DNA of 64,000 nt from Obelidium mucronatum (taxonomy: Eukaryota; Chytridiomycota; Chytridiomycetes; Chytridiales; Chytriomycetaceae), in NCBI GenBank assembly GCA_025765595.1, contig JAIVFH010000026.1, positions 1 through 64,000 of the forward strand, written 5' to 3'. Below the pieces are notes generated by a model. That model had not been told where the DNA came from, ran no database searches, and saw only the letters and a list, made by a program, of their open reading frames with translations. Positions 1 through 64,000 of this stretch are shown here, one piece after another; within the stretch, counting starts at the first letter, position 1; every line of letters begins with the position of its first letter. A program made the translations under genes and the position numbers.

Positions 1-472
1 TGCCACCAGTTATTCTTGAGGATGTTTGGGAGAATTGTATTCGGAATCAGAACCCCGAATACTATGAAACTACAAAAGTTGGGTTTCTGGCAAGTGGGCT
101 AAGTCCACCCTATGCCGCAACCAATTAAGGTTGACGACAGTTATTATGACTCCTCAAGTAGTTAGAGGCTATGTTAAAACGCTCTAGGAGAAAGAAGGCT
201 AAAGTTAGCCAGAGGGCGGAAAAACAGGCCCTGGGTACCTCTAAGGCCCCTTCAGAAGTTGAGCAGAGAGTTCGCGTTGTTACTCGAAAGGGTACAACAA
301 AATCTGCTGCAACTTCAGGGTTGTCTACTAAGGCAGTAGATATATCCCCCAGTGTTGGAGTTCTGGTACAAAGAAAGTTGTGAGGAAAAAGAGCACAGCG
401 AAACCAGATACTTCTCCACTAATGACACGGCAGCATACCATGAGGACAAGGAGTGGGAAGCCTACCACACCT
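1..472 (+). pseudogene. 3' end of a Ty3/gypsy-like pol, decayed
   Basis: The first 128 bases are open in frame 3 and end at TAA, reading like the tail of a retroelement polyprotein. A basic Lys/Arg/Ser/Thr-rich stretch follows (ORF 171-383, then a second frame ending at 472 with TRSGKPTTP), as is common at the C-terminus of fungal Ty3-type Pol proteins. At least two frame changes are needed to join the pieces, so it is not intact. Assignment rests on composition and on the retroelement context around it, not on a catalytic motif. It could belong to the same broad group as the element at the right edge of the window, but I cannot align the two tails. Confidence 0.4.
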
Positions 473-1112
473 TAATAATGTCCGTTGCCATGTTATCCTT
501 TATTTTATTTTGTTTTGTTTTGTTTTATTTTGGGTTTGAGGCTGTGGAGCTCTAGTTACTAGGACGTCACTAACCGAAACCGCGATCTTTGAGGGCTTCT
601 TCTTGGTTGTACCCGTAGTTGACGGAGCAACTAGGAGGTGGTTTTTGGGGTCACTGTGAAGTTTACACCTTCACGGGAGGGGTTTTTGACTTTCCCCCTA
701 GACTACTAACTTTGACAGCATTTTTATTTATTAATTGTTATTTATTATTCTTTATTGATTTATTTGTGATTCTCTGTTTTGGGATTGTCGCGTCGATCAA
801 TAAAGATTTGGAGTTGTTGAGAATTGAAATGACCGGCATGGCGTGATGGCGACCATGTCCTTCCCAGGTCGCGTCAGTGATCGCATCTCTCACGAGCAAC
901 TTTATAAGAGAGGGCTACGTCCCTCCAAGGGGATCCTATTGTGAGTTGATCAGATTCGGTGAGTGAACGCGAGCGAAATCAGTTGTGCCAAAGGGTATTC
1001 CGGAAGATACCTGGACTTTAGTAGCTAGCGAGTATAGCGGTCTCGAGTTGGGCGAAGTAGCGCATGGGAATGATCCCAGGAAGTCGACTAGGGAGCTTTA
1101 AAGAGTCGTAGT
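473..1112. other. retroelement 3' UTR/LTR-like sequence, no gene
   Basis: A T-rich stretch (about 490-540 and 715-780) is followed by GC-richer sequence without a credible ORF. It sits between the decayed pol tail and the copia insertion, and continues across the insertion at 7051. I read it as the untranslated or LTR end of the older element, but found no matching second LTR in the window. Confidence 0.35.
1108..1112. repeat. left target-site duplication GTAGT
   Basis: These five bases abut the 5' LTR and are repeated right after the 3' LTR at 7046-7050, the expected signature of integrase-mediated insertion. Confidence 0.9.
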
Positions 1113-1478
1113 TATTAAGTTTTGTCAACTTCAACTTTATTTGTTCAGTTCTTCAGTTATCCCCGCAGTTGTACTCTATTTCTGTTTCTACCCGATCGCC
1201 GCTCGCCGACTCTATGCGTCTCTCGTTCTAAATGAGAAAATTCTCTTGGAAGCCACTCAACAATTCAAGCCACAAGACACCCAAGAACTTCCGAGACCTC
1301 GAAGGGAATTCCCCTCAATTCTCACTGTTATTCACTTCTACATTTTATTTACAATTTCTCTTTCAAATTTTGCCAATTTGGCTTGTTAAATCACAACGAC
1401 TATAAATAAAGCAATCGATTCCCTTGCTTTGGGATATCGAAGTTGATTCTATTCAATTGAACTTTAAGTTTCTTAATA
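1113..1478 (+). repeat. copia 5' LTR
   Basis: This 366-bp LTR is bounded by the inverted ends TATTAAG and CTTAATA. It contains a candidate TATA-like motif, TATAAATAAAG, near 1401. It matches the 3' LTR apart from a 2-bp indel (aagccacaag versus aagccatacaag), one C/A change and a 1-bp indel. Confidence 0.95.
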
Positions 1479-1495
1479 CGTTATCAGCACCAGCA
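1479..1495 (+). other. candidate copia primer-binding site
   Basis: CGTTATCAGCACCAGCA directly follows the 5' LTR, where the minus-strand primer tRNA anneals. The start resembles the TTATCAGCAC seen after LTRs of some copia elements. The primer tRNA was not identified. Confidence 0.4.
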
Positions 1496-1638
1496 GTCTC
1501 TGCCACTGCCGCTTCAGTTCTTCTATAACTGCTACAACATCAGCCACATCTGATCTACTGCTACTATCGCGCTACAACTTCGATCATTGAATTCTCTACT
1601 ACAGTCTTCTCTTATTACTACTACTTCCAGTTACTACT

Positions 1639-2517
1639 ATGGCCGCTCTTATGAAAATCAAGCTCCTTGTCTTCGGCAAGGATACCCACGACTTTCCAGT
1701 CTGGCACTGCCGCTTCACCGCTACTTGCGACGAAGTCCCAGGCGCAACTGCGCTTCTCACTACTGCACCGATTCTCGACAACGCCGAACAAATGGAACTC
1801 CACTCACACGTTAAAGGTCTGCTATTCAGACACCTCTCGGACACCCACCTGAACCTCGTTCGCGGTCTCGCCAACGTTATGGAAATGAACACTTACCTTG
1901 TTACTAATCATGGCACCGCCGACGCAAGCAATATCCTCGCGCTCCGCAAGGCCGCCAAGCAACTCAAGTACTCTGAGCTATCCGATCCAGACGCTCACCT
2001 CTCTGAACTCCAGACTATCTACTCGCGCATCGGCAATGGCCAACCACCTACTGGCCGCTCTCCTTGAAGAGCAAAACCACTACCGCTTCTTGAATCGTTG
2101 CCCTCTACTGGGGACGATTGGGCCACCCTTTGTGTCTGCCATCAACATTGCCCGCCGCGTTTAACAACGCACCGCCAACTTCTCAACCAGGTCGCTTTCC
2201 GGCCTTTTCGGTTCGAGCCAAGAAACCTCATTCAAGTTGCCAAGAATGAGGGCAAGGACTTCCGCTCGCAATACTCACGCGCTGCAAGCCAAGGCAGGCC
2301 CATCAAGTCCACCAACAGCGGGAAGACTCGCACTTGCCACTATTGCGGCAAAGTCGGTCACATCCGCCCCTGACTGGCCACGCTCTTCAAGCGAGCCAAA
2401 CGCTGGCTCTCGCGGTTTCCAAGCGGTTTTAGCGGTAACAACAACTCCAACTATAGCTCTAACTACAGTTCCTCTCCTACTACCAACAGCTACAACCGCA
2501 ACAACAGCCGCAGCAAA
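1639..2517 (+). pseudogene. copia gag region, frameshifted
   Basis: The likely start is the ATG at 1639. The first frame stays open to 2067 and looks like the helical N-terminal part of a copia Gag. Gag-like sequence then continues in other frames; for example, a stretch ending DDWATL lies near 2110-2130. A zinc knuckle CxxCxxxGH (CHYCGKVGH) is encoded near 2335-2362, but its fourth ligand is lost where the frame ends at TGA. A Ser/Asn/Tyr-rich tail follows. At least three single-base shifts, both gains and losses, are needed, so no full Gag can be made from this copy as written. Confidence 0.75.
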
Positions 2518-3339
2518 TAACCACCGCGGCAACAACTTCAACCGCCACCGCTCTCAGAGCCGCAGCAGCAGCCAAACCCGCTACCCAGGAAAGAGCCGCA
2601 TCAACAGCAGCTTCCTTTCCTTCTCTGCAGTCACCGATTGGTCCAACGACCATCAATCGCTGGACTACAGCAAACTCCATCACTCCGCTCTCAATCTAAT
2701 TGCACTCAGCTACGAATCAGACTCAGACTACATCTCCGACGAAGACAACTGAGGACGACCTCGAATTCTTCAGTCCCGACCACAGCAACCGCAGACTCTC
2801 CAGCTACCTGGACTCCTATTGACTCCTCTACTTCTACTACTCACACTGCCACTACTGCTACACCTACTAACACTACTACTTACTCTGCTACTTCTACTTC
2901 TACTACTACTACTCCAAATAAACCAAAGAACACAACGCTTTATTTGGAACAATCACCACTACGACCACTTCCGTTGACACCTTTATCAATCCAGCTCCGT
3001 CTGACGATCCACTCAGCCACTGGAAAGACTCTGATTACTTCCTTGAACACACGCTGCAACAACAAGTCCAGAACGCTCAAGCTGCTCTAGCCAAAGAAAT
3101 TCAGTTCATCCATCTATACTTAGAACTAAAAGATAAGGACTACTTACCAGGTACATCCCTCGTTTTCCCTGAACATGACCAAGCCAAGGTCGCCCTGGTT
3201 GCCGACGCTGTAGCCCTTAACGCTGTCGTTCCGCTTGCCCATGACGTCGATTTCCTTGATCCCGCCATTGATCCTCCAGCTGCCCTGCTCAAGTACCCCA
3301 GGTTCCTCTTTCCGCCCTTGTTTCCAAGTCCAGAACGCC

Positions 3340-3974
3340 TGCTTCAATTCCAACTTACCTTGACACTGGGGCCAGCAAGCATTTCTTCGCCCGATCCAGC
3401 GATTTTCCTGTCCAGAACACCGTTTCACGACACTGTAACAGTTGGTGGTGAGTCAAAGTGCACAATTGTGTCGAGGGGCAAGGTCGCACTTACTCCACCA
3501 GCAAACTCCAACGCCAAGACACTCGTTCTCAACGAGGTGTACCACGTTCCGCGCTTCCGTTCCAATCTTGTTTCCATGTCCGCGCTCGCAGCTCAAGGTT
3601 GCAGGTTAGTAATCGACAAGCACAAGGCCATCATCAGCCGCAACAATGAAACTGTACTTACCGCCACCGTCGACTCAAGAGGACTCTATCTAGTCGATTA
3701 CAGTCCCTCGCGCCCTCTCAGCCACGCGCTTACCACCGTCGCCACGTCACTTGAGTCGCTTCTTCACCGTCGCTTTGGTCACTGCGGCAAGGATGCGGTC
3801 AAGCGCATCATTGACTCCATGACCACTGGATCTCCTCTCGTCAAGCTCTCCATCGATCCTAAGTTCGTCTCCAGCTCCGAGTCCACCGCCGTCTGTACCA
3901 CCTGCCACCGCCGCCAACCTCCACAAGCGCCCGTTCACTCATCCGAAGGAGCGCTGCACTACCTTAGTAGGTAA
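3340..3974 (+). pseudogene. copia protease and GAG-pre-integrase region
   Basis: A retropepsin active-site motif LDTGASKHF is encoded near 3360-3390, in a different frame from the following ORF. That ORF carries the rest of the protease-like sequence and a copia GAG-pre-integrase motif: LHRRFGH near 3760 and a CxxC pair (CTTCH) near 3895. It stops at 3974, while the integrase continues in another frame from about 3952. At least two single-base frameshifts therefore separate protease, pre-integrase and integrase. Confidence 0.75.
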
Positions 3975-6633
3975 GGTTAGCGCCGATCTAGCAGGGCCAA
4001 TTCAAGTTGCTACCCACAATGGCCACCGCTTCTTCCTTATCCTCGTCGACGACGCCAGCTCGGTTATCTGGATCTACTTGCTCAAGGCCAAGTCCGAAGC
4101 TTTCGAAAGGATTGTTGAGTTTGAAGCCGCACTATACAACCAACATGGACTCACCGTTAAAGAGTACTCCACTGACGGAGGCGGCGAGTTCATTAACGCT
4201 CGCATGAAGGAGCACTGTGCCCGCAACGGCATCAAGCACTCAGTCACGGCTCCAAGCACACCGCAGCAGAACTCTCGCGCCGAGAGAGCTATCCAGACCG
4301 TCATGAACATCACGCGCGCCATTCTGCGCGACTCCAACCTTCCCAAGTTTCTATGGGGAGAAGCCGTGTTAAGCGCCGCCTATCTCGCCAACCGCACACC
4401 GAGAAAGACACTTACCACCACTCCGTTCCAAGCGTTCACCGGTAAAGTTCCTGACTGTTCCCGCCTTGTCGTCTGGGGGAGCCGCGCTTACTCCCACAAC
4501 TCCAAGACCCGCAAGCTTGACGACCGCGGGAACCTGTGCCACATCGTTGGTTTCGACTATAGAGGGAACGGTAACTACTTATGTTACGACCCACTCACCT
4601 CTCGTGTTTATCCAGCTGCCTCCGTAACCGTTCTTGAGGACACCCTAGCAGAGGACTCCAGTGACGACGACGCATCGGATTCTTCTGACGACGACACGTT
4701 CCACACCGCTCCTGGCACGCCGGTTTCTCCTTCTTCCGCTTCGTCTTCATCTTCGTTCGTTCCACCTCCTGCTCCCAACTCGTCTGGTCCCAGTTCCAGA
4801 ACCCCAACTCCAGAGCCATCTCCTCCACGACCCTCTCCAGCTCGCACCGTTAGCTTCCAGCCATCAGCAATCGCTTCGCCACCAGTTCGCCGTTCGACCC
4901 GCGACAAGCGCCCTGTCCAAAGATACAACCCATTAGCATACAATAAACCAAAGTCTAGCAACGCTCACATCGTCGGTTTCAATGCGCTCACAGCCGCAGT
5001 CTCAACTACTACTACTGACCCAGCAAGCTACCAGGAAGCCTTGCAGTCTCCCGACGCCGCCGATTGGAGAACAGCTATTCAGCAAGAACTTGAGTCACTC
5101 CAAAGAAACGGTACATGGGAGGAAACCACCCTACCTGAGAATCGAAAGGCTATTGGCTGCCGCTGGACCTTCAAGCGAAAGACAGACGCTCTCGGGAAGC
5201 CTACAAGATATAAAGGGAGGTTAGTAGGCAAGGGTTTCTCACAAGTCCAAGGTATGGATTACCACGAAACCTTCAGTCCGGTTGTTAAGATTGCGTCCAT
5301 CAAGTGTTTACTCGCCCTGGCCGCCGCTCGCGACTGGGAGATTCTGTCCTTCGATGTCAATAATGCGTTTCTTCATTCGACACTTAAAGAAGAAATTTAC
5401 ATGTCTTTTCCGGAAGGATATACGCCCGTCAACAAATCATCAAACTGCCTCCGCCTATTGAAGGGCCTCTACGGTTTAAAGCAAGCTGGAAAAGCCTGGA
5501 ACGATCACCTCAACACTCAGCTTCTTGCCATTGGATGGAACCGCCTAGTCAATGACGAATGCGTGTATGTTATTACGTATGAAGGAGTACATTGTTTCCT
5601 TTGCGTATACGTTGACGATTTAGTGTTGTTCGCCAAGGGTTTATCACGTGCCACCTTCATCTCCAACCAGCTACTCGCCGCTCTTGACCTCAACGCTCTC
5701 GGACCCCTCAAGGACTACCTAGGGATTTCTATTGTCCGCGACCGCTCTCGCAAGCTCATCCACCTGTCCCAGCCAGGCTACATTGCCAAGATCCTATCTC
5801 GGTTCGGTCAAGCCGACTGTCAAGTCGCCGCAACCCCGATGTCCGATTCCATTACCGTCCAACGCGACATGTCCGCCGTCAATCTTGGGGAACCACTGAA
5901 TCAAGAAATCAATTCTTACCGTGGTCTTGTCGGCGCTATCATGTATCTCGCAGTCTGGACTCGCCCAGACATTCTCTACGCGATCGGCGTATTGTCCCGC
6001 TTCGTCGCTGCTCCTCAACAGGGTCATTGGAATGCTGGAATCCGTCTCCTCCAGTACTTAGCCGGAACCCAAGCCCTTGGGCTTGTCTTCAACGGTAACT
6101 CCGAAGATGCTGAAACACTAATCGGATACACAGATGCCGATTGGGCTGGTTGTGTTGATACTCGAAATTCCACCTCTGGTTACGTCTACTTCTTAGCAGG
6201 CTGTCCTGTGTCTACCCGATCCAAGCTCCAGCCTACCGTTGCCACTTCTTCTATGATGGCAGAATGGACTGCAGCTTACCACGCTACCACCGAAGCAGTT
6301 TGGCTCCGCCAGCTTCTTGCGGAACTTGGTGCAACCCAGGACAAGCCCACCGTCATTTACGCCGACAACCAAGGTGCCATCGCCATTTCCAAGAACAACG
6401 AGTCTCACCAGCGATCCAAACACATGGATGTTAAGTACCGCTGCATTCGTGAACAAGTCCATGCTGGTACCATTATCATGGTCTACATTGCTACTGCCGA
6501 AATGATCGCTGATATCCTCACCAAGGCTCTACCAAGAATCAAGTTCCTTTATTTCCTCTCTTTCCTCGTTTCAAAACTCCAAAGTGACGGTAACACATCG
6601 CCTGGTGATGGAGACCGTAGCAAGGATGATTAA
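3952..6633 (+). CDS. copia integrase - reverse transcriptase - RNase H
   Basis: This is the enzymatic C-terminal part of copia Pol and is open to the TAA at 6633. The integrase core shows the first Asp in SADLAGPI, the second in STDGGGEF and the Glu in the NSRAER stretch. A long Ser/Pro/acidic linker (about 4640-4960) follows. The RVT_2 reverse transcriptase has FDVNNAFLH and the catalytic YVDD (near 5610). RNase H is recognised by YTDADWAG, the Glu in MMAEW and YADNQGA. The frame has no proper initiator and would be made only as part of a Gag-Pol precursor, which upstream frameshifts prevent in this copy. Confidence 0.92.
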   Translation, partial: RCTTLVGKVSADLAGPIQVATHNGHRFFLILVDDASSVIWIYLLKAKSEAFERIVEFEAALYNQHGLTVKEYSTDGGGEFINARMKEHCARNGIKHSVTAPSTPQQNSRAERAIQTVMNITRAILRDSNLPKFLWGEAVLSAAYLANRTPRKTLTTTPFQAFTGKVPDCSRLVVWGSRAYSHNSKTRKLDDRGNLCHIVGFDYRGNGNYLCYDPLTSRVYPAASVTVLEDTLAEDSSDDDASDSSDDDTFHTAPGTPVSPSSASSSSSFVPPPAPNSSGPSSRTPTPEPSPPRPSPARTVSFQPSAIASPPVRRSTRDKRPVQRYNPLAYNKPKSSNAHIVGFNALTAAVSTTTTDPASYQEALQSPDAADWRTAIQQELESLQRNGTWEETTLPENRKAIGCRWTFKRKTDALGKPTRYKGRLVGKGFSQVQGMDYHETFSPVVKIASIKCLLALAAARDWEILSFDVNNAFLHSTLKEEIYMSFPEGYTPVNKSSNCLRLLKGLYGLKQAGKAWNDHLNTQLLAIGWNRLVNDECVYVITYEGVHCFLCVYVDDLVLFAKGLSRATFISNQLLAALDLNALGPLKDYLGISIVRDRSRKLIHLSQPGYIAKILSRFGQADCQVAATPMSDSITVQRDMSAVNLGEPLNQEINSYRGLVGAIMYLAVWTRPDILYAIGVLSRFVAAPQQGHWNAGIRLLQYLAGTQALGLVFNGNSEDAETLIGYTDADWAGCVDTRNSTSGYVYFLAGCPVSTRSKLQPTVATSSMMAEWTAAYHATTEAVWLRQLLAELGATQDKPTVIYADNQGAIAISKNNESHQRSKHMDVKYRCIREQVHAGTIIMVYIATAEMIADILTKALPRIKFLYFLSFLVSKLQSDGNTSPGDGDRSKDD

Positions 6634-6664
6634 AACCATCTTTGACATTATTCCCTCGCTTCAC

Positions 6665-6676
6665 AAATAGGGGGAG
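6665..6676 (+). promoter_or_regulatory. copia polypurine tract
   Basis: AAATAGGGGGAG lies directly upstream of the 3' LTR, where plus-strand DNA synthesis is primed. Confidence 0.8.
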
Positions 6677-7045
6677 TATTAAGTTTTGTCAACTTCAACT
6701 TTATTTGTTCAGTTCTTCAGTTATCCCCGCAGTTGTACTCTATTTCTGTTTCTACCCGATCGCCGCTCGCCGACTCTATGCGTCTCTCGTTCTAAATGAG
6801 AAAATTCTCTTGGAAGCCACTCAACAATTCAAGCCATACAAGACACCCAAGAACTTCCGAGACATCGAAGGGAATTCCCCTCAATTCTCACTGTTATTCA
6901 CTTCTACATTTTATTTACAATTATCTCTTTCAAATTTTGCCAATTTGGCTTGTTAAATCACAACGACTATAAATAAAGCAATCGATTCCCTTGCTTTGGG
7001 ATATCGAAGTTGATTCTATTCAATTGAACTTTAAGTTTCTTAATA
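6677..7045 (+). repeat. copia 3' LTR
   Basis: This 369-bp LTR follows a polypurine tract and ends CTTAATA, directly before the right target-site repeat GTAGT. It is nearly identical to the LTR at 1113-1478. Confidence 0.95.
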
Positions 7046-7050
7046 GTAGT
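7046..7050. repeat. right target-site duplication GTAGT
   Basis: This is an exact copy of 1108-1112 and directly abuts the end of the 3' LTR. Joining the flanks at this repeat reconstructs the uninterrupted older sequence. Confidence 0.9.
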
Positions 7051-7523
7051 AGGTGTGCACCCAGTCGCTGTTGGAGAGCCTGCTATTGGGATGATGACCC
7101 AGGGTAAAGGCGACGGGTCCCACAGATCGTGCAGCCGAGCAATCAAACTAGGAGTTAGATTTAGTTTAAGGGTTGTAGGTGCGTAGGGACTTAGAGGAGT
7201 AGGGCCACCGCAGATCTCAATCTGATTGACGTGGATCCGGAAGGGGTTGCGCTGGACCGCAAACCCAATGGAACCAAAAACACTCGCGAGTGGGGTAACG
7301 TGAGTAAAGATAGGAAGATTTCATTTTATTTGGGATTCAGTTAAGTTCTGTTATTTCTTTTATTTTATTTCTTTTATTCTGTTCTTTCACTTGTTCTTCT
7401 TTTAGGATCATTATTATAATTATTCCTCGTGAGTACGCTATTGCCGCGAATTTTACTGATGAGTATCTGGGCCACTGGACCACTCATCAGGCTCAACCAA
7501 CGACCCATGCATCTGGACTATCT
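7051..7523. other. older retroelement remnant right of copia
   Basis: This continues the sequence interrupted at 1112. It has a GC-richer half (7051-7300), then a possible intron with donor GTGAGT near 7300 and acceptor TTTTAG near 7404. A short open stretch follows, to a TAA at 7537-7539 that overlaps the truncated F-box gene. I see no recognisable domain. Because it abuts that gene, it is the probable cause of the truncation. Confidence 0.35.
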
Positions 7524-7973
7524 TTATTTAAACAATAAGGAAAGACTAGGAATGTGTGACAGGTCCAGGGCCCTGAGTTTCACCAAATCATACAATTCAC
7601 GTGGAATAGCTGTAAGAGACGCGTCGCGAATGCAAATCTTGGTGAGTTTGGTTGCGATTGAAAGCGATGGAGGAATGACAGGGCTGTTGTGATAACAGCA
7701 AGGCAAATGGACCAAATCCGACGCGTTAAATTCAGAGGCTGCCACAGCTTGGTATTCTGCGGGCCAGCAGCAAAGCCAATGCGATGCTTTCGTCTTTGAT
7801 CCTTTTGCTTTGCTGAAGTTTCTTTGGCAAGCATCTCTGAAGGCAACAATATGCAAGTTTCGCGCATTGCACATTTGATTGGACGCGCGGCAAAGAAGGC
7901 GAAGCTGGAGCGAGGACGCGGCATCGCAGTATTCGATGATGTTGGCAAGGACTTCGACGGGAAATTGTGTCAT
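7524..7973 (-). pseudogene. F-box/LRR protein, truncated by retroelement
   Basis: Residues 3-45 fit an F-box (FPVEVLANIIEYCD, then LRLLCRASN), the domain that binds Skp1 in SCF ubiquitin ligases. Near the C-terminus is one leucine-rich-repeat-like unit (LTAIPRELYDLVKLRALDLS). The frame then runs 8 residues into a stop where retroelement-like sequence begins. F-box/LRR proteins usually carry many repeats, so 149 residues with a single unit looks like a gene cut off at its 3' end. The ATG at 7973 lies 80 bp from the stop of the RNase P gene on the same strand. Confidence 0.6.
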
Positions 7974-8053
7974 TTTCTCACGCTATTTAATTATTTAAAA
8001 ACTGGTGTTCGATCCATCACGAACAAACAAAAAATGGACTGCATAATTAGCCT

Positions 8054-9108
8054 TTATTCCTTCATGTCAGCATCTTCGAAGCCGCTCATATCACCGAACG
8101 AAACAAAGTCAGCCCCCATCTCCAGTTCTTTATCAGTTGGAGCATCACCAAGCTTCCATTTAACGCCTTCTGAAAGTACAGACAAGGGCTCCACTGCAAC
8201 AAATCCTTTCATTGTATCTCGTCGCGTGGCTGCCGAACGCAGTAATAGATGTGGTGAGAAACAAGTAACTTACAGCAGGAAAGTCGCCAAATCTAACCTG
8301 CATGATATAATACAGATCGACAAGATGTCGTAATTGCTTCCCGTGCACATTTGTCGGGGATTCCAAACACTTGAGCAAGGTTCATGATGTCCAGAGGCGA
8401 CCGAATATCCAGGGCTCTTGCCGCTTCACTTGAGATTATTATATTCTTTCCTCCTGTTACACGTAGGAATTGCTGAATGTTTGCGATAATATTCTTCCTG
8501 GCATTTGAGTCTAAGAGTTTTTTTACGTCTTTTTGTTACCAAACCAAAAAAGAAACCAATCCGTGCCATACCTCGAATACACGGCGCATATGCGATTTCA
8601 AAGTAGATTCCCTTCTGCACGGCCATATTGACTGTTGTCTTTTTAATGTAGAACGGCAGCTTCGACCCCAAATCCAACGAAATCAAATCAACATCGCAAT
8701 GATTTGCGGCAAACGCAAACGCCTTTTCTGTTTCAGGTTTCACAGCCAAAATGTCGTAGTTTTGCAGTTTTTGGTTAGTTGCTTCAATCTTCATGTTGAG
8801 ATTCGAGTCGTCGAGAACAATAGTCAGGCGATCGAGCAGACGGAAGGAAGAGGCATCACTACTAGAGTCCGCCTGGGATACTTCAGGTGCTAAAGTGCCG
8901 GGATTTGAGCGGGTTTCTTTGAGTTGATTTAGCTTGGAGACTGTTGTGTTTGAAGCTGCAACTTTGAAGCCAACTTGAGAAGCGAGTTTAGCATTAGGCC
9001 AGGTTTCCAATTGTGAACTTCGATTTTACATTTTTTGAGTAGTTCTACGGATGCAGTCAGTTCTGTGGGTGAGAGCTGATTCACTGGCAGATTCAAGTCA
9101 AAGTACAT
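8054..9108 (-). CDS. RPP1: RNase P/MRP protein subunit p30 (Rpp30/Rpp1)
   Basis: The product is a TIM-barrel-like protein subunit of nuclear RNase P and RNase MRP, which process tRNA 5' ends and pre-rRNA. Proposed exons (minus strand) are 9108-9030, 8973-8583, 8497-8298 and 8205-8054, giving about 273 residues against 268 in human RPP30. Family landmarks are the N-terminal MYFDLNLPV, then YDILAVKPETEKAF, CDVDLISLDL, LPFYIKK and IYFEIAYAP, and finally GGKNIIISSEAARALDIRSP with an acidic C-tail. The exon 2 donor is uncertain. GTGTAT at 8582 keeps frame. The stronger-looking GTATGG at 8571 would retain CIR but is one base out of phase. The start lies 38 bp from the next gene's stop, across a poly-T run. 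Confidence 0.85.
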
Positions 9109-9146
9109 TTTTTTTTTTTTTTAGTTTTTTTTTTTTTTTTCTTGCT

Positions 9147-12100
9147 TCACCGACCCTTCATCAAAAAGTCGTTCACAACATGATCTGGATGACGGGTCAG
9201 CATATCATCCAACTCCCTCAGTTTCTTCAGCCTCTCGTCATTCAAAGCTTCAATCCCCCGCACATTCAAGGACGATCCTGCCGAATGTGTAGGGGCTGCG
9301 CCTCTCCTTCCATACTTTGCAAATGCCGAATTGGAACGCGACGATTGGGCACTGGAGCTGATTGATTGCACAAATGGGAAATCCTGTCGTTGCTCTTCCT
9401 TGTATGAGCCATCTGCATATATCATTCTTGTTTCACTGCGCAGAATATCCTGTAATTTTTTTTTAGCTTGTCGATAAGTGATGTAACACTAATAAACGAA
9501 GAGTGATTTTTACCCTGGGGATTGTTTCGAGTTTATGTCGTTCTTGGCCAAAAAAGTCGTCTTTTCTGTAAAAACATGGCAATTAACCACACATAAACAC
9601 AAGAAAGAGACTCACATGTATTTATATGTTTTCGGATTACTATTCAAGTTATTTCCTCCTTCTCTATTTGAGCTGCTTGTCTTCGCCACTTGTTTGCGGC
9701 CGCTGGTGATGTTGAAACTCGTTCATCCAAACATGTGACTTTTTCGATTCTTCTTTTAAAGCTTTGATGTCACGATCTTGTTGGGCAAGAATTTCTTTCT
9801 GTTGTTCCAGGACAGAAGGTATAAAGAACTTTGATCGATGTAGAGGTTGGTCAATATCACTATTATGATGTGAAGCGAGCAAGTCATCCAGAAGGCTGGG
9901 CTTTTCTGAAAAAAAATGGCGACGAATATAGCCGTTATATTAGACATCTGATTCTTAAGCTCGATCTCTAAAAAAAAAACTCAACTCTTTTCCCGTGTTG
10001 AAGACAACGAAACTGGTGTTGATAACGAGTCTTTGATTTTCTGGTCTTCGTCTTCCAATTCTCGCTGAATATTAAGCAATTGCTCCAATACTGCAGACGT
10101 ATCGACTTTTGGTTCCAACTGTGTTCGTTTTGGAGGGAGGTTTTTTGGCTCATTTGCTTCTAGTTCGTTTGATTGCCGTTTTGAAACAGCCAGAGCAGGA
10201 GGAGCAGGGGGATGCGCCATTCTTTGATTCAATGCTTCTGATAACTGCTGGGTCATGGCTTCATTTAAGGTCGTCGGGTTCCCACCACCAGCACCAGGTT
10301 GTTTGGGTTGTTTTGACCGCAAAGTTGGTATTGGAGGTGAATTTGAGCGGAATGGAACGGATTCGGCAGGATTAAGGTCATTTTGTGAAGAATCGAGTTT
10401 ATCGTTGCTGTTTTTGACTGATGATGGTTGGTTCTTTTTCTTTTCTTCAGCTTCGCGATAGGTTTTTTCTCGCTGTGCCTCTTGTTCTTTTGCTTTGGCT
10501 ATTTTCTCAGCGAGCTTCTTGTCGTTTTCTGCTTGAGTTTCAGCCTTTAGGAATACATAACCAAGTCAGAACTCTTCCATTAAAACAATAGGAGCTATGT
10601 AAAAAAAAAAAAGCACAAACTTCTTTTCGCCGCTGCTCCTCCAACTCTTTTGCATACTTGAGCCTCAACATTTCCTGCTCCTTCACAATCCGGTCCTGCT
10701 CTTTTGCTTCCTCCTCTCGTTTCTCTGCCTCAATCTTTGCTTTCACTGCTTCTCTTTCCTGAACTTGTTTTTTGAGTGCTTCTTGGATTTCCATTTGAGC
10801 TCGATGCTTCTGCTCCATTTCGGCGCGCTGCCAGTCGGGGATTTGGTCGATATTCACTTGTCCACGGAGGAATGTTGTTTTGGGGGCGTTTGGGTGGGCT
10901 GCTGCTGTTCCTGCTCCATTTGCTTGCTGCATTCCCATTCCAGATTGGTGATTGATCCCCCTTCAACATAAAATAGTACTTTAGCTCACACGGTCCAACA
11001 ATATTTCAAGAAGCTGATATTAATTACCCGAATCCTGGCTGCATACTCATTCCCAACCCCAAAGACGGATTTTCCATTCCATAAGGTTGATTGAAACTGC
11101 TTTGAGCCAAGGACGACAAGAAATTATTCATGCCAAGCTGAGGAGGCATCATATTGTTATTGTAGGTTTGATTCGCTTGATATCCTGATCCGACTCCCAT
11201 CATTGGCTGTTGCTGTGTCTGTTGTTGCTGTTGCTGCATCGCGAGCATGGGATTTTGTTGTCCAGTTTGTCCATTCTATATGAAACATGATGAAATTCGC
11301 GATCTTTGTCGATTTCTTTCACACCTTCAAAAAAAACTTACATCATTCCTGGAGTTTCTCAGGTTTGTCGAGATTGAACCGTCCGAGTTTCTCAAGGGAG
11401 CCCCGCCTCCTGCTTTCCCCCAGGGATTAAATTGCTCCATTTCGCGCTCTTTCTAAAACGTTTAATTTTTTTTTTTTTTTTTTTTTTTTTTTTGGTCTTG
11501 ACTTTTTTAGTGGCTGGACAACAAACCTTACTTCCTCTGCCCTCCTCCGAGATTTCTCCATTTCCTCCCGCTCTTTTTTTAGGCGAACTTGCTCGTTTAG
11601 CTCGTGCAGGTATTGTGATTTCTTGTTGGAAGTTTGTTCCTTTAGTGAAAATAAAAATAAAAAGATAGAAGCCTGATTTTACATCATGAGTGACATTAAT
11701 CTGTTGAGCCATTCGTCTTCCAAAATGCATTGCCTCTTGTGGATGATACGGTTGTTGTTGCTGATTGGTGTTGTTCCCAAAGTAAGGAGTCTCTTGCTGG
11801 TGTTGTTGGTGCTGTTGCCCAACCAAACCGCCATGCTTATGAGAGCATGAATAAAGACAGTATTTCACTGACATATGAAATAAGTAAAGAGATGACCCAC
11901 CTGTATTTGCCCATATCCTCCTCCTCCACCGCCACCGTTTCTATCACCACCACCGAAATACGCAGCACCACCGCCGCCACTCCTATCGAATCCTCGCTCA
12001 CGATCTTTTCGTTCCCGGTCCTGAATCATCTGCATTTCTGAATATTCAAGGGTTTTAATCGATTTATATTCGTTTGAATATGCGTCGTGTAAACAGTCAC

Positions 12101-12935
12101 GTACTCAGTTCGGAGCCATAATGATTTGACCTTTGATTTCGATGCTCAGAATCGTATCCAATATTCGCAATTCCATGTGGTGATTCGTTCAAATGCTGTT
12201 GATGGTTGAAGTTGTATCGCTACAGCGGTTTGTGGTTTAGAATGCTTTGACATATTAGACTTATTTTCGCTTTACATGTGGTTGCTCGTATGGCGAGTAC
12301 TGTTGCGATGAATAAGGCTCCTCATGCACCCGTTGAAATGATGATGGCGCATATGGTTGAGGGAGGCGTGGAACTGCTGCTGGATATGACCCTTGGTTGC
12401 TTTGGTTGTAAGTATTGCGCGGGTTGTTTTGATAGTATTGCGATGGGCCAGAGGGAGGAAGGGATCTGCTTTTTGTTGGACTTGGAATTAAAAACCACCT
12501 CATTCGACCCAAGCTTATTGGCCCATACGCTGCTGGTCCATGATCACTCCACGAATTAGTCTGAGGCTTATTGAATGCATGATTTTGTTGGGGCATGGAT
12601 GAGTAGAAATCGCGTCCTGGATGCTCAAAGGGTTTGAAGGAGTTCACAGTTGATTCCAGTCCACTGCAAACCTCTCTCGGATGGTCTTTCCATAAAGCCG
12701 CTTTCTCTTCCGATTTGCGGATCGGCGATCGAAACAACAAGTTCCCTTTGCTGTTCCCTCAGCCGTCGAAGCCGTGGATTCTGCTGCGCTTGTTCAGCCA
12801 TGAATTTCTGGGGCAGTGAGAATGCGGTTAGATCATCGATCAGATAGTAAGGCACAAAAAAGGGATCAATGCCTGCATCTCGGCCTGGCGCTCTTGCTTC
12901 AGTGTCTGCTGTCGAACATCGTCAGTTAAGAACAT
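9147..12935 (-). CDS. coiled-coil protein resembling CCDC66
   Basis: This is a multi-exon gene ending with FLMKGR and TGA at 9147. The best-conserved part (about 10900-10620, continuing 10540-10420) begins with TTFLRG, then a long Glu/Lys/Gln/Arg heptad region (KHRAQMEIQEALKKQVQERE and onward). It resembles the core of CCDC66, a centriolar-satellite and ciliary microtubule protein of animals. Upstream is Gln/Asn/Pro/Met-rich low complexity (about 11870-11020 and 12740-12260). A possible N-terminal region is near 12870-12720. The start is unclear: ATG at 12935 would need a GC-AG intron, and another frame is open across the same stretch. Introns contain homopolymer runs (9110-9140, 11467-11493). 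A ciliary role is inferred from resemblance only. Confidence 0.5.
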
Positions 12936-13077
12936 GTCTGAGAATAATGTCGAAAATTGTCAGCCGCCTTCTGACAACCACCCAATTTGCCAACTAAAAA
13001 GTTTAATCTTTGCTCGTGAATCAGAGTCTCAAAAGTGTAAAGATAAGGATAAAAGCGCCCCCTCAAAGCTCCTTTTT

Positions 13078-15026
13078 TTAGTGCTTAGCACCAAACTGAG
13101 ACTCAGTTACTCCAGCTCCCAAAGCAGCGGTTGCCGTAACTCCACCCTGCACAGTCTTGATCAAATTATCATAATACTCTGCTCCGGACCACTTTTGATG
13201 CGTCAAAGTCTCCACCCCATTCGCACGTTCCTGTCTCTGAATCCCCTCCACATACGCAAGCATTCCACGCTGCGCATAGTCCTTGGCAAAGTTGTCGGAA
13301 ATGAGTGCATTCGAGTGGAACCCGGCCAACGTGATAAACTGCCACACGAAGCCCAGTTTCCCCAAGTCATCAATAAAGTTGCGGATTTGAGCGTCAGTCA
13401 TGCCAGCAGCATCCCAGTTGAACGAAGGACTGAGGTTGTACGCGAGCATCACGTTCGGGTGGACAGAGTGAACTCCTGTGGCAAATTCTTTGGCTTGTGC
13501 GTGGATTGGTTTTGCTGTTTCCATCCACAAGAGATCACTGTATGGGGCATAGGCGATCGCGCGCGCGATACACGCCTTGGTTCCACCTTGGTAACGAAAG
13601 TAACCCTCTCGGACACGTGGCATGTTCCAGCACCAGAATGGGTCGACTCCAAAGCTTTTTGCGAGTTTGCGGGCTTCTGCGTTGGACATTGTGGCAGCCT
13701 TGGCGTTGAATTCAGCAATCTGGGCTTCCTTTTTGGGGTTGGAAGAGTTTTTAAGGGCTTCAATGACAGCAACAGAGTAAAGCTTGATTCCAGCAGCGGC
13801 AACCCAGTCGGCTTCCACTTTGGCAAGGGCTGGGCCAAATTTCCCCGCCGCTTGAGCATCCTCCATCACTTCGGCAAGAGGTCTTTGACTATGGTTCGTG
13901 GATCCAAGAATAAATGGATGGTCTCTGCGGTCAATATTGGATGTGATCAAAGTAGCTGCTTCTGCATCCGTTCTGCTCACAATAATATTCTCAACCCCCA
14001 TGATATCAAACTGCAATCTGACAGCAACGAGACGGTTGATGTGTTCTTGAACTGGAACAAGAACTTTCCCAGCCATATGTCCACACTTTTTGGTCCCAGC
14101 CATTTGGTCTTCCAAATGGATCCCAGCAGCGCCACGTTCCACAAACATTTTGGCGAGTTTCATTGTGGCAGTGATTCCACCGTGGCCGGTATCAGCATCA
14201 GGCGATAATTGGGCGGAGGTAATCATGGCAAGGTTGGTTTGCACGTGCTGAAGGTGGGAGACTGAGACGCGCTTCACGTTGTTTACGGTCATGGAATTGT
14301 TGAGCGAGAAACAGGTGTTCGACCTTGTTTGGAACAGTGTCCATTGGGTAATCGGCAAGATCGGGGCCATGGTTCGTTGGAAGTGGAGGCGGTGGAGGAG
14401 CATTGCCAGCCAGAGACGTAGATTGTATCCAAGAATTTACCCATTTGAATAACCTATGTGAGCGCGTTATTCATTTTTTGTTGAAATCGGGTTTTTTCAA
14501 GTGGCATCCAAGGGAGTACTTTTTTTTGAAGTGGCACATGGGGCTCGTGTTTCATCTAGATCTATTATGATTTCCATCCCAGAGTTGACTTTCATATGGC
14601 CTCAACATCTGATTCCCCTCCCGTACTATCTCCAAAATCAAGGAAAGGATGGACAAGAATGGAATACCTGAATGGGATCGAGGGAGCCGTAAGTCCTTGA
14701 AGCTGTCTTGTTCTGGTGATGAGTCTTCAACAGAGCCCACAGCTTCTTTGCCTGCGTGTTGGACGCGTAGTCCTGCACCAATGTACCGCGCTTAATAGCG
14801 ACTGGAAAAAAAGCCAAAGAGAAAGGTGTTAGAAGCCAGCCTGGGGGAACTCCCAAAGAAGAGAAAAGACTAATAAAACAACAACTAAAACCGCACCATC
14901 AGAAGCAGAATACGGGCGAATAATCTGCGCAAAGCGAGGTGAGGTCCAGCTTTGCTTTACGTCCAAAACTTGTTGCTGAAAGATCTTTTCTTCTTGTGCG
15001 ATTTGAGCAGCGGAAAGAGGAGACAT
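13078..15026 (-). CDS. ICL1: isocitrate lyase (two single-base frameshifts)
   Basis: This glyoxylate-cycle enzyme cleaves isocitrate to glyoxylate and succinate, allowing growth on acetate or fatty acids. Exons are 15026-14897, 14801-14668 and 14453-13078. Removing two extra bases would give 545 residues, typical for fungal enzymes. The active-site signature KKCGH is present (about 14075-14090), as are [26 protein letters not shown] and the substrate-site run NLSPSFNW. The final exon is 2 bases too long for its frame. One extra base lies near 14369 (NEP then GPDLADYP in the next frame) and one near 14200 (IIA, TGA, then DADTGHGG). Such shifts in a highly conserved enzyme suggest residual sequence errors, though a dead copy or recoding is not excluded. 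Confidence 0.9.
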
Positions 15027-15074
15027 TTTCGAAAGGTTTAATTATTCCCTTTTCTTACTCGTGGGAGGAAGGAA

Positions 15075-15266
15075 TCAAAAAATTGAATCATCAAAGTAAA
15101 ACATTGGCGCATTGATTCCATAAATTAGATATAAACGTAACATTCTTTTTTTGCGCGCTTTTGGTTCATCTGGATGCTTCGACTCCCTCCGATGACTTTG
15201 GCGATACCATTGAAATGACATCACAAAACTGAGGATCCACGCCAAGCAAAACACAAAATATTTCAA
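15075..15266 (-). CDS. small membrane protein, hypothetical
   Basis: This 63-residue ORF opens with a hydrophobic segment (KYFVFCLAWILSFVMSF), followed by a basic Arg/Lys-rich stretch and a C-terminus with YGINAPMFYFDD. The same frame extends upstream to about 15300 with plausible coding sequence (SILDDTAPAWANL) after a TAATCAG acceptor, so this may be the last exon of a larger gene. It lies between isocitrate lyase and the next gene on the same strand. I do not recognise the family. Confidence 0.35.
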   Translation of the reverse strand: MKYFVFCLAWILSFVMSFQWYRQSHRRESKHPDEPKARKKRMLRLYLIYGINAPMFYFDDSIF

Positions 15267-15350
15267 ATTCGCCCAGGCAGGAGCGGTATCATCCAGAATA
15301 GAACGTGCTGATTAATTCGCGTAACAAAGTGGAATCAAACAGTCCATCAT

Positions 15351-16043
15351 TTATTCAACCCACTTTGATTTGACAACAGAGTCACCCAATCCATCAGCCT
15401 TTCCTTCAGGAGCAAACTCGGGCGTGTTCACAAACAGCCGCAATGTACGCAAAGTATCGAGGCCAAGCCGCTGGGCCAATGGAGAAGCAGCATCAAACTC
15501 ATCGCGTTTCCTTTTTTTTTTTTTTTTGAAAATTGGTTTGGTTGAATGGATCTTGCTTGGGTGGGCAAATATTGTTGCTTACCCTTCGGGAACACCTTTC
15601 CGATGCCACAGGTAAGATTCAATTTCAGCAATTTCAGCCTTTCCTTCACCTAGAGTGAATGATTCTTTTGCTTTGACTGAAGCTGCTTTTCGAGATTTGA
15701 GGATCGCCAGCATTTCATTATCCTATTCAAGTTTTGAGCAAAAAGCGATGGTTTCAACAAAAACCAATCAAGCAAATACCTGTTTAAAGTCAGATGCAAC
15801 TTTTGTTGTTTTTATTGACCAGTTCATTGCGTGGAAGTTTGCCTTTGCTGTTTCGTCCAAAGCCTTTTCGCTAATGTTTGCCGTGTTCGTGAACTGAGGG
15901 GCTGCTGGCTGGGCTTCGGATGGACTATTGCTAGAAACACTGGATGGAACGTCTCTTAGTGCAGCATTTGATGTTGATCCTGGCTGGTGTTTGAGAATCT
16001 GCGGTTGAAGGCGGCGTGCGGTTTTCGATGTCTGAGCTCCCAT
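15351..16043 (-). CDS. conserved-looking small protein with MG N-terminus
   Basis: The product begins MGAQTSKTARRL, which fits an N-myristoylation signal (Gly2, Ser6, basic residues). A Ser/Pro/Ala-rich stretch and a helical segment ending SDFKQ follow. Exon 1 is 16043-15780. Exon 2 starts at 15722 and ends near 15583 (DNEMLAILKSRKA to YLWHRKGVPEG). The last exon continues through RDEFDAASPLAQRLGLDTLR to a TAA at 15351. Its acceptor sits unusually close to a poly-A run near 15512-15530. Total length is about 190 residues. I do not recognise the family. Membrane attachment through myristate is an inference. Confidence 0.5.
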
Positions 16044-16106
16044 TTGTGATGTCTTTTTTTATTCAACACAGCAGGCATTACTAATTAGCACTAATTAACA
16101 CTATAT

Positions 16107-17131
16107 TTATTTAGAAATTATCTCTGTTGTAACTGGCTGCGCCTTCCAATAATCCCGATTACTCACAAGATTAGAAATCGCAATAAAATCATGATTCTGC
16201 GAATGCAAGAACGCGTCAAGCGCCTCATACAACGGAATCACAATATAATCCACGAATCCAACCTGGCATTTAGGAATGAACGTGGTTTTCCGATCCATAA
16301 ACATGGACACGGGGTACCCATTCTTTTTCTCCTCATCCCCTTGTTTGAAAAACTCTTCCATGATTTTGTAGGCCCATTTTTTACAAACTGGTAAACTCTT
16401 TGCTGCGTTACTAATGTCTCCACATTTGATGAAAATGTTGAGTGTCAGCTGCCGGTCCTTGACATCATCAAAGTCTAAACCCCCTCCATTCTGACCACCA
16501 CCGCCACCACCACCTGCCTTGATTTTGAACTTTGCTATAAACTCAAAGTGATTCGACATGTCTGTTGCGAGTACCATGGATACAATATGTCCACGAATCG
16601 TCTTGAGCTTATCAGCGGGTAATTTCCCCAGAATATTACACGCTGGATTCGCAGCCATTAGTTCGAACGCTGTTGCACAGTGATGGCTTTCCAGGACGGC
16701 TATATCGTTGTATCGTAACGCCAATGGATTCGATGATGTGATTAAATAGGCGTTTGTGTATCCTGGGTGGTCAACATCGTGGATGGCTGCCGCAATTATT
16801 CCTGCAAATATTTCCTGCATAATTTTAAAAAAATGTGTGAGGCGTGCTGCTGGTTCAAGTTTAGTGTCAGCAACATACGTCCTCCTTGAATTTATCTCTG
16901 ACTCCAAGCGAACTCAAGAAAAAGTGCATGGCATGGAGAACATCGGCAGCATGTAAGGCGGAATGGTAAGACAACGGTCGGTATTTGCTTTCAATCGTCC
17001 TAAAGAAGGTTCGCACAACATGTTCATCCAGGTTGAACTTTTCGATAAATCCATGCTTCTGAAAGGCAGCCATTGCTAAATAATATAGCGGAGCTCCTTG
17101 GAGAAAAAAACAGATATTGTTATAGGGAACT

Positions 17132-17167
<36 letters not shown>

Positions 17168-19104
17168 GAAGAAGAAAAGATAGGTTTTGTTGTCTTTACC
17201 ATTTGTAAGTCTCTCCAGCTCAAACAAATCAAAATCCCATTGATCAATTGTTTCCAATAGCTCCGAAATTTTAAGCTCGTGTCCGTGAAGTGCTTTTGGA
17301 ATATGAGTTTGGCCAGTCCTAAAGTAAAACACCTCAATTAAGCAAGGGCACCAAAAAAAAAAGGGATTTCAAGATTTGTACAAACAGTGGCTTCATAAAA
17401 TCGTCCAGCGAAGCGAACCCGAACTTTTTTTCCAAAGACCCACTATCCGTCTTGTGATGCGCAATCATGGAAGTCAACCAGGTTTTGACATCGCTGTCCA
17501 TCGCCTCTCCACCCATATCCAAATTCGGCATAAATAATTGATTTGATGACAATATTTGAATCACGTAGTCTGACCCAAAAAAAGAAAGTTCAGTCAATTT
17601 GGTCATGAAAAACAAACGCTCTCTCACCCAAACTTTCCATCACATCCACATCCAAACTATACGTATCCTGCAAACTCTTAATACTCTTTATAACCTTGGT
17701 AATCGGAGAATCCAAATCCAAATTCACATCCTTCTTGACAACATGCAATTTATTCTTGAGTTGCTCATTCTGCTGCTCCATGCTATGCACCTTACGACTC
17801 CGATGCAAGATATTCATTGCGTACGCATTGATGAATTCTTCCAAGGACAGGAAACAGACTGTGATCAAAATGATTCCAACGATATAAGTGATTTCTTCAG
17901 GGGGTGTGATTTCAGCGGAATATCCGAGTTGACAGATTGTAGCGGTGAGGTTTCGGAATGTATCTTCGTTTGTGACGGTGCTGCATGGGACTTGTTCGCG
18001 GTAGATTATGTTTCTGGCGAGGACAAATGTTTGGTCATATTCGTCACTTGCGAATACGTAGGCGACGAAATTTACGAGACAGGAGTAGATGACTTTGTTG
18101 CGTATGTGAGTGAGTGAGTGAGTGATTGGGTTCAGTATTCGCAGATCGGCTTTCGTTTGTCATTTTAAGTTACCTATGAAAAGAACACACGCCGCGATAA
18201 CGTGATAGCGCAACGTTGTAATTCCTATCTGCAAGTTGTTTGTCATGAGTGAAGTGAACCTTGTAAAACGTTTCCAATCAGTCAAACCCCAATCCAATGT
18301 CTTGTGTGCTAACAAAAAACTCGATTCTCCGTCATCTTACCAAGCCAATGTGAATATAATATGCGCGTCGCGAAGCAAGAGCTGAAAGACAATGAACGGA
18401 AGAAACGAGAGATACAAAGGTGCCATGGAATTCTCGTCTTTATAGAGAAAGATTCTTCCTAACTCATACGCAATATAGCATGCGTACATGTCTGTTTTTT
18501 TTCGACCAATAGAGGTGCTGTTTTAGCGCGTTTCGAAGCGGTGAGGTGGCAGCCCCTTACACAGTGGGAACGTCCAAAAGTAAATATAAGTCCATTCAGC
18601 GAAATGAAGTGCAATCAGCAAGATTCCAAACCATATGTAATGTAGCGCCATCTACACATATTATGTTTTTGGCGTTAGAACAAATACTCCAGATCGCGTT
18701 TCCGTTCTCTTGGTCACCTCGTATTGAATCGGTCCTCGAATAATCTCAAAGCTATCATCAACAGGTCCGTTACTCAGAGAACTCCGCTTCGAGGTTTGAA
18801 GTGGCGACCGGAAGTCACTGCTGAAATAACGAGTATTCAAGGATGATGCAGGAGATACAGTCTTTGTTGCCATCGATAAAATAGGCGGTTCGAGAAGTGA
18901 CATTGAAGTTGCAGTCGTATCGAATGAAGTTGTAGAGGATTGAAGTTTGATTGTGTTGGCGCCCGTTGTTGTTGCTGAAGTTGATGGGAATATCTGTTGA
19001 TCATTTGAAGGCGGAGTTCTTGAGGGGGTCGGTGGATCCATAGATGGTTCAGGGTTTTGCGGTCCTTGGTTTACTGGCGGGAGGCGGATAGGACGAGAAG
19101 TCAT
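16107..19104 (-). CDS. membrane-anchored 3',5'-cyclic nucleotide phosphodiesterase
   Basis: This HD-type PDE would hydrolyse cAMP and/or cGMP. The C-terminal catalytic domain has YHSALHAADV (first metal and phosphate histidines), HDVDHPGYTN, the later metal Asp in CGDISN, and the nucleotide-binding Gln with its helix in CQVGFVDYIVIPL. A glycine-rich insert (GGGGGGGQNGGG) lies between the second and third motifs. Upstream exons encode several hydrophobic segments (LHYIWFGILLIALHF, MAPLYLSFLPFIVFQLLL, YHVIAACVLFIG, IVGIILITVCFL). A coiled-coil linker (SMEQQNEQLKNKLHVVKK) and a disordered Ser/Thr/Pro-rich N-terminus are also present. The proposed start is ATG 19104; an in-frame ATG at 19233 is possible. 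One junction near 18310-18345 is a base out of phase. Substrate preference cannot be read from the sequence. Confidence 0.85.
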
Positions 19105-19400
19105 ATGGAGGCGTCCGTGTTGTCGTCTGAGACAATTCCAATAGTTGAATTTGATTTGATTGAAACAATATTTTGAGTTCGCGAGATGTTTCAAATATGT
19201 AAAAAAGCCTGTTGAAATATATCGAAATGCCACCGAATGACTGTGGCGCTGTGCTGGCGTTTTTGGTGGTGGTTAGGGTTAGGGGTAGGTTGGATATCCT
19301 GCGCTTCACATTTTGGCTTTTGAAAAAAAACCAGTTTTTGAAGCGAAAAACTGCAAAAGACACTCTACGCCTATGTAAAAATAATGCTTTTTGGAACTCA

Positions 19401-19473
19401 GCCGCCTTAGCTCATCTGGGAGAGCGTAAGACTGAAGATCTTAAGGTAGCGTGTTCGATCCACGCAGGCGGCA
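19401..19473 (+). tRNA. tRNA-Phe (GAA)
   Basis: The 73-nt sequence folds as a complete cloverleaf. The acceptor pairs GCCGCCT with AGGCGGC, with discriminator A. The D stem is GCTC/GAGC. The anticodon stem TAAGA/TCTTA encloses the loop CTGAAGA (anticodon GAA). The T stem is GCGTG/CACGC with loop TTCGATC. There is no intron and no encoded CCA. A and B box sequences (TTAGCTCATCTGGGAGAGC and GTTCGATCC) are present. Confidence 0.97.
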
Positions 19474-20514
19474 AAATACCTTTTCCTCCTTTCAACTACT
19501 GCAATAAACATGTCAGCTCTTAATAATTTCGGTTAATAATTTAAGTGAGTAATTTCTTTTTTTTTGTTTGTGTATAAACTGCCAAGGTTAAATTCAGTCA
19601 ACTGGGAATTTCTGAAAACCCAAGCAAAAGTCCCGCCCAAAAATTCTCCACAAAGCAAACGCCAACCCCGAAACTATACATTTCTGATAGATTGCTTCGA
19701 TTTTGTGAAAGGTCCAGGTGCCGCTGTTTTAATTTAAAACGACTCGAGCTTACCTTTCCCTTTAAACTTTCGATAAGGGATACTTTTAGAATGCTTGGTT
19801 TCCACCCACCTGTGATAGTAGTTGACGCGACGGCGTTCTCCTTCTGTCGGATTTGATTTATATACTACGCGAGAAATGCTGTCCATCGATAATCACGGTC
19901 TTTTTTTCTCTTGGAAGTCGTCAAAGTCCTTTGGTTGGCAAAACCCTGCAACCAAGAAAAGTCAAAGTCCTTATTATCGCACCTGAGCACCCTCTCTGTC
20001 TTTCTTAACTCACAGACTTTTTTTCGGGATTTACGAAATGATTCCTGAAATAATTCCTACACCTTGAAGACGTTCATCAACAAATACACATCAACATTCT
20101 GTTCGCTTGGGTTCACGTATCTTTCTTTGTTTATCTATTGGAGAAGTCGATGAGAAGACCTCTATTTGAATGTCGGGTTGCTTTCAAAAATTCGAATTTC
20201 CTGACAGATTCTTTTGATAATGACGCGCTCTAATCCAATGACTTCGTGAGTCTATTTGAATTCGATGCCATCAAGTCGTTGCCATGCTCGAAAAAAATTC
20301 CAGTTAAAATCACCAAAAAGTCAGTCTATATTCAGACTCACGCTTTTCTAAAAGTGAAGAGTCCACCAAGTGGGGTCCCTCGCTGGAACCCTTTTCCTCC
20401 TTCAAAAGAAAGGTGAGCGGGGTTTGTTTACTTTTATTTCAAACCCCGACATTTTTTGACAGGCCGTTTTTTTCTCCAAGTCGACAGCAACTTCCTTCTT
20501 TGTCCTTTACAAAA
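19474..20514. other. upstream flank of block copy A, no gene seen
   Basis: There is no credible ORF. From about 19600 the sequence matches, with divergence, the region before the second block copy (about 29460 on). Examples are the shared CCCGCCCAAAA(A)TTCTCCACAAAG and, just before the gene, AGTCCACCAAGTGGGGTCCC. It probably holds the promoter and 5' UTR of the downstream gene. Confidence 0.5.
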
Positions 20515-23500
20515 ATGACTTTCGAAAGTGCTTTAACGCCTTCAACATTTGCTATTGCTCTTTTCGAAGTGAGTATATCCCCACACTACCTCTACTACTA
20601 CCCCACACACACACGCAATACTCGCTCTTCGGGACTTCCTTCTTTACTTCTCCTCTTCTATTTTTCTTCTTTGTTTTCTCGCTCTTTAATGGGATTCTCT
20701 GAACGAATGGGCACTCTGCTGGCATGGACGTGTAATTAAAAATGCTGGATTCTCCTAACTTGAATGACTGACTGACGGACGCGTCTTCCAACTGACATCA
20801 CATCAAACCCACACCACCATCAACACCAACTTTATTAACTCTCTTTTCTCTTCACTTCTATTCAGGTAGTTTTACTTGCAGCCTTCGCCGCGCTTGTCGC
20901 CCGCGACGCTGCCGCCTGCTGCTGCCGCCTGGCACCAGGCCTTTTCACTCATATTCCACATCGGTCTCGCCAAAGACCACACCGCTCTTGTGCGCAAGTG
21001 CCAGGTTTTGTCGCAAGACAACGCGGAACTCCGTGCGCAATCTGCCGCTTGCGCCGCTGCGAACCGCCGCCTGGTGGTGGAAATCAGCAGCGCGAATGCC
21101 GCACGCGCTGAGGCTGACGCAAACTGCGAAGAGGCGAAACGTGCGTTTTTATTTATTTTGCGTATTCCTGTCCTGGTTTTTAACTTATTCTTCGAGCAGG
21201 CGAGTGCCGCGTCTTGAAGCACAAACTGGCGGAGTCAAACAACCGCGAGCTGGACCTGACTGAGTGCGTATTCGGAGTTTCTATGTTCTTTCAGTGTGTG
21301 GGTTAACCAAACAAACAAAACCTAATTAGGGACCTGGCTCGGCTCACGGTGAAGGAAAAGGACACGGCGGCCCAGCTTGCCGTTCTGATCCGTGAGGCGC
21401 GTGGCCTTGATCAGCAAGTAGCGGCGGCATCCATTTTGGTGAGTTTGATTTTCACCTTTTATTCATTGTTGAGTGTTTGTTCGCTGAGCACTTTTTTTTG
21501 TATGCTTTTTTTATCAGGGTGCCGCACAAACAGTCGAGGTGGAAGTTCTCATCGCCCAGCTCAACTGGGAGCGGAGTAGTTCCCAACACGCGACATTTGC
21601 GTTGTTGGCTGAACTCACTGCCCTGAAGGGCCAAGTTGAGCTCCTTGAACTGGCAGCCGCGCCAATCTGTGAACCGGCCGCAGTTACTGCGAAAGTGTTG
21701 GAAATTGCTTCACCCGATGAAGAAATTTTTTGGCCAATCTCTGAGACTCCGCAGGATTTGGATGTGATAATTGCCCAGCTGCCCCCGCTCCCGGAATCAC
21801 CATCTGCCGAATTTGTTGAAGTGACTCCCATGCCATCATATCAAGCTACTGCCGAAGCTACTGACGCTCATTCGACACAATCTCCAGTGAATGTGATCGT
21901 TGCACCATTTACAGCTACTGCTGACACTTCAACCACTACATTTCCAAGGGTAATGCCTGTTGAAGCTATCGTGGACTTATCCCCAGCTGCCGTGTCCGTT
22001 GAGGTAACCACTATCCAGCCATCGCCTTCCGTGCCTGTTGTCCAATCCGCTCTGCTTGTTGCCTCAACAGTCCCATCAACTCTGCAAATGGCCATTGCTA
22101 TTCTTGCACCAGTTCCGTCTTTTGTTCCTGCTGAACTTGTCGCCCTTGGACCTATCGACGTCGTTACTGTATTGCCAACACTTGAATCCACCGAGAATAT
22201 TATTGCATTCCCTGTTGATACCCCTGTTGTTGCTGACACTTTTGCTGCAAGTCCCGTGCCGTTTGTTGAAATTGCTGCTGCTCCAGTTGTGGACCTCTTT
22301 GTATCTGCCAAGGATTGTGTTCGACGTCTTGAGCATTCTGAAGTTTCTGCCGGAACCTCTTTTACTGCTGCTGCCCTACCTTCAACACCGCCGCCTTCAG
22401 CAACACTACCACCACCACCTGCCACCACTGTGTACCAATCCGCGGAACTGAGCACCGCGGCTGATTTGGTTTCTCTTCCACCACCACCTGCCATCACTAT
22501 GCACCAATCCGCGGAACTGAGCACCGCGGCTGATTTGGTTTCTCTTCCACTACCACCTGCCACCACTGTGTACCAATCCGCGGAACTGAGCACCGCAGCT
22601 GATTTGGTTTCTCTTACACCACCACCACCTGCCACCACTGTGTACCAATCCGCGGAACTGAGCACCGCAGCTGATTTGGTTTCTCTTGTCAGCTTCAGAG
22701 AGTTAAGAACAAGAGATGCAGTAGATTCCATGTTTATCGACATGCCGGACTCAGAGATGCCTGTTTGTTGCATTGGGAATGACTGGGCAGCGGACATGGC
22801 TGCAGCTGAAGACAAAGAAGAGGCGATGGTGGCGTTGCTGACAACATGCTTGCAAGGAAGTGCCTTGAACGCTGTTGCTCCAGCAGCTGAGGAATTCTTT
22901 ATCGCATCGAATTCGGCTGATCAAGACCTTTTTGCCTTCTGCGAGGACACGACTACTCCAGTTTCGGAGACGAGAGTGGCTGTTTTCTGCGGAAACGGAG
23001 ATTGTTTTTGGCGAGGATGCTGATGTTGTCATGGAAATGGCTGAACATGATGATGATGATGTCATGATGGAAGCTGTTGACCACCATGTCGGCGAAGTGG
23101 TGGTCGTGGACACTACTGTGGTCATTCCCACGATTATTGCAAGTCCTCAACCGGCGGAATCGTTGAAGCGCCGCCAGTGTCGCGAGCCCGCATCAACAGC
23201 AAAACGACATGCTCGAGCTGCCCGAGAGACGGCAGCACGTCTCGAAGTTTCCGTGGCGATGGAAGCTGATGACGATGTGGATATGGAGGACCCGCAACCA
23301 GCAGCGCCGCGTGTTGCACGCAAGGAGTACAGCTGGGCAGCCAGAGTGGAGCGCCTTGCTTTGGCAGCTCGGAGGAACACGGAACCTCACCAGGAGGGCT
23401 CCGATGCACCGGCTGTGGTGGCACCAACGGCGGAAGAAGCGAACCCACTGGATCTGTTTGCCAGTGTCTGCTGCGCCCAGGCTGTGGTTCCGCCTTTTGC

Positions 23501-23648
23501 GGTGGCGGAAGTGGACACAATTGCCGATATCAATACTCAGGCTCCTGTCGCCCTCACTTTGCTGGTAGAGGCACGTCAGATTCTGGATGCCATTGAGCCC
23601 GAAGAGGATATGACGGAAGAGGATCTGGATGACCTCTTTTCGGAGTAA
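20515..23648 (+). CDS. block gene, copy 1: membrane/coiled-coil protein of unknown function
   Basis: Exons are 20515-20568, 20866-21140, 21200-21263, 21330-21438 and 21518-23648. Exon 2 starts with a hydrophobic segment (VVLLAAFAALVA), then a coiled coil through exons 3-5. A long Pro/Val/Thr/Ala-rich region follows, with four tandem units of about 23 residues containing YQSAELSTAADLVSL. The C-terminal half is shared with copy 2: FIDMPDSE, GNDWAADM, ESLKRRQCREPAS, RVARKEYSWAARVERLALA and the acidic end MTEEDLDDLFSE. Two extra bases break the frame, one near 20918 (exon 2 is 275 bases against 274 in copy 3) and one near 22985. It is therefore a recent pseudogene or carries sequence errors. I know no family for it. 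Confidence 0.7.
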
Positions 23649-23707
23649 TTATCTTGGAGAGAGAGAGAGCGGGGATGAGGGGGATTGGGGACTATTTTTT
23701 TTAATTG

Positions 23708-23915
23708 TTGTGGGGAGTTGTTCCACGAGATCCCGTGAATCTCACCAAAATCGTTGGGTCGAAACTTCAAAAAGCAAGCTTAATCATTGGGGAGTTGTTC
23801 CACGAGGTCCCGTGAATCTCACCAAAATTGCCGGGTTTAAAAATTCAAAGAGCAAGCTGGATATGTGGGGAGTTGTTCCAAGGGGTCCCGTGAATCCCAT
23901 CAATCGCCGGATTAG
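23708..23915 (+). repeat. ~78-bp direct repeats after copy 1
   Basis: Three tandem units start GGGGAGTTGTTCCA and continue with CCCGTGAATC at about 23712, 23791 and 23868. They separate the stop codon of the unknown gene from the hairpin array. Two equivalent units follow copy 2 at about 33822 and 33900. Confidence 0.8.
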
Positions 23916-23989
23916 TAGTCCGAGATGCAAGTGCAAGCAACACAAATACTTCAGCGTTACCATCAGCCCCAAAAAGTCTGCTCCCACTC

Positions 23990-26340
23990 TCCAGTCAGGT
24001 CTCTTTAACCCCTGGGGACTGGGAACTTACTTGGATATTTACCTCTACAACTACCCCAACCCGACTTTGGAACCGACTCTCACCATATAGGACCTCATTA
24101 ATCCTGGTGAGAGGAGGGGTCCGTTCTGTCGCCGCCATAGCTTCTGCCACTGGAAAACTTCCGAAGATCTTCATCAAAAGTGGTGTCTCCGCTCTCCCGT
24201 AAGGTCTCTTTAACCCCTGGGGGGCGGGGCTGCTATTTGGATCCAACTACCTCTGTGCCGTCGTTGTCATAGCCGCTCCCACTGGAAAACTCCCAATCGT
24301 CTTCATCAAAAGTTTTCTCTCCGCTCTCCAGCCAGGTCTCTTTAACCCCTGGAGGGCGCGGGTGCTACTTGGGTCCATTCTTTTGCTTCGACAACTTTGG
24401 AACCGACTCTCGCCGTATAGGACCTCATTAATCCTGGCGAGAGGAGGGGTCTGTTTTGTCGCTGCCGCAGCCATTACCACTGGAAAAACCTCCAATTGTC
24501 TTCATCAACAGTGGTGTCTCCGTTCTCCAGCCAGGTCTCTTTAACCCCTGGAGAGCGTCGGTGCTACTTGGGTCTCAGCTTTTCGCTTTGATGACTTTGG
24601 AACCGACTTTCGCCATTAAAGGACCTCATTAATCCTGGCGAGAGGAGGCCACCGCCACTATTGGGCAAAAACCATCGAACACCATCATCAAAAGTGGCGC
24701 TACCGCTCTGCCGCCAGGTCTCTTTAACCCCGGGAGAGCGAGGTGATACTTGGGTCCAACTACCGCAGCCTTGGGAACTGAATCTCGCCGTATAGGACCT
24801 CATTAATCCTGGCGAGAGGAGGGGTCTGTTTCTGTCGCCGCCGCCACTACCTTGGGAAAAAAAGCATCGAAAGTCCATCATCGAAAGTGGCGCTACCGCT
24901 CTTCCGTCAGGTCTCTTTAACCCCGGAAGAGCGGGAAGCTACTTGGGTCCAACATCGCAGCCTTGGAACCGACTCTCGCCATAAAGGATCCTCATTAATC
25001 CTGGCGAGAGGAGGGGTCTGTTTCTGTCGCCGCCGCCACTATTGGGGAAAAAACCATCGAAGTCCATCATCGAAAGTGGTGTTCCCGCTCTTCCGCCAGG
25101 TCTCTTTAACCCCGGAAGAGCGGGAAGCCACTTGGGTCCAACATCGCAACCTTGGAACCGACTTTCGCCATATAGGATCTCATTAATCCTGGCGAGAGAA
25201 GGGGTCTTTGTCGTCCCTGTCGTAGCCGCTCCCACTGGAAAACCTCCAATCATCCTCATCAAAAGTGGCGTCCCCGCTCTCAAGTAAGGTCTCTTTAATC
25301 CCTGGAGGGCGGGGTGCCATTTGGGTCCAACTACCGGAACTTTGGAACCGACTCTCGCCGTGTAGGACCTTCTTAATCCTGGCGAGAGGATGGGTCTGTT
25401 CTATCACTGTCTGTTCCTTGTTTGTTGCTGTCACTGCCAACGCCATTGAAGCCATCTACCTTTGAACCGACTCTTGCCATAAAGGACCTCATTAATCCTG
25501 GCGAGAGTACGGGGTCTGTCACTTCCACGGCTACTGGATCTATCCACCACCAGTCACTGCATTCGAACCGACTCTCGCCATTAAAGGACCTGCCATAAAG
25601 GACCTCATTAATCCTGGCGAGAGTACGGGGTCTGTCACTTCCACGGCTACTGGATCTATCCACCACCAGTCACTGCATTCGAACCGACTCTCGCCATTAA
25701 AGGACCTCATTAATCCTGGCGGGAGAAGGTGTCTGTTCCGTCGCTGTCGCCGCGGCTGCTACTGGAAACTCTCGAATCATCTTCATTATAAGTAGTGTCC
25801 CCGCTCTCCAGTAAGGTCTCTTTAACCCCTTGAGGGCGGGGTGCTACTAGGGTCTAACTACCGGAACTTTGGAACCGACTCTCGCCATGTAGGACCTCAT
25901 TAATCCTGGCGAGAGGAGGGGTCTTTCCGCTGCTTCTATGACTCGATTGAATGAAGTACTCCGCTGGAAACGGCCGTTAAATAGATTATTTGCAAGCTGA
26001 CTTTGGCCTTGTGAGTATATGCTGGGCGCTTCAAGATTATCATTAGCCCCCACAAGAGTGGTAACTATTTGAACTCCAGTATTTCGAGCACTAACTACGT
26101 CTTTAGAACCATATTTCGCCACAAGGATCTGATTAGTCTGCCGAGACGCGAGAGTTCTTGGATTCACTGACACATGAAGAGTGGTAACTTGGACAACGAT
26201 AATAGCGAGCACTAACAAATATTTTAGAACTGACTTTTGCCATATTGATCTCATTAGTCCGGCGCGAGGAGGGGACCTTAGTCTGCATATCAACTGGAAA
26301 GAATACGATAGCATTAGTCCGGCGGGAGAAGGAAACCCAA
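23990..26340. repeat. alternating hairpin repeat array A
   Basis: Two related hairpin modules alternate. One is CTCTCGCC, then a loop containing GGACCTCATTAATCCT, then GGCGAGAG (about eleven copies). The other is CTCCAGCC, then GGTCTCTTTAACCCC, then TGGAGGGCG (about nine copies). The two loops resemble each other (AGG.CTC.TTAA.CC..GG), suggesting a common origin. Flanking spacers end in TTGGAACCGA or start GAGGGGTCTGTT. Copies decay towards 26340 (CATTAGTCCGGCG). Long ORFs on either strand vary between units and look incidental. Confidence 0.85.
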
Positions 26341-26456
26341 CTCGACAACCAATCACAAATCGACCATCTGATACTTTAATTTCGACTGATACGGCTAGAT
26401 AAATAATAAAATGGTGGTTTAATCAACGATATTCTTTTTTATTTTCAACAATAAAA

Positions 26457-26610
26457 ATGGCTTCAGGGAAAGACCACTTTGACCTCAAAGTCAAGTCATC
26501 GGACGCTTCCAGCACTGCTTTGACTGGCGCCACTCTATGAAGGATTCAGCGCAACGGGAACGCTCCTGTTGTGTAGGAAACTCAGAAGACATTCAGATTA
26601 AGAAGTAGTT
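26457..26610 (+). pseudogene. 5' stub of the ABCF gene
   Basis: ATG at 26457 begins MASGKDHFDLKVKSSDAS, matching the start of the intact ABCF gene at 36236 ([18 protein letters not shown]), including upstream sequence. A one-base deletion gives TGA after 27 codons. Homology ends within the exon 1 equivalent, near 26605. It is a non-functional remnant carried with block copy A. Confidence 0.85.
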
Positions 26611-28300
26611 CTGGGTAAGAATGACGCAGCGTAGCTATCCGGTTGATTTAAAGTATTTTGCGACGTGTAAGAAGTTTTCTTGAGGCCTGAGAGTGGCGTG
26701 GATGTGTGGAAGCAGTGGTCCAGTGCTGTCGAGTATAATTCAACGATTTGGCGGATCATTGTTGGTAGTGGAGCATTTTCTTCACATCTGCTCTCCGTTT
26801 ATGTTTTGCGGTTAGTGTTGTCCCAGTTTCTTGAGTCTATTCATGTATTGTAGGGAAGTATTTTTTTGGACTCTGAGGGGCACCCACCTTTTTTCTCTCT
26901 TCACTATAAACCTTGCCGAGTCTCCAAAAGCCCTGCATCGAACAGACTAGAATTTTGCACACGGTTTTCACAGCTTTCAGAGTCGATTTCCAAGCCTGAA
27001 GGTCGTAGTCTTTAAAATAATTAAACATAAAATAATAAAGAAAACAGAATTGTGGGTTTCCCCCATTTACCAAATGCAGTGTCATACTCTTTCTCCCCAC
27101 AGCTCTCCTAAACTGAGTGACACTCAATCGTTCCGTCTTCCGAATCACAAGAGATCATCCAACTTGAAAACAAGCTTCCATAAACCAGGCGCTTTTGTCG
27201 AGTTCTATTGAATTTGTTTGGTGGAGAGTATTCGTCGCTGTTTTCGTCGTTTTGCTTAGCAGAGGACACGTTGTTGTTGTACGTTGGGAGGTAGCCAATG
27301 TAATGTGGCTTTGGAAGCGGGATAGATGCGGATGGCGCTTTTAAGCTTTCGTTGTATGCCTGTTTCAGGCCTTTTTTTCCATGAGTTCGAAAAAACTTCC
27401 TAAATGAATGTCAAAAGCCTCAGCCAGTTGATGCATAATAGTTTCGTAGCGATGGTTCAAATAAAACCATTCAGGATCCTGGTCCGGACTCAAATCCGCG
27501 AGGAATCTTGGGAATGCAATATATGTGGTTTAAAAAATGTTGGAAATAATGTTGAAATATAAAAAGATGATTGATTAGATATGCATACCAAAGAACTCTT
27601 TCTTGTACATCCAAAGTATGATCCGGGCATTTCAAATCGTTCAACAGCTTTTGTCGAAAGTTTTCAAAGATATTCTCGACTCACCATAACAACAGCAACT
27701 CCACAAACAACTCCACATGTAGTCAATAATACCAACAATACACCCACTTCAACAACAAACGGCTCTCAGAAGCATAGCGAGAAGTGTTTCAACACGTTTG
27801 GCGGGAGGAGGAGCTAATGCAGTTGTTGTTGGTGTGGAATCTGTGGAATCTGGTAGTGTCGTTTCGGGAACTTCGAGGAGGACATCGGCGCTTGCTTTTG
27901 ATTTTGGCTCGTTTGGCTGTTGATGTTGTGGTTGTTGCTTTGGAATGACAGGATGTGCTTCCTCTTCCATGATTCCAACAAATGAAGTGGACGTTAAGTA
28001 CTTGCCCTTGTTGTAATCTCGAACAGCGGCATCATTTTTACCTAATATACATTCAAGTTATTAACAAATAAAAAATAAAAAATAAAAACTAAGAACCTTC
28101 TTGATGGATTCAATAGAGAGCTGGGAATATTGAAAAAAAAAACTTCCATTGACCCAAGAAAGAAAGAGCGGTCCTAATCTTATCAGCCTTTTCTTTTCGT
28201 TCGAGCATGGGACCGTATAGCTCTTTGGCGGATGCAGCGAGTTGATCCAAACTTTTGACGTATGCAGCTAACCCTTGAGTCTCTGAAGAAATCTAGTTGT
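26598..28300 (-). pseudogene. SEC5: exocyst subunit SEC5/EXOC2, truncated
   Basis: Several exons on the minus strand encode pieces of the Sec5 helical region, in order from 28290: LYGPMLERKEKADKIRTALS, then DAAVRDYNKGKYLT, a Pro/Gln/Thr-rich insert, RENIFENFRQKLL, PDQDPEWFYLNHRYETI, SMQGFWRLGKVYSEE and MIRQIVELYSTALDH. Sec5 joins the octameric exocyst that tethers secretory vesicles to the plasma membrane. Full-length Sec5 is usually 800-1000 residues with an N-terminal IPT-like domain. Here no N-terminal domain is seen upstream of 28300. The 3' end runs into a TAA at 26598, inside the duplicated ABCF stub. The gene is thus a fragment cut by the block rearrangement. Exon edges are approximate. 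Confidence 0.65.
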
Positions 28301-28426
28301 TTGTCTTTATTTCGTCGTAGAAGGCTTGTTTTTTGGTTAGAGTTGGTTGTTGGATGAGGAAAGAAGAGATATGGGAGTAAAAAAAAATAAAAAAAAATTC
28401 AGGCGATGTGAAAGAAAAAAAAAACC
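28301..28426. other. A/T-rich spacer upstream of SEC5 fragment
   Basis: This is a homopolymer-rich spacer between the SEC5 fragment and the UUCG hairpin cluster. I see no gene in it. Confidence 0.4.
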
Positions 28427-28720
28427 GATGTCACACCGCCTTCGCCGCCTTCGGCGGTGTGACATCCATCGCCTTGAGTAAAAATAAAAGAAAATAAAAG
28501 AAAATAAAATAAAACAAAATAAAAAAGATCCACCGCCTTCGGCGTTGTGACGAAAAACAAAGAAATCCCCCGCCTTCGGCGGTTTGGCCCCGCCTTCGGC
28601 GATGTGAAAGAAAAAAAAAGATACAAAAAATAAAAGAAATGCACTCCTTTCAGTGGTGAGATCCCGCCTACGGCAGAACTATTTCGCCTACGGCGACGAC
28701 AACCGCCTTCGGTTGTATGA
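28427..28720. repeat. cluster of CUUCGG-type palindromes
   Basis: GATGTCACACCGCC (28427-28440) and its exact inverse complement (28453-28466) form a 14-bp stem over a 12-nt loop. Several further GC-rich palindromes follow, built on CCGCCTTCGGCGG or CGCCTACGGCG, near 28535, 28570, 28590, 28666, 28686 and 28702. They are set in A-rich spacers. C(UUCG)G is a very stable RNA tetraloop, so transcripts would fold into serial hairpins. Such palindromes spread as short mobile repeats in some organellar and algal genomes; here they appear nuclear. Confidence 0.8.
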
Positions 28721-28795
28721 AAAAAAGAAAAACAATACACACAATCAATCGTCTCTTTCAAGTCTCTTTGCATTTACGCTTCACCAAATCCTTCA

Positions 28796-29203
28796 TCACT
28801 TCAGCTCTCTTATCAATAGACTGCTGCAGATTCCTACAACCGACATCGGTAATATCGCGATAAGAAATAGAAGAGTGATGTCTCGTGCGACCCAGTCCCA
28901 GTCCCGGACATCGAACGTCCTGACCCCGTAGAAGCACTCCATACGCTGCTCTTCGTCCGGCGAAAACAGCGTCGCTTCGTTCTTTCCTTCTTGGGTTCGC
29001 ATTCTTCTTCTTCGGAGTCTTCGGATTATTCTTCTAGGTCTTCTTGGTCTTCTTCGTGGAATTCGGAAATCTCGTTCTGTGTGTTTGAGACTGAGACTGT
29101 GTTTGAGACTGAGGCTGGCTTTGAGTCTGAGACCGCCGCTTGCGGCTGCTGCGCGTCTTGCGCTTCGTCGCATTGGCAGACTTGTCGACATTTTCTTCTT
29201 CAT
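28796..29203 (-). CDS. hypothetical Arg-rich protein with membrane segment
   Basis: The 135-residue ORF has a basic N-terminus, two SLSLKH units, an Arg/Pro-rich stretch (FRIPRRRPRRPRRIIRRLRR) and a C-terminal hydrophobic segment (ITLLFLIAILPMSVVGI). The Arg-rich part comes from simple TCTTC-type repeats and could be fortuitous. An overlapping plus-strand ORF (28991-29260) is Ser/Glu-rich. I do not recognise either, and which strand is coding is unclear. Confidence 0.25.
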   Translation of the reverse strand: MKKKMSTSLPMRRSARRAAAASGGLRLKASLSLKHSLSLKHTERDFRIPRRRPRRPRRIIRRLRRRRMRTQEGKNEATLFSPDEEQRMECFYGVRTFDVRDWDWVARDITLLFLIAILPMSVVGICSSLLIRELK

Positions 29204-29694
29204 TTTCTGATATATTTAACTGATATTCAATTACTTCTCTTCTTTCTTCTTATTTTTTAATTCTTTTCTTTTTCTTTTTCTTTTTATAAACCTGTTATTT
29301 TTTTTCTATTTTTTTATTTTTATTCTCTCCGAACAGAAAGCAATGAATCATATCGAATGCTTATTAGCTTACACTTTCTTTTCGGTTTTTCAATTTTTAT
29401 TTTAATGAACATTAATTTATCCCTGAATTTCTCTTGAATTTCTTCGTGAATTTCAACAACCCAAGCATTGAGCCCGCCCAAAATTCTCCACAAAGCAAGT
29501 GTCCACCGAAACCATACATTTTGACATGATACCTCTGCAAACCGTTTTTTCTGATCTTTGAAGCGTGCAAGGTACCGCTATTTTAAATTTATACCTGTTA
29601 TTCTACTTTCCCCTTAACTTCTCTTGCTTGACTTTTGGGATGCTTTGTTTTCCACCCACGTCGATAGTCACACAATCCGTCTTTCAGTCCGAAT

Positions 29695-30026
29695 ATAATC
29701 TTTGTATCGTCTATATCATGCCATCTGTCTTGAAGAAATCACGCTCTTTTCTGGAATCTAACATCGACGAGACTCCTTTCCTTTGCCGAAAAATTCTGCA
29801 TGACCGTTCATCGAAACAGCACCCAATTCATATTGATCGTGATTGAAGACTCGTCTGATCATAATCTTTGTATCGTCTATATCATGCCATCTGTCTTGAA
29901 GAAATCACGCTCTTTTCTGGAATCTAACATCGACGAGACTCCTTTCCTTTGCCGAAAAATTCTGCATGACCGTTCATCGAAACAGCACCCAATTCATATT
30001 GATCGTGATTGAAGACTCGTCTGATC
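29695..30026 (+). repeat. perfect 166-bp tandem duplication
   Basis: Bases 29695-29860 are repeated at 29861-30026, apparently without mismatch, starting ATAATCTTTGTATCG. Both units carry the same short ORF fragment (MPSVLKKSRSF). The duplication lies upstream of copy 2 of the block gene and is absent from copy A, so it is recent or an assembly artefact. Confidence 0.85.
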
Positions 30027-30410
30027 ACTCGGATGTTTTCTCTTGTCTGGAATATCCTCCGCGCGAGAGAGCGAACATTGGGAATCCCACAAGAGAAAAC
30101 TAGTACATCACGGAGGACTCTTGGATAATACGATACGATTTATTGCTCTCCAATCCAATGTTTGATTCAAAACTCGGGCTGATACTATTGGCACTCGAAA
30201 CATTTCCTTCTTAAAGGGTGTCCCTTCTTACAATCACGCTTTTCTTGAAGAGAAGAGTCCACCAAGTGGGGTCCCTCGCTGGAACCCATTTCCTCCTTCA
30301 AAAGAAAGGTGAGCGGGGTTTGTTTACTTTTATTTCAAACCCCGACATTTTTTGACAGGCCGTTTTTTCCTCCAAGTCGACAGCAACTTCCTTCTTTGTC
30401 CTTTACAAAA

Positions 30411-33400
30411 ATGACTTTCGAAAGTGCTTTAATGCCTTCAACATTTGCTATTGCTCTTTTCGAAGTGAGTATATCCCCACACTCATTCCTTAATTACAGG
30501 CTGCTACTACTACTACCCCACACACACGCAATACTCGCTCTTCGGGACTTCCTTCTTTACTTCTCCTCCTTTGCTTCTTTTAATTCTTCTATATCTCTCG
30601 ATATTGGGATCCTCTGAACGAATGGACTTGCTGTTGGCATGGACGCGTTATTTAAATGGCTGAATCCTGGGACACGTCTTCAAGAAATTCCTGCCGCTTG
30701 ACAGCTCCTCCTCCTTCTCCTCACCCTCCTCACCCTCAACACCAATCTTTATTAACTCTCTATTCTTTATATTCAGGTTGTTTTTTTAATGGTTATCGCC
30801 GCGCTTGTCGCCTGCGATGCCATGACGTGCTTCCTGGCCTGGCGCCAGCGCCCCCAGGACCACCAGGCCCTCGAATGCGAGCTTTCGGCTGTTTTGGCCG
30901 AATGCGAGACGCTCAAGGGCCTGAGCGAGATTCTCTCGCTGGCCAACACGCGTCTGTGCAGGGAGGCTGCAAGCGCTGCGGCGGGCGATTGTTGAGGCCA
31001 ACGACACTGCGATGGCAGTGCGTATTAACCGCGGCCTGGTTTTCAATGAGCTGGACGCTTCGCGCGGTGAGTTTTTTTTATTTGTTTTCCTCTTGTTTGT
31101 GGTGTTAATTTTTTTTTTTTGTTTCATTTCCAATCTGCAGAGGAGTGTCGCGAGCTGAAGGAGAAATTGCGGGAGGCGTTGGAACGCGAACGCGACCTGC
31201 AAGAGTGAGTTTTTATTTTTTTATTATTATTATTTTATTTTATTTAGCAATGCACCTAAACAAAAAAAAATTGCGGTACCAGAGATCTTGTCCGTATGAC
31301 AAGATTCGAGGAGTTGGGGGCAAGAGAGATATTGAAGTTAAAAAGCGACTTCCTGGATTTGGAAATCCACCATTCCGCCATTTTGAAACTTGTGAGTTTT
31401 TTTTCCAAGCTTGTTGTTGTTTTTGAAAGTGTTTTCTTTCTTCTTTTCATCAAATGATTGTTACTGAGTTTATATGTTTTTCATTATCAGGGTGCTGCTA
31501 CTCAAAAAGCCCAAGAGGAAAAGGTGGAAGCCCAATCCCAGCGAGAGACGCTTGAGCTCTTGAATCAAGTTGCAGACCTCAAGAATCAACTTGAGCTACT
31601 TTCAGTGGCAAGTCCTCCCCTGGTGGAATCGGGAAGTGCCGAGACTCAAGTCTCTCCTCAAAAGTTTGTCTCATCACCAGTTGCTGAACTGGTTCCAGAT
31701 GCTGTCACGCTTCTTTCTTCAACCAGCGTTACGGACTGTATTTTGCTGTCCGAATTTGTATCCACAAATGCTCTTGATGTTGTTGAGTGTTGCACTCCCC
31801 CAGCTGTCCAAGTCCTTGCTATCGCGTCTCCATCCCGGACTGCTACTCCATTTCACATTTCTGTCATTCCAGCTACCGCCGTTGTCATTGCCAGCCGGTC
31901 CCCGGCGCCCGAAGAAGCCATTTCAACGCCGTTTCCAGTTGCCACGCCCCTTGACTCTGTGCCTTATCCAGTACCATCCGCAGATCTTGTTGATGTTTCT
32001 CCGCCTTCGGTCCAAGTATTTGCCACACCGTCTCCAGCCATAGCTTCTATTGAATTTATTCTGAACATCAACTCCACTCCTTTCACGCCTGCTGTCACAA
32101 CCGTCACAAGCCCTGTCGACATTGAAGTTGTGGTACCTGTTGCCGTCCCCTCTCCAGCTGCAGCTCCTATTGAAGCTCCAATGAGGACGCCATTTGAAGA
32201 TGTTTCCGCCCTGCCACCAGCCATTTTTGGTGCTATTGAAATTGTTGGCATTATTGTACCTGTCGATTCTGTCACCGCGTTATCCGAGTCAATACCTGCC
32301 CGAATCGCCACCACCATTCCCAAACCCACTGTTTCTGTCAAGGAGCGAGTGCGTCTTCTTGAGGAAGTGACCTCAGTTCTTGAGGACTCTACGGAAGAGC
32401 TTGCTGTGGCATTTCAAAGGCTGGATTTGACCGCAGGATTCGGGCAAGTAAATGAAGCCATGGATCTTGATTTGGCGGAAACAGTACAGTTGTTGGATGC
32501 TGCTCCAGCGGCTGAACCAGCATTACTTGAGACTTATGCAGAACAAGTGATTCTAGCAGTTTCGCAGTCGACTGTAGTGGCACTTGATTTACAGGATGAC
32601 GATCTGAGCACCGCGGCTGAGTTGGGCTCTCTTCCACCACCAACGCCTTCCCCCACCACTGCCCACCAATCCGTGGAACTGACCACCGCGGTTGAGTTGG
32701 ACTCTCTTCCACTACTATCACCTTCCACCACCACTGCCCACCAATTCGCGGAACTGAACACCGCGGCAGAATTGGGCTCTCTTCCACCGCCATCACCACC
32801 TTCCACCACCACTGTCCACCAATCCGCGGAACTGAGCACCACGGCAGATTTGATTTCTCTCTCCATCTTTAGAGATCAAGGAGAAGGAGATGAAGTGGAT
32901 GCAATGTTTATTGACATGCCGGACACCGAGGCGCCAGTCTACTGTCTTGGGAATGACTGGGCGGCGGAGATGGGTGAAGCTGAAGACCACGAAGAAGCGA
33001 TGGTGGCGATGCTGACCATTTGCTTGCAAGGAAATGGTTTGGACCTTGTTGCGCCAGCCGCCGAGGAACCCTTGGTAGCATCTGATGCGACTGCTGACAC
33101 AGATCTGTTCGCGTTTTGTGAAATCACTTCCTCTCCGGTTGTGGAGACGTGTGTAGCCGAAGGGGTCGAAGCTGCGGTTCTGTTTGGGGACGCGGATGTT
33201 GTCATGCAGGAGGCGGCCACTCAAGATAAGGGCTTGATGGAAGCCGCTGTTGTTGAAGACAGGCCTCAACTGGCGGAATCGCTGAAGCGCCGCCAGTTTC
33301 GCGAGCCCGCTTCAATAGCCAAGCGCCATGCTCGAGCTGCCCGAGAGACGGCAGTGCGTCTTGAGGTTTCCGTTGCAGTGGAAGCTGATGAGGATGTGGT

Positions 33401-33761
33401 GATGGGGGACCCACAACCGGCAGCACCGCGCGTTGCCCGCAAGGAGTACAGCTGGGCCGCCAGAGTGGAACGCCTTGCTTTGGCAGCACGGCGGATCCCG
33501 ACACAGGGTTCCGATGCACCAGCTGCGGCGGTGGTGGCGCCGGCGGTAGAAGCGAATTCACTGGATCTGTTTGCCAGTGTCTGTTGCGTCCAGGCTGCAG
33601 TTCTGCCTCTCACGGTGGCGGAAGTGAACACTCTTGCCGATATCGAGGCTCAGGCTCCCGTCGCCCTCACTTTGCTGGTAGAGGCACGTCAGATTCTGGA
33701 TGCCATTGAGCCCGAAAAGGATATGACGGAAGAGGATCTCGATGACCTCTTTTCAGAATAA
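30411..33761 (+). CDS. block gene, copy 2: membrane/coiled-coil protein of unknown function
   Basis: Exons are 30411-30464, 30777-31066, 31141-31204, 31283-31391 and 31491-33761. Exons 1, 3 and 4 have exactly the same lengths as in copy 1 (54, 64, 109), supporting the model. The product starts MTFESALMPSTFAIALFE, then a hydrophobic segment (VVFLMVIAALVA) and a coiled coil. A long Pro/Val/Thr/Ser-rich region has degenerate HQ(S/F)(A/V)EL units. The C-terminal domain matches copy 1: FIDMPDTEAPV, GNDWAAEM, ESLKRRQFREPAS, KEYSWAARVERLALAARR and EEDLDDLFSE. Exon 5 is one open frame of 757 codons. A single extra base in exon 2 near 30966 breaks the joined frame. Topology and function are unknown. 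Confidence 0.75.
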
Positions 33762-33819
33762 TTAACTTGGAGAGAGTGAGAGCGGGGATGAGGGGGATCG
33801 GGGACTATTTTTTTAATTG

Positions 33820-33925
33820 TTGTGGGGAGTTGTTCCACGAGATCCCGTGAATCTCACCAAATATCGCCGGGTTGAAAATTCAAATAGCAAGCTGGATATG
33901 TGGGGAGTTGTTCCAAGGGGTCCCG
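33820..33925 (+). repeat. ~78-bp direct repeats after copy 2
   Basis: Two units start GGGGAGTTGTTCCA and continue with CCCGTGAATC, at about 33822 and 33900. They are equivalent to the three units after copy 1 at 23708-23915. Confidence 0.75.
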
Positions 33926-34019
33926 TGAATCCCATCAATCGCCGGATTAGAAGTCCGAGATGCAAGTGCAAGCAACACAAATACTTCAGCGTTACCATCA
34001 GCCCCAAAAAGTCTGCTCC

Positions 34020-36110
34020 CATTCTCCAGTCAGGTCTCTTTAACCCCTGGGGACTGGGAACTTACTTGGATATTTACCTCTACAACTACCCCAACCCGAC
34101 TTTGGAACCGAATCTCACCATATAGGACCTCATTAATCCTGGTGAGAGGAGGGGTCCGTTCTGTCGCCGCCATAGCTTCTGCCACTGGAACACTTCCGAA
34201 GATCTTCATCCAAAGTGGTGCCTCCGCTCTCCCGTAAGGTCTCTTTAACCCCTGGGGGGCGGGGCTGCTATTTGGATCCAACAACTTCTGTGCCGTCGTT
34301 GTCGTAGCCGCTCTCACTGCAAAACTCCCAATCATCTTCGTCAGAAGTTTTCTCTCCGCTCTCCAGCCAGGTCTCTTTAACCCCTGGAGGGCGCGGGTGC
34401 TACTTGGGTCCATTCTTTTGCTTCGATAACTTTGGAACCGACTCTCGCCGTATAGGACCTCATTAATCCTGGCGAGAGGAGGGGTCTGTTTCTGCCGTCG
34501 CCACCGTTGCTATTGGGCAAAAACCATCGAACACCATCATCAAAAGTGGCGCTACCGCTCTGCCGCCAGGTCTCTTTAACCCCGGGAGAGCGAGGTGCTA
34601 CTTGGGTCCAACTACCGCAGCCTTGGAAACCGACTCTCGCCGTATAGGACCTCATTAATCCTGGCGAGAGGAGGGGTCTGTTTCTGCCGTCGCCACCGTT
34701 GCTATTGGGCAAAAACCATCGAACACCATCATCAAAAGTGGCGCTACCGCTCTGCCGCCAGGTCTCTTTAACCCCGGGAGAGCGAGGTGCTACTTGGGTC
34801 CAACTACCGCAGCCTTGGAAACCGACTCTCGCCGTATAGGACCTCATTAATCCTGGCGAGAGGAGGGGTCTGTTTCTGCCGTCGCCACCGTTGCTATTGG
34901 GCAAAAACCATCGAACACCATCATCAAAAGTGGCGCTACCGCTCTGCCGCCAGGTCTCTTTAACCCCGGGAGAGCGAGGTGCTACTTGGGTCCAACTACC
35001 GCAGCCTTGGGAACCGACTCTCGCCGTATAGGACCTCATTAATCCTGGCGAGAAGAGGGGCCTATTCTGTCACTGCCATTGCTCGTGGAACACCTACGTT
35101 CGAACCGACTCTTGCCATTATAGGACCTCATTAATCCTGGCGAGAGAAGGGGTCTGTTTTGTCACTGCCACCGCCACTACCCTGGGAAACCTCGAATAAT
35201 CTTCATCAATAGTGGTGTCCGCGCTCTCCAGCCAGGTCTCTTTAACCCCTGGAGGGCGCGGGTGCTGCTTGGGTCCAACTACCGGATTTTTTGAACTGAC
35301 TCTCGCCGTATGGGACCTCATTAATCCTGGCGAGAAGAGGGGCCTATTCTGTCACTGCCATTGCTCGCGGAACACCTACGTTCGAACCGACTCTCGCCAT
35401 TATAGGACCTCATTAATCCTGGCGAGAGAAGGGGTCTATTTTGTCACTGCCACCGCCACTACCCTGGGAAACCTCGAATAATCTTCATCAATAGTGGTGT
35501 CCGCGCTCTCCAGCCAGGTCTCTTTAACCCCTGGACTGCGCGGGTGCTACTTGGGTCCAATCTTTTGCTTCGACAACTTTGGAACCGACTCTCACCATAT
35601 AGGATCTCATTAATCCTGGTGAGAGAAGGGGTCTGTTTCGTCGCTGCCGCAGCCACTACCACACTTGCTACTTTGGTTGCACTCGGCACTCCCACTTTGG
35701 AACCGACTCTCGCCGTATAGGACCTCATTAATCCTGGCAAGAGGAGGGGTCTGCTCTGTGAGAAAGATTGATCAAAAGGATCCTTGAAACTGCCGTTAAA
35801 TCGATAATTTACAAGTTTAGTTTGATGTGAGCCAGGGTATTTCGAGTACTAACTTCGTCTTTAGAACTTAATTTGTCACAAGGATCTGTTTAGTCTGGCA
35901 AGACGCGATGACCATGTGCTGAGATACTATTATTGGATTCGCCTGAAGAGTGGTAACTACTTGGACAAAGATAATGGCGAACACTAACGAATACTTTAGA
36001 ACCGACTTTCGCCACATGGATCTCATTAGTCCGGCGAGAGGAGGGGATCTGTTATGTCGGCACTTCAAATACCAAACCATTAGTCGGGCAGGAGAAGGAA
36101 ACATACCTCC
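34020..36110. repeat. alternating hairpin repeat array B
   Basis: It is built from the same two hairpin modules as array A, with about ten of the CTCTCGCC/GGCGAGAG type and about eight of the CTCCAGCC/TGGAG type. Within 34451-35030 a 192-bp unit holding one hairpin of each type is repeated three times almost perfectly. Because 192 is divisible by three, this creates a long repetitive minus-strand ORF (34377-35039) that is probably incidental. The array ends about 125 bp before the ABCF start codon. Confidence 0.85.
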
Positions 36111-36235
36111 ACAACCAATCAAAAATACACCAAGGCACAACATCTGATACTTTAATTTCGACTGATACGACTAGATAAACAATAAAATAGAGGTTTAATC
36201 ACTTTCTTCTTTTTCCCCTTTCAAATAATAAAAAA

Positions 36236-38740
36236 ATGGCTTCAGAGAAAGACCACCGCGACCTCAAAGTCAAGTCATCGTACGCTTCGGGCGCTGTCTT
36301 GACTGGCGGCGCTCTCTTTGAAGGAATCAGCGCAACGGGAACACTGCTGTCGCCGCCAAACTCAAGAGACGTTCAGATTGAGAAGTTTTCCATCCAAGTT
36401 TGTTTTGTCTTCTTTGCTGTCTGCCTTGCGAAGCTGATTGTTTCTTTCATCAAAAGGCGTACGGAAAACTGCTCGTGAAAGACTCGGACTTTTCCCTCAT
36501 CAACGGCCGTCGATATGGTCTCATTGCACCCAACGGATCTGGTACACAACAACCCGTCCTGTGTTGCTTTTTTCCTTTCTCTGCTTATGCCAGGTTTTCT
36601 CATGAATTTAAGGCAAATCAACAATGCTTCATGCGATCGCTTGTGGCCTGGTTCCTACACCTGCTGCCTTGGACTATTACCTTCTCGATCGAGAGTTTGG
36701 ACCCACGGAAATGACGTCTCTCGAAGCTGTTTTGAACATTAACGAAACGGAGCGGGAAGCATTGATGGATGAAATGGAGGACCTTTTGGATGATTCGGTT
36801 GGAAACGCTGAAAGGTGAGAGAGCAAATAGAAAATGTGGAGCAGTGTGTGGAGAAGTGGGCATCACTGCAGTATATTGCTATCGAATTGAGGAAGGAATA
36901 CGGAAGCGCTGTTTTTTACTATTGGGCAGATCTTTCCTCGCAGAACTCCAACTCACCACTTTTTTTTTTTTTTTTTTTTTCGTTCAAAGAATCGATGCAA
37001 TCCAAGACCGTCTCGCCGAACTCGAAGTCTCTGGAGAAGAACGAATCGCCCTCGAAATCCTAAAAGGTCTCGGATTCTCTGAAACGCTAATCTCCACAAA
37101 AACCAAGGACCTTTCTGGTGGTTGGAGAATGAGAATCTCACTTGCCAGAATTCTGTTTGTGAAACCCACGCTCATGATGCTCGATGAACCGACGAACCAC
37201 TTGGATCTGGAAGCTGTGGTTTGGTTGGAGGAGTATTTGGTGCATAACTTGAGTGGACATACGCTCTTGATTACTTGCCATTCGCAAGATACGTTGAATG
37301 AAGTGTGTACGGATATTATTCACTTGTACCATCAGAAGCTGGATTACTACAAGGTCAGTTGGAAAAAATTGAGCGTTCTTTGTTTTGTCTTGTCTTTTTT
37401 TTAAACCAAGATCATTTCAAAAGGGTGACTACAACACATTCACAAAAGTACGTCACGAAAAAACAGCCCTCTTGACAAAACAAGCCATGAAGGAAGAAAA
37501 GAAGATGGCAGCAATCCAACAAAACCTGAACGCTACAGGAACAAAAGCACAAACCCAAGCAAAACAAAAGGTCAAGAATATGGAAAAGGAGAAGGAAAAA
37601 AACAAGGAAAAGAACAAGGATCTTCAGGAAGAGCTTATTATCGATAAGGAATTCACATTGCGGTTTGGGGAATGTGGTGGCGGTTTGCCGCCTCCCGTCT
37701 TGAAGTTTAATGATGTTTCGTTTGGGTATGATCCCGCGAAGCCTTTGTTTACGGGACTTAACTTTGGTTTGGATCTGGATGCTCGTATTGCTTTGGTCGG
37801 GTATGTCCATTTGTACTTAAAGTCATTCCCGTGACTTAATAGTGGGAATAGACCAAACGGAGCTGGTAAATCCACATTGCTCAAACTTATGCTGGGAACC
37901 CTAGAACCCACCTCTGGAACCTCTGTTCGTCACCACCACCTTCGAATTGGGTAAGAGCGAACGAAACCAAGAAGAGAAAAAAAAAATGGACTAAAAAGAA
38001 CCCGTCTCCAATTTTTTTTTGACAGTCAATTCAACCAACACATGGGCGACCAACTAGACATGGAACGATCCGCCGTCGAATGGCTCTGCATGCACTTCAA
38101 AGACATCAAACCCCAAGAAATGCGCCGCGAAGTCGGGAAATTCGGTCTCACTGGGAAATCCCAAGTGATCCCCATGAAACAACTCTCTGACGGACAAAGA
38201 CGCCGCGTCCTGTTTTGTTACCTCGGTCTCCACACGCCACACATGTTTTTGATGGACGAACCGACGAACGCGTTGGATTTGGAAACGATTGATGCGCTTG
38301 CGGAAGCGATTAATGAGTATGATGGGGGTGTTGTTTTTGTGACGCATGATTTCAGGTTGATTGATCAGGTTGCCAAGGAGATTTGGATTGTTAAGGATGG
38401 GACTATTCAGGAGTTTGATGGGGATATTCATGATTATAAGGCGGCTTTGAAGGCGCAGTATGCCAAGGAGAGAGCGGAGGCGGCAGCAGCGGCTGGCTTG
38501 ACAACTGGTGTTGCGAACGTTAGTTTGGAGAAGGGGGCGTCTGCGGACAAGGCGGCAACAGAAAAGGCGAGTGCAGAGAAGAAGGATAAAAAGAAGGATA
38601 AGAAGAAGGCTGCCAAGGTTATCGAGGAGGATGACGATGTGGTAGTTCAAGATGAGGAAGATTCAAGTAAGGTGGAAGTGGAAGCTGCTGCTCCAGAGAA
38701 GAAGAAGAAGGAAAAGAAAAAGAGAAGAGGTGATGATTAA
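36236..38740 (+). CDS. ARB1: ABCF-family ATPase (ARB1/ABCF2-like)
   Basis: This soluble twin-ATPase ABC protein has no membrane domain. Yeast Arb1 and human ABCF2 act in ribosome biogenesis or on ribosomes. Exons are 36236-36397, 36457-36541, 36613-36814, 36990-37353, 37424-37800, 37852-37950 and 38026-38740, giving 667 residues in one clean frame. NBD1 has Walker A APNGSGKST (split by intron 2), signature [13 protein letters not shown] and Walker [14 protein letters not shown] charged Lys/Glu linker joins NBD2, with GPNGAGKST, the variant signature LSDGQRRRV and [12 protein letters not shown] with VTHDFRLI. The C-terminus is Ala/Lys/Glu-rich and basic. Intron 3 contains a 20-nt poly-T. Its 5' end is also present as a stub at 26457. 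Confidence 0.93.
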
Positions 38741-39041
38741 AATGATCTTGTTTATTGTTTCTATTTGAAGTGAGGGTTGTATCAGTGTGGTTATACACTT
38801 TGCAAATGGACATGCAGATGGGCATCAGATAAACCATTCCTTGCTTTCCTTCTTAACTGCTGCGGCCTTGACAGTTTCCGGTTCAGACTTCCGCCCAACT
38901 TCTCAAAACGAATCTCGCAACAAAAGTTTAAAACATCAAAAAAAAACATTGATATACACAAGAATCTATTGGTATTTTATTCGATGGAAGACTTATCATA
39001 GACAACTCGAATAGAAACGCCCTTGGAATAATAGTTACATC
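38741..39041. other. convergent 3' intergenic spacer
   Basis: This spacer lies between the ABCF stop and the OPT stop on the opposite strand. I see no further gene; it should hold both 3' UTRs and polyadenylation signals. Confidence 0.6.
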
Positions 39042-41451
39042 TTAAACACAAGAAACTCCGAGGGCAGTCTCGTTGTCTCCCTGGTTCAAGTAGTAAGCAC
39101 AGTCGTAGTCATTGTACGAAGCTCCTGGGTAGCAGTAGTAGTCGAATGGAACATTGTCAGTGTTTGGGTTCAAGGCGTAGAAGCTCAAGAAGGAGATTCC
39201 AGCCACAGACATGAATGACACAATCAAGGAAACGATACCAGCACTTCCATCAAAGGAAGCTCCCATAACGTACAAGTACTTTTGGTAGAATTCCTTGTTC
39301 TTCAAGAACAAGTATTGGGAGACAAGAGCCAAAAGGAATGGCATGAGAACAACGACTTGGTAGGCACCAGCGTTACCAGTGGTGAAGATGATGGCGAAGT
39401 TGATGTAGTGCCAGTACTTGGACTTGACGATGTACTTGTTGGCCAACCATGGGAGCAATGGAGCAGCAGCACCAATCAAGAAGCACCAGAGGAGACCTTC
39501 GTAGAGGGATCCGATACCAAAGAATCTTTGTGGTCCGATAGCTCCCCAGATACCTCCAGCAGAGTAGAAGGTTTGGTGACCGTTGTATCTCCATTCTGGC
39601 TTTTGCAAAAGGTCGTTGGTGTTGAAGACCATGTAGAAGACGGCTCCGGTGGAAACGAAAGCGTTGATGAGGGTTCCGTAGAATTGAGCGAAAACCATGG
39701 CGTATGGTGGAATGTGCAAGTATTGTCCGAGCTTCAAGTCCTGGGTCAAAGTCAAAGCTTGAACAAGGGAGTTGGTACCCCAGGATTTGAAAGCCATGAC
39801 AGCAATGGTTTGTCCTGGAATCATCAAACCAATGACGAATTCGGTCAACACGTTCAAGTAGAGGTAGAAACCACTGACGGCGGGAACGATTCCGAATGGC
39901 AAGATGAAGATCAAACAGATGAACAAGTTGAAGAAGATAGCCCACCATGGCATGTTGAATGGAGTAACGAGGGAGACAATGATGGCGCCAGCAGAAGCGA
40001 CAGCCAAGAAAGCGAGGTAAGCCCAGTCTGGGACATCTGGGTAGGCTTCCATCATCTTGACGTGCTTGTCCAAACCGTCAACTTCGTCTCTGACTTGTCT
40101 GAAGGCGTTCATGGATTGACGGTAAATGTCCTTTCCGTACCAAAGAGCAACGTGGGAGAGGGATGCGGTAATGGTAGCGAAAGAAGCACCGTAAACCAAA
40201 GCAAAGTGGGCAGTAAGACGGACTGGGGCGACATCGTTGTAAGCAGTCAAGTTAAGATCGTAGTTGGCAGACTTGTTGTAGAAGTAGTTTGGTCTGACAC
40301 GGGAACCGTACTTCTTGGTACCGTTCTTGTTTCCGACAAATAATCCTGGAGAGTTGGCAGTTGGGTTACCGAGGGCATCCTTTCCAATAACCAAGTTGTC
40401 TCCCCAGACATCGTTAGCCCAGAGGATTGGAGTGATCAAGTATTGGAAGAAGGCAGTTCCACCCAAGAAGGTAAGCATAGCCCAGAATGGAGTGGTGAAG
40501 ACGTAAGAACCGAGGTAGGTCCAGTCAAAGGTCAAACCGAGGAAACCCATTCCCTTGACAGCAGAACCCGCAATAACGTTGAACTTGCTCAAGACACCAG
40601 ATTTGCCGCTTCCTCCGCCAGCAAGTAAACAACCCAAAGAGATGGTCTGGAGAACTGGAGCAAAGTATTCTGGAATCCACATGTAGACGAACATGGCAAA
40701 GAAAGTAACCCAGAAAAAGCGGTAACGGGTCATGGTGTACTTTTGAACTCCCTCGAATTCAGTGAGATCGGTCTTGTGGAAAGAGGTGAACAAGGCAATG
40801 GTGGAGAGGGTGGATGGCCACCACATGGCGGTTGGTCGAACCAAGAAACGACGGGTCAAACCAGAAAGACCGTAACCCAAGAATTGAGTCACGATGACGA
40901 ATCCAAGAGATTGCAAGAAGGTAATGTCAGTGTTACCCATCAAGTCTGGCATCATCTGGGAGACAACGTTTTCGATACCGTATGGTTGACCACCACAGGA
41001 GGCAATGATGTAGATGAGAACGTGTTCCTTCATGGAGAATGGACCTGGGTTCAGAATTCCTGATGGAAGGATAGCGGCCAACAAGAGACCCAATGGGTAG
41101 GTCAAGATAAGAGCAACGTTGGCACCAACGGAGAAAGCGTTGGTACGGAAAGAAAGGGCAGTGTTGGCAAAAGAGAGAACAGCAACCCAGAAGGTTCCGA
41201 GGAAGACGGATCGGAAAGTGAAAGCTGGAGTGTTTGGATCATCGGATTGTGGCACAATGAAGTCACTGATGTCAAGGCAAGGCAGTCAGAGTCATGAATC
41301 GCAGTGCCGTCTCCCACTCTGATACTTACATTCTCTCGAGGACATCTCTGATGTCTTCGACCTCTGTGTCTTCCTTGAGGTCTGGGTGAGTCTCGACGAA
41401 GTCTTGGACCTGCTTCTCCTTCTCGGCAATGTCTTGTTCAACGGTAGTCAT
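39042..41451 (-). CDS. oligopeptide transporter, OPT family
   Basis: This proton-coupled membrane carrier imports small peptides or related compounds such as glutathione. Exon 1 is 41451-41330 (MTTVEQDIAEKEKQ onward). A 64-nt intron is followed by exon 2, 41265-39042, giving 781 residues, normal for fungal OPTs. Many hydrophobic segments are visible. Family motifs include SDDPNTPAFTFR before the first membrane segment, NPGPFSMKEHVLIYI (the NPG motif), GLMIPGQTIAVMAFKSWG and LGQYLHIPPYAMVFAQ (the KIPP-type motif). Codon use is strongly biased to C/G-ending codons (GTC, TCC, AAG), unlike neighbours, which suggests high expression. Substrate cannot be inferred. Confidence 0.93.
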
Positions 41452-42908
41452 AGTTGTTGTTGATGAGGGAAAGTTTCAACGAGTGGCCGCTCTTTATACT
41501 TTTTCGTTTTTCCTTTGGGTGGCGGGTCTTATTGCCAAATTGCGCAGTGGCGACAAATTTGCGTTTCGGGATTTTCCATTTGTCCATTGCGCATGGAGTG
41601 GGTGGCGCGAGGCACAAGCCCAGTGTGGTTTTTGTGTTTGTTTGTTTGGTGGTTTGTTTGCTGTTTGTTAGGTGCGGTTTGCCGAGGGAAAGAAGGCGCT
41701 AGAAGGGTTGGAGAGAGGGAGAGCAGTGGGAGAGGGAGGCAACGGGGCGTCTTGTTCAAAAAAAGTGAGATTAAATTGCTTGAGCCACAACAAGTGTCAT
41801 TTGCACTGCTTTGTTGTGTCTTTGCCAAAACTCAAGTGCAGCATGGTATAGTCAACTACGACTGTTCTGGATGCTGGCTTTTGATTAATATTTGTGCAAG
41901 CCGGACCCCAAGCCCATGTAGACGCAATGGATGTCTGTGGATTTCCCATAGACTCATGGATAGTAAAGAATTATTTAATTCTTTGTGAAGCAGCTGTGAA
42001 TAACATATCTGCATTATATAAATACTACTTGAAGACCCTGTGATATCACGATATCTCATCTGACCAGCCACAATCGATGCACGTGTATTGTTAGCGCAAC
42101 AGCACGATCTTTATTATGATCAGCATATCTCAAAGAGTCATATAATTGTGTTTTTATTTGTTGCAGTACGAAATTCGTTTGGCTTTTTCCCGTTACAACC
42201 GCCACTTGTGTTATTTAAATTGCGCCACTGAAGCAAAGGTACATCCAATCCAAGTCACTTTGAACTGTACTGCCGGATCCCATTTCTGACATATGACAGC
42301 TGGATCTTATCCATAAAAGTCCCGTTTTGCTCCATTGCGCAAAAATTGTATTTGCTCACAAGCCCAACACAAGCCCAAATTCGAAATGAAAAAAAGAGAT
42401 AAGTACGCCACTGACTCCCGTCATGTCGTGGTTATCTGAAAAATAAAATGATAGAGTTCCTAGAAATTCGGGCTTTCTTATTTGCAGACGACGATCGGAG
42501 GGAGTCATCCTTTGCATCGACACCACTGCATTTTGGATCGACATAAATGCTCGCAAATCAAAATCAAATAAAGTGCTTCAAAGTGCTGGAAGCACTTTAT
42601 TTTCCCGAGCAGTTAAGTGCGAAATGAAACCTACTCAAGAATAAATGCCTATTCATGTTCAATGCAATCAAAAACATAAAAAAGCTTTTTTTAAAGCTTT
42701 GCTCCGCATTGACTGCTGTTTTTGGAATATGATTGTGTTGATCATCATGTGTCCAATCACAATTTTTACAACAAGCAACCTCCCCTTCAAAGCACATTGT
42801 GACCCGACACAAATAACAGAGTCCCTTTGCTCACCCTTTAGCACTAAAACAGCGCTTATTTGCCTTCATCGAAGATGATGATTTCGTAGGAAAAAAAAGT
42901 TGTTTCAG
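41452..42908. other. divergent intergenic region
   Basis: This region lies between the OPT start (minus strand) and the FYVE gene start (plus strand). It should contain both promoters. I see only short ORFs without recognisable domains. Confidence 0.5.
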
Positions 42909-43465
42909 ATGGCTGATCGACCACGAAGGTACGAGAAAACCCAACATCCCACACACCTCTTCTCCACTATAGTGCTGAGTTTTGAAAAATGAGCCCGCGA
43001 ATTCGGAACTCTCTCTTCGACACTGACCATACCCATTAAATGACAACAGAGCATCAGCCAATTCAAACTTTGGAACTGCAACAACAAGCGGGCACAACTA
43101 CTCCAACTCTGGTCCGCCTCCATCTTCATCCAGGCCTATTATTGGCGGCATACATCGTCAACTTCGTCAATCGAGTGTCATTTCGTTCCAAAACAGTCTT
43201 CCATCAAACCTCGGATTCGTCACTGGACCTCCTTCGAGAGCTCACTGGAAGGTAAATTTGAAAAAAGAAGAGAGCATGACGGGAGGGCGGAGGATCCTTT
43301 GATTTGTAGCAAGATGGCGGTCAACAACCCTCCCGCCACCCTATCTATTCTCACACTTTTCTTTCACAGCCAGATACAAGCGTAATATTCTGTGAATCTT
43401 GTTCAGTTCGATTCAACCTAATCACTCGTCGACACCATTGCAGGTACCACTCGATCCACCCAGAT

Positions 43466-43501
<36 letters not shown>

Positions 43502-44036
43502 GCTACCACATCTCTCATTTCCTCTTGTTTAAATGATAGAACATGCGGTGGAATATTTTGCGGTCCTTGCTCCAAACATATTATCCGACTGGATCAAAAC
43601 GCTGAACCCCATCCTGCCGGAGTTGAATCTAGAATCTGTGAAGAATGCCAGAAGGAATTTTCAAGGAGGGCGGAACGAGCGAGAATGGATGCTGCGGCCT
43701 TAATATCCCGTGGTGGCGGCAGCAGTGGTGGTGGTGGAGTGACGGTCGTAGGGAGTCAGAAACCTGGTGTAGCTCCAACTGCTGTGAGAAATCCGAATCA
43801 GGATGACGAGGAGGACGAAGATCAACAGAGTGACGAAGACGATGCTGTTAATGAATTGGGAACTAGCGCTCCTATTGCTGGAAGAGGTTTTCGATCGGAT
43901 CGTAGGACTTCTGTTGATGGTGAGTTGTTAGTTGGCGTATATGTCCCAAATTCTTGACACTAAGAAACATTCAACATTGACAGATATTCCAATCGCCCAA
44001 AGTGTACCATCAGACTGGTCTTGGAGCACTTTTTAA
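42909..44036 (+). CDS. FYVE zinc-finger protein
   Basis: Exons 42909-42928, 43050-43251, 43370-43443, 43540-43919 and 43984-44036 join in frame to 242 residues. The FYVE domain spans introns. It shows the N-terminal HWKPD (WxxD motif), then CESC, the basic RRHHCR motif, CGGIFCGPCS, and the closing SRICEEC. All zinc ligands and the phosphoinositide-binding basic patch are present. FYVE domains bind phosphatidylinositol 3-phosphate on endosomal or vacuolar membranes. The N-terminus is Ser/Asn/Pro-rich. The C-terminal half is Gly-rich, then acidic (DDEEDEDQQSDEDD), ending SDWSWSTF. No other enzymatic domain is seen, so the protein is likely an adaptor. Intron 3 carries a T run of over 30 bases. 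Confidence 0.85.
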
Positions 44037-44190
44037 AACTCTCACAAACTCTTTATTCTCTTGAAAATAAATAATTCCAAAAAACACCACGCACATTATA
44101 CAAAACTCTGGCCCAAAACGAAAGAAAGTAAAACGAAAAAAATACACGTCCCAAGAGTTTTACCAGATCATTTCCTTGGCTGTTTTTTTT

Positions 44191-46211
44191 TTAAAGTTCA
44201 AGAATCCCGATAGTCTGGCCAAGTCGCTTGATTCCACTGAATAACCAGCTCCCAACAGGTTGCCTTTCAGCCATATCATCTCCGTTCTCCTCATCTTCAT
44301 CGTCTCCACCTCCCACTTCAATGTAGTTTCTTTTGGCAGGTGGGCTGCTCGATCGGCTTGGTTCACTCCATTCTTCAACCACTCGTTCAGTTGGAACGAC
44401 AACATCCTTTCCGATGGAGCCACTCTTATGGATTGTCTTGACGGAGGCGGCTCTTTTCTTTGAGTTGTTGCTGTAGTCCACAGATTCATCATCATCAGGA
44501 ACACTTATTCGCATTCTCTTCTTTTTCCCGCCTTCTCCTCTCCCAGGAGTCTCTTCGTAATGTTGTCTAGAAGCAGGATCTATCGCAACAGGAGCCACAG
44601 CAGTACTAACAACAACAGACGAATTCCGCCCACGTTTACCCGTCACTGTGGATGCAGGTGGTGGAGTCTTTGCATCGGCGGTAAAGTTGAATTTGTCAGA
44701 GTTTGGAAGCATGGAGACACTGTATTTTGTATATTGGGCAAGTTTGTCATGTGCCTGTTGCTGTTCTTGCCCACTGATGTCTGCTGACAAAGTAGTAGTT
44801 GTTGCTGCCGCGACTGTGGTTGTGTTCAAACTAGTTTTTTTACGAGTCGAGCGAGGAGTCGTGGCAGAAGTCGTCTTGGAAACTGGTGGGGGTGTAGCAG
44901 GGGTCTCCGATAGCATTGGTGGTTCTGCAGAGGCAGCAATGGCTGGTACAATTGGGGCAATCATAACCGAGGATTCCACTCTGGTCTCTGTGTTTTTCAC
45001 TTCAGGAATATCTTCATATTCATCGTCATCGTCCTCGTCAATGTCTCGAGTGGCGATAATGGAGTTTTTCAATGGGCTGGAACAGCCGTGATGAGGAGCT
45101 TGGAAAAGGGACTTTGTCGCTGGGTTGGCCTTTGCAAAGTTGAAGTTGAAGGTTTTGGGAAGGCTGGCAATAGGAGTTCCCATGGATTGGAGACCACTGG
45201 AACTTGCGTCCACAGCAGAGGACGCAGAAAAATCAGCATTGGCAGAAACAGCGGCTGTTGCAGCAGTAGGTTCTTCAATAGTGTCGAGAGCGCCGGTCAC
45301 TGGTACAACCGCTGCCTTTGAACGACGTCTTGGAGAGGATTTAACTGCCTTGACTTCCTCCTTCTTTGGTTTGGGTTCTACATGCTCCAAATCAAGCGGA
45401 GCAATTGGTTCCATCACGCAGCTCGTTTCAATACCAGCAATGACATTCTTTACGCGAGCAGACGCCGCACGACGCGTATTCACCACTACAGCCTGCTTTG
45501 ACGTATCCACCGCCTCCTTCTCCATCCCAGCCTTCTTCTTTTCCAACCCCAACGCCTCTTCCAAGGCACGGATCTTGTCTCTGGCTCCCGTAACTCTTCG
45601 GGCTTTGACAGCCTCACTTCGCGACGGAGTGAAATCAGCATTCGACGAGTCCGAATCAACCAACAAAAGCGGATTTTTAGCACCGCCACCACCACCAACT
45701 CCTTCAAAAAGCGACTTTTTGGCTTCAAAATTCAGGCTTGATTTTTCAGAGGCAGTACCAATTGTTTGATTTGTTTTCAGTGTTTTTTGAAAGATTGAAT
45801 TCGAAACGCGACGCGATGAGACAGCGGCTTTTCGCGATGGCGTCATTGGCGGCTGTGGATGAGCGATTTGTGAGTGGAGAGGAAGGATAAGTGTGGGTTG
45901 GGGCGGGTTTGGTTGCTGTGCTGGTTGCGCTGGTGGGATGACTGCGGGTTCCGCTGGTGCCAGAACTGGCTGGACAGATGCAGCGGAAGCTAGAGAGCCT
46001 CTTCGTGGACGCGTTTCGGGGAGAGCGGGCTTCTATATTTCAGAGTTTAAGCAGAGTTGTTGGCATGATGCGCTTTGACAGGCACTGGTACCTCTTCAGC
46101 GACTATTGGCTCTGGAATAGCGGCAACTGTTTCTGGCTCAGCATCGATTCGAGGCTCGACTTCTGCAGTCGCCCGTTTGCTTCCGCGTGTTCCGCGTCGG
46201 GAAGCAGTCAT
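44191..46211 (-). CDS. low-complexity basic/acidic protein, probably nuclear
   Basis: Exon 1 (46211-46092; MTASRRGTRGSKRAT) joins across a 59-nt intron to exon 2 (46032-44191), giving 653 residues in one frame. The N-terminal half repeats a basic motif: TPSRKAAVSSRRVSN, TPSRSEAVKARRVTGARDK and NTRRAASARVKN. Pro/Ala/Thr-rich and acidic patches and Lys/Arg clusters (GGKKKRMRI) follow. The last residues, GSWLFSGIKRLGQTIGIL, could form an amphipathic helix. Nuclear localisation is inferred from the basic clusters only. I do not recognise a family. Confidence 0.65.
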
Positions 46212-46729
46212 TTGTTGCAATTTATTTTATTTCAAGTGCTTGGACTCACAACCGAACTAGATAATTAATTTTACTGGAAAATAGTAACTTTATTTTAACA
46301 ACATGAATGAAGCCCTTGTCGTTTAATTCCGCTATCGCTGTTCCAACTATGGCTTCCCGTAATAGCCACCGACCACCAGTACTAGTCTTTGCTCTTTTGC
46401 AAATTCTAGGTACCACCGTTGGGCCCCCCTTCTTGGAGACCCATCAAGGGCTGTTGTAATCCAATATTGTCAAGCATGTTTCCCTCTTCCGTGGTTGAGT
46501 GGTTTGTTCATGATCACTGGGTGTTTCTTCGCGAGATATTCTCTTCTTGTGTTGTTGGGGGATCTGGTGGTTTTGGTTGTCAATTTTTGTTCCTTTTGGC
46601 GATGGGGCTTCTGTTTCGGTATTTGTCTTTTTTGGGATTTTTAGTTTTATTGTTATTTTTGGGTTTTGGTGCTGTATTGAGTTGTTTGGATCTGGCGGTT
46701 TGATTTTGGGTGGGATTTTGATTTTAATA

Positions 46730-47938
46730 TTAACTTTTTTGTTTTGTACTTCGTGTGGTTCTTTCTGGGCCTGTTTTATCAGTAATTTGCCTCTGTTTTT
46801 CCAGCTTGAAAGGTATATGTGTGTTAGCCATTTTATGTGATATTTTGGAAAGAATTGAAGCAGTCATTGCTCTTTCTTTGTCATTTTTTTGCAGGTGTTT
46901 TGGTGTGCATTCGGTTATTGTGGAGTTTGTTATTATTCCTTTTGCTAGTAAAGAAGAGTGGAATCTTTTGTTGTTGAAATTGATCATTTTCAAGATGTTT
47001 TTGATCGATTTTTGTTCAGTTTTGCTTTCTTTTTCCATGATCTCCTGTTTTATTTTTTTGGCCGCGGTTTTCTGGTTTCAGATAGAGCTGGGCATGTCCA
47101 AATGTGGTCGTGTGTTTCTTTTTGTGTTTTGCATTGTGGACATGTGTCGTCTGTGGTTATTTTGTATTTGATTAGTTTATCAGGAGTGGGTAGGGTTTGG
47201 TTGACATTGTTGATTCTAAATGCTATTTCTTTGTAGTTTGTTTGGTCCAGTTTGTGTGTTTTTTCAAAGTGGTCTCTAATTAAGGATATTGTGATGTCTG
47301 GGTTTATATCTGGGTATTTGGTGCTGAGAATCCCTTTCGTTGCTTCTGTTGTTGATTTGTGGTATGTTTCTTTCATTATTTCCGCAGGGTATTTGCCTAT
47401 GATTTGGTTTTTGTGGGTTAAGAAGACGTAGTCTTGTGATTCTAAAGTAAAGTTCATTTTTTTCCGTGTCTTTTTCTTTGATTGCTTGTTTTGCGAGGAG
47501 GTCTGCATCATCATTTAGAGTACGGTTTCCCTTTTGGTGTGAGTTGATGTGTTTTATTTCTTGTGGAGCGTCTATTCGCATAGTTTGCTCAAAGATTCCT
47601 ATGTTAACTATGCAGTTTTTGGTTTTGATTACTTTTCTATTGTTGTTAAATAGATTTTCATTAGTTTTTTTAATTGCTTTGATTGTTGCTTGCGAGTCTG
47701 TGGTGATAACGTGTGCCGTTCCTTTAGAAATTTTTATTAGGCTTGCGTATATTGCGGCTTGTTCACTTTTGGTAGAGGATGCGTTTCCTTTTGGTACTTT
47801 GAAGCTTATTGCGTCAATTATTTTGTTTTCTTTGTCTGCATATATTGCTGCGGCACCCATTTTTGTTTTGTTTTGTAGCGAGCCGTCTGTCCATATTTGT
47901 ATGGGATCAGTGTTAATTTGCTGTATTTGTTCTTCCAT
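46730..47938 (-). pseudogene. LINE RNase H and C-terminal zinc finger
   Basis: The RNase H domain shows IWTDGSLQNKTKMGAAAI (first Asp), the Glu in SEQAAIYASL and ITTDSQATIKAI, with a final Asp in LNDDADLLAKQA. A Cys/His motif, CPQCKTQKETHDHIWTC, follows in another frame, as in many fungal LINEs. The frame change near 47460 and the stop near 47050 show decay. Confidence 0.8.
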
Positions 47939-48578
47939 TTGTGTTTGTTTCCATTGGTTTTCTTTGGCAGTGTTTTGGTTTTTGTTTTTGATTGAGAAGC
48001 TGACTTCTGTTGCAGTAGCTTGTCAGAGTTGGATTATTTGGTACCAGTATGGCGTGTTTATGGCTTCTTTTAGAGTGCTGTTGTTTTTATTTATTGCAAA
48101 TTGTTGGAATGATATTATTTTGTTTTGTCGTGATTAGTGAGGGTGTTTTTCCAGTCGTTTATTTTGTATTTTATTATTTCTTTATATGTTTGGGGGTATA
48201 GTTTAGGTGGTATTAGTCGAGAAGGTTATTTTTTATCTACCTTGGCGTATTTAAAGTTCATGTCGTTTTTATATAGAATATTTGACATATTGGATATGTA
48301 TGTGTGTCTTTTGGTTTGGAGTTTTAATGGGATTGGGCGTTCTAATAAGTTGATGGGAGTTTTGAGTTTTGTAGATAGTTGGTTTGCGTTTGTTGTTATT
48401 ATGTCTCGGTGGAAGTTTGGGGTTAGCATCCAACTAGAGATGTCTGTTATATTTCACCTGTTGACGTATTGTTTGATGTCTGTTAGATTTATTTCAAAGG
48501 CTTTATTGTAGAGACAGTGGGTTCCAATGTTGAGTGCGAGTTTGGATTTTTTTTTGGTTAATTTCCTTAGGGACGCGT

Positions 48579-49560
48579 TTATTTTTCGAGGATTACTTTG
48601 GATAGGTGAATCATTTGTATTCTGTAAGCAATTCTTGGTATGACCACCGTGTTTATAAGGTGTGTGGCAATGTTTCCTGGGATATATTTTGGTGACATGA
48701 TTTTGAGTGTGTTGTCTAGTTCTTTTTTGGCTGCGTTTAGAGTGTTGTCGTTTCCGTCGAGAGACCAGTATACTCCCAGTATTCTTATTGTTTTGTTATT
48801 GGGGACTATGTTTGCTTCTGTGATTGGTATGTTGTTTATGGCAAAGTCATTTGTGTTGGGATAGTCTGGGTGATCACTAGGGAGGTTTGATGCTATTTCC
48901 GTTTTGTCTGCATTTATTTTCATATTAAATAGGTTCATAAACGAGGTTATAATATCAATTTGTTTTTGGAGGTCTGTTTTGTTTTCGCTGATGTTTGTTG
49001 TGTCATCTGCAAACGCCGAAACTGTAATTTTGAGGTTATTGTCAAATTTGTATCCTTCTGTTTCTCTGTCTATTCTTCTCATTGCAGGATCGTAGTATAT
49101 TGCCCAGATAAGTGGAGAAAGTCCATCTCCTTGGGGGACTCCGCAAGTGGGGGTGAATGGGTCTGTGTTGCCGTGCGGTGTGTTAATGGTTAATTTACGT
49201 TGTTTAATAAGTACTTCTGTTAGTTTGATTATGGAGTTTGGTATTTTTATTCTTTCCATAGTTATTCTGATGGCTCTGAAATCCACGCTGTCAAACGCTT
49301 TTTCAGTGTCGATGAAGGCAGTGTATAGGTTTTTTTTGTTTGCTTTAGCATGATCGATGGCTAGTTTGATTGGTAAGAGTGCGTCTTGGCAGCTTTTTCC
49401 GGTTCTGAAGCTGAAGTTTCGGCCTTTGAGTATGTTGTGTTTGTCTATAATTTTTGTTAGTCTATCTTTGATAATGACACTTATTACTTTTCGGATTGTT
49501 TCAAGTAGTGTGATTGGGCGTGTTTTGTTTATTTGTCCTTGCCAGTTTGGGATTTTAGGG
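48579..49560 (-). pseudogene. LINE reverse transcriptase domain
   Basis: Readable blocks in order are RPITLLETIRKVISVIIKDR, SFRTGKSCQDALLPIKLAID, AFIDTEKAFDSVDF (first catalytic Asp), CGVPQGDGLSPL and FADDTTN (catalytic Asp pair). A thumb-like region follows, with ILGVYWSLDG. These are LINE-type RT motifs. The frame appears open from about 49560 to the stop at 48579, but it is interrupted upstream and before RNase H. Confidence 0.8.
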
Positions 49561-50215
49561 AGGAGGATGATTTCGGCAGTTTCTTGGTCTTGTGGGAGTG
49601 AGTAATTAGTTTTTATCAGGTTGGCTAATTTAGTGATTTGTTTGATTAGTTGTTCACTGTTTATCAGTATTTTTAAGTGATCGTATGACAGACCGGATGG
49701 GCCTGGGGTTTTATTGTTTGGTAGGTTGGAGATTGTGGTTTTTATTTCTTTTCGCTAAAGTCTATTGTCACATCGTTGAATATTTCTGGATTGATTTCTT
49801 CCAACGGGCTTAAGTCTTCTTTCCATTCTGGAGGTATTGTGATAGGTTCATTGTTTTTTGCACTCATGCTTTTTTCGTAGAACTTGTTGGTTTCTTTCAG
49901 TATCGTTTGCGATTCTTCTATGATATCGCCGTTTATTGATAAGTATTGGAGACCATCCCAGGTAATTTTGTTTTCCATTATTGAGTTAATATGTTTTTTT
50001 GGTTTAGCATGAATTTTGTTTGTCTATTCTTTTTGGCTTTGTTGATTTTTTCTTTTAGTGTATATTCGGCGATTCTTTCTTGTTGTTTGACAAGGATTTC
50101 TAACGATTTTTTGGTTAGTGGTTCAGTTTCCAGAGTATTTTTTTCTTCTGTTGAGATGTGGGTGTTTGTTGGGTTATTTATTATTCTTTTTGATGTTTCT
50201 CTGAGCCATTGTATT

Positions 50216-50890
50216 TCAGTATCTTCCAGTTTGTGGGAGTTTTCGATTTTTCGAGTAAGTGTGCATAGTTTTTCCCAATGTTTGTTGTTTTCGGCTGTTT
50301 TTTTCAGGTGTTGTTGACATCTGTGTAGGATGGTCTGGGAGCTTTCTGGAGAGGAATTCTGTTAGTGGGTTTCTACGTGTTAATTTTATATTTACCGGGA
50401 GTGTGAAGTTGGTGGTTCTGATTGCTGGGATTTTGAAATGGAAGCCACGTTCGAATTTGCCTTGATTTCTCAACTTCTCAAGAATATGTCTGTTTCCATA
50501 ATAGAATTGATAGCGGAAGATGTATGGGCTGAGCGGAAGAATGACAATTTGATTGGGGTTCAGGATATTGTGGGCTTTGAGCTCACTGCGGATGAGATCC
50601 TGGTTGATGGTTGGGCTTTCCGTAGAACTGACAATGTATGCAGAGACTGATGCTGCTTCTGAACCATCTGCGGCGACTCTGAATGGGCCAAAGTAGATTT
50701 CTTCAGTTATACCTGCAGAAATTGTGTTTCTCTTGGTAGCGTACTCCTTCTTCAATTTGGTGTTAGAGAAGACTGTGAATGCACCTTTTTTAGTTTGGTA
50801 CTTCTTTCCTTCGAAGGTGAAGTCGATAAGTTCATGGTTGATGAATATGTAGCAGTCCTTCGAGGCACCCAATTGGATCGCAAATTTCAT
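50216..50890 (-). CDS. ORF of unknown function at LINE 5' side
   Basis: This 224-residue open frame (MKFAIQLGASKDCYIFINH onward) has balanced composition for its first two-thirds. It then enters A/C-rich sequence overlapping the start of the LINE coding region in another frame. It could be the first ORF of the LINE or an unrelated fragment. It ends abruptly where the LINE begins, so the C-terminal quarter is probably fortuitous. No known domain is recognised. Confidence 0.4.
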   Translation of the reverse strand: MKFAIQLGASKDCYIFINHELIDFTFEGKKYQTKKGAFTVFSNTKLKKEYATKRNTISAGITEEIYFGPFRVAADGSEAASVSAYIVSSTESPTINQDLIRSELKAHNILNPNQIVILPLSPYIFRYQFYYGNRHILEKLRNQGKFERGFHFKIPAIRTTNFTLPVNIKLTRRNPLTEFLSRKLPDHPTQMSTTPEKNSRKQQTLGKTMHTYSKNRKLPQTGRY

Positions 50891-50898
50891 GATAACCT

Positions 50899-52535
50899 TC
50901 AGGTCTCCACTCTACTTAAATTCTGGTAAAAAACATTCCTTTGGCTGGTACCCTCAGGATTCCCATGGCATCCACACATTCCAAGCTGCTGCTTCAAGTG
51001 TTGCTGGGGTGGGGTGGTGTTTGGAGTCAAGGAAAAAATAACCAGCTGTGGCATGGGTAGGGCATCACTAACAACCTGTGTGGTAATAAACTCGACAGTG
51101 GAACTGGACGCCGGTACATTGGTATCAAAAGCAAATGCCGGCTCAGGCAATTCCGGGAGCGGTGGCAACTGGGCAATGAAATCATCCTCATCCGGAGTAG
51201 CAACAGAAACTGGCGAAACAGTCTTTTCAACGGATGCTGCCAATTCACAAATTGGCGCGGCTTCAACTCTAGCGAAACAGTTTCTCCGGCGGGTGCACCA
51301 ATTTCCGACACTATAATTGTAAGTGCGGCCAATGGTACAAGTGGCAAGGCTGTCACTTGAAGAAGCTCAACTTGGCTCTTGAGCGCAGTGATTTTGGCCA
51401 GCAACGCAGATTTCGCGTGCTGCAAAATGCTACGCTCCCGAGTCCCGGGTAAGCTGAGCAACAAGGCTTTCCACTTTGGCGGTTTGTGCAGCACCCTGAA
51501 AGAAAAAAGAATACAGAACAAAAAGTGCTCGGCGAACAAAAACTCAACAATGAATTAAAAAAACTCACCAAGATTGACGCAGCAGTCACTTCCTGATCAA
51601 GTCCGCGCGCCTCAGGGATTAAGACGGCAAGCTGGGCCGCCGTGTCTTTCTCCCAGGCCGACATGTGTGCAAGGTCCTTTAACAGATTGCTTTGGTGTGG
51701 TTAACCCCCACACTGAAAGAACATAGAAACCCCGAATACGCACTCAGTCAAGTCCAGCTCGCAGTTGGTCGAGTCCGTCAGCTGGTGCTTCAAGACGCGG
51801 CACTCGCCTGCACAATGAATAAGTTAAAACCCGAAAAAACCACGAAAAACACGAATAAAAAACGCACTTTTTGCCTCTTCCAGCTTTGCATCCGTCTCAA
51901 CGCGCGCAGCATTCGCTCTGGAAATCTCCGCTTTTAAAGTGCGGTTGTCAGACGCAGTTGCCCTGGATTCCACGCAGAGGTCCGAGTTGTCTTGCGACAA
52001 GGACTGGCACTTGTGCACGAGTGCCGCGTGGTCTTTGGCGAGGCCAAAGTGGTAGTGAGCGGTGAAAGCCTGGTGCCAGGCGGCAGCGCAGGCAGCAGCG
52101 TCGCGGGCGACAAGCGCGGTGACGACTGCAAGTAAAACGACCTGAATAGAAGTAAAGAGAAGAGAGAGTTAATAATAGTAAAGAGAGAGAAGAGAGTTAA
52201 TAAAAGCTGGTGTTGGTGGTGGTGTGGGTTTGAGGTGATGTCAGTTGGAAGACGCATCCGTCAGTCAGTCATTCAAGTTGGAGAATCCAGCATTTTAAAT
52301 AACACGTCCATGCCAGCAGAGTGCCCATTCGTTCAGAGAATCCCAGTAAAGAGAAAACCAAAAAGAAAAAAGAAGAGGAGAAGTAAAGAAGGAAGTCCCG
52401 AAGAGTGAGTATTGCGTGTGTGTGTGTGTGGGGTAGTAGTAGTAGCCTGTAATTAAGGGATGAATGTGGGGATATACTCACTTCGAAAAGAGTGATAATA
52501 GAATCAAGTGGCATTAAAGCTCTTTCTGAAGTCAT
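50899..52535 (-). pseudogene. block gene, copy 3: inverted and truncated
   Basis: Exons correspond to those of copies 1 and 2: 52535-52482 (MTSERALMPLDSIITLFE), 52141-51868 (VVLLAVVTALVARDAA, then the coiled coil), 51807-51744, then about 51687-51569 and an exon 5 start near 51498. Exon 2 here is 274 bases and in frame, showing that copy 1 has one extra base. The natural acceptor of exon 4 has shifted, although CCAAAG near 51688 would keep frame. Exon 5 soon meets a frameshift and stop near 51435. The conserved C-terminal domain, hairpin array and ABCF part are missing. The copy ends near 50990 beside the LINE. Confidence 0.8.
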
Positions 52536-52851
52536 TTTTATAAATGACAGAGAAGGAATTGCTCTTCAACTTCAAATGGAATTAAAATTTTAAAGGAATG
52601 AGGGCAGAAATTATTGCGGGTCAATAATAATCTGATGGTGAGGCACAGGAATAACAGTATGATAGCTTTCAGGAAATTGGATCATAAGCAATCATTGGTT
52701 CTGAATTGAGGTTGATATCTTGGCGGCATAAGGGATATATCAACATCAATTTATATCTTTCCCAATTTCAAGGGGCCAACACTAGTGACAATAATGACAC
52801 TCTATTTGGGTTTCAACAAACAAAAAATGTACCTTCTCCAAAACAGGTTTC

Positions 52852-53286
52852 TCAACTCAAATCCACAAAGCCAATACCAGATTTTCCTTGCTGGTACTTC
52901 CTTATTGGTAGGGCGTATAAGAGGCCACACCCCTGGATCCCCAAATATTCCCCAGGAACCCACCCGCTCTTCTTGAATGCAACCACAAGAGGGTCTTGTG
53001 GGCTATCTGCCCAAAGCTCCCATCCGCACATCCCAAGCTGCTGTTTCCATGCAGAGAAGCTCTCACAAGCCTTCCTCCATGCCATCTCCAGCCCAACAAC
53101 CTGGCACATGCTCCACAATCCCTCTGCACAGACCACAAACCATCTCCAATCGCCAATGGAGATTGACAGTCTGGGGTTTTGCTGCACAGCTAGCATCTGC
53201 CCTACCACAGAAATAATTGAGGCAATGTCTGATTGTGCCTGGACCTCACTGCCACCAAAATATTCCTTGAATACCAACGGGTAGTA
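52852..53286 (-). pseudogene. in-frame extension beyond the stop of the CCCH-like gene
   Basis: This Trp/Gly-rich open frame of about 142 codons (VFKEYFGGSEVQAQ onward, with WRWFVVCAEGLW) continues in the same frame directly after the TAA at 53287-53289. It looks like real coding sequence, so the TAA may be a premature stop, a readthrough site or a gene boundary. A short stretch (KQQLGMCG) also occurs at the broken end of the third block copy near 50980. Confidence 0.35.
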
Positions 53287-55289
53287 TTAAATGCACCACA
53301 GAGTGTGCATTACCTCATACAATGGCCTTCGTCTCAATTTTCTTTGAAGGCAAGTATTCATTTGAATATTTGCCTCCATCAGCAATTGCCGTACTGCTGG
53401 GCGAAGTAGATGAAACAAATACAAAGCTTTATGCGCAAATTCCAAGCAATCCTCCGTGATTCTGGGAAGGAGTTTCTTGCTTCTGTCCACATGCTTGAGG
53501 ATTGCCTCCTCGTGAATTGCTGTCGTTGTCCACAGCAACTTTTTTGCCTTGTTCAACAAGTTTGGGGTACTGGATTCATAGAGCCTGGCTCTCCAGCTTT
53601 CAAGCTGCTGGTTCTTGTTGTTGGCATCTTGTGCTGAGTGAAGCAGCAGAGTTAGTAGTTGTTTAAAGAAAACAATTGTACACACCCGTGGAGTGAAAAA
53701 ACTTGCAATTGGTACCAAATTTGCGTCCGTTTCTTGTTGTAAAAAAGTGGCATAAAATTTTTGGTGGACATCCCTTTTTCGGTGGTGAAGCTGACAGGGA
53801 TACCATGCCCTTCAGCACAGAGTTGCGATCACAATGACTAGAGAGGGTACGTCCAACAACTTTTCCCTCAAGTTCTTTGCCATTTGGCTGGAGGCTTGTA
53901 TTCACAATCGAGCAGTTTTCCTTTTGAATATCCTGTAATTTAGATAGCAACAACGACAATGACGATTTGCGTTTTCCCAGCAAATTCTCGTTTGAATTTT
54001 GGGAAGACGGTTTTGGCTGGTCACATTGAGCCAAGGGCGCTGATTGTTCCAAAGATGAAATGGATGAGATTTCAATGGAATTTTGGACAATCTTTGAAGG
54101 GTACTCACTGGTGGAGAGCCAAGCAATAATAGCATGCGGAAGTTCATTATCAATCACTGGTAAATCGGATTTTTGAATTGTACAGAATTCGGAAAGAGAC
54201 GAAGAAGTTTCTCCTACTTCCTGTGCTGTGGGAACTGCTGATTCAACAATTCTCTGGAAGATAAAAGTTAGTTTCGATTCTAAAGAGATGGAAGGTGAAA
54301 CTTCAAACCCACATTCATAATCTCATAGTGGACCTGTTCCATCTGGCACTCCAAGTTAGTTGACTGGATAATGTCAACATGTGACTGAGGCATGGTAGGT
54401 GTTGGTTGTTTGACATCAACTGGTGGAATATTTGACACAAGACTTGATGAAATTGCGGCATTGGGCGCACAAGTTATGACAGGTGTTGGATTATTCTTGG
54501 TGCAGTTTTCTGCAATATCAGGATTGCAAACCAGTGAATCAAGTTGGTGATGTACTTCTGGAAAGGTGTGGACAACTCCTTTGAATTTTGGAAAATTGAC
54601 GTGAGTTTTATGGGATGCATAGCAACAATATCAACTCACTATCACAAGTCATGATTCTTTCTTCAAATTCTGCTGGGCTTTGGGCTTCCCGTTCCTGAAA
54701 CGTTCTGAGTGTTAAGGCACAAAGAAGCAAACGTTGAAACTCACTTTCTCAGCTGCATCAAAATTGTGCATGGACAATTCTTTATCAGGTCTGCTGTAGT
54801 TAACTAGTGTATTGGAACTAATGGGTTTGACCAGTGACAGAATAGTAGAGGCTGGAACAGCACATGTACATGATGAAGTGTCAACTGGAGAAGTATTCAA
54901 CGCAATAAGGACTGAATTTGCAACGTTGGTCGTGGAAGTCTGTTGTCAACAGCTGTTGGCAAGTGGTACTGTTTTTGGGCCGGTAATAATATCTGTAATT
55001 ATTGCTTTCTGAGGCAGTGAGTGCAGCTGATAAAGCTTGTTTGAGAAAATGGGGAAGGGAGCAAGTCCTTTGAATTTTGGAGAAGCAAAGAATTAATAAG
55101 ACGACGAGAAACAGCACAACAACTCACCACCACAAGTTTTCATGCCGTCTTCAGCTTCTGTAAGCTTTTTGGATTCGGAGGATGAAAAAAAAGATGGGTC
55201 TCAACAGCCAAAAAAAAAAAAAAACAATGAACGGCAAAACTCACAGTCTCCACGTCCAAGTCTTTTTCTTCACGATTGAAAAAAGTCAT
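53287..55289 (-). CDS. multi-exon protein with degenerate CCCH finger
   Basis: The gene starts MTFFNREEKDLDVET at 55289 and runs through many small exons. The best-defined end exons are 54253-53686 and 53633-53287. The long exon encodes a Ser/Pro/Asn-rich region, then CHFFTTRNGRKFGTNCKFFH. That has the spacing of a C-x8-C-x5-C-x3-H zinc finger, except that the second Cys is Arg (CGC where TGC would be expected). The C-terminal exon is helical and basic (ARLYESSTPNLLNKAKKL onward). Exon pairs near 55140-55060 and 54650-54560 look like tandem duplicates (each AAAACTTGTGG or ATGACTTGTGA followed by the spacer TCCAAAATTCAAAG). CCCH fingers usually bind RNA; function here is unknown. Confidence 0.5.
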
Positions 55290-55863
55290 CAGCTCAACAT
55301 CACAAGGAATTACGTCATCATTGGAAGTGCAACACGAAAATACATTCCAAATGTTTGGTTTTTGATTCAGCTGCGTTGACTAAACTTGAGTTAATCGCGT
55401 TGTGGAGGGTCATTTGGAAAGTGGTCGGAAATGGAGTTTATTACGCGTATTCTTAAGTCGTTATTTCAGCATTTATTATCATTATTGAAAAGTTAAATAA
55501 ATTGTCAGACGTGCACCTCAAAAGCAAACGCGTTCATAACTCAGTCTTACTTACCAGTACCATCGAAACCAATCGGATCGTTCGTATCTAAAAGCAAATC
55601 TACGCTGGGATTTAAGTACTCATTTGTGATCACGCCAGACTTTTGTGTTGTCTTCATACGCACTTTAGTTTAACCGATCTATCGAACCCAATAATTCTCG
55701 TGGTTTTAGGTGGATTTCAAACCTACATTCCACAGTGGCACCCAAATATCGGAGATCGGCATTGGTGTGATCTATTTCGCTTTAATTCCATCCATCTTCT
55801 ATTTGGAGGGTGGTGAAATTGTCAGTCAAAATCTACAACAAAAACAACAACAACTTCTACAAC
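55290..55863 (+). other. leader / presumed 5' LTR of the EEP-pol element
   Basis: This region lies between the CCCH-like gene start and ORF1 and contains no substantial gene. A possible primer-binding site is TGGCACCCAAATATCGG near 55737, which would pair with a tRNA ending TTGGGTGCCA. LTR ends cannot be set without the 3' copy. Confidence 0.35.
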
Positions 55864-58782
55864 ATGCAGCATCAACTTCAGCAATTCAACCAACAGTTCA
55901 ACGGCGAACATCTCAACTCCTTCCTGGAGGCATGCCGACTTTACTTTGGCAATAACGGATTTGCTGAAGACTCCAAGAAAATCGAATTTATTACATCAAA
56001 ATTCACCCACGGTGTTCGACAGCAATATGACCTTTGGATCAGCGAGAGAGTTGCTCGTCAGCGACAGGAACATTCAAAGAAGACCGTTACACCTACCGGG
56101 TCAAGCGCGACTGGTGGGAAGGCAGCAACATCTTCAGCTGTCGATGAGTTCCTGGAAGACTTCTTGGATGATAGTTTCGTATATGTCCAACACAGCTACG
56201 ACCTGCTTGTCCGTTGGCTCCATCATCACTTCGACGACTTGGATGTTATTATTACAACACAGCATTTAAAGACTCTAGCGGAAAACACAAAGCGGACCGG
56301 CTACACTCAAATCTCCGAGTATGCAGCAGCGTATGAAGCTCTTGTCAGTCGAATGACCGCTGCTAATAAGCCTGATCCGCAAAATATGATTTCCATCTTC
56401 TTGTCTGGTTGTAATGCGGTCCATGCTCGCGAACTAGTTCGAAATTCCACAGTCGGCGGAAAGCGCAACACGGACTGGAGCAACTTTCGAACACTGATCC
56501 ATCAGGAAAATGAAGTGGATCGTGAACTTATTCATATTGACGCTGGGAAGGAGGGCCGCGAGTATACCAATCCGTTCTTGAATTCGAATCAACCGCTGTC
56601 ACAACCAAAGCCACCAACTTCAACGCCATCGCCAACGTCAACAGTCGATTCTGTTGAAGAATTAACCCGTCAACTTGAAGCTTTGAAGCTTTTCGTGCGA
56701 GCTGGTGGAAGCGTGGACGGATGTTCTACAGTTTCGCAACAGGCCAAAGACCTTTTCCTTTCCATTTCGCAAGGACCACCCGCTGCAGTCCCTCAAACAT
56801 CTATTGCTCCTACCCCAAGTACTGCTCCATTTGCTCCGGCTCCAGTAATGGCACAAACTCCAGTCCCACGACCAAGAGTTTGTATTGTGTGTGATCTTTC
56901 TCGAGAGAAACAACGGGAGTTAAAAGTCGAGGAACATGACACTCAATACGACTGTCCGTACCTGAAGGAGTTTATTGCAAAGGGTTATCCGATTAAGCGT
57001 GGAATGGTTCAAACCTCGCAAGGAGAGCGTCTCCACCTGGTCCAGCTGGATGGATCTAAATTTCCATTTATGGTTGGAAAGTGTGGAATCCGCAAGTTTC
57101 TCATGGATAAAAATGCCGAAGCCATGAAAGCCGGAAAAGGGATGCCTACCACTATGATGCTGAACGGAACCGAAGCGGGAACTTCTGAAATTCCTCGTGA
57201 TCTTCCATTTTCCCCTGTCGTCTACCCGGAAAGAGAAGAACTTTACCTCAAAGTATCGGAAGGGAACTTTGTTTTGAGCGTAGAGGTGCTGAAGACAATT
57301 GGGGGTTGCGTGATTCCTGACGAAGAGGCAGAAGCTGCCTTGGATGTGTTAATGGAACTTACCGGGAGCGACGGAGGAGATGTGTTTACTTGTGCACAAG
57401 TCATTGAAGAGGTTATGTTTGCAAGGTCTGAAGCGGAATTGTTGGCGGCCAAGCGAAGTCGGGACGCGGATGAAGAACCAATTGCGGGAATCCCCATTGA
57501 GAAGCTTCGTCGAATCCAACCTGCTCGGAGCCGCGCTCCAGTCGCAACTCCGTTTGATGCTGCGCCAGTTGCTCCAGAAGTTCCTAAGTCCCCAAAGCCA
57601 CAGCTTCTTCCGAAAGAAGTCCAGCCGCCTCAGCCAATCCCAGCTCCTTCCACGTCTGCTTCTACTCCGAAAAGACCATCGTCTCCAGCTCCGAAGCAGC
57701 TTCCAGTCCCACTCGAGAAAGTCCTACCCAAAAAGCCTGTACCAAAGTACAAATACGGCATGAAAGGGCCTCTTGTGGGAATCGATCAGGACGAAGTTGT
57801 TCTCAAGGCTTTCAATAAGCCGTTTTTGGGCTTTGATAATTTTTATGAGTTCCTTGTAGCATCGCCTCCAGCAGCAACTCACCTTCATAACTGTCTTCGA
57901 ACCCATCGAGTCTACCCGAAGATTGAAGAAGCCGTCCCAGTTCCTATGGCAGTAGATAGCGCTCAAGCGGACATTCAGCTTATCCAGAGTGTCCTTCTTC
58001 GCGACGGTCTTGACGAATCAACTCCATTGAGTGTCCAGAATCTGCTCCGGTCCAACGCGATGAAACTAGCCGAATGGGAAGGCGGGATGGACCATCTGGA
58101 ACAGATCTCAGCGAATCTGTACAAGTTGACAACCATCCCTCAGTTCGGAACTACTCTTGGATACCAATCGCTCGAAGAATTTCAGTCAAAAGCAACGTCA
58201 GACTTCAAAGCTCGTGTGTTCAGCATGGAATCAGCTCCACCACCTTCGTTTTCCGCTACCACTCAGTATTCTACCTATGCGTCGCCGCGTTTCCACAACG
58301 TGAAGTTCCAGAATGTCTTTGTAGTTGAATCGGTCTTGATGGATAAAGGTTCGGAATTGAACGCGTGCAGTTTTGATCTTGCCCGCGACGCGTCTGCAGA
58401 AGGTGCCTACGACTTGTCTGCTCTACTTTGGATGACAAATGCCGGAGGTGGAAGAAACCAACTTTACGGCTTGATTCGCGACGCCCGCGTTGGTCTTGAG
58501 GGAAAACTGGAAGCTAAACAAAAAGTCTGGATCTGCCCTCGTGGTGAAAAGACCCCTTTCGCGCTGCTCTTTGGTATGCCTTTCATTGCTGCGACGCGCG
58601 CGACTTCAACTTGGGATTCCAGAGGCAACATGTGGACCAAACTCACCTCGCAAGACGGAAAGCTCAGCGTTCAATACCAGACCGTCAGTTATTCGAGTGC
58701 AAGGAACATCGTGGAGCCACAGAAGAAGCCAAACGCAGAAGGCGACGACTTGATGATTTTGCCGTGGGCCGGTGGTTTGTGA
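55864..58782 (+). CDS. ORF1: Gag and retropepsin-like protease
   Basis: The first ATG in the frame is at 55864, giving 972 residues. Residues 1-190 are a helical Gag-like capsid region (FLEACRLYFGNNGF early on). A Pro/Thr/Ser linker leads to a Cys motif (C340-x2-C343 and C364) in place of a classic CCHC knuckle, then a charged and Pro-rich middle. The last 160 residues resemble fungal Ty3 protease: VLMDKGSELNACSFDLA with the likely catalytic Asp827 in DKGS (usual D-S/T-G), and LLFGMPFIAA (Gly904) as the second conserved hydrophobic-Gly motif. Lys in place of Ser/Thr in the active-site triplet is unusual. Stop TGA is at 58780-58782. Confidence 0.8.
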   Translation: MQHQLQQFNQQFNGEHLNSFLEACRLYFGNNGFAEDSKKIEFITSKFTHGVRQQYDLWISERVARQRQEHSKKTVTPTGSSATGGKAATSSAVDEFLEDFLDDSFVYVQHSYDLLVRWLHHHFDDLDVIITTQHLKTLAENTKRTGYTQISEYAAAYEALVSRMTAANKPDPQNMISIFLSGCNAVHARELVRNSTVGGKRNTDWSNFRTLIHQENEVDRELIHIDAGKEGREYTNPFLNSNQPLSQPKPPTSTPSPTSTVDSVEELTRQLEALKLFVRAGGSVDGCSTVSQQAKDLFLSISQGPPAAVPQTSIAPTPSTAPFAPAPVMAQTPVPRPRVCIVCDLSREKQRELKVEEHDTQYDCPYLKEFIAKGYPIKRGMVQTSQGERLHLVQLDGSKFPFMVGKCGIRKFLMDKNAEAMKAGKGMPTTMMLNGTEAGTSEIPRDLPFSPVVYPEREELYLKVSEGNFVLSVEVLKTIGGCVIPDEEAEAALDVLMELTGSDGGDVFTCAQVIEEVMFARSEAELLAAKRSRDADEEPIAGIPIEKLRRIQPARSRAPVATPFDAAPVAPEVPKSPKPQLLPKEVQPPQPIPAPSTSASTPKRPSSPAPKQLPVPLEKVLPKKPVPKYKYGMKGPLVGIDQDEVVLKAFNKPFLGFDNFYEFLVASPPAATHLHNCLRTHRVYPKIEEAVPVPMAVDSAQADIQLIQSVLLRDGLDESTPLSVQNLLRSNAMKLAEWEGGMDHLEQISANLYKLTTIPQFGTTLGYQSLEEFQSKATSDFKARVFSMESAPPPSFSATTQYSTYASPRFHNVKFQNVFVVESVLMDKGSELNACSFDLARDASAEGAYDLSALLWMTNAGGGRNQLYGLIRDARVGLEGKLEAKQKVWICPRGEKTPFALLFGMPFIAATRATSTWDSRGNMWTKLTSQDGKLSVQYQTVSYSSARNIVEPQKKPNAEGDDLMILPWAGGL

Positions 58783-58992
58783 GGGAGTTTGACGGAGTTG
58801 TTTTGTTATTTTAGACGTTAGAGGCGGATATTTCTTTTATTTCTTTATTTAACTTTTCAATTTATTCATTATTTATTTTGTTGGTCGCGAAAAATAAACA
58901 TTGGACAATTCTGCCCAAAAACAACGAACGATCAACAACGAAAACAAACAGTCCTATTCTGGACCAAACCGCGACTTCAAATTCTGTAAAAC
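58783..58992 (+). other. 210-nt inter-ORF region
   Basis: It separates ORF1 from ORF2, which share the same reading frame. Besides the ORF1 TGA, the frame has TAG (about 58819) and TAA (about 58987). Simple frameshifting or single-stop readthrough therefore cannot join the ORFs. The sequence is A/T-rich. ORF2 may need reinitiation, an internal entry site, splicing or a separate mRNA. Confidence 0.7.
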
Positions 58993-61900
58993 ATGTCCTT
59001 AAACTACAGCGATCAGATCGCCCCAACCACATCGTGGACCTGGGATCTCAATGTCGACGTCAGTAACGTCACATTCTGGTCCTGGAATCAAAACTCTACT
59101 CGCAACGCTTTTGCTAAAATGTCAGATGCCTCGAAGGCAGCTTTTGCAGCCGCCGACGTCGTGTTCCTTCAAGAAACCCGGTTCGGTCGCCAGTCATTTT
59201 CTGACATTCTTGAACATCCCAACATCGCCGACTACGCCGTCTATCAAACCCATGATTTCTACACATCGGAATTCCCACACGAGCAACTTCAACGGGGTCT
59301 CGGATCAAATGGAGTCGCTATCTTAGTCCGTCAATCCCTGTTTCAACAAACTCCAACTGTTCTCTTCGAAACCTTCCCTGGTTGGGACATCACCGACATG
59401 GAGGGACGTTATATCGAACTACACTTTGGAGAATTAGTGTTGATCTCGGCGTATTTTCCCAACGCCAGCCGCAACAATGATCATCGCCTCAATTACAAAT
59501 ATACATTTCAGACGGCTTTTGAAACGCGCGTTACACAGCTACAGAATGACGGACACTCCGTAGTGGTTGGCGCTGACTTCAACGTTGCGGGGACTCATTT
59601 GGATATACACTGCGACGTCGTTCCAATGATTAGCTCTGGATTCCGCCCGTTGGAGCGCGATTGGTTCAATAATCTTTCGCACCTCCTTCTTGACTCTTTT
59701 CGCTACTGTAACCCATTTCGGGCAGGAGATTACACTACATGGTTTTATCATAACCGTCGAGGGAATTTAGGGATGCGCTACGATGGCATTTTCAGTTCCC
59801 TCAATATTGTGCCGCTTACTTCCAGACATGATCACGCTATTGATGGCTCTGACCACATTCCTGTGGTCTCAACATTTGATTTGTCTGAGTTCACATCGGA
59901 TCTGATTACCCCTAGTTTTGCAATTTCTACAGTGGATTTGGGGTATTTCTATGTTGCACCTGGCGAGGAGACATGCTTTGACTATCCCGAATACGAACTG
60001 GAGGCCGACGATGAGTACGAAGAGACGCGAGCAAGATTACAACGTGCGTCAAATGTCTTCATGGAATATATTGAGTCATTGTCTGAGGAGGACGATGCTG
60101 AAGCTGCTGAAAGTCCTGCAGCTGAGATTGGGGAATTTGGCTTTATTGCCCTAGCAACACCCTCGGTTTCAGCGGTCCTTTGTGTCCCAGAGAGAGCGGG
60201 TTCTCTCTGTGCAGGCGCCCCTCCTCAGGCGAGTACTTCGTCTTTTATTTGTGATAGTCAGAATATTCACCTCGAACAATCGCAAGATCTCTCTGATACA
60301 TCGGAATCTCTGAATACGTGGAGGTTATACACTATCGAGGAAGAATTGGAAGTCTGTGAAAGTCCTGCGGTTGGAGTTGGGGAATTTGACACTTGTGTCC
60401 CAGTAACACCCTCGGCTCTAGCGAACCTTTGTGTTCCAGAGATATCTCTCTGCGCAGGCGACAAAACTCAGGCGAGTGCTTCATTCACTTCGCCTGAACC
60501 CGCAGATACTCACCAATCTTCTGAAGGTTCCACGGAGTTCTTCCAGTCCCAGACCGATGCAACATATACACACAATGTACAAGTCTATCCTGTGCAACGG
60601 TTCTACGACTCCCGATCAAAAATTATGAATATCAACTCCAAGCTGGGGCTGAGTCCAAGCGAGAATGTTATTGGAATTGCGAAACTTGAGGCTGACAAAA
60701 TGCATGAAGACGCATCTAAAGCAAAAGTCCACGAGATAGTGGAGGTCTTGGAGCGTTATATAAAGGGGGAAGGAATGACGGACTATGAAACAGCGGTATT
60801 GGACTGCGCGTATTTAAATTATTCAGCGGAATCTGAAGTGACGAACTCGGACTCTGAGACGGACGAAGGGTTCACTGCTCATTGTTTCACCAAGGCTAAA
60901 ACAGTAGACAAGAAAATCCGTCCCGTCAGCTCAAAATTACCAGATTCAGTAAAACCTGAGCGATGGCGAACTGAACTAGAAAATCTGTCTCCACCACCTC
61001 CTTTGCTCCCACCAGACCAACGTAGACTGACAGAGGAACGCCTCGATGGACTCTTTAAATATACGCGAGATAATTTTCCTGGGTTTATTAGTGAACCTGA
61101 GATTGAATACTGCAAAGAACGTATTCGACCATATGACCAGGCTTTTTCATTCGATCTTAAGGAACGTGGGAAGTTAAAAGAGGGACTTTTCGAACCTATT
61201 CGCATAAATACTGTTCCACATACCCCTTGGCAAACACGCGATCGTCCAGTTCCCCAGGCTCATTATCAAAAACTGTTGGAGTTTTTACGTGAAAAGTTAG
61301 AGAAAGGAATTATGGAGCCTAGTATTGGAGCTTATTCGTCACCGTGGTTCGTAGTTGCAAAGAAAGACGGAGGGATCAGATTTATCCAAGACTTGCAGCT
61401 TCTGAATAAGGTTACCATTCGGGATTCCAATTGTCCACCAAACATGGATGCTTCTACAGCACGAGCTGCTGGATACAAGGTCTACACTGGGATGGACTGC
61501 ATTAGCTTTTTCGACCAATTTATTCTGGATGTGCGAGATCGCGACTTGACCGCTATTCGAACCCCACTTGGATTGATGCGTATTACAGGGTTGCCGCAAG
61601 GCTGGTGTAATTCACCCGCCAATGCTCAACGGGTATCCGGAATGATATTTCAAAAAGAAGGGGAAGCAGAAGTGTTTGTCGATGATCTCTTAGCATTCTC
61701 TGGAAAACCCGCAGATACGTCGCTTTCCGATACACATCCGCTCGTTCGAAAATTCATAATCGAACACATGAATGTCGTTGAAACTATTCTACGAAAATTA
61801 ATTACCACTGGACTCACTATTCACGGAACAAAGAACCAATTTTTCGTCCCAAAGATTCTTTCACTGGGGGTCATCCTTTCAGAAGCCGGTCGTGAACCGA

Positions 61901-64000
61901 ATCCAAAGAAGATCGATGCGATTGATAAGTGGCACGCACCAAGAAATTTGAAGGAGCTTCGCTCCTTTGTTCAAACTGTCGCAACCTGGAGGTCTTGGAT
62001 CGAAGCCTTCTCAGTTCGTGCATTTCCACTGTTCTACTTGTATCGAAAGGGACAACCGTGGGAGTGGAAGGAACCGCAGCAAACAGCTTTCCTGGATTTG
62101 AAACAGGCTCTGAAGTCGCATCCCATTCGCCGGAACTTAGATGTCTCGGACTTACAGAACCGACCTCCAATCCTGTCAGTGGATGCATGCAAGGTAGGCG
62201 AAGGTGGCTCTCTGTGTCAAAAGGATGAAAACGGGAAGCGATTCCTTATTTTAATGATGTCGGGTCTGTTCAATGTAGCGGAGAGGTTATATTCGCAAAT
62301 CAAAATGGAATTATGCGGCCTGGTGCGATGTCTTCGAAGGATCTACTACATGATAGATGGAGTTCCAAAACTCATTGTTGAAGTTGACGCCAGCGGCCTG
62401 AAGGGTATGATGAACAATCCGTCTGTGGCTGATAGAACGATGCTCCGTTGGATCATATATGCTGGAACGTTTCCTATTGAGTTTGTCATTGTTCCAGGGA
62501 AGCGTAATGTAGTCCCTGATGGGACTTCGCGAATGTTTAGTTCGCCACCTCCTGAGGCGGATAGTTCAAATGATTCCGAAGATGTTGAGAACGCTATCGA
62601 ATCCATGTTGGACCTCTTTCAGGAAGCAGAGCTCCCCAGTGCTAATATATTCCTTGGAGATGCGTCAGAGTTCTCTGAAAACGAGGAGCTCCGCGATGTT
62701 TGCCAGTGGTTAGAATTTCAGACTTTCCGAGAAAACTTGAAACAACAACAAAGAGAACGCATTCGAGCATCAGCGGTTAGGTTCTTTATTCTCAATGGAT
62801 TCCTTTTTCGACGCGGGGAACATGCTGGAGATTATCCGAGACGAGTTGTTGGGAACACTGAACAACAGCTGCGGTTGATGAAAGAGGCACACGAAGGTCT
62901 TGGAGGCGGTCATTATTCTGCAAACCCAACATATCTGAAGTTGAGGGCAAAGTACTATTGGAAGGGAATGCAGAAGGATGTGCGCGAGTTCTGTGAAAAG
63001 TGTCTTCAGTGCCTGTATCATTCCCAGAAACGCGTCTATGAACCGGCTAAGCCTTCAAAGTCGCCTTTCTCTATTTGCATGGTCTGGTCTGGGGACGCCA
63101 TTGTCATGCCCTATGGGAAACACGGGAAGCGGTACTTATTTCATTTGGAAGAAGCCCTATCTTTGTGGCCGGAAGCGACTTCGTTCAAATTCAAGAAACT
63201 TATGCCAATTATGGAGTGGGTGGTAAAGGATGTCTTCATGCGCTTTGGTATGCCAATGGTTGTTCTGGTCGATAATGCCGAATTCACGTCTGAAGAGGCT
63301 AGGGATGTTAGTCTGAAGCTTGGATTCCAGATTCATGCTATTGCACCTCATAATCATAAAGCTCTAGCGGTTGAACGTGGACATGCTCCGTTGGTCAAAT
63401 CTATTGCGAAACTATGCCTCACAGAACCAAAAGAATGGCCTGAACACGTCACGTCAAGTCTGTTTGCCAAACGAATCAGTTGCACTAATCGCGGATATTC
63501 TCCATATAACATCATGTTTGGACAAGAACCTATGTTCTCCATTGACTTTGCTGCAGAATCCTATTTCTCTCAGTTATGGAAAGACGGAATGTCAACTGAG
63601 GAACTGTTGATGAGTCGTATGCTACAGCTTGAGAACAAGGAATACATTGTAGCTGCATCACGCGAAAGAGTAGATATTTCCAGGTACAAGTCTAGTTTGG
63701 AATACAATCTTCGACATAAAGGATCTTTACGTCTGGAACCGTTAAAAGTAAACGACTGGGTCTTGGTTTACAACTCGAATCTTGATCGCCAGTGGGGGCG
63801 AAAGCTTGAGAAAACGTTCATGGGTCCTTTTGTCATTTACGATGTTCTGGATGGAAGCTACTTGCTGCGGGAACTTGACGGAACTACATTCAAACGACCA
63901 TTTAGTGGAGATCGTTTAGTTCTCTTTCCTGTACCGTTGCAGTCCGAATTTGTTGACGAAGTGACTAGTTCTTCAAAGCCATCTGATCCCATCTTAGAAG
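58993..64000 (+). CDS. ORF2: EEP nuclease - RT - RNase H - integrase polyprotein (3' end beyond window)
   Basis: The frame is uninterrupted from ATG 58993 to the window edge, 1669 codons. Residues 18-300 are an EEP (APE/L1-EN) nuclease: Asn32 in WNQN, Glu61 in FLQETR, SNGVAILVRQ, ISAYFPNAS, Asp195 and Asn197 in GADFNV, Asp287-His288 in SDHIPV. An acidic linker (300-720) has two copies of an ESPA(A/V)..GEF unit. RT spans about 730-960: SSPWFVVAKKDGG, Asp835 in TGMDC, LPQGWCNSPA, FVDD at 895-898. RNase H has Asp1064, Glu1106, Asp1132 and Asp1176. Integrase has H1300-x6-H1307-x29-C1337-x2-C1340, then Asp1368, Asp1427 and Glu1461 (D-x33-E), and a GPF module (TFMGPFVIYDV). All catalytic residues are present. 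It probably cleaves, copies and integrates element DNA. What the EEP part does alongside an integrase is unknown. Confidence 0.9.
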   Translation, partial: MSLNYSDQIAPTTSWTWDLNVDVSNVTFWSWNQNSTRNAFAKMSDASKAAFAAADVVFLQETRFGRQSFSDILEHPNIADYAVYQTHDFYTSEFPHEQLQRGLGSNGVAILVRQSLFQQTPTVLFETFPGWDITDMEGRYIELHFGELVLISAYFPNASRNNDHRLNYKYTFQTAFETRVTQLQNDGHSVVVGADFNVAGTHLDIHCDVVPMISSGFRPLERDWFNNLSHLLLDSFRYCNPFRAGDYTTWFYHNRRGNLGMRYDGIFSSLNIVPLTSRHDHAIDGSDHIPVVSTFDLSEFTSDLITPSFAISTVDLGYFYVAPGEETCFDYPEYELEADDEYEETRARLQRASNVFMEYIESLSEEDDAEAAESPAAEIGEFGFIALATPSVSAVLCVPERAGSLCAGAPPQASTSSFICDSQNIHLEQSQDLSDTSESLNTWRLYTIEEELEVCESPAVGVGEFDTCVPVTPSALANLCVPEISLCAGDKTQASASFTSPEPADTHQSSEGSTEFFQSQTDATYTHNVQVYPVQRFYDSRSKIMNINSKLGLSPSENVIGIAKLEADKMHEDASKAKVHEIVEVLERYIKGEGMTDYETAVLDCAYLNYSAESEVTNSDSETDEGFTAHCFTKAKTVDKKIRPVSSKLPDSVKPERWRTELENLSPPPPLLPPDQRRLTEERLDGLFKYTRDNFPGFISEPEIEYCKERIRPYDQAFSFDLKERGKLKEGLFEPIRINTVPHTPWQTRDRPVPQAHYQKLLEFLREKLEKGIMEPSIGAYSSPWFVVAKKDGGIRFIQDLQLLNKVTIRDSNCPPNMDASTARAAGYKVYTGMDCISFFDQFILDVRDRDLTAIRTPLGLMRITGLPQGWCNSPANAQRVSGMIFQKEGEAEVFVDDLLAFSGKPADTSLSDTHPLVRKFIIEHMNVVETILRKLITTGLTIHGTKNQFFVPKILSLGVILSEAGREPNPKKIDAIDKWHAPRNLKELRSFVQTVATWRSWIEAFSVRAFPLFYLYRKGQPWEWKEPQQTAFLDLKQALKSHPIRRNLDVSDLQNRPPILSVDACKVGEGGSLCQKDENGKRFLILMMSGLFNVAERLYSQIKMELCGLVRCLRRIYYMIDGVPKLIVEVDASGLKGMMNNPSVADRTMLRWIIYAGTFPIEFVIVPGKRNVVPDGTSRMFSSPPPEADSSNDSEDVENAIESMLDLFQEAELPSANIFLGDASEFSENEELRDVCQWLEFQTFRENLKQQQRERIRASAVRFFILNGFLFRRGEHAGDYPRRVVGNTEQQLRLMKEAHEGLGGGHYSANPTYLKLRAKYYWKGMQKDVREFCEKCLQCLYHSQKRVYEPAKPSKSPFSICMVWSGDAIVMPYGKHGKRYLFHLEEALSLWPEATSFKFKKLMPIMEWVVKDVFMRFGMPMVVLVDNAEFTSEEARDVSLKLGFQIHAIAPHNHKALAVERGHAPLVKSIAKLCLTEPKEWPEHVTSSLFAKRISCTNRGYSPYNIMFGQEPMFSIDFAAESYFSQLWKDGMSTEELLMSRMLQLENKEYIVAASRERVDISRYKSSLEYNLRHKGSLRLEPLKVNDWVLVYNSNLDRQWGRKLEKTFMGPFVIYDVLDGSYLLRELDGTTFKRPFSGDRLVLFPVPLQSEFVDEVTSSSKPSDPILE

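What the first reader, a model, noticed from the sequence alone, without database searches (positions are those of the whole stretch)
58993..64000. EEP (APE/L1-type) endonuclease fused upstream of a Ty3-like RT-RNase H-integrase polyprotein
Seen directly: one unbroken frame carries the EEP catalytic set (Asn32, Glu61, Asp195/Asn197, Asp287-His288), RT (FVDD), RNase H (D-E-D-D) and a zinc-finger DDE integrase with a GPF tail. Known: EEP nucleases serve target-primed reverse transcription in non-LTR elements, while LTR elements rely on integrase. An element keeping both, each with intact catalytic residues, might have two integration routes, or might use the EEP nuclease for processing, target nicking or host-DNA manipulation. 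I cannot search databases, so novelty is unverified.
Basis: partly seen in the sequence, partly recalled or inferred. Interest (0 to 1): 0.88.

Follow-up and report, generated by a model that had tools for sequence, protein, structure and literature searches.

The report
Ty3 retrotransposon carrying DNA-repair-type nuclease
In a chytrid fungus, several families of retrovirus-like mobile elements carry an extra nuclease of the DNA-repair kind inside their replication polyprotein; the copies examined still insert the ordinary integrase way, so the nuclease probably trims or cleans the element's own DNA copy.

Summary
ORF2 (58993-64146, 1717 aa) is one frame: EEP nuclease, RT, RNase H, zinc-finger DDE integrase. 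It lies in a complete 9,084-bp LTR element with identical 334-bp LTRs, in a 48-Mb genome that is most likely Obelidium mucronatum. It is no assembly join: further copies and families share the fusion, as do three unnamed ENA proteins. Two domain orders occur: EEP before RT (families A, B) and EEP between RNase H and integrase (C and the RT-distant E/F). Of 94 integrase zinc-finger hits, 33 have an EEP nearby. The nuclease resembles ExoIII/APE1 repair enzymes, not LINE endonucleases. In A and B it is under purifying selection. A second, TPRT-like integration route is not supported: 7 of 9 A-C sites examined have perfect 4-bp target duplications. In A-C the APE1 F266 position is Thr in 10 of 10 sequences, aromatic in 18 of 18 cellular ones; in APE1, F266A speeds the 3'-mismatch exonuclease about 20- to 50-fold. 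Favoured mechanism (inferred): 3'-end trimming, cleaning or proofreading of the element's cDNA. Ten literature searches found no such fusion in fungi; one paper mentions sporadic Exo_endo_phos in animal Kuafuorterviruses.

The parts
55401..55734 (+). 5' LTR, 334 bp, TG...CA; identical to the 3' LTR at contig C26:64151-64484 (outside the window)
55736..55745 (+). PBS-like TGGCACCCAA one base after the LTR; shared with copy C10; the matching tRNA was not identified
   Evidence: sequence read; one search found no complement in the LTR
55810..58782 (+). ORF1, gag-like (position and length; no Pfam match)
58342..58353 (+). D-K-G-S, possible retropepsin active site near the end of ORF1; inference only
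   Evidence: D-x-G invariant in 5 of 5 ORF1 ends; the structure model failed
58993..64000 (+). ORF2 (pol), continues to 64146 in the contig; 1717 aa
59080..59856 (+). EEP nuclease, ExoIII/APE1 type (residues 30-288)
60088..60442 (+). EEP-RT linker with a 106-nt direct repeat (60088-60193, 60337-60442, 74% alike)
61357..61875 (+). Reverse transcriptase (RVT_1, FVDD)
62065..62457 (+). RNase H
62860..63018 (+). Integrase zinc finger (H2C2)
63082..63375 (+). DDE integrase core, D1368, D1427, E1461
   Evidence: (weak rve)
63823..63831 (+). GPF of the GPY/F-like integrase tail
   Evidence: sequence; motif name recalled

Best explanation
A young, complete Ty3/Gypsy-type LTR retrotransposon of a chytrid fungus whose Pol carries an ExoIII/APE1-type EEP nuclease. 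Shown: copies of families A-C have the structure that a DDE integrase leaves (two LTRs, 4-bp target duplications); the EEP is under purifying selection in families A and B; it sits at two different places of Pol in different families. Inferred: the nuclease is packaged with RT and acts on the element's own DNA copy during or just after reverse transcription, as a 3'-to-5' exonuclease or 3'-end cleaner (perhaps removing mismatches or blocked ends), and not as a target-nicking enzyme for target-primed reverse transcription. The identity of the parts is near certain; 0.5 is my odds for the inferred role.
For: Domains in one frame. Identical LTRs in the window copy and in C10, C93 and C21; perfect 4-bp duplications at 7 of 9 sites. 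Repair-type, not LINE-type, by PDB sequence search; model with pLDDT 77.5 whose 50 listed PDB matches are APE1/ExoIII-type. Selection: EEP pN/pS 0.07-0.16 in 6 of 6 pairs of four family B copies, 0.19 for C26 against C10. Pocket: the APE1 F266 position is Thr in 10 of 10 A-C rows and F/W in 18 of 18 cellular rows; APE1 F266A has a 3'-mismatch exonuclease about 20-fold (burst) and 50-fold (steady state) faster (PMC5785985, passages). EEP lies next to RT or between RNase H and integrase.
Against: No activity was measured. Thr is not Ala, and the APE1 result is from one enzyme. The 10 A-C rows are related (two are further copies in the same genome) and the 18 cellular rows are redundant. Met at the W280 position also occurs in cellular rows (2 of 18), so that change is not distinctive. 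E/F keep the Trp at W280 and have a gap or shift at F266, so the pocket argument does not cover them. Two of 9 sites (C26, the window copy: 3 of 4 bases; C493: none) lack a perfect duplication. EEP is less constrained than RT (0.01-0.04), and at larger distance (C93 against C493) synonymous change is saturated and the ratio (0.37) says little. Whether EEP is cut out of Pol or packaged is unknown.
Confidence: 0.5

Rival explanations
1. AP-site repair: the EEP is a true abasic-site endonuclease that removes uracil or abasic damage from the cDNA, comparable to the dUTPase that some retroviruses and LTR elements carry in Pol.
For: Nearest solved structures are APE1/ExoIII; catalytic set complete. 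dUTPase in LTR elements: PMC5408684, passages.
Against: The aromatic of the abasic pocket is lost in A-C; no dUTPase or glycosylase was found in the Pol frames scanned with Pfam.
Confidence: 0.2
2. RNA or primer processing: the EEP removes the tRNA primer, trims RNA from hybrids or processes transcript ends.
For: ExoIII/APE1 enzymes have side activities on RNA (recalled); DEDDy exonucleases in rotifer LTR elements were proposed to process RNA 3' ends (PMC5408684, passages).
Against: A separate RNase H is present and its residues match Pfam well.
Confidence: 0.14
3. Second integration route: the EEP nicks chromosomal DNA and primes reverse transcription there, as in LINE elements, alongside integrase.
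For: EEP before RT is the LINE order; EEP catalytic residues are intact.
Against: Not the LINE type of EEP; full LTRs and perfect 4-bp duplications at 7 of 9 sites; integrase residues kept. Fragmentary copies exist but were not tested for 5' truncation at insertion.
Confidence: 0.08
4. Passenger or artefact: a chance capture or assembly join without function.
For: Many copies are broken (e.g. C208, C144, C225).
Against: Copies on many contigs, three further ENA proteins, intact frames, identical LTRs and purifying selection.
Confidence: 0.03

Closest known systems
Ty3/Gypsy (Metaviridae) LTR retrotransposons of fungi; the nearest EEP-less RTs (39% and below) include proteins named from Tilletia and Phenoliferia
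   Same: LTRs, RT-RNase H-H2C2-DDE integrase order, 4-bp duplications, gag-like ORF1
   Different: EEP inside Pol; my EEP profile found no EEP in the other RT relatives returned (120 listed of 205) apart from P0001-P0003 and a weak match in P0096
ExoIII/APE1 (Xth) AP endonucleases
   Same: Fold (TM 0.73-0.78, normalised to the model, over the 50 listed matches) and the eight catalytic positions
   Different: 24-29% identity to five bacterial ExoIII-family proteins; fused to Pol; pocket aromatic replaced by Thr in A-C
APE-type LINE (non-LTR) elements
   Same: EEP before RT in families A and B
   Different: LTRs, integrase, fixed 4-bp duplications; EEP of repair type
Kuafuorterviruses (PMC11673190, passages)
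   Same: LTR elements in which Exo_endo_phos is said to occur sporadically
   Different: An animal lineage; there the domain is sporadic and thought to be host-derived. I did not compare sequences
Bdelloid rotifer LTR elements with dUTPase or DEDDy exonuclease; Klebsormidium Gypsy with Dnmt3 (PMC5408684, PMC5890265, passages)
   Same: Recurrent capture of accessory enzymes by LTR elements
   Different: Other enzymes; DEDDy is a separate ORF3

Membership tests
Ty3/Gypsy LTR retrotransposon | Paired LTRs with TG...CA ends | tested here: met
   (window copy, identical 334-bp LTRs)
Ty3/Gypsy LTR retrotransposon | Integrase downstream of RNase H, with H2C2 and DDE | tested here: met
   rve itself below the Pfam cut-off
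Ty3/Gypsy LTR retrotransposon | Short fixed target duplication (4-6 bp, recalled) | tested here: met
   7 of 9 sites perfect 4 bp; the window copy itself 3 of 4
Ty3/Gypsy LTR retrotransposon | RT groups with Ty3 RTs | tested here: met
   RT homologs are Ty3-type polyproteins; tree of 65 rows, without Copia, BEL or LINE outgroups
Ty3/Gypsy LTR retrotransposon | Gag and aspartic protease | tested here: inconclusive
   ORF1 has no Pfam match; D-x-G motif; model failed
Ty3/Gypsy LTR retrotransposon | tRNA primer binding site | tested here: inconclusive
   TGG... after the LTR; tRNA not identified
APE-type LINE | LINE-type EEP and RT, no LTR, variable duplications | tested here: not met
ExoIII/APE1 family nuclease | Fold and catalytic residues | tested here: met
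ExoIII/APE1 family nuclease | AP-endonuclease or 3'-to-5' exonuclease activity | not testable with these tools
   needs enzymology

The most novel reading that the evidence does not exclude
Ty3-type retrotransposons that recruited an APE1-like nuclease as a proofreading and end-trimming partner of reverse transcriptase: the opened pocket (F266 to Thr) makes it a strong 3'-to-5' mismatch exonuclease, so these would be reverse-transcribing elements with a built-in proofreader. RT-distant Ty3 lineages would have gained it separately or exchanged it, at different places in Pol.
Probability: 0.15. Interest if true: 0.93.

Novelty: new variant of a known kind. Interest (0 to 1): 0.74.

Why it matters
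LTR elements integrate with integrase, LINEs with an EEP or restriction-like nuclease. Young LTR families that carry a repair-type EEP inside Pol, at two positions and in distant RT lineages of one genome, show modular recruitment of DNA-repair enzymes by reverse-transcribing elements. They also make it directly testable whether a reverse transcriptase can gain a proofreading or end-cleaning partner.

Tried and rejected
L1-type EEP: rejected. Assembly join: rejected by copies. My own error: I labelled the EEPs of C625 and C601 (L051, L052) 'LINE' without checking; one search showed that C625 runs on into H2C2 and a DDE integrase, and that both loci are Ty3-type. One search repeats the tree with them named E/F. 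Genuine LINE-like loci exist too: 18 of 20 PF03372 hits that I picked by eye from the 67 have an RVT hit 1.5-3.3 kb downstream (RVT list also a selection, 24 of 150); they were not classified further.

One or several captures: not settled. EEPs of A, B and C are one clade (99/99); A-C plus E/F are one side of a branch at only 84/87, while their RTs are far apart. The family C RT lies near A/B (91/86), with the EEP-less P0007 nearer to A/B at weak support (92/76).

Led nowhere: viral contigs (no relatives), genome contigs (10 loci of bacterial MAGs, ExoIII-like), phages (12 records, partial ExoIII-like matches), Rfam over 55001-64000 (none), Pfam for ORF1 (only low-complexity-like weak matches in the family B ORF1), protease model (pLDDT 33), PBS complement in the LTR, tRNAs in 20 loci (two genes).

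Literature: ten searches were answered; three of them returned nothing. Passages only were seen of nine papers. The library lacks most subscription journals and Repbase, so an earlier description cannot be excluded.

Rows dropped before counts: the RT tree has 65 of 68 rows (P0050, P0051, P0056 dropped for coverage); of 205 RT hits 120 were listed, and the first 60 plus P0096 were given. The EEP tree left out L054, P0127, P0096 and L014, L015, L017, L018. In one search the 18 cellular rows include 10 similar MAG loci and two partial rows (P0125, P0127), and P0123/P0124 lack catalytic residues. joins only hits that the genome searches scored, so counts are lower bounds; its 61 H2C2 hits without EEP include C96, C595 and C400, which are family A copies with the EEP part missing or too diverged, and two fragments in C182. 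One search ended in a division by zero after most of its tables; redid family B.

Full report
What is there. ORF2 (58993-64146) encodes 1717 aa in one frame. Pfam gives Exo_endo_phos, RVT_1, two RNase H models, Integrase_H2C2 and a weak rve. Upstream lies ORF1 (55810-58782), without a Pfam match. Its C-terminal part aligns with ORF1 ends of four other copies or families around an invariant D-x-G, which suggests a retropepsin; the model failed (pLDDT 33), so this stays an inference.

The element. The window is C26:1-64000 of a 48.3-Mb assembly in 694 contigs. C26:55401-55734 and 64151-64484 are 334-bp LTRs without a difference, so the insertion is recent. Its flanks read GCGT / ACGT, three of four bases of a 4-bp duplication. 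Other sites: C10:270882-280118 (identical 342-bp LTRs, TSD CCAG, intact frame of 1767 aa); C196 and C85, which share one site (CTGC); family B at C93 (TTAG, identical 1007-bp LTRs), C10:421857-431053 (TGGG), C151 (ACGT) and C295 (CCCA); family C at C21 (CCAT, identical 182-bp LTRs); C493, with no matching flanks. Perfect 4-bp duplications thus occur at 7 of 9 sites. That is what a DDE integrase leaves.

Host. P0121, 92% identical to the EEP, is annotated in Obelidium mucronatum on a contig of 152,285 bases, exactly the length of C85, where such a copy lies. The genome is therefore most likely that of this chytrid (lineage).

Families and domain order. A genome search with ORF2 gives 48 matches (28 of 210 candidates scored). 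Seven loci have EEP and RT in one stop-free frame with EEP first: C26, C10 (274 kb), C93, C151, C10 (426 kb), C295 and C493; Pfam on three of them other than the window copy confirms EEP-RT-RNase H-H2C2. In family C the order differs: C579 has RT-RNase H-EEP in one 865-aa frame and H2C2 in the next frame downstream; C21 has the same order across two frames. Genome-wide tables for EEP, H2C2, RNase H and RVT were joined. Of 94 H2C2 hits, 33 have an EEP on the same strand nearby: 16 between RNase H and integrase, 10 before RT/RNase H, and 7 without an RNase H hit to decide. The RNase H to H2C2 distance is 1420-1940 nt in the 16, and 484-778 nt in those EEP-less hits that have an RNase H hit, so the insert shows in the spacing. 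Two of the 16 are family C; the other 14 I call E/F. C601 (1600 aa) and C33 (1580 aa) carry RNase H, EEP and H2C2 in one stop-free frame; no RVT hit was listed for them. Ten of the 14 have an RVT hit upstream in the right order (C625, C182 twice, C77, C183, C305, C140, C132, C191, and a partial one in C649, where 150 of 224 candidates were scored).

Two distant RT lineages. In the 65-row RT tree the EEP-first elements (A, B, B2 and P0001-P0003) form one clade (100/99), family C close by but weakly placed. The RT of C625 scores 320 bits against P0052 but only 52-97 bits against families A-C. EEP-bearing elements are thus not one narrow RT clade. P0096, a 2802-aa ENA polyprotein with EEP upstream of an aspartic-protease motif, may be a further arrangement (profile match E=2.4e-9, precomputed PF03372).

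What the EEP is. The window EEP matches 55 distinct PDB sequences at E<=1, of ExoIII, APE1, APE2 and Crc type. Families C, B and E give the same picture (in one search also a chance-level MutL match at 0.04). None is named as a LINE endonuclease. The AlphaFold model (pLDDT 77.5, pTM 0.85, 11 sequences) matches APE1/ExoIII-type chains at TM 0.73-0.78 in the 50 rows shown of 451. EEPs of A-C form one clade (99/99); the branch joining them with E/F against 13 cellular sequences has 84/87. No cellular source is pinned down.

Selection. Between C26 and C10 synonymous change is saturated; pN/pS is 0.19 in EEP, 0.13 in RT, 0.10 in RNase H and 0.14 in integrase, and dN/dS is 0.42 in the linker. Among four family B copies EEP pN/pS is 0.07-0.16 in 6 of 6 (non-independent) pairs, RT 0.01-0.04. 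For C93 against C493 the ratio is 0.37 in EEP and 0.41 in RT with saturated synonymous sites. The EEP of A and B is thus maintained, though less constrained than RT. Selection was not tested in C, E or F.

Pocket. All eight catalytic positions are kept in every A, B, C, E and F row that covers them. The APE1 F266 position is Thr in 10 of 10 A-C rows and F or W in 18 of 18 cellular rows. The W280 position is Met (9) or Phe (1) in A-C, and in cellular rows Trp (14), Met (2) or Leu (2), so it is less telling. E/F have a gap at F266 in this alignment and keep Trp at W280. The F266 column was checked through 5wn3, the F266A mutant (title), which has Ala there. In APE1, F266A raises the 3'-mismatch exonuclease burst from 0.9 to 21 per second and the steady-state rate from 0.045 to 2.1 (PMC5785985, passages).

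Mechanism. Shown: LTR structure, 4-bp duplications, kept integrase residues, EEP under selection in A and B. Inferred: EEP works beside RT on the cDNA, most likely on 3' ends. Odds: this 0.5, AP-site repair 0.2, RNA or primer processing 0.14, TPRT 0.08, passenger 0.03; the rest unknown. In E/F the same placement argument holds, but neither duplications nor selection nor the pocket argument is available.

Novelty. Accessory enzymes in LTR elements are known: dUTPase and DEDDy exonuclease in rotifers (PMC5408684), Dnmt3 in a charophyte Gypsy (PMC5890265), sporadic Exo_endo_phos in Kuafuorterviruses (PMC11673190); AP-type endonucleases occur in Helentrons (PMC6431247). The passages found in a survey of fungal LTR elements do not mention such a domain (PMC3248453), and a 2024 fungal survey ties PF03372 to LINEs (PMC10799480). 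All these were seen as passages only. I rate this a new variant of a known kind.

Noticed in passing
G000 C625, C182 (two), C128, C601, C649, C33, C77, C183, C132, C191, C305, C140, C473: A second group of Ty3-type loci, RT-distant from the window element where tested (C625), with EEP between RNase H and integrase.
   Followed up: partly
P0096 (ENA, 2802 aa): Polyprotein with an EEP upstream of an aspartic-protease motif and a Ty3-type RT, RNase H and integrase: possibly a third arrangement.
   Followed up: partly
G000 C93:38543-42841 and C151:51990-56288: Mosaic: the 3' part of ORF2 (RNase H to integrase) is nearly identical, the 5' part (EEP to RT) 88-98% alike, as after template switching or gene conversion.
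   Followed up: partly
Just before the 3' LTR in C26, C10 (family A) and C93, C151 (family B): Shared hairpin-like CGTCAAGGGACGACG whose outer bases differ but still pair (AA/TT against TG/CA).
   Followed up: no
G000 C167, about 12.5, 21.4 and 30.3 kb: Three equal degraded family B-like copies at 8.88-kb spacing: a tandem array.
   Followed up: no
G000 C85 and C196: Family A copies with the same flanks and TSD CTGC: one insertion present on two contigs, by duplication or as haplotypes.
   Followed up: partly
window 60088-60442: 106-nt direct repeat (74%) in the EEP-RT linker, seen also in copies C85, C10, C196 and C208.
   Followed up: no
window 2922-6633: Ty1/Copia-like gag-pol reading frames (integrase and RT motifs read by eye).
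   Followed up: no
window 47276-49754, minus strand: LINE-like RT (RVT hit C26:48771-49532) and an RNase H-like frame.
   Followed up: no
window 21488-23648 and 31458-33761: Two related long frames with repeated 'QSAELSTAADLVSL' segments: a duplicated repetitive gene.
   Followed up: no
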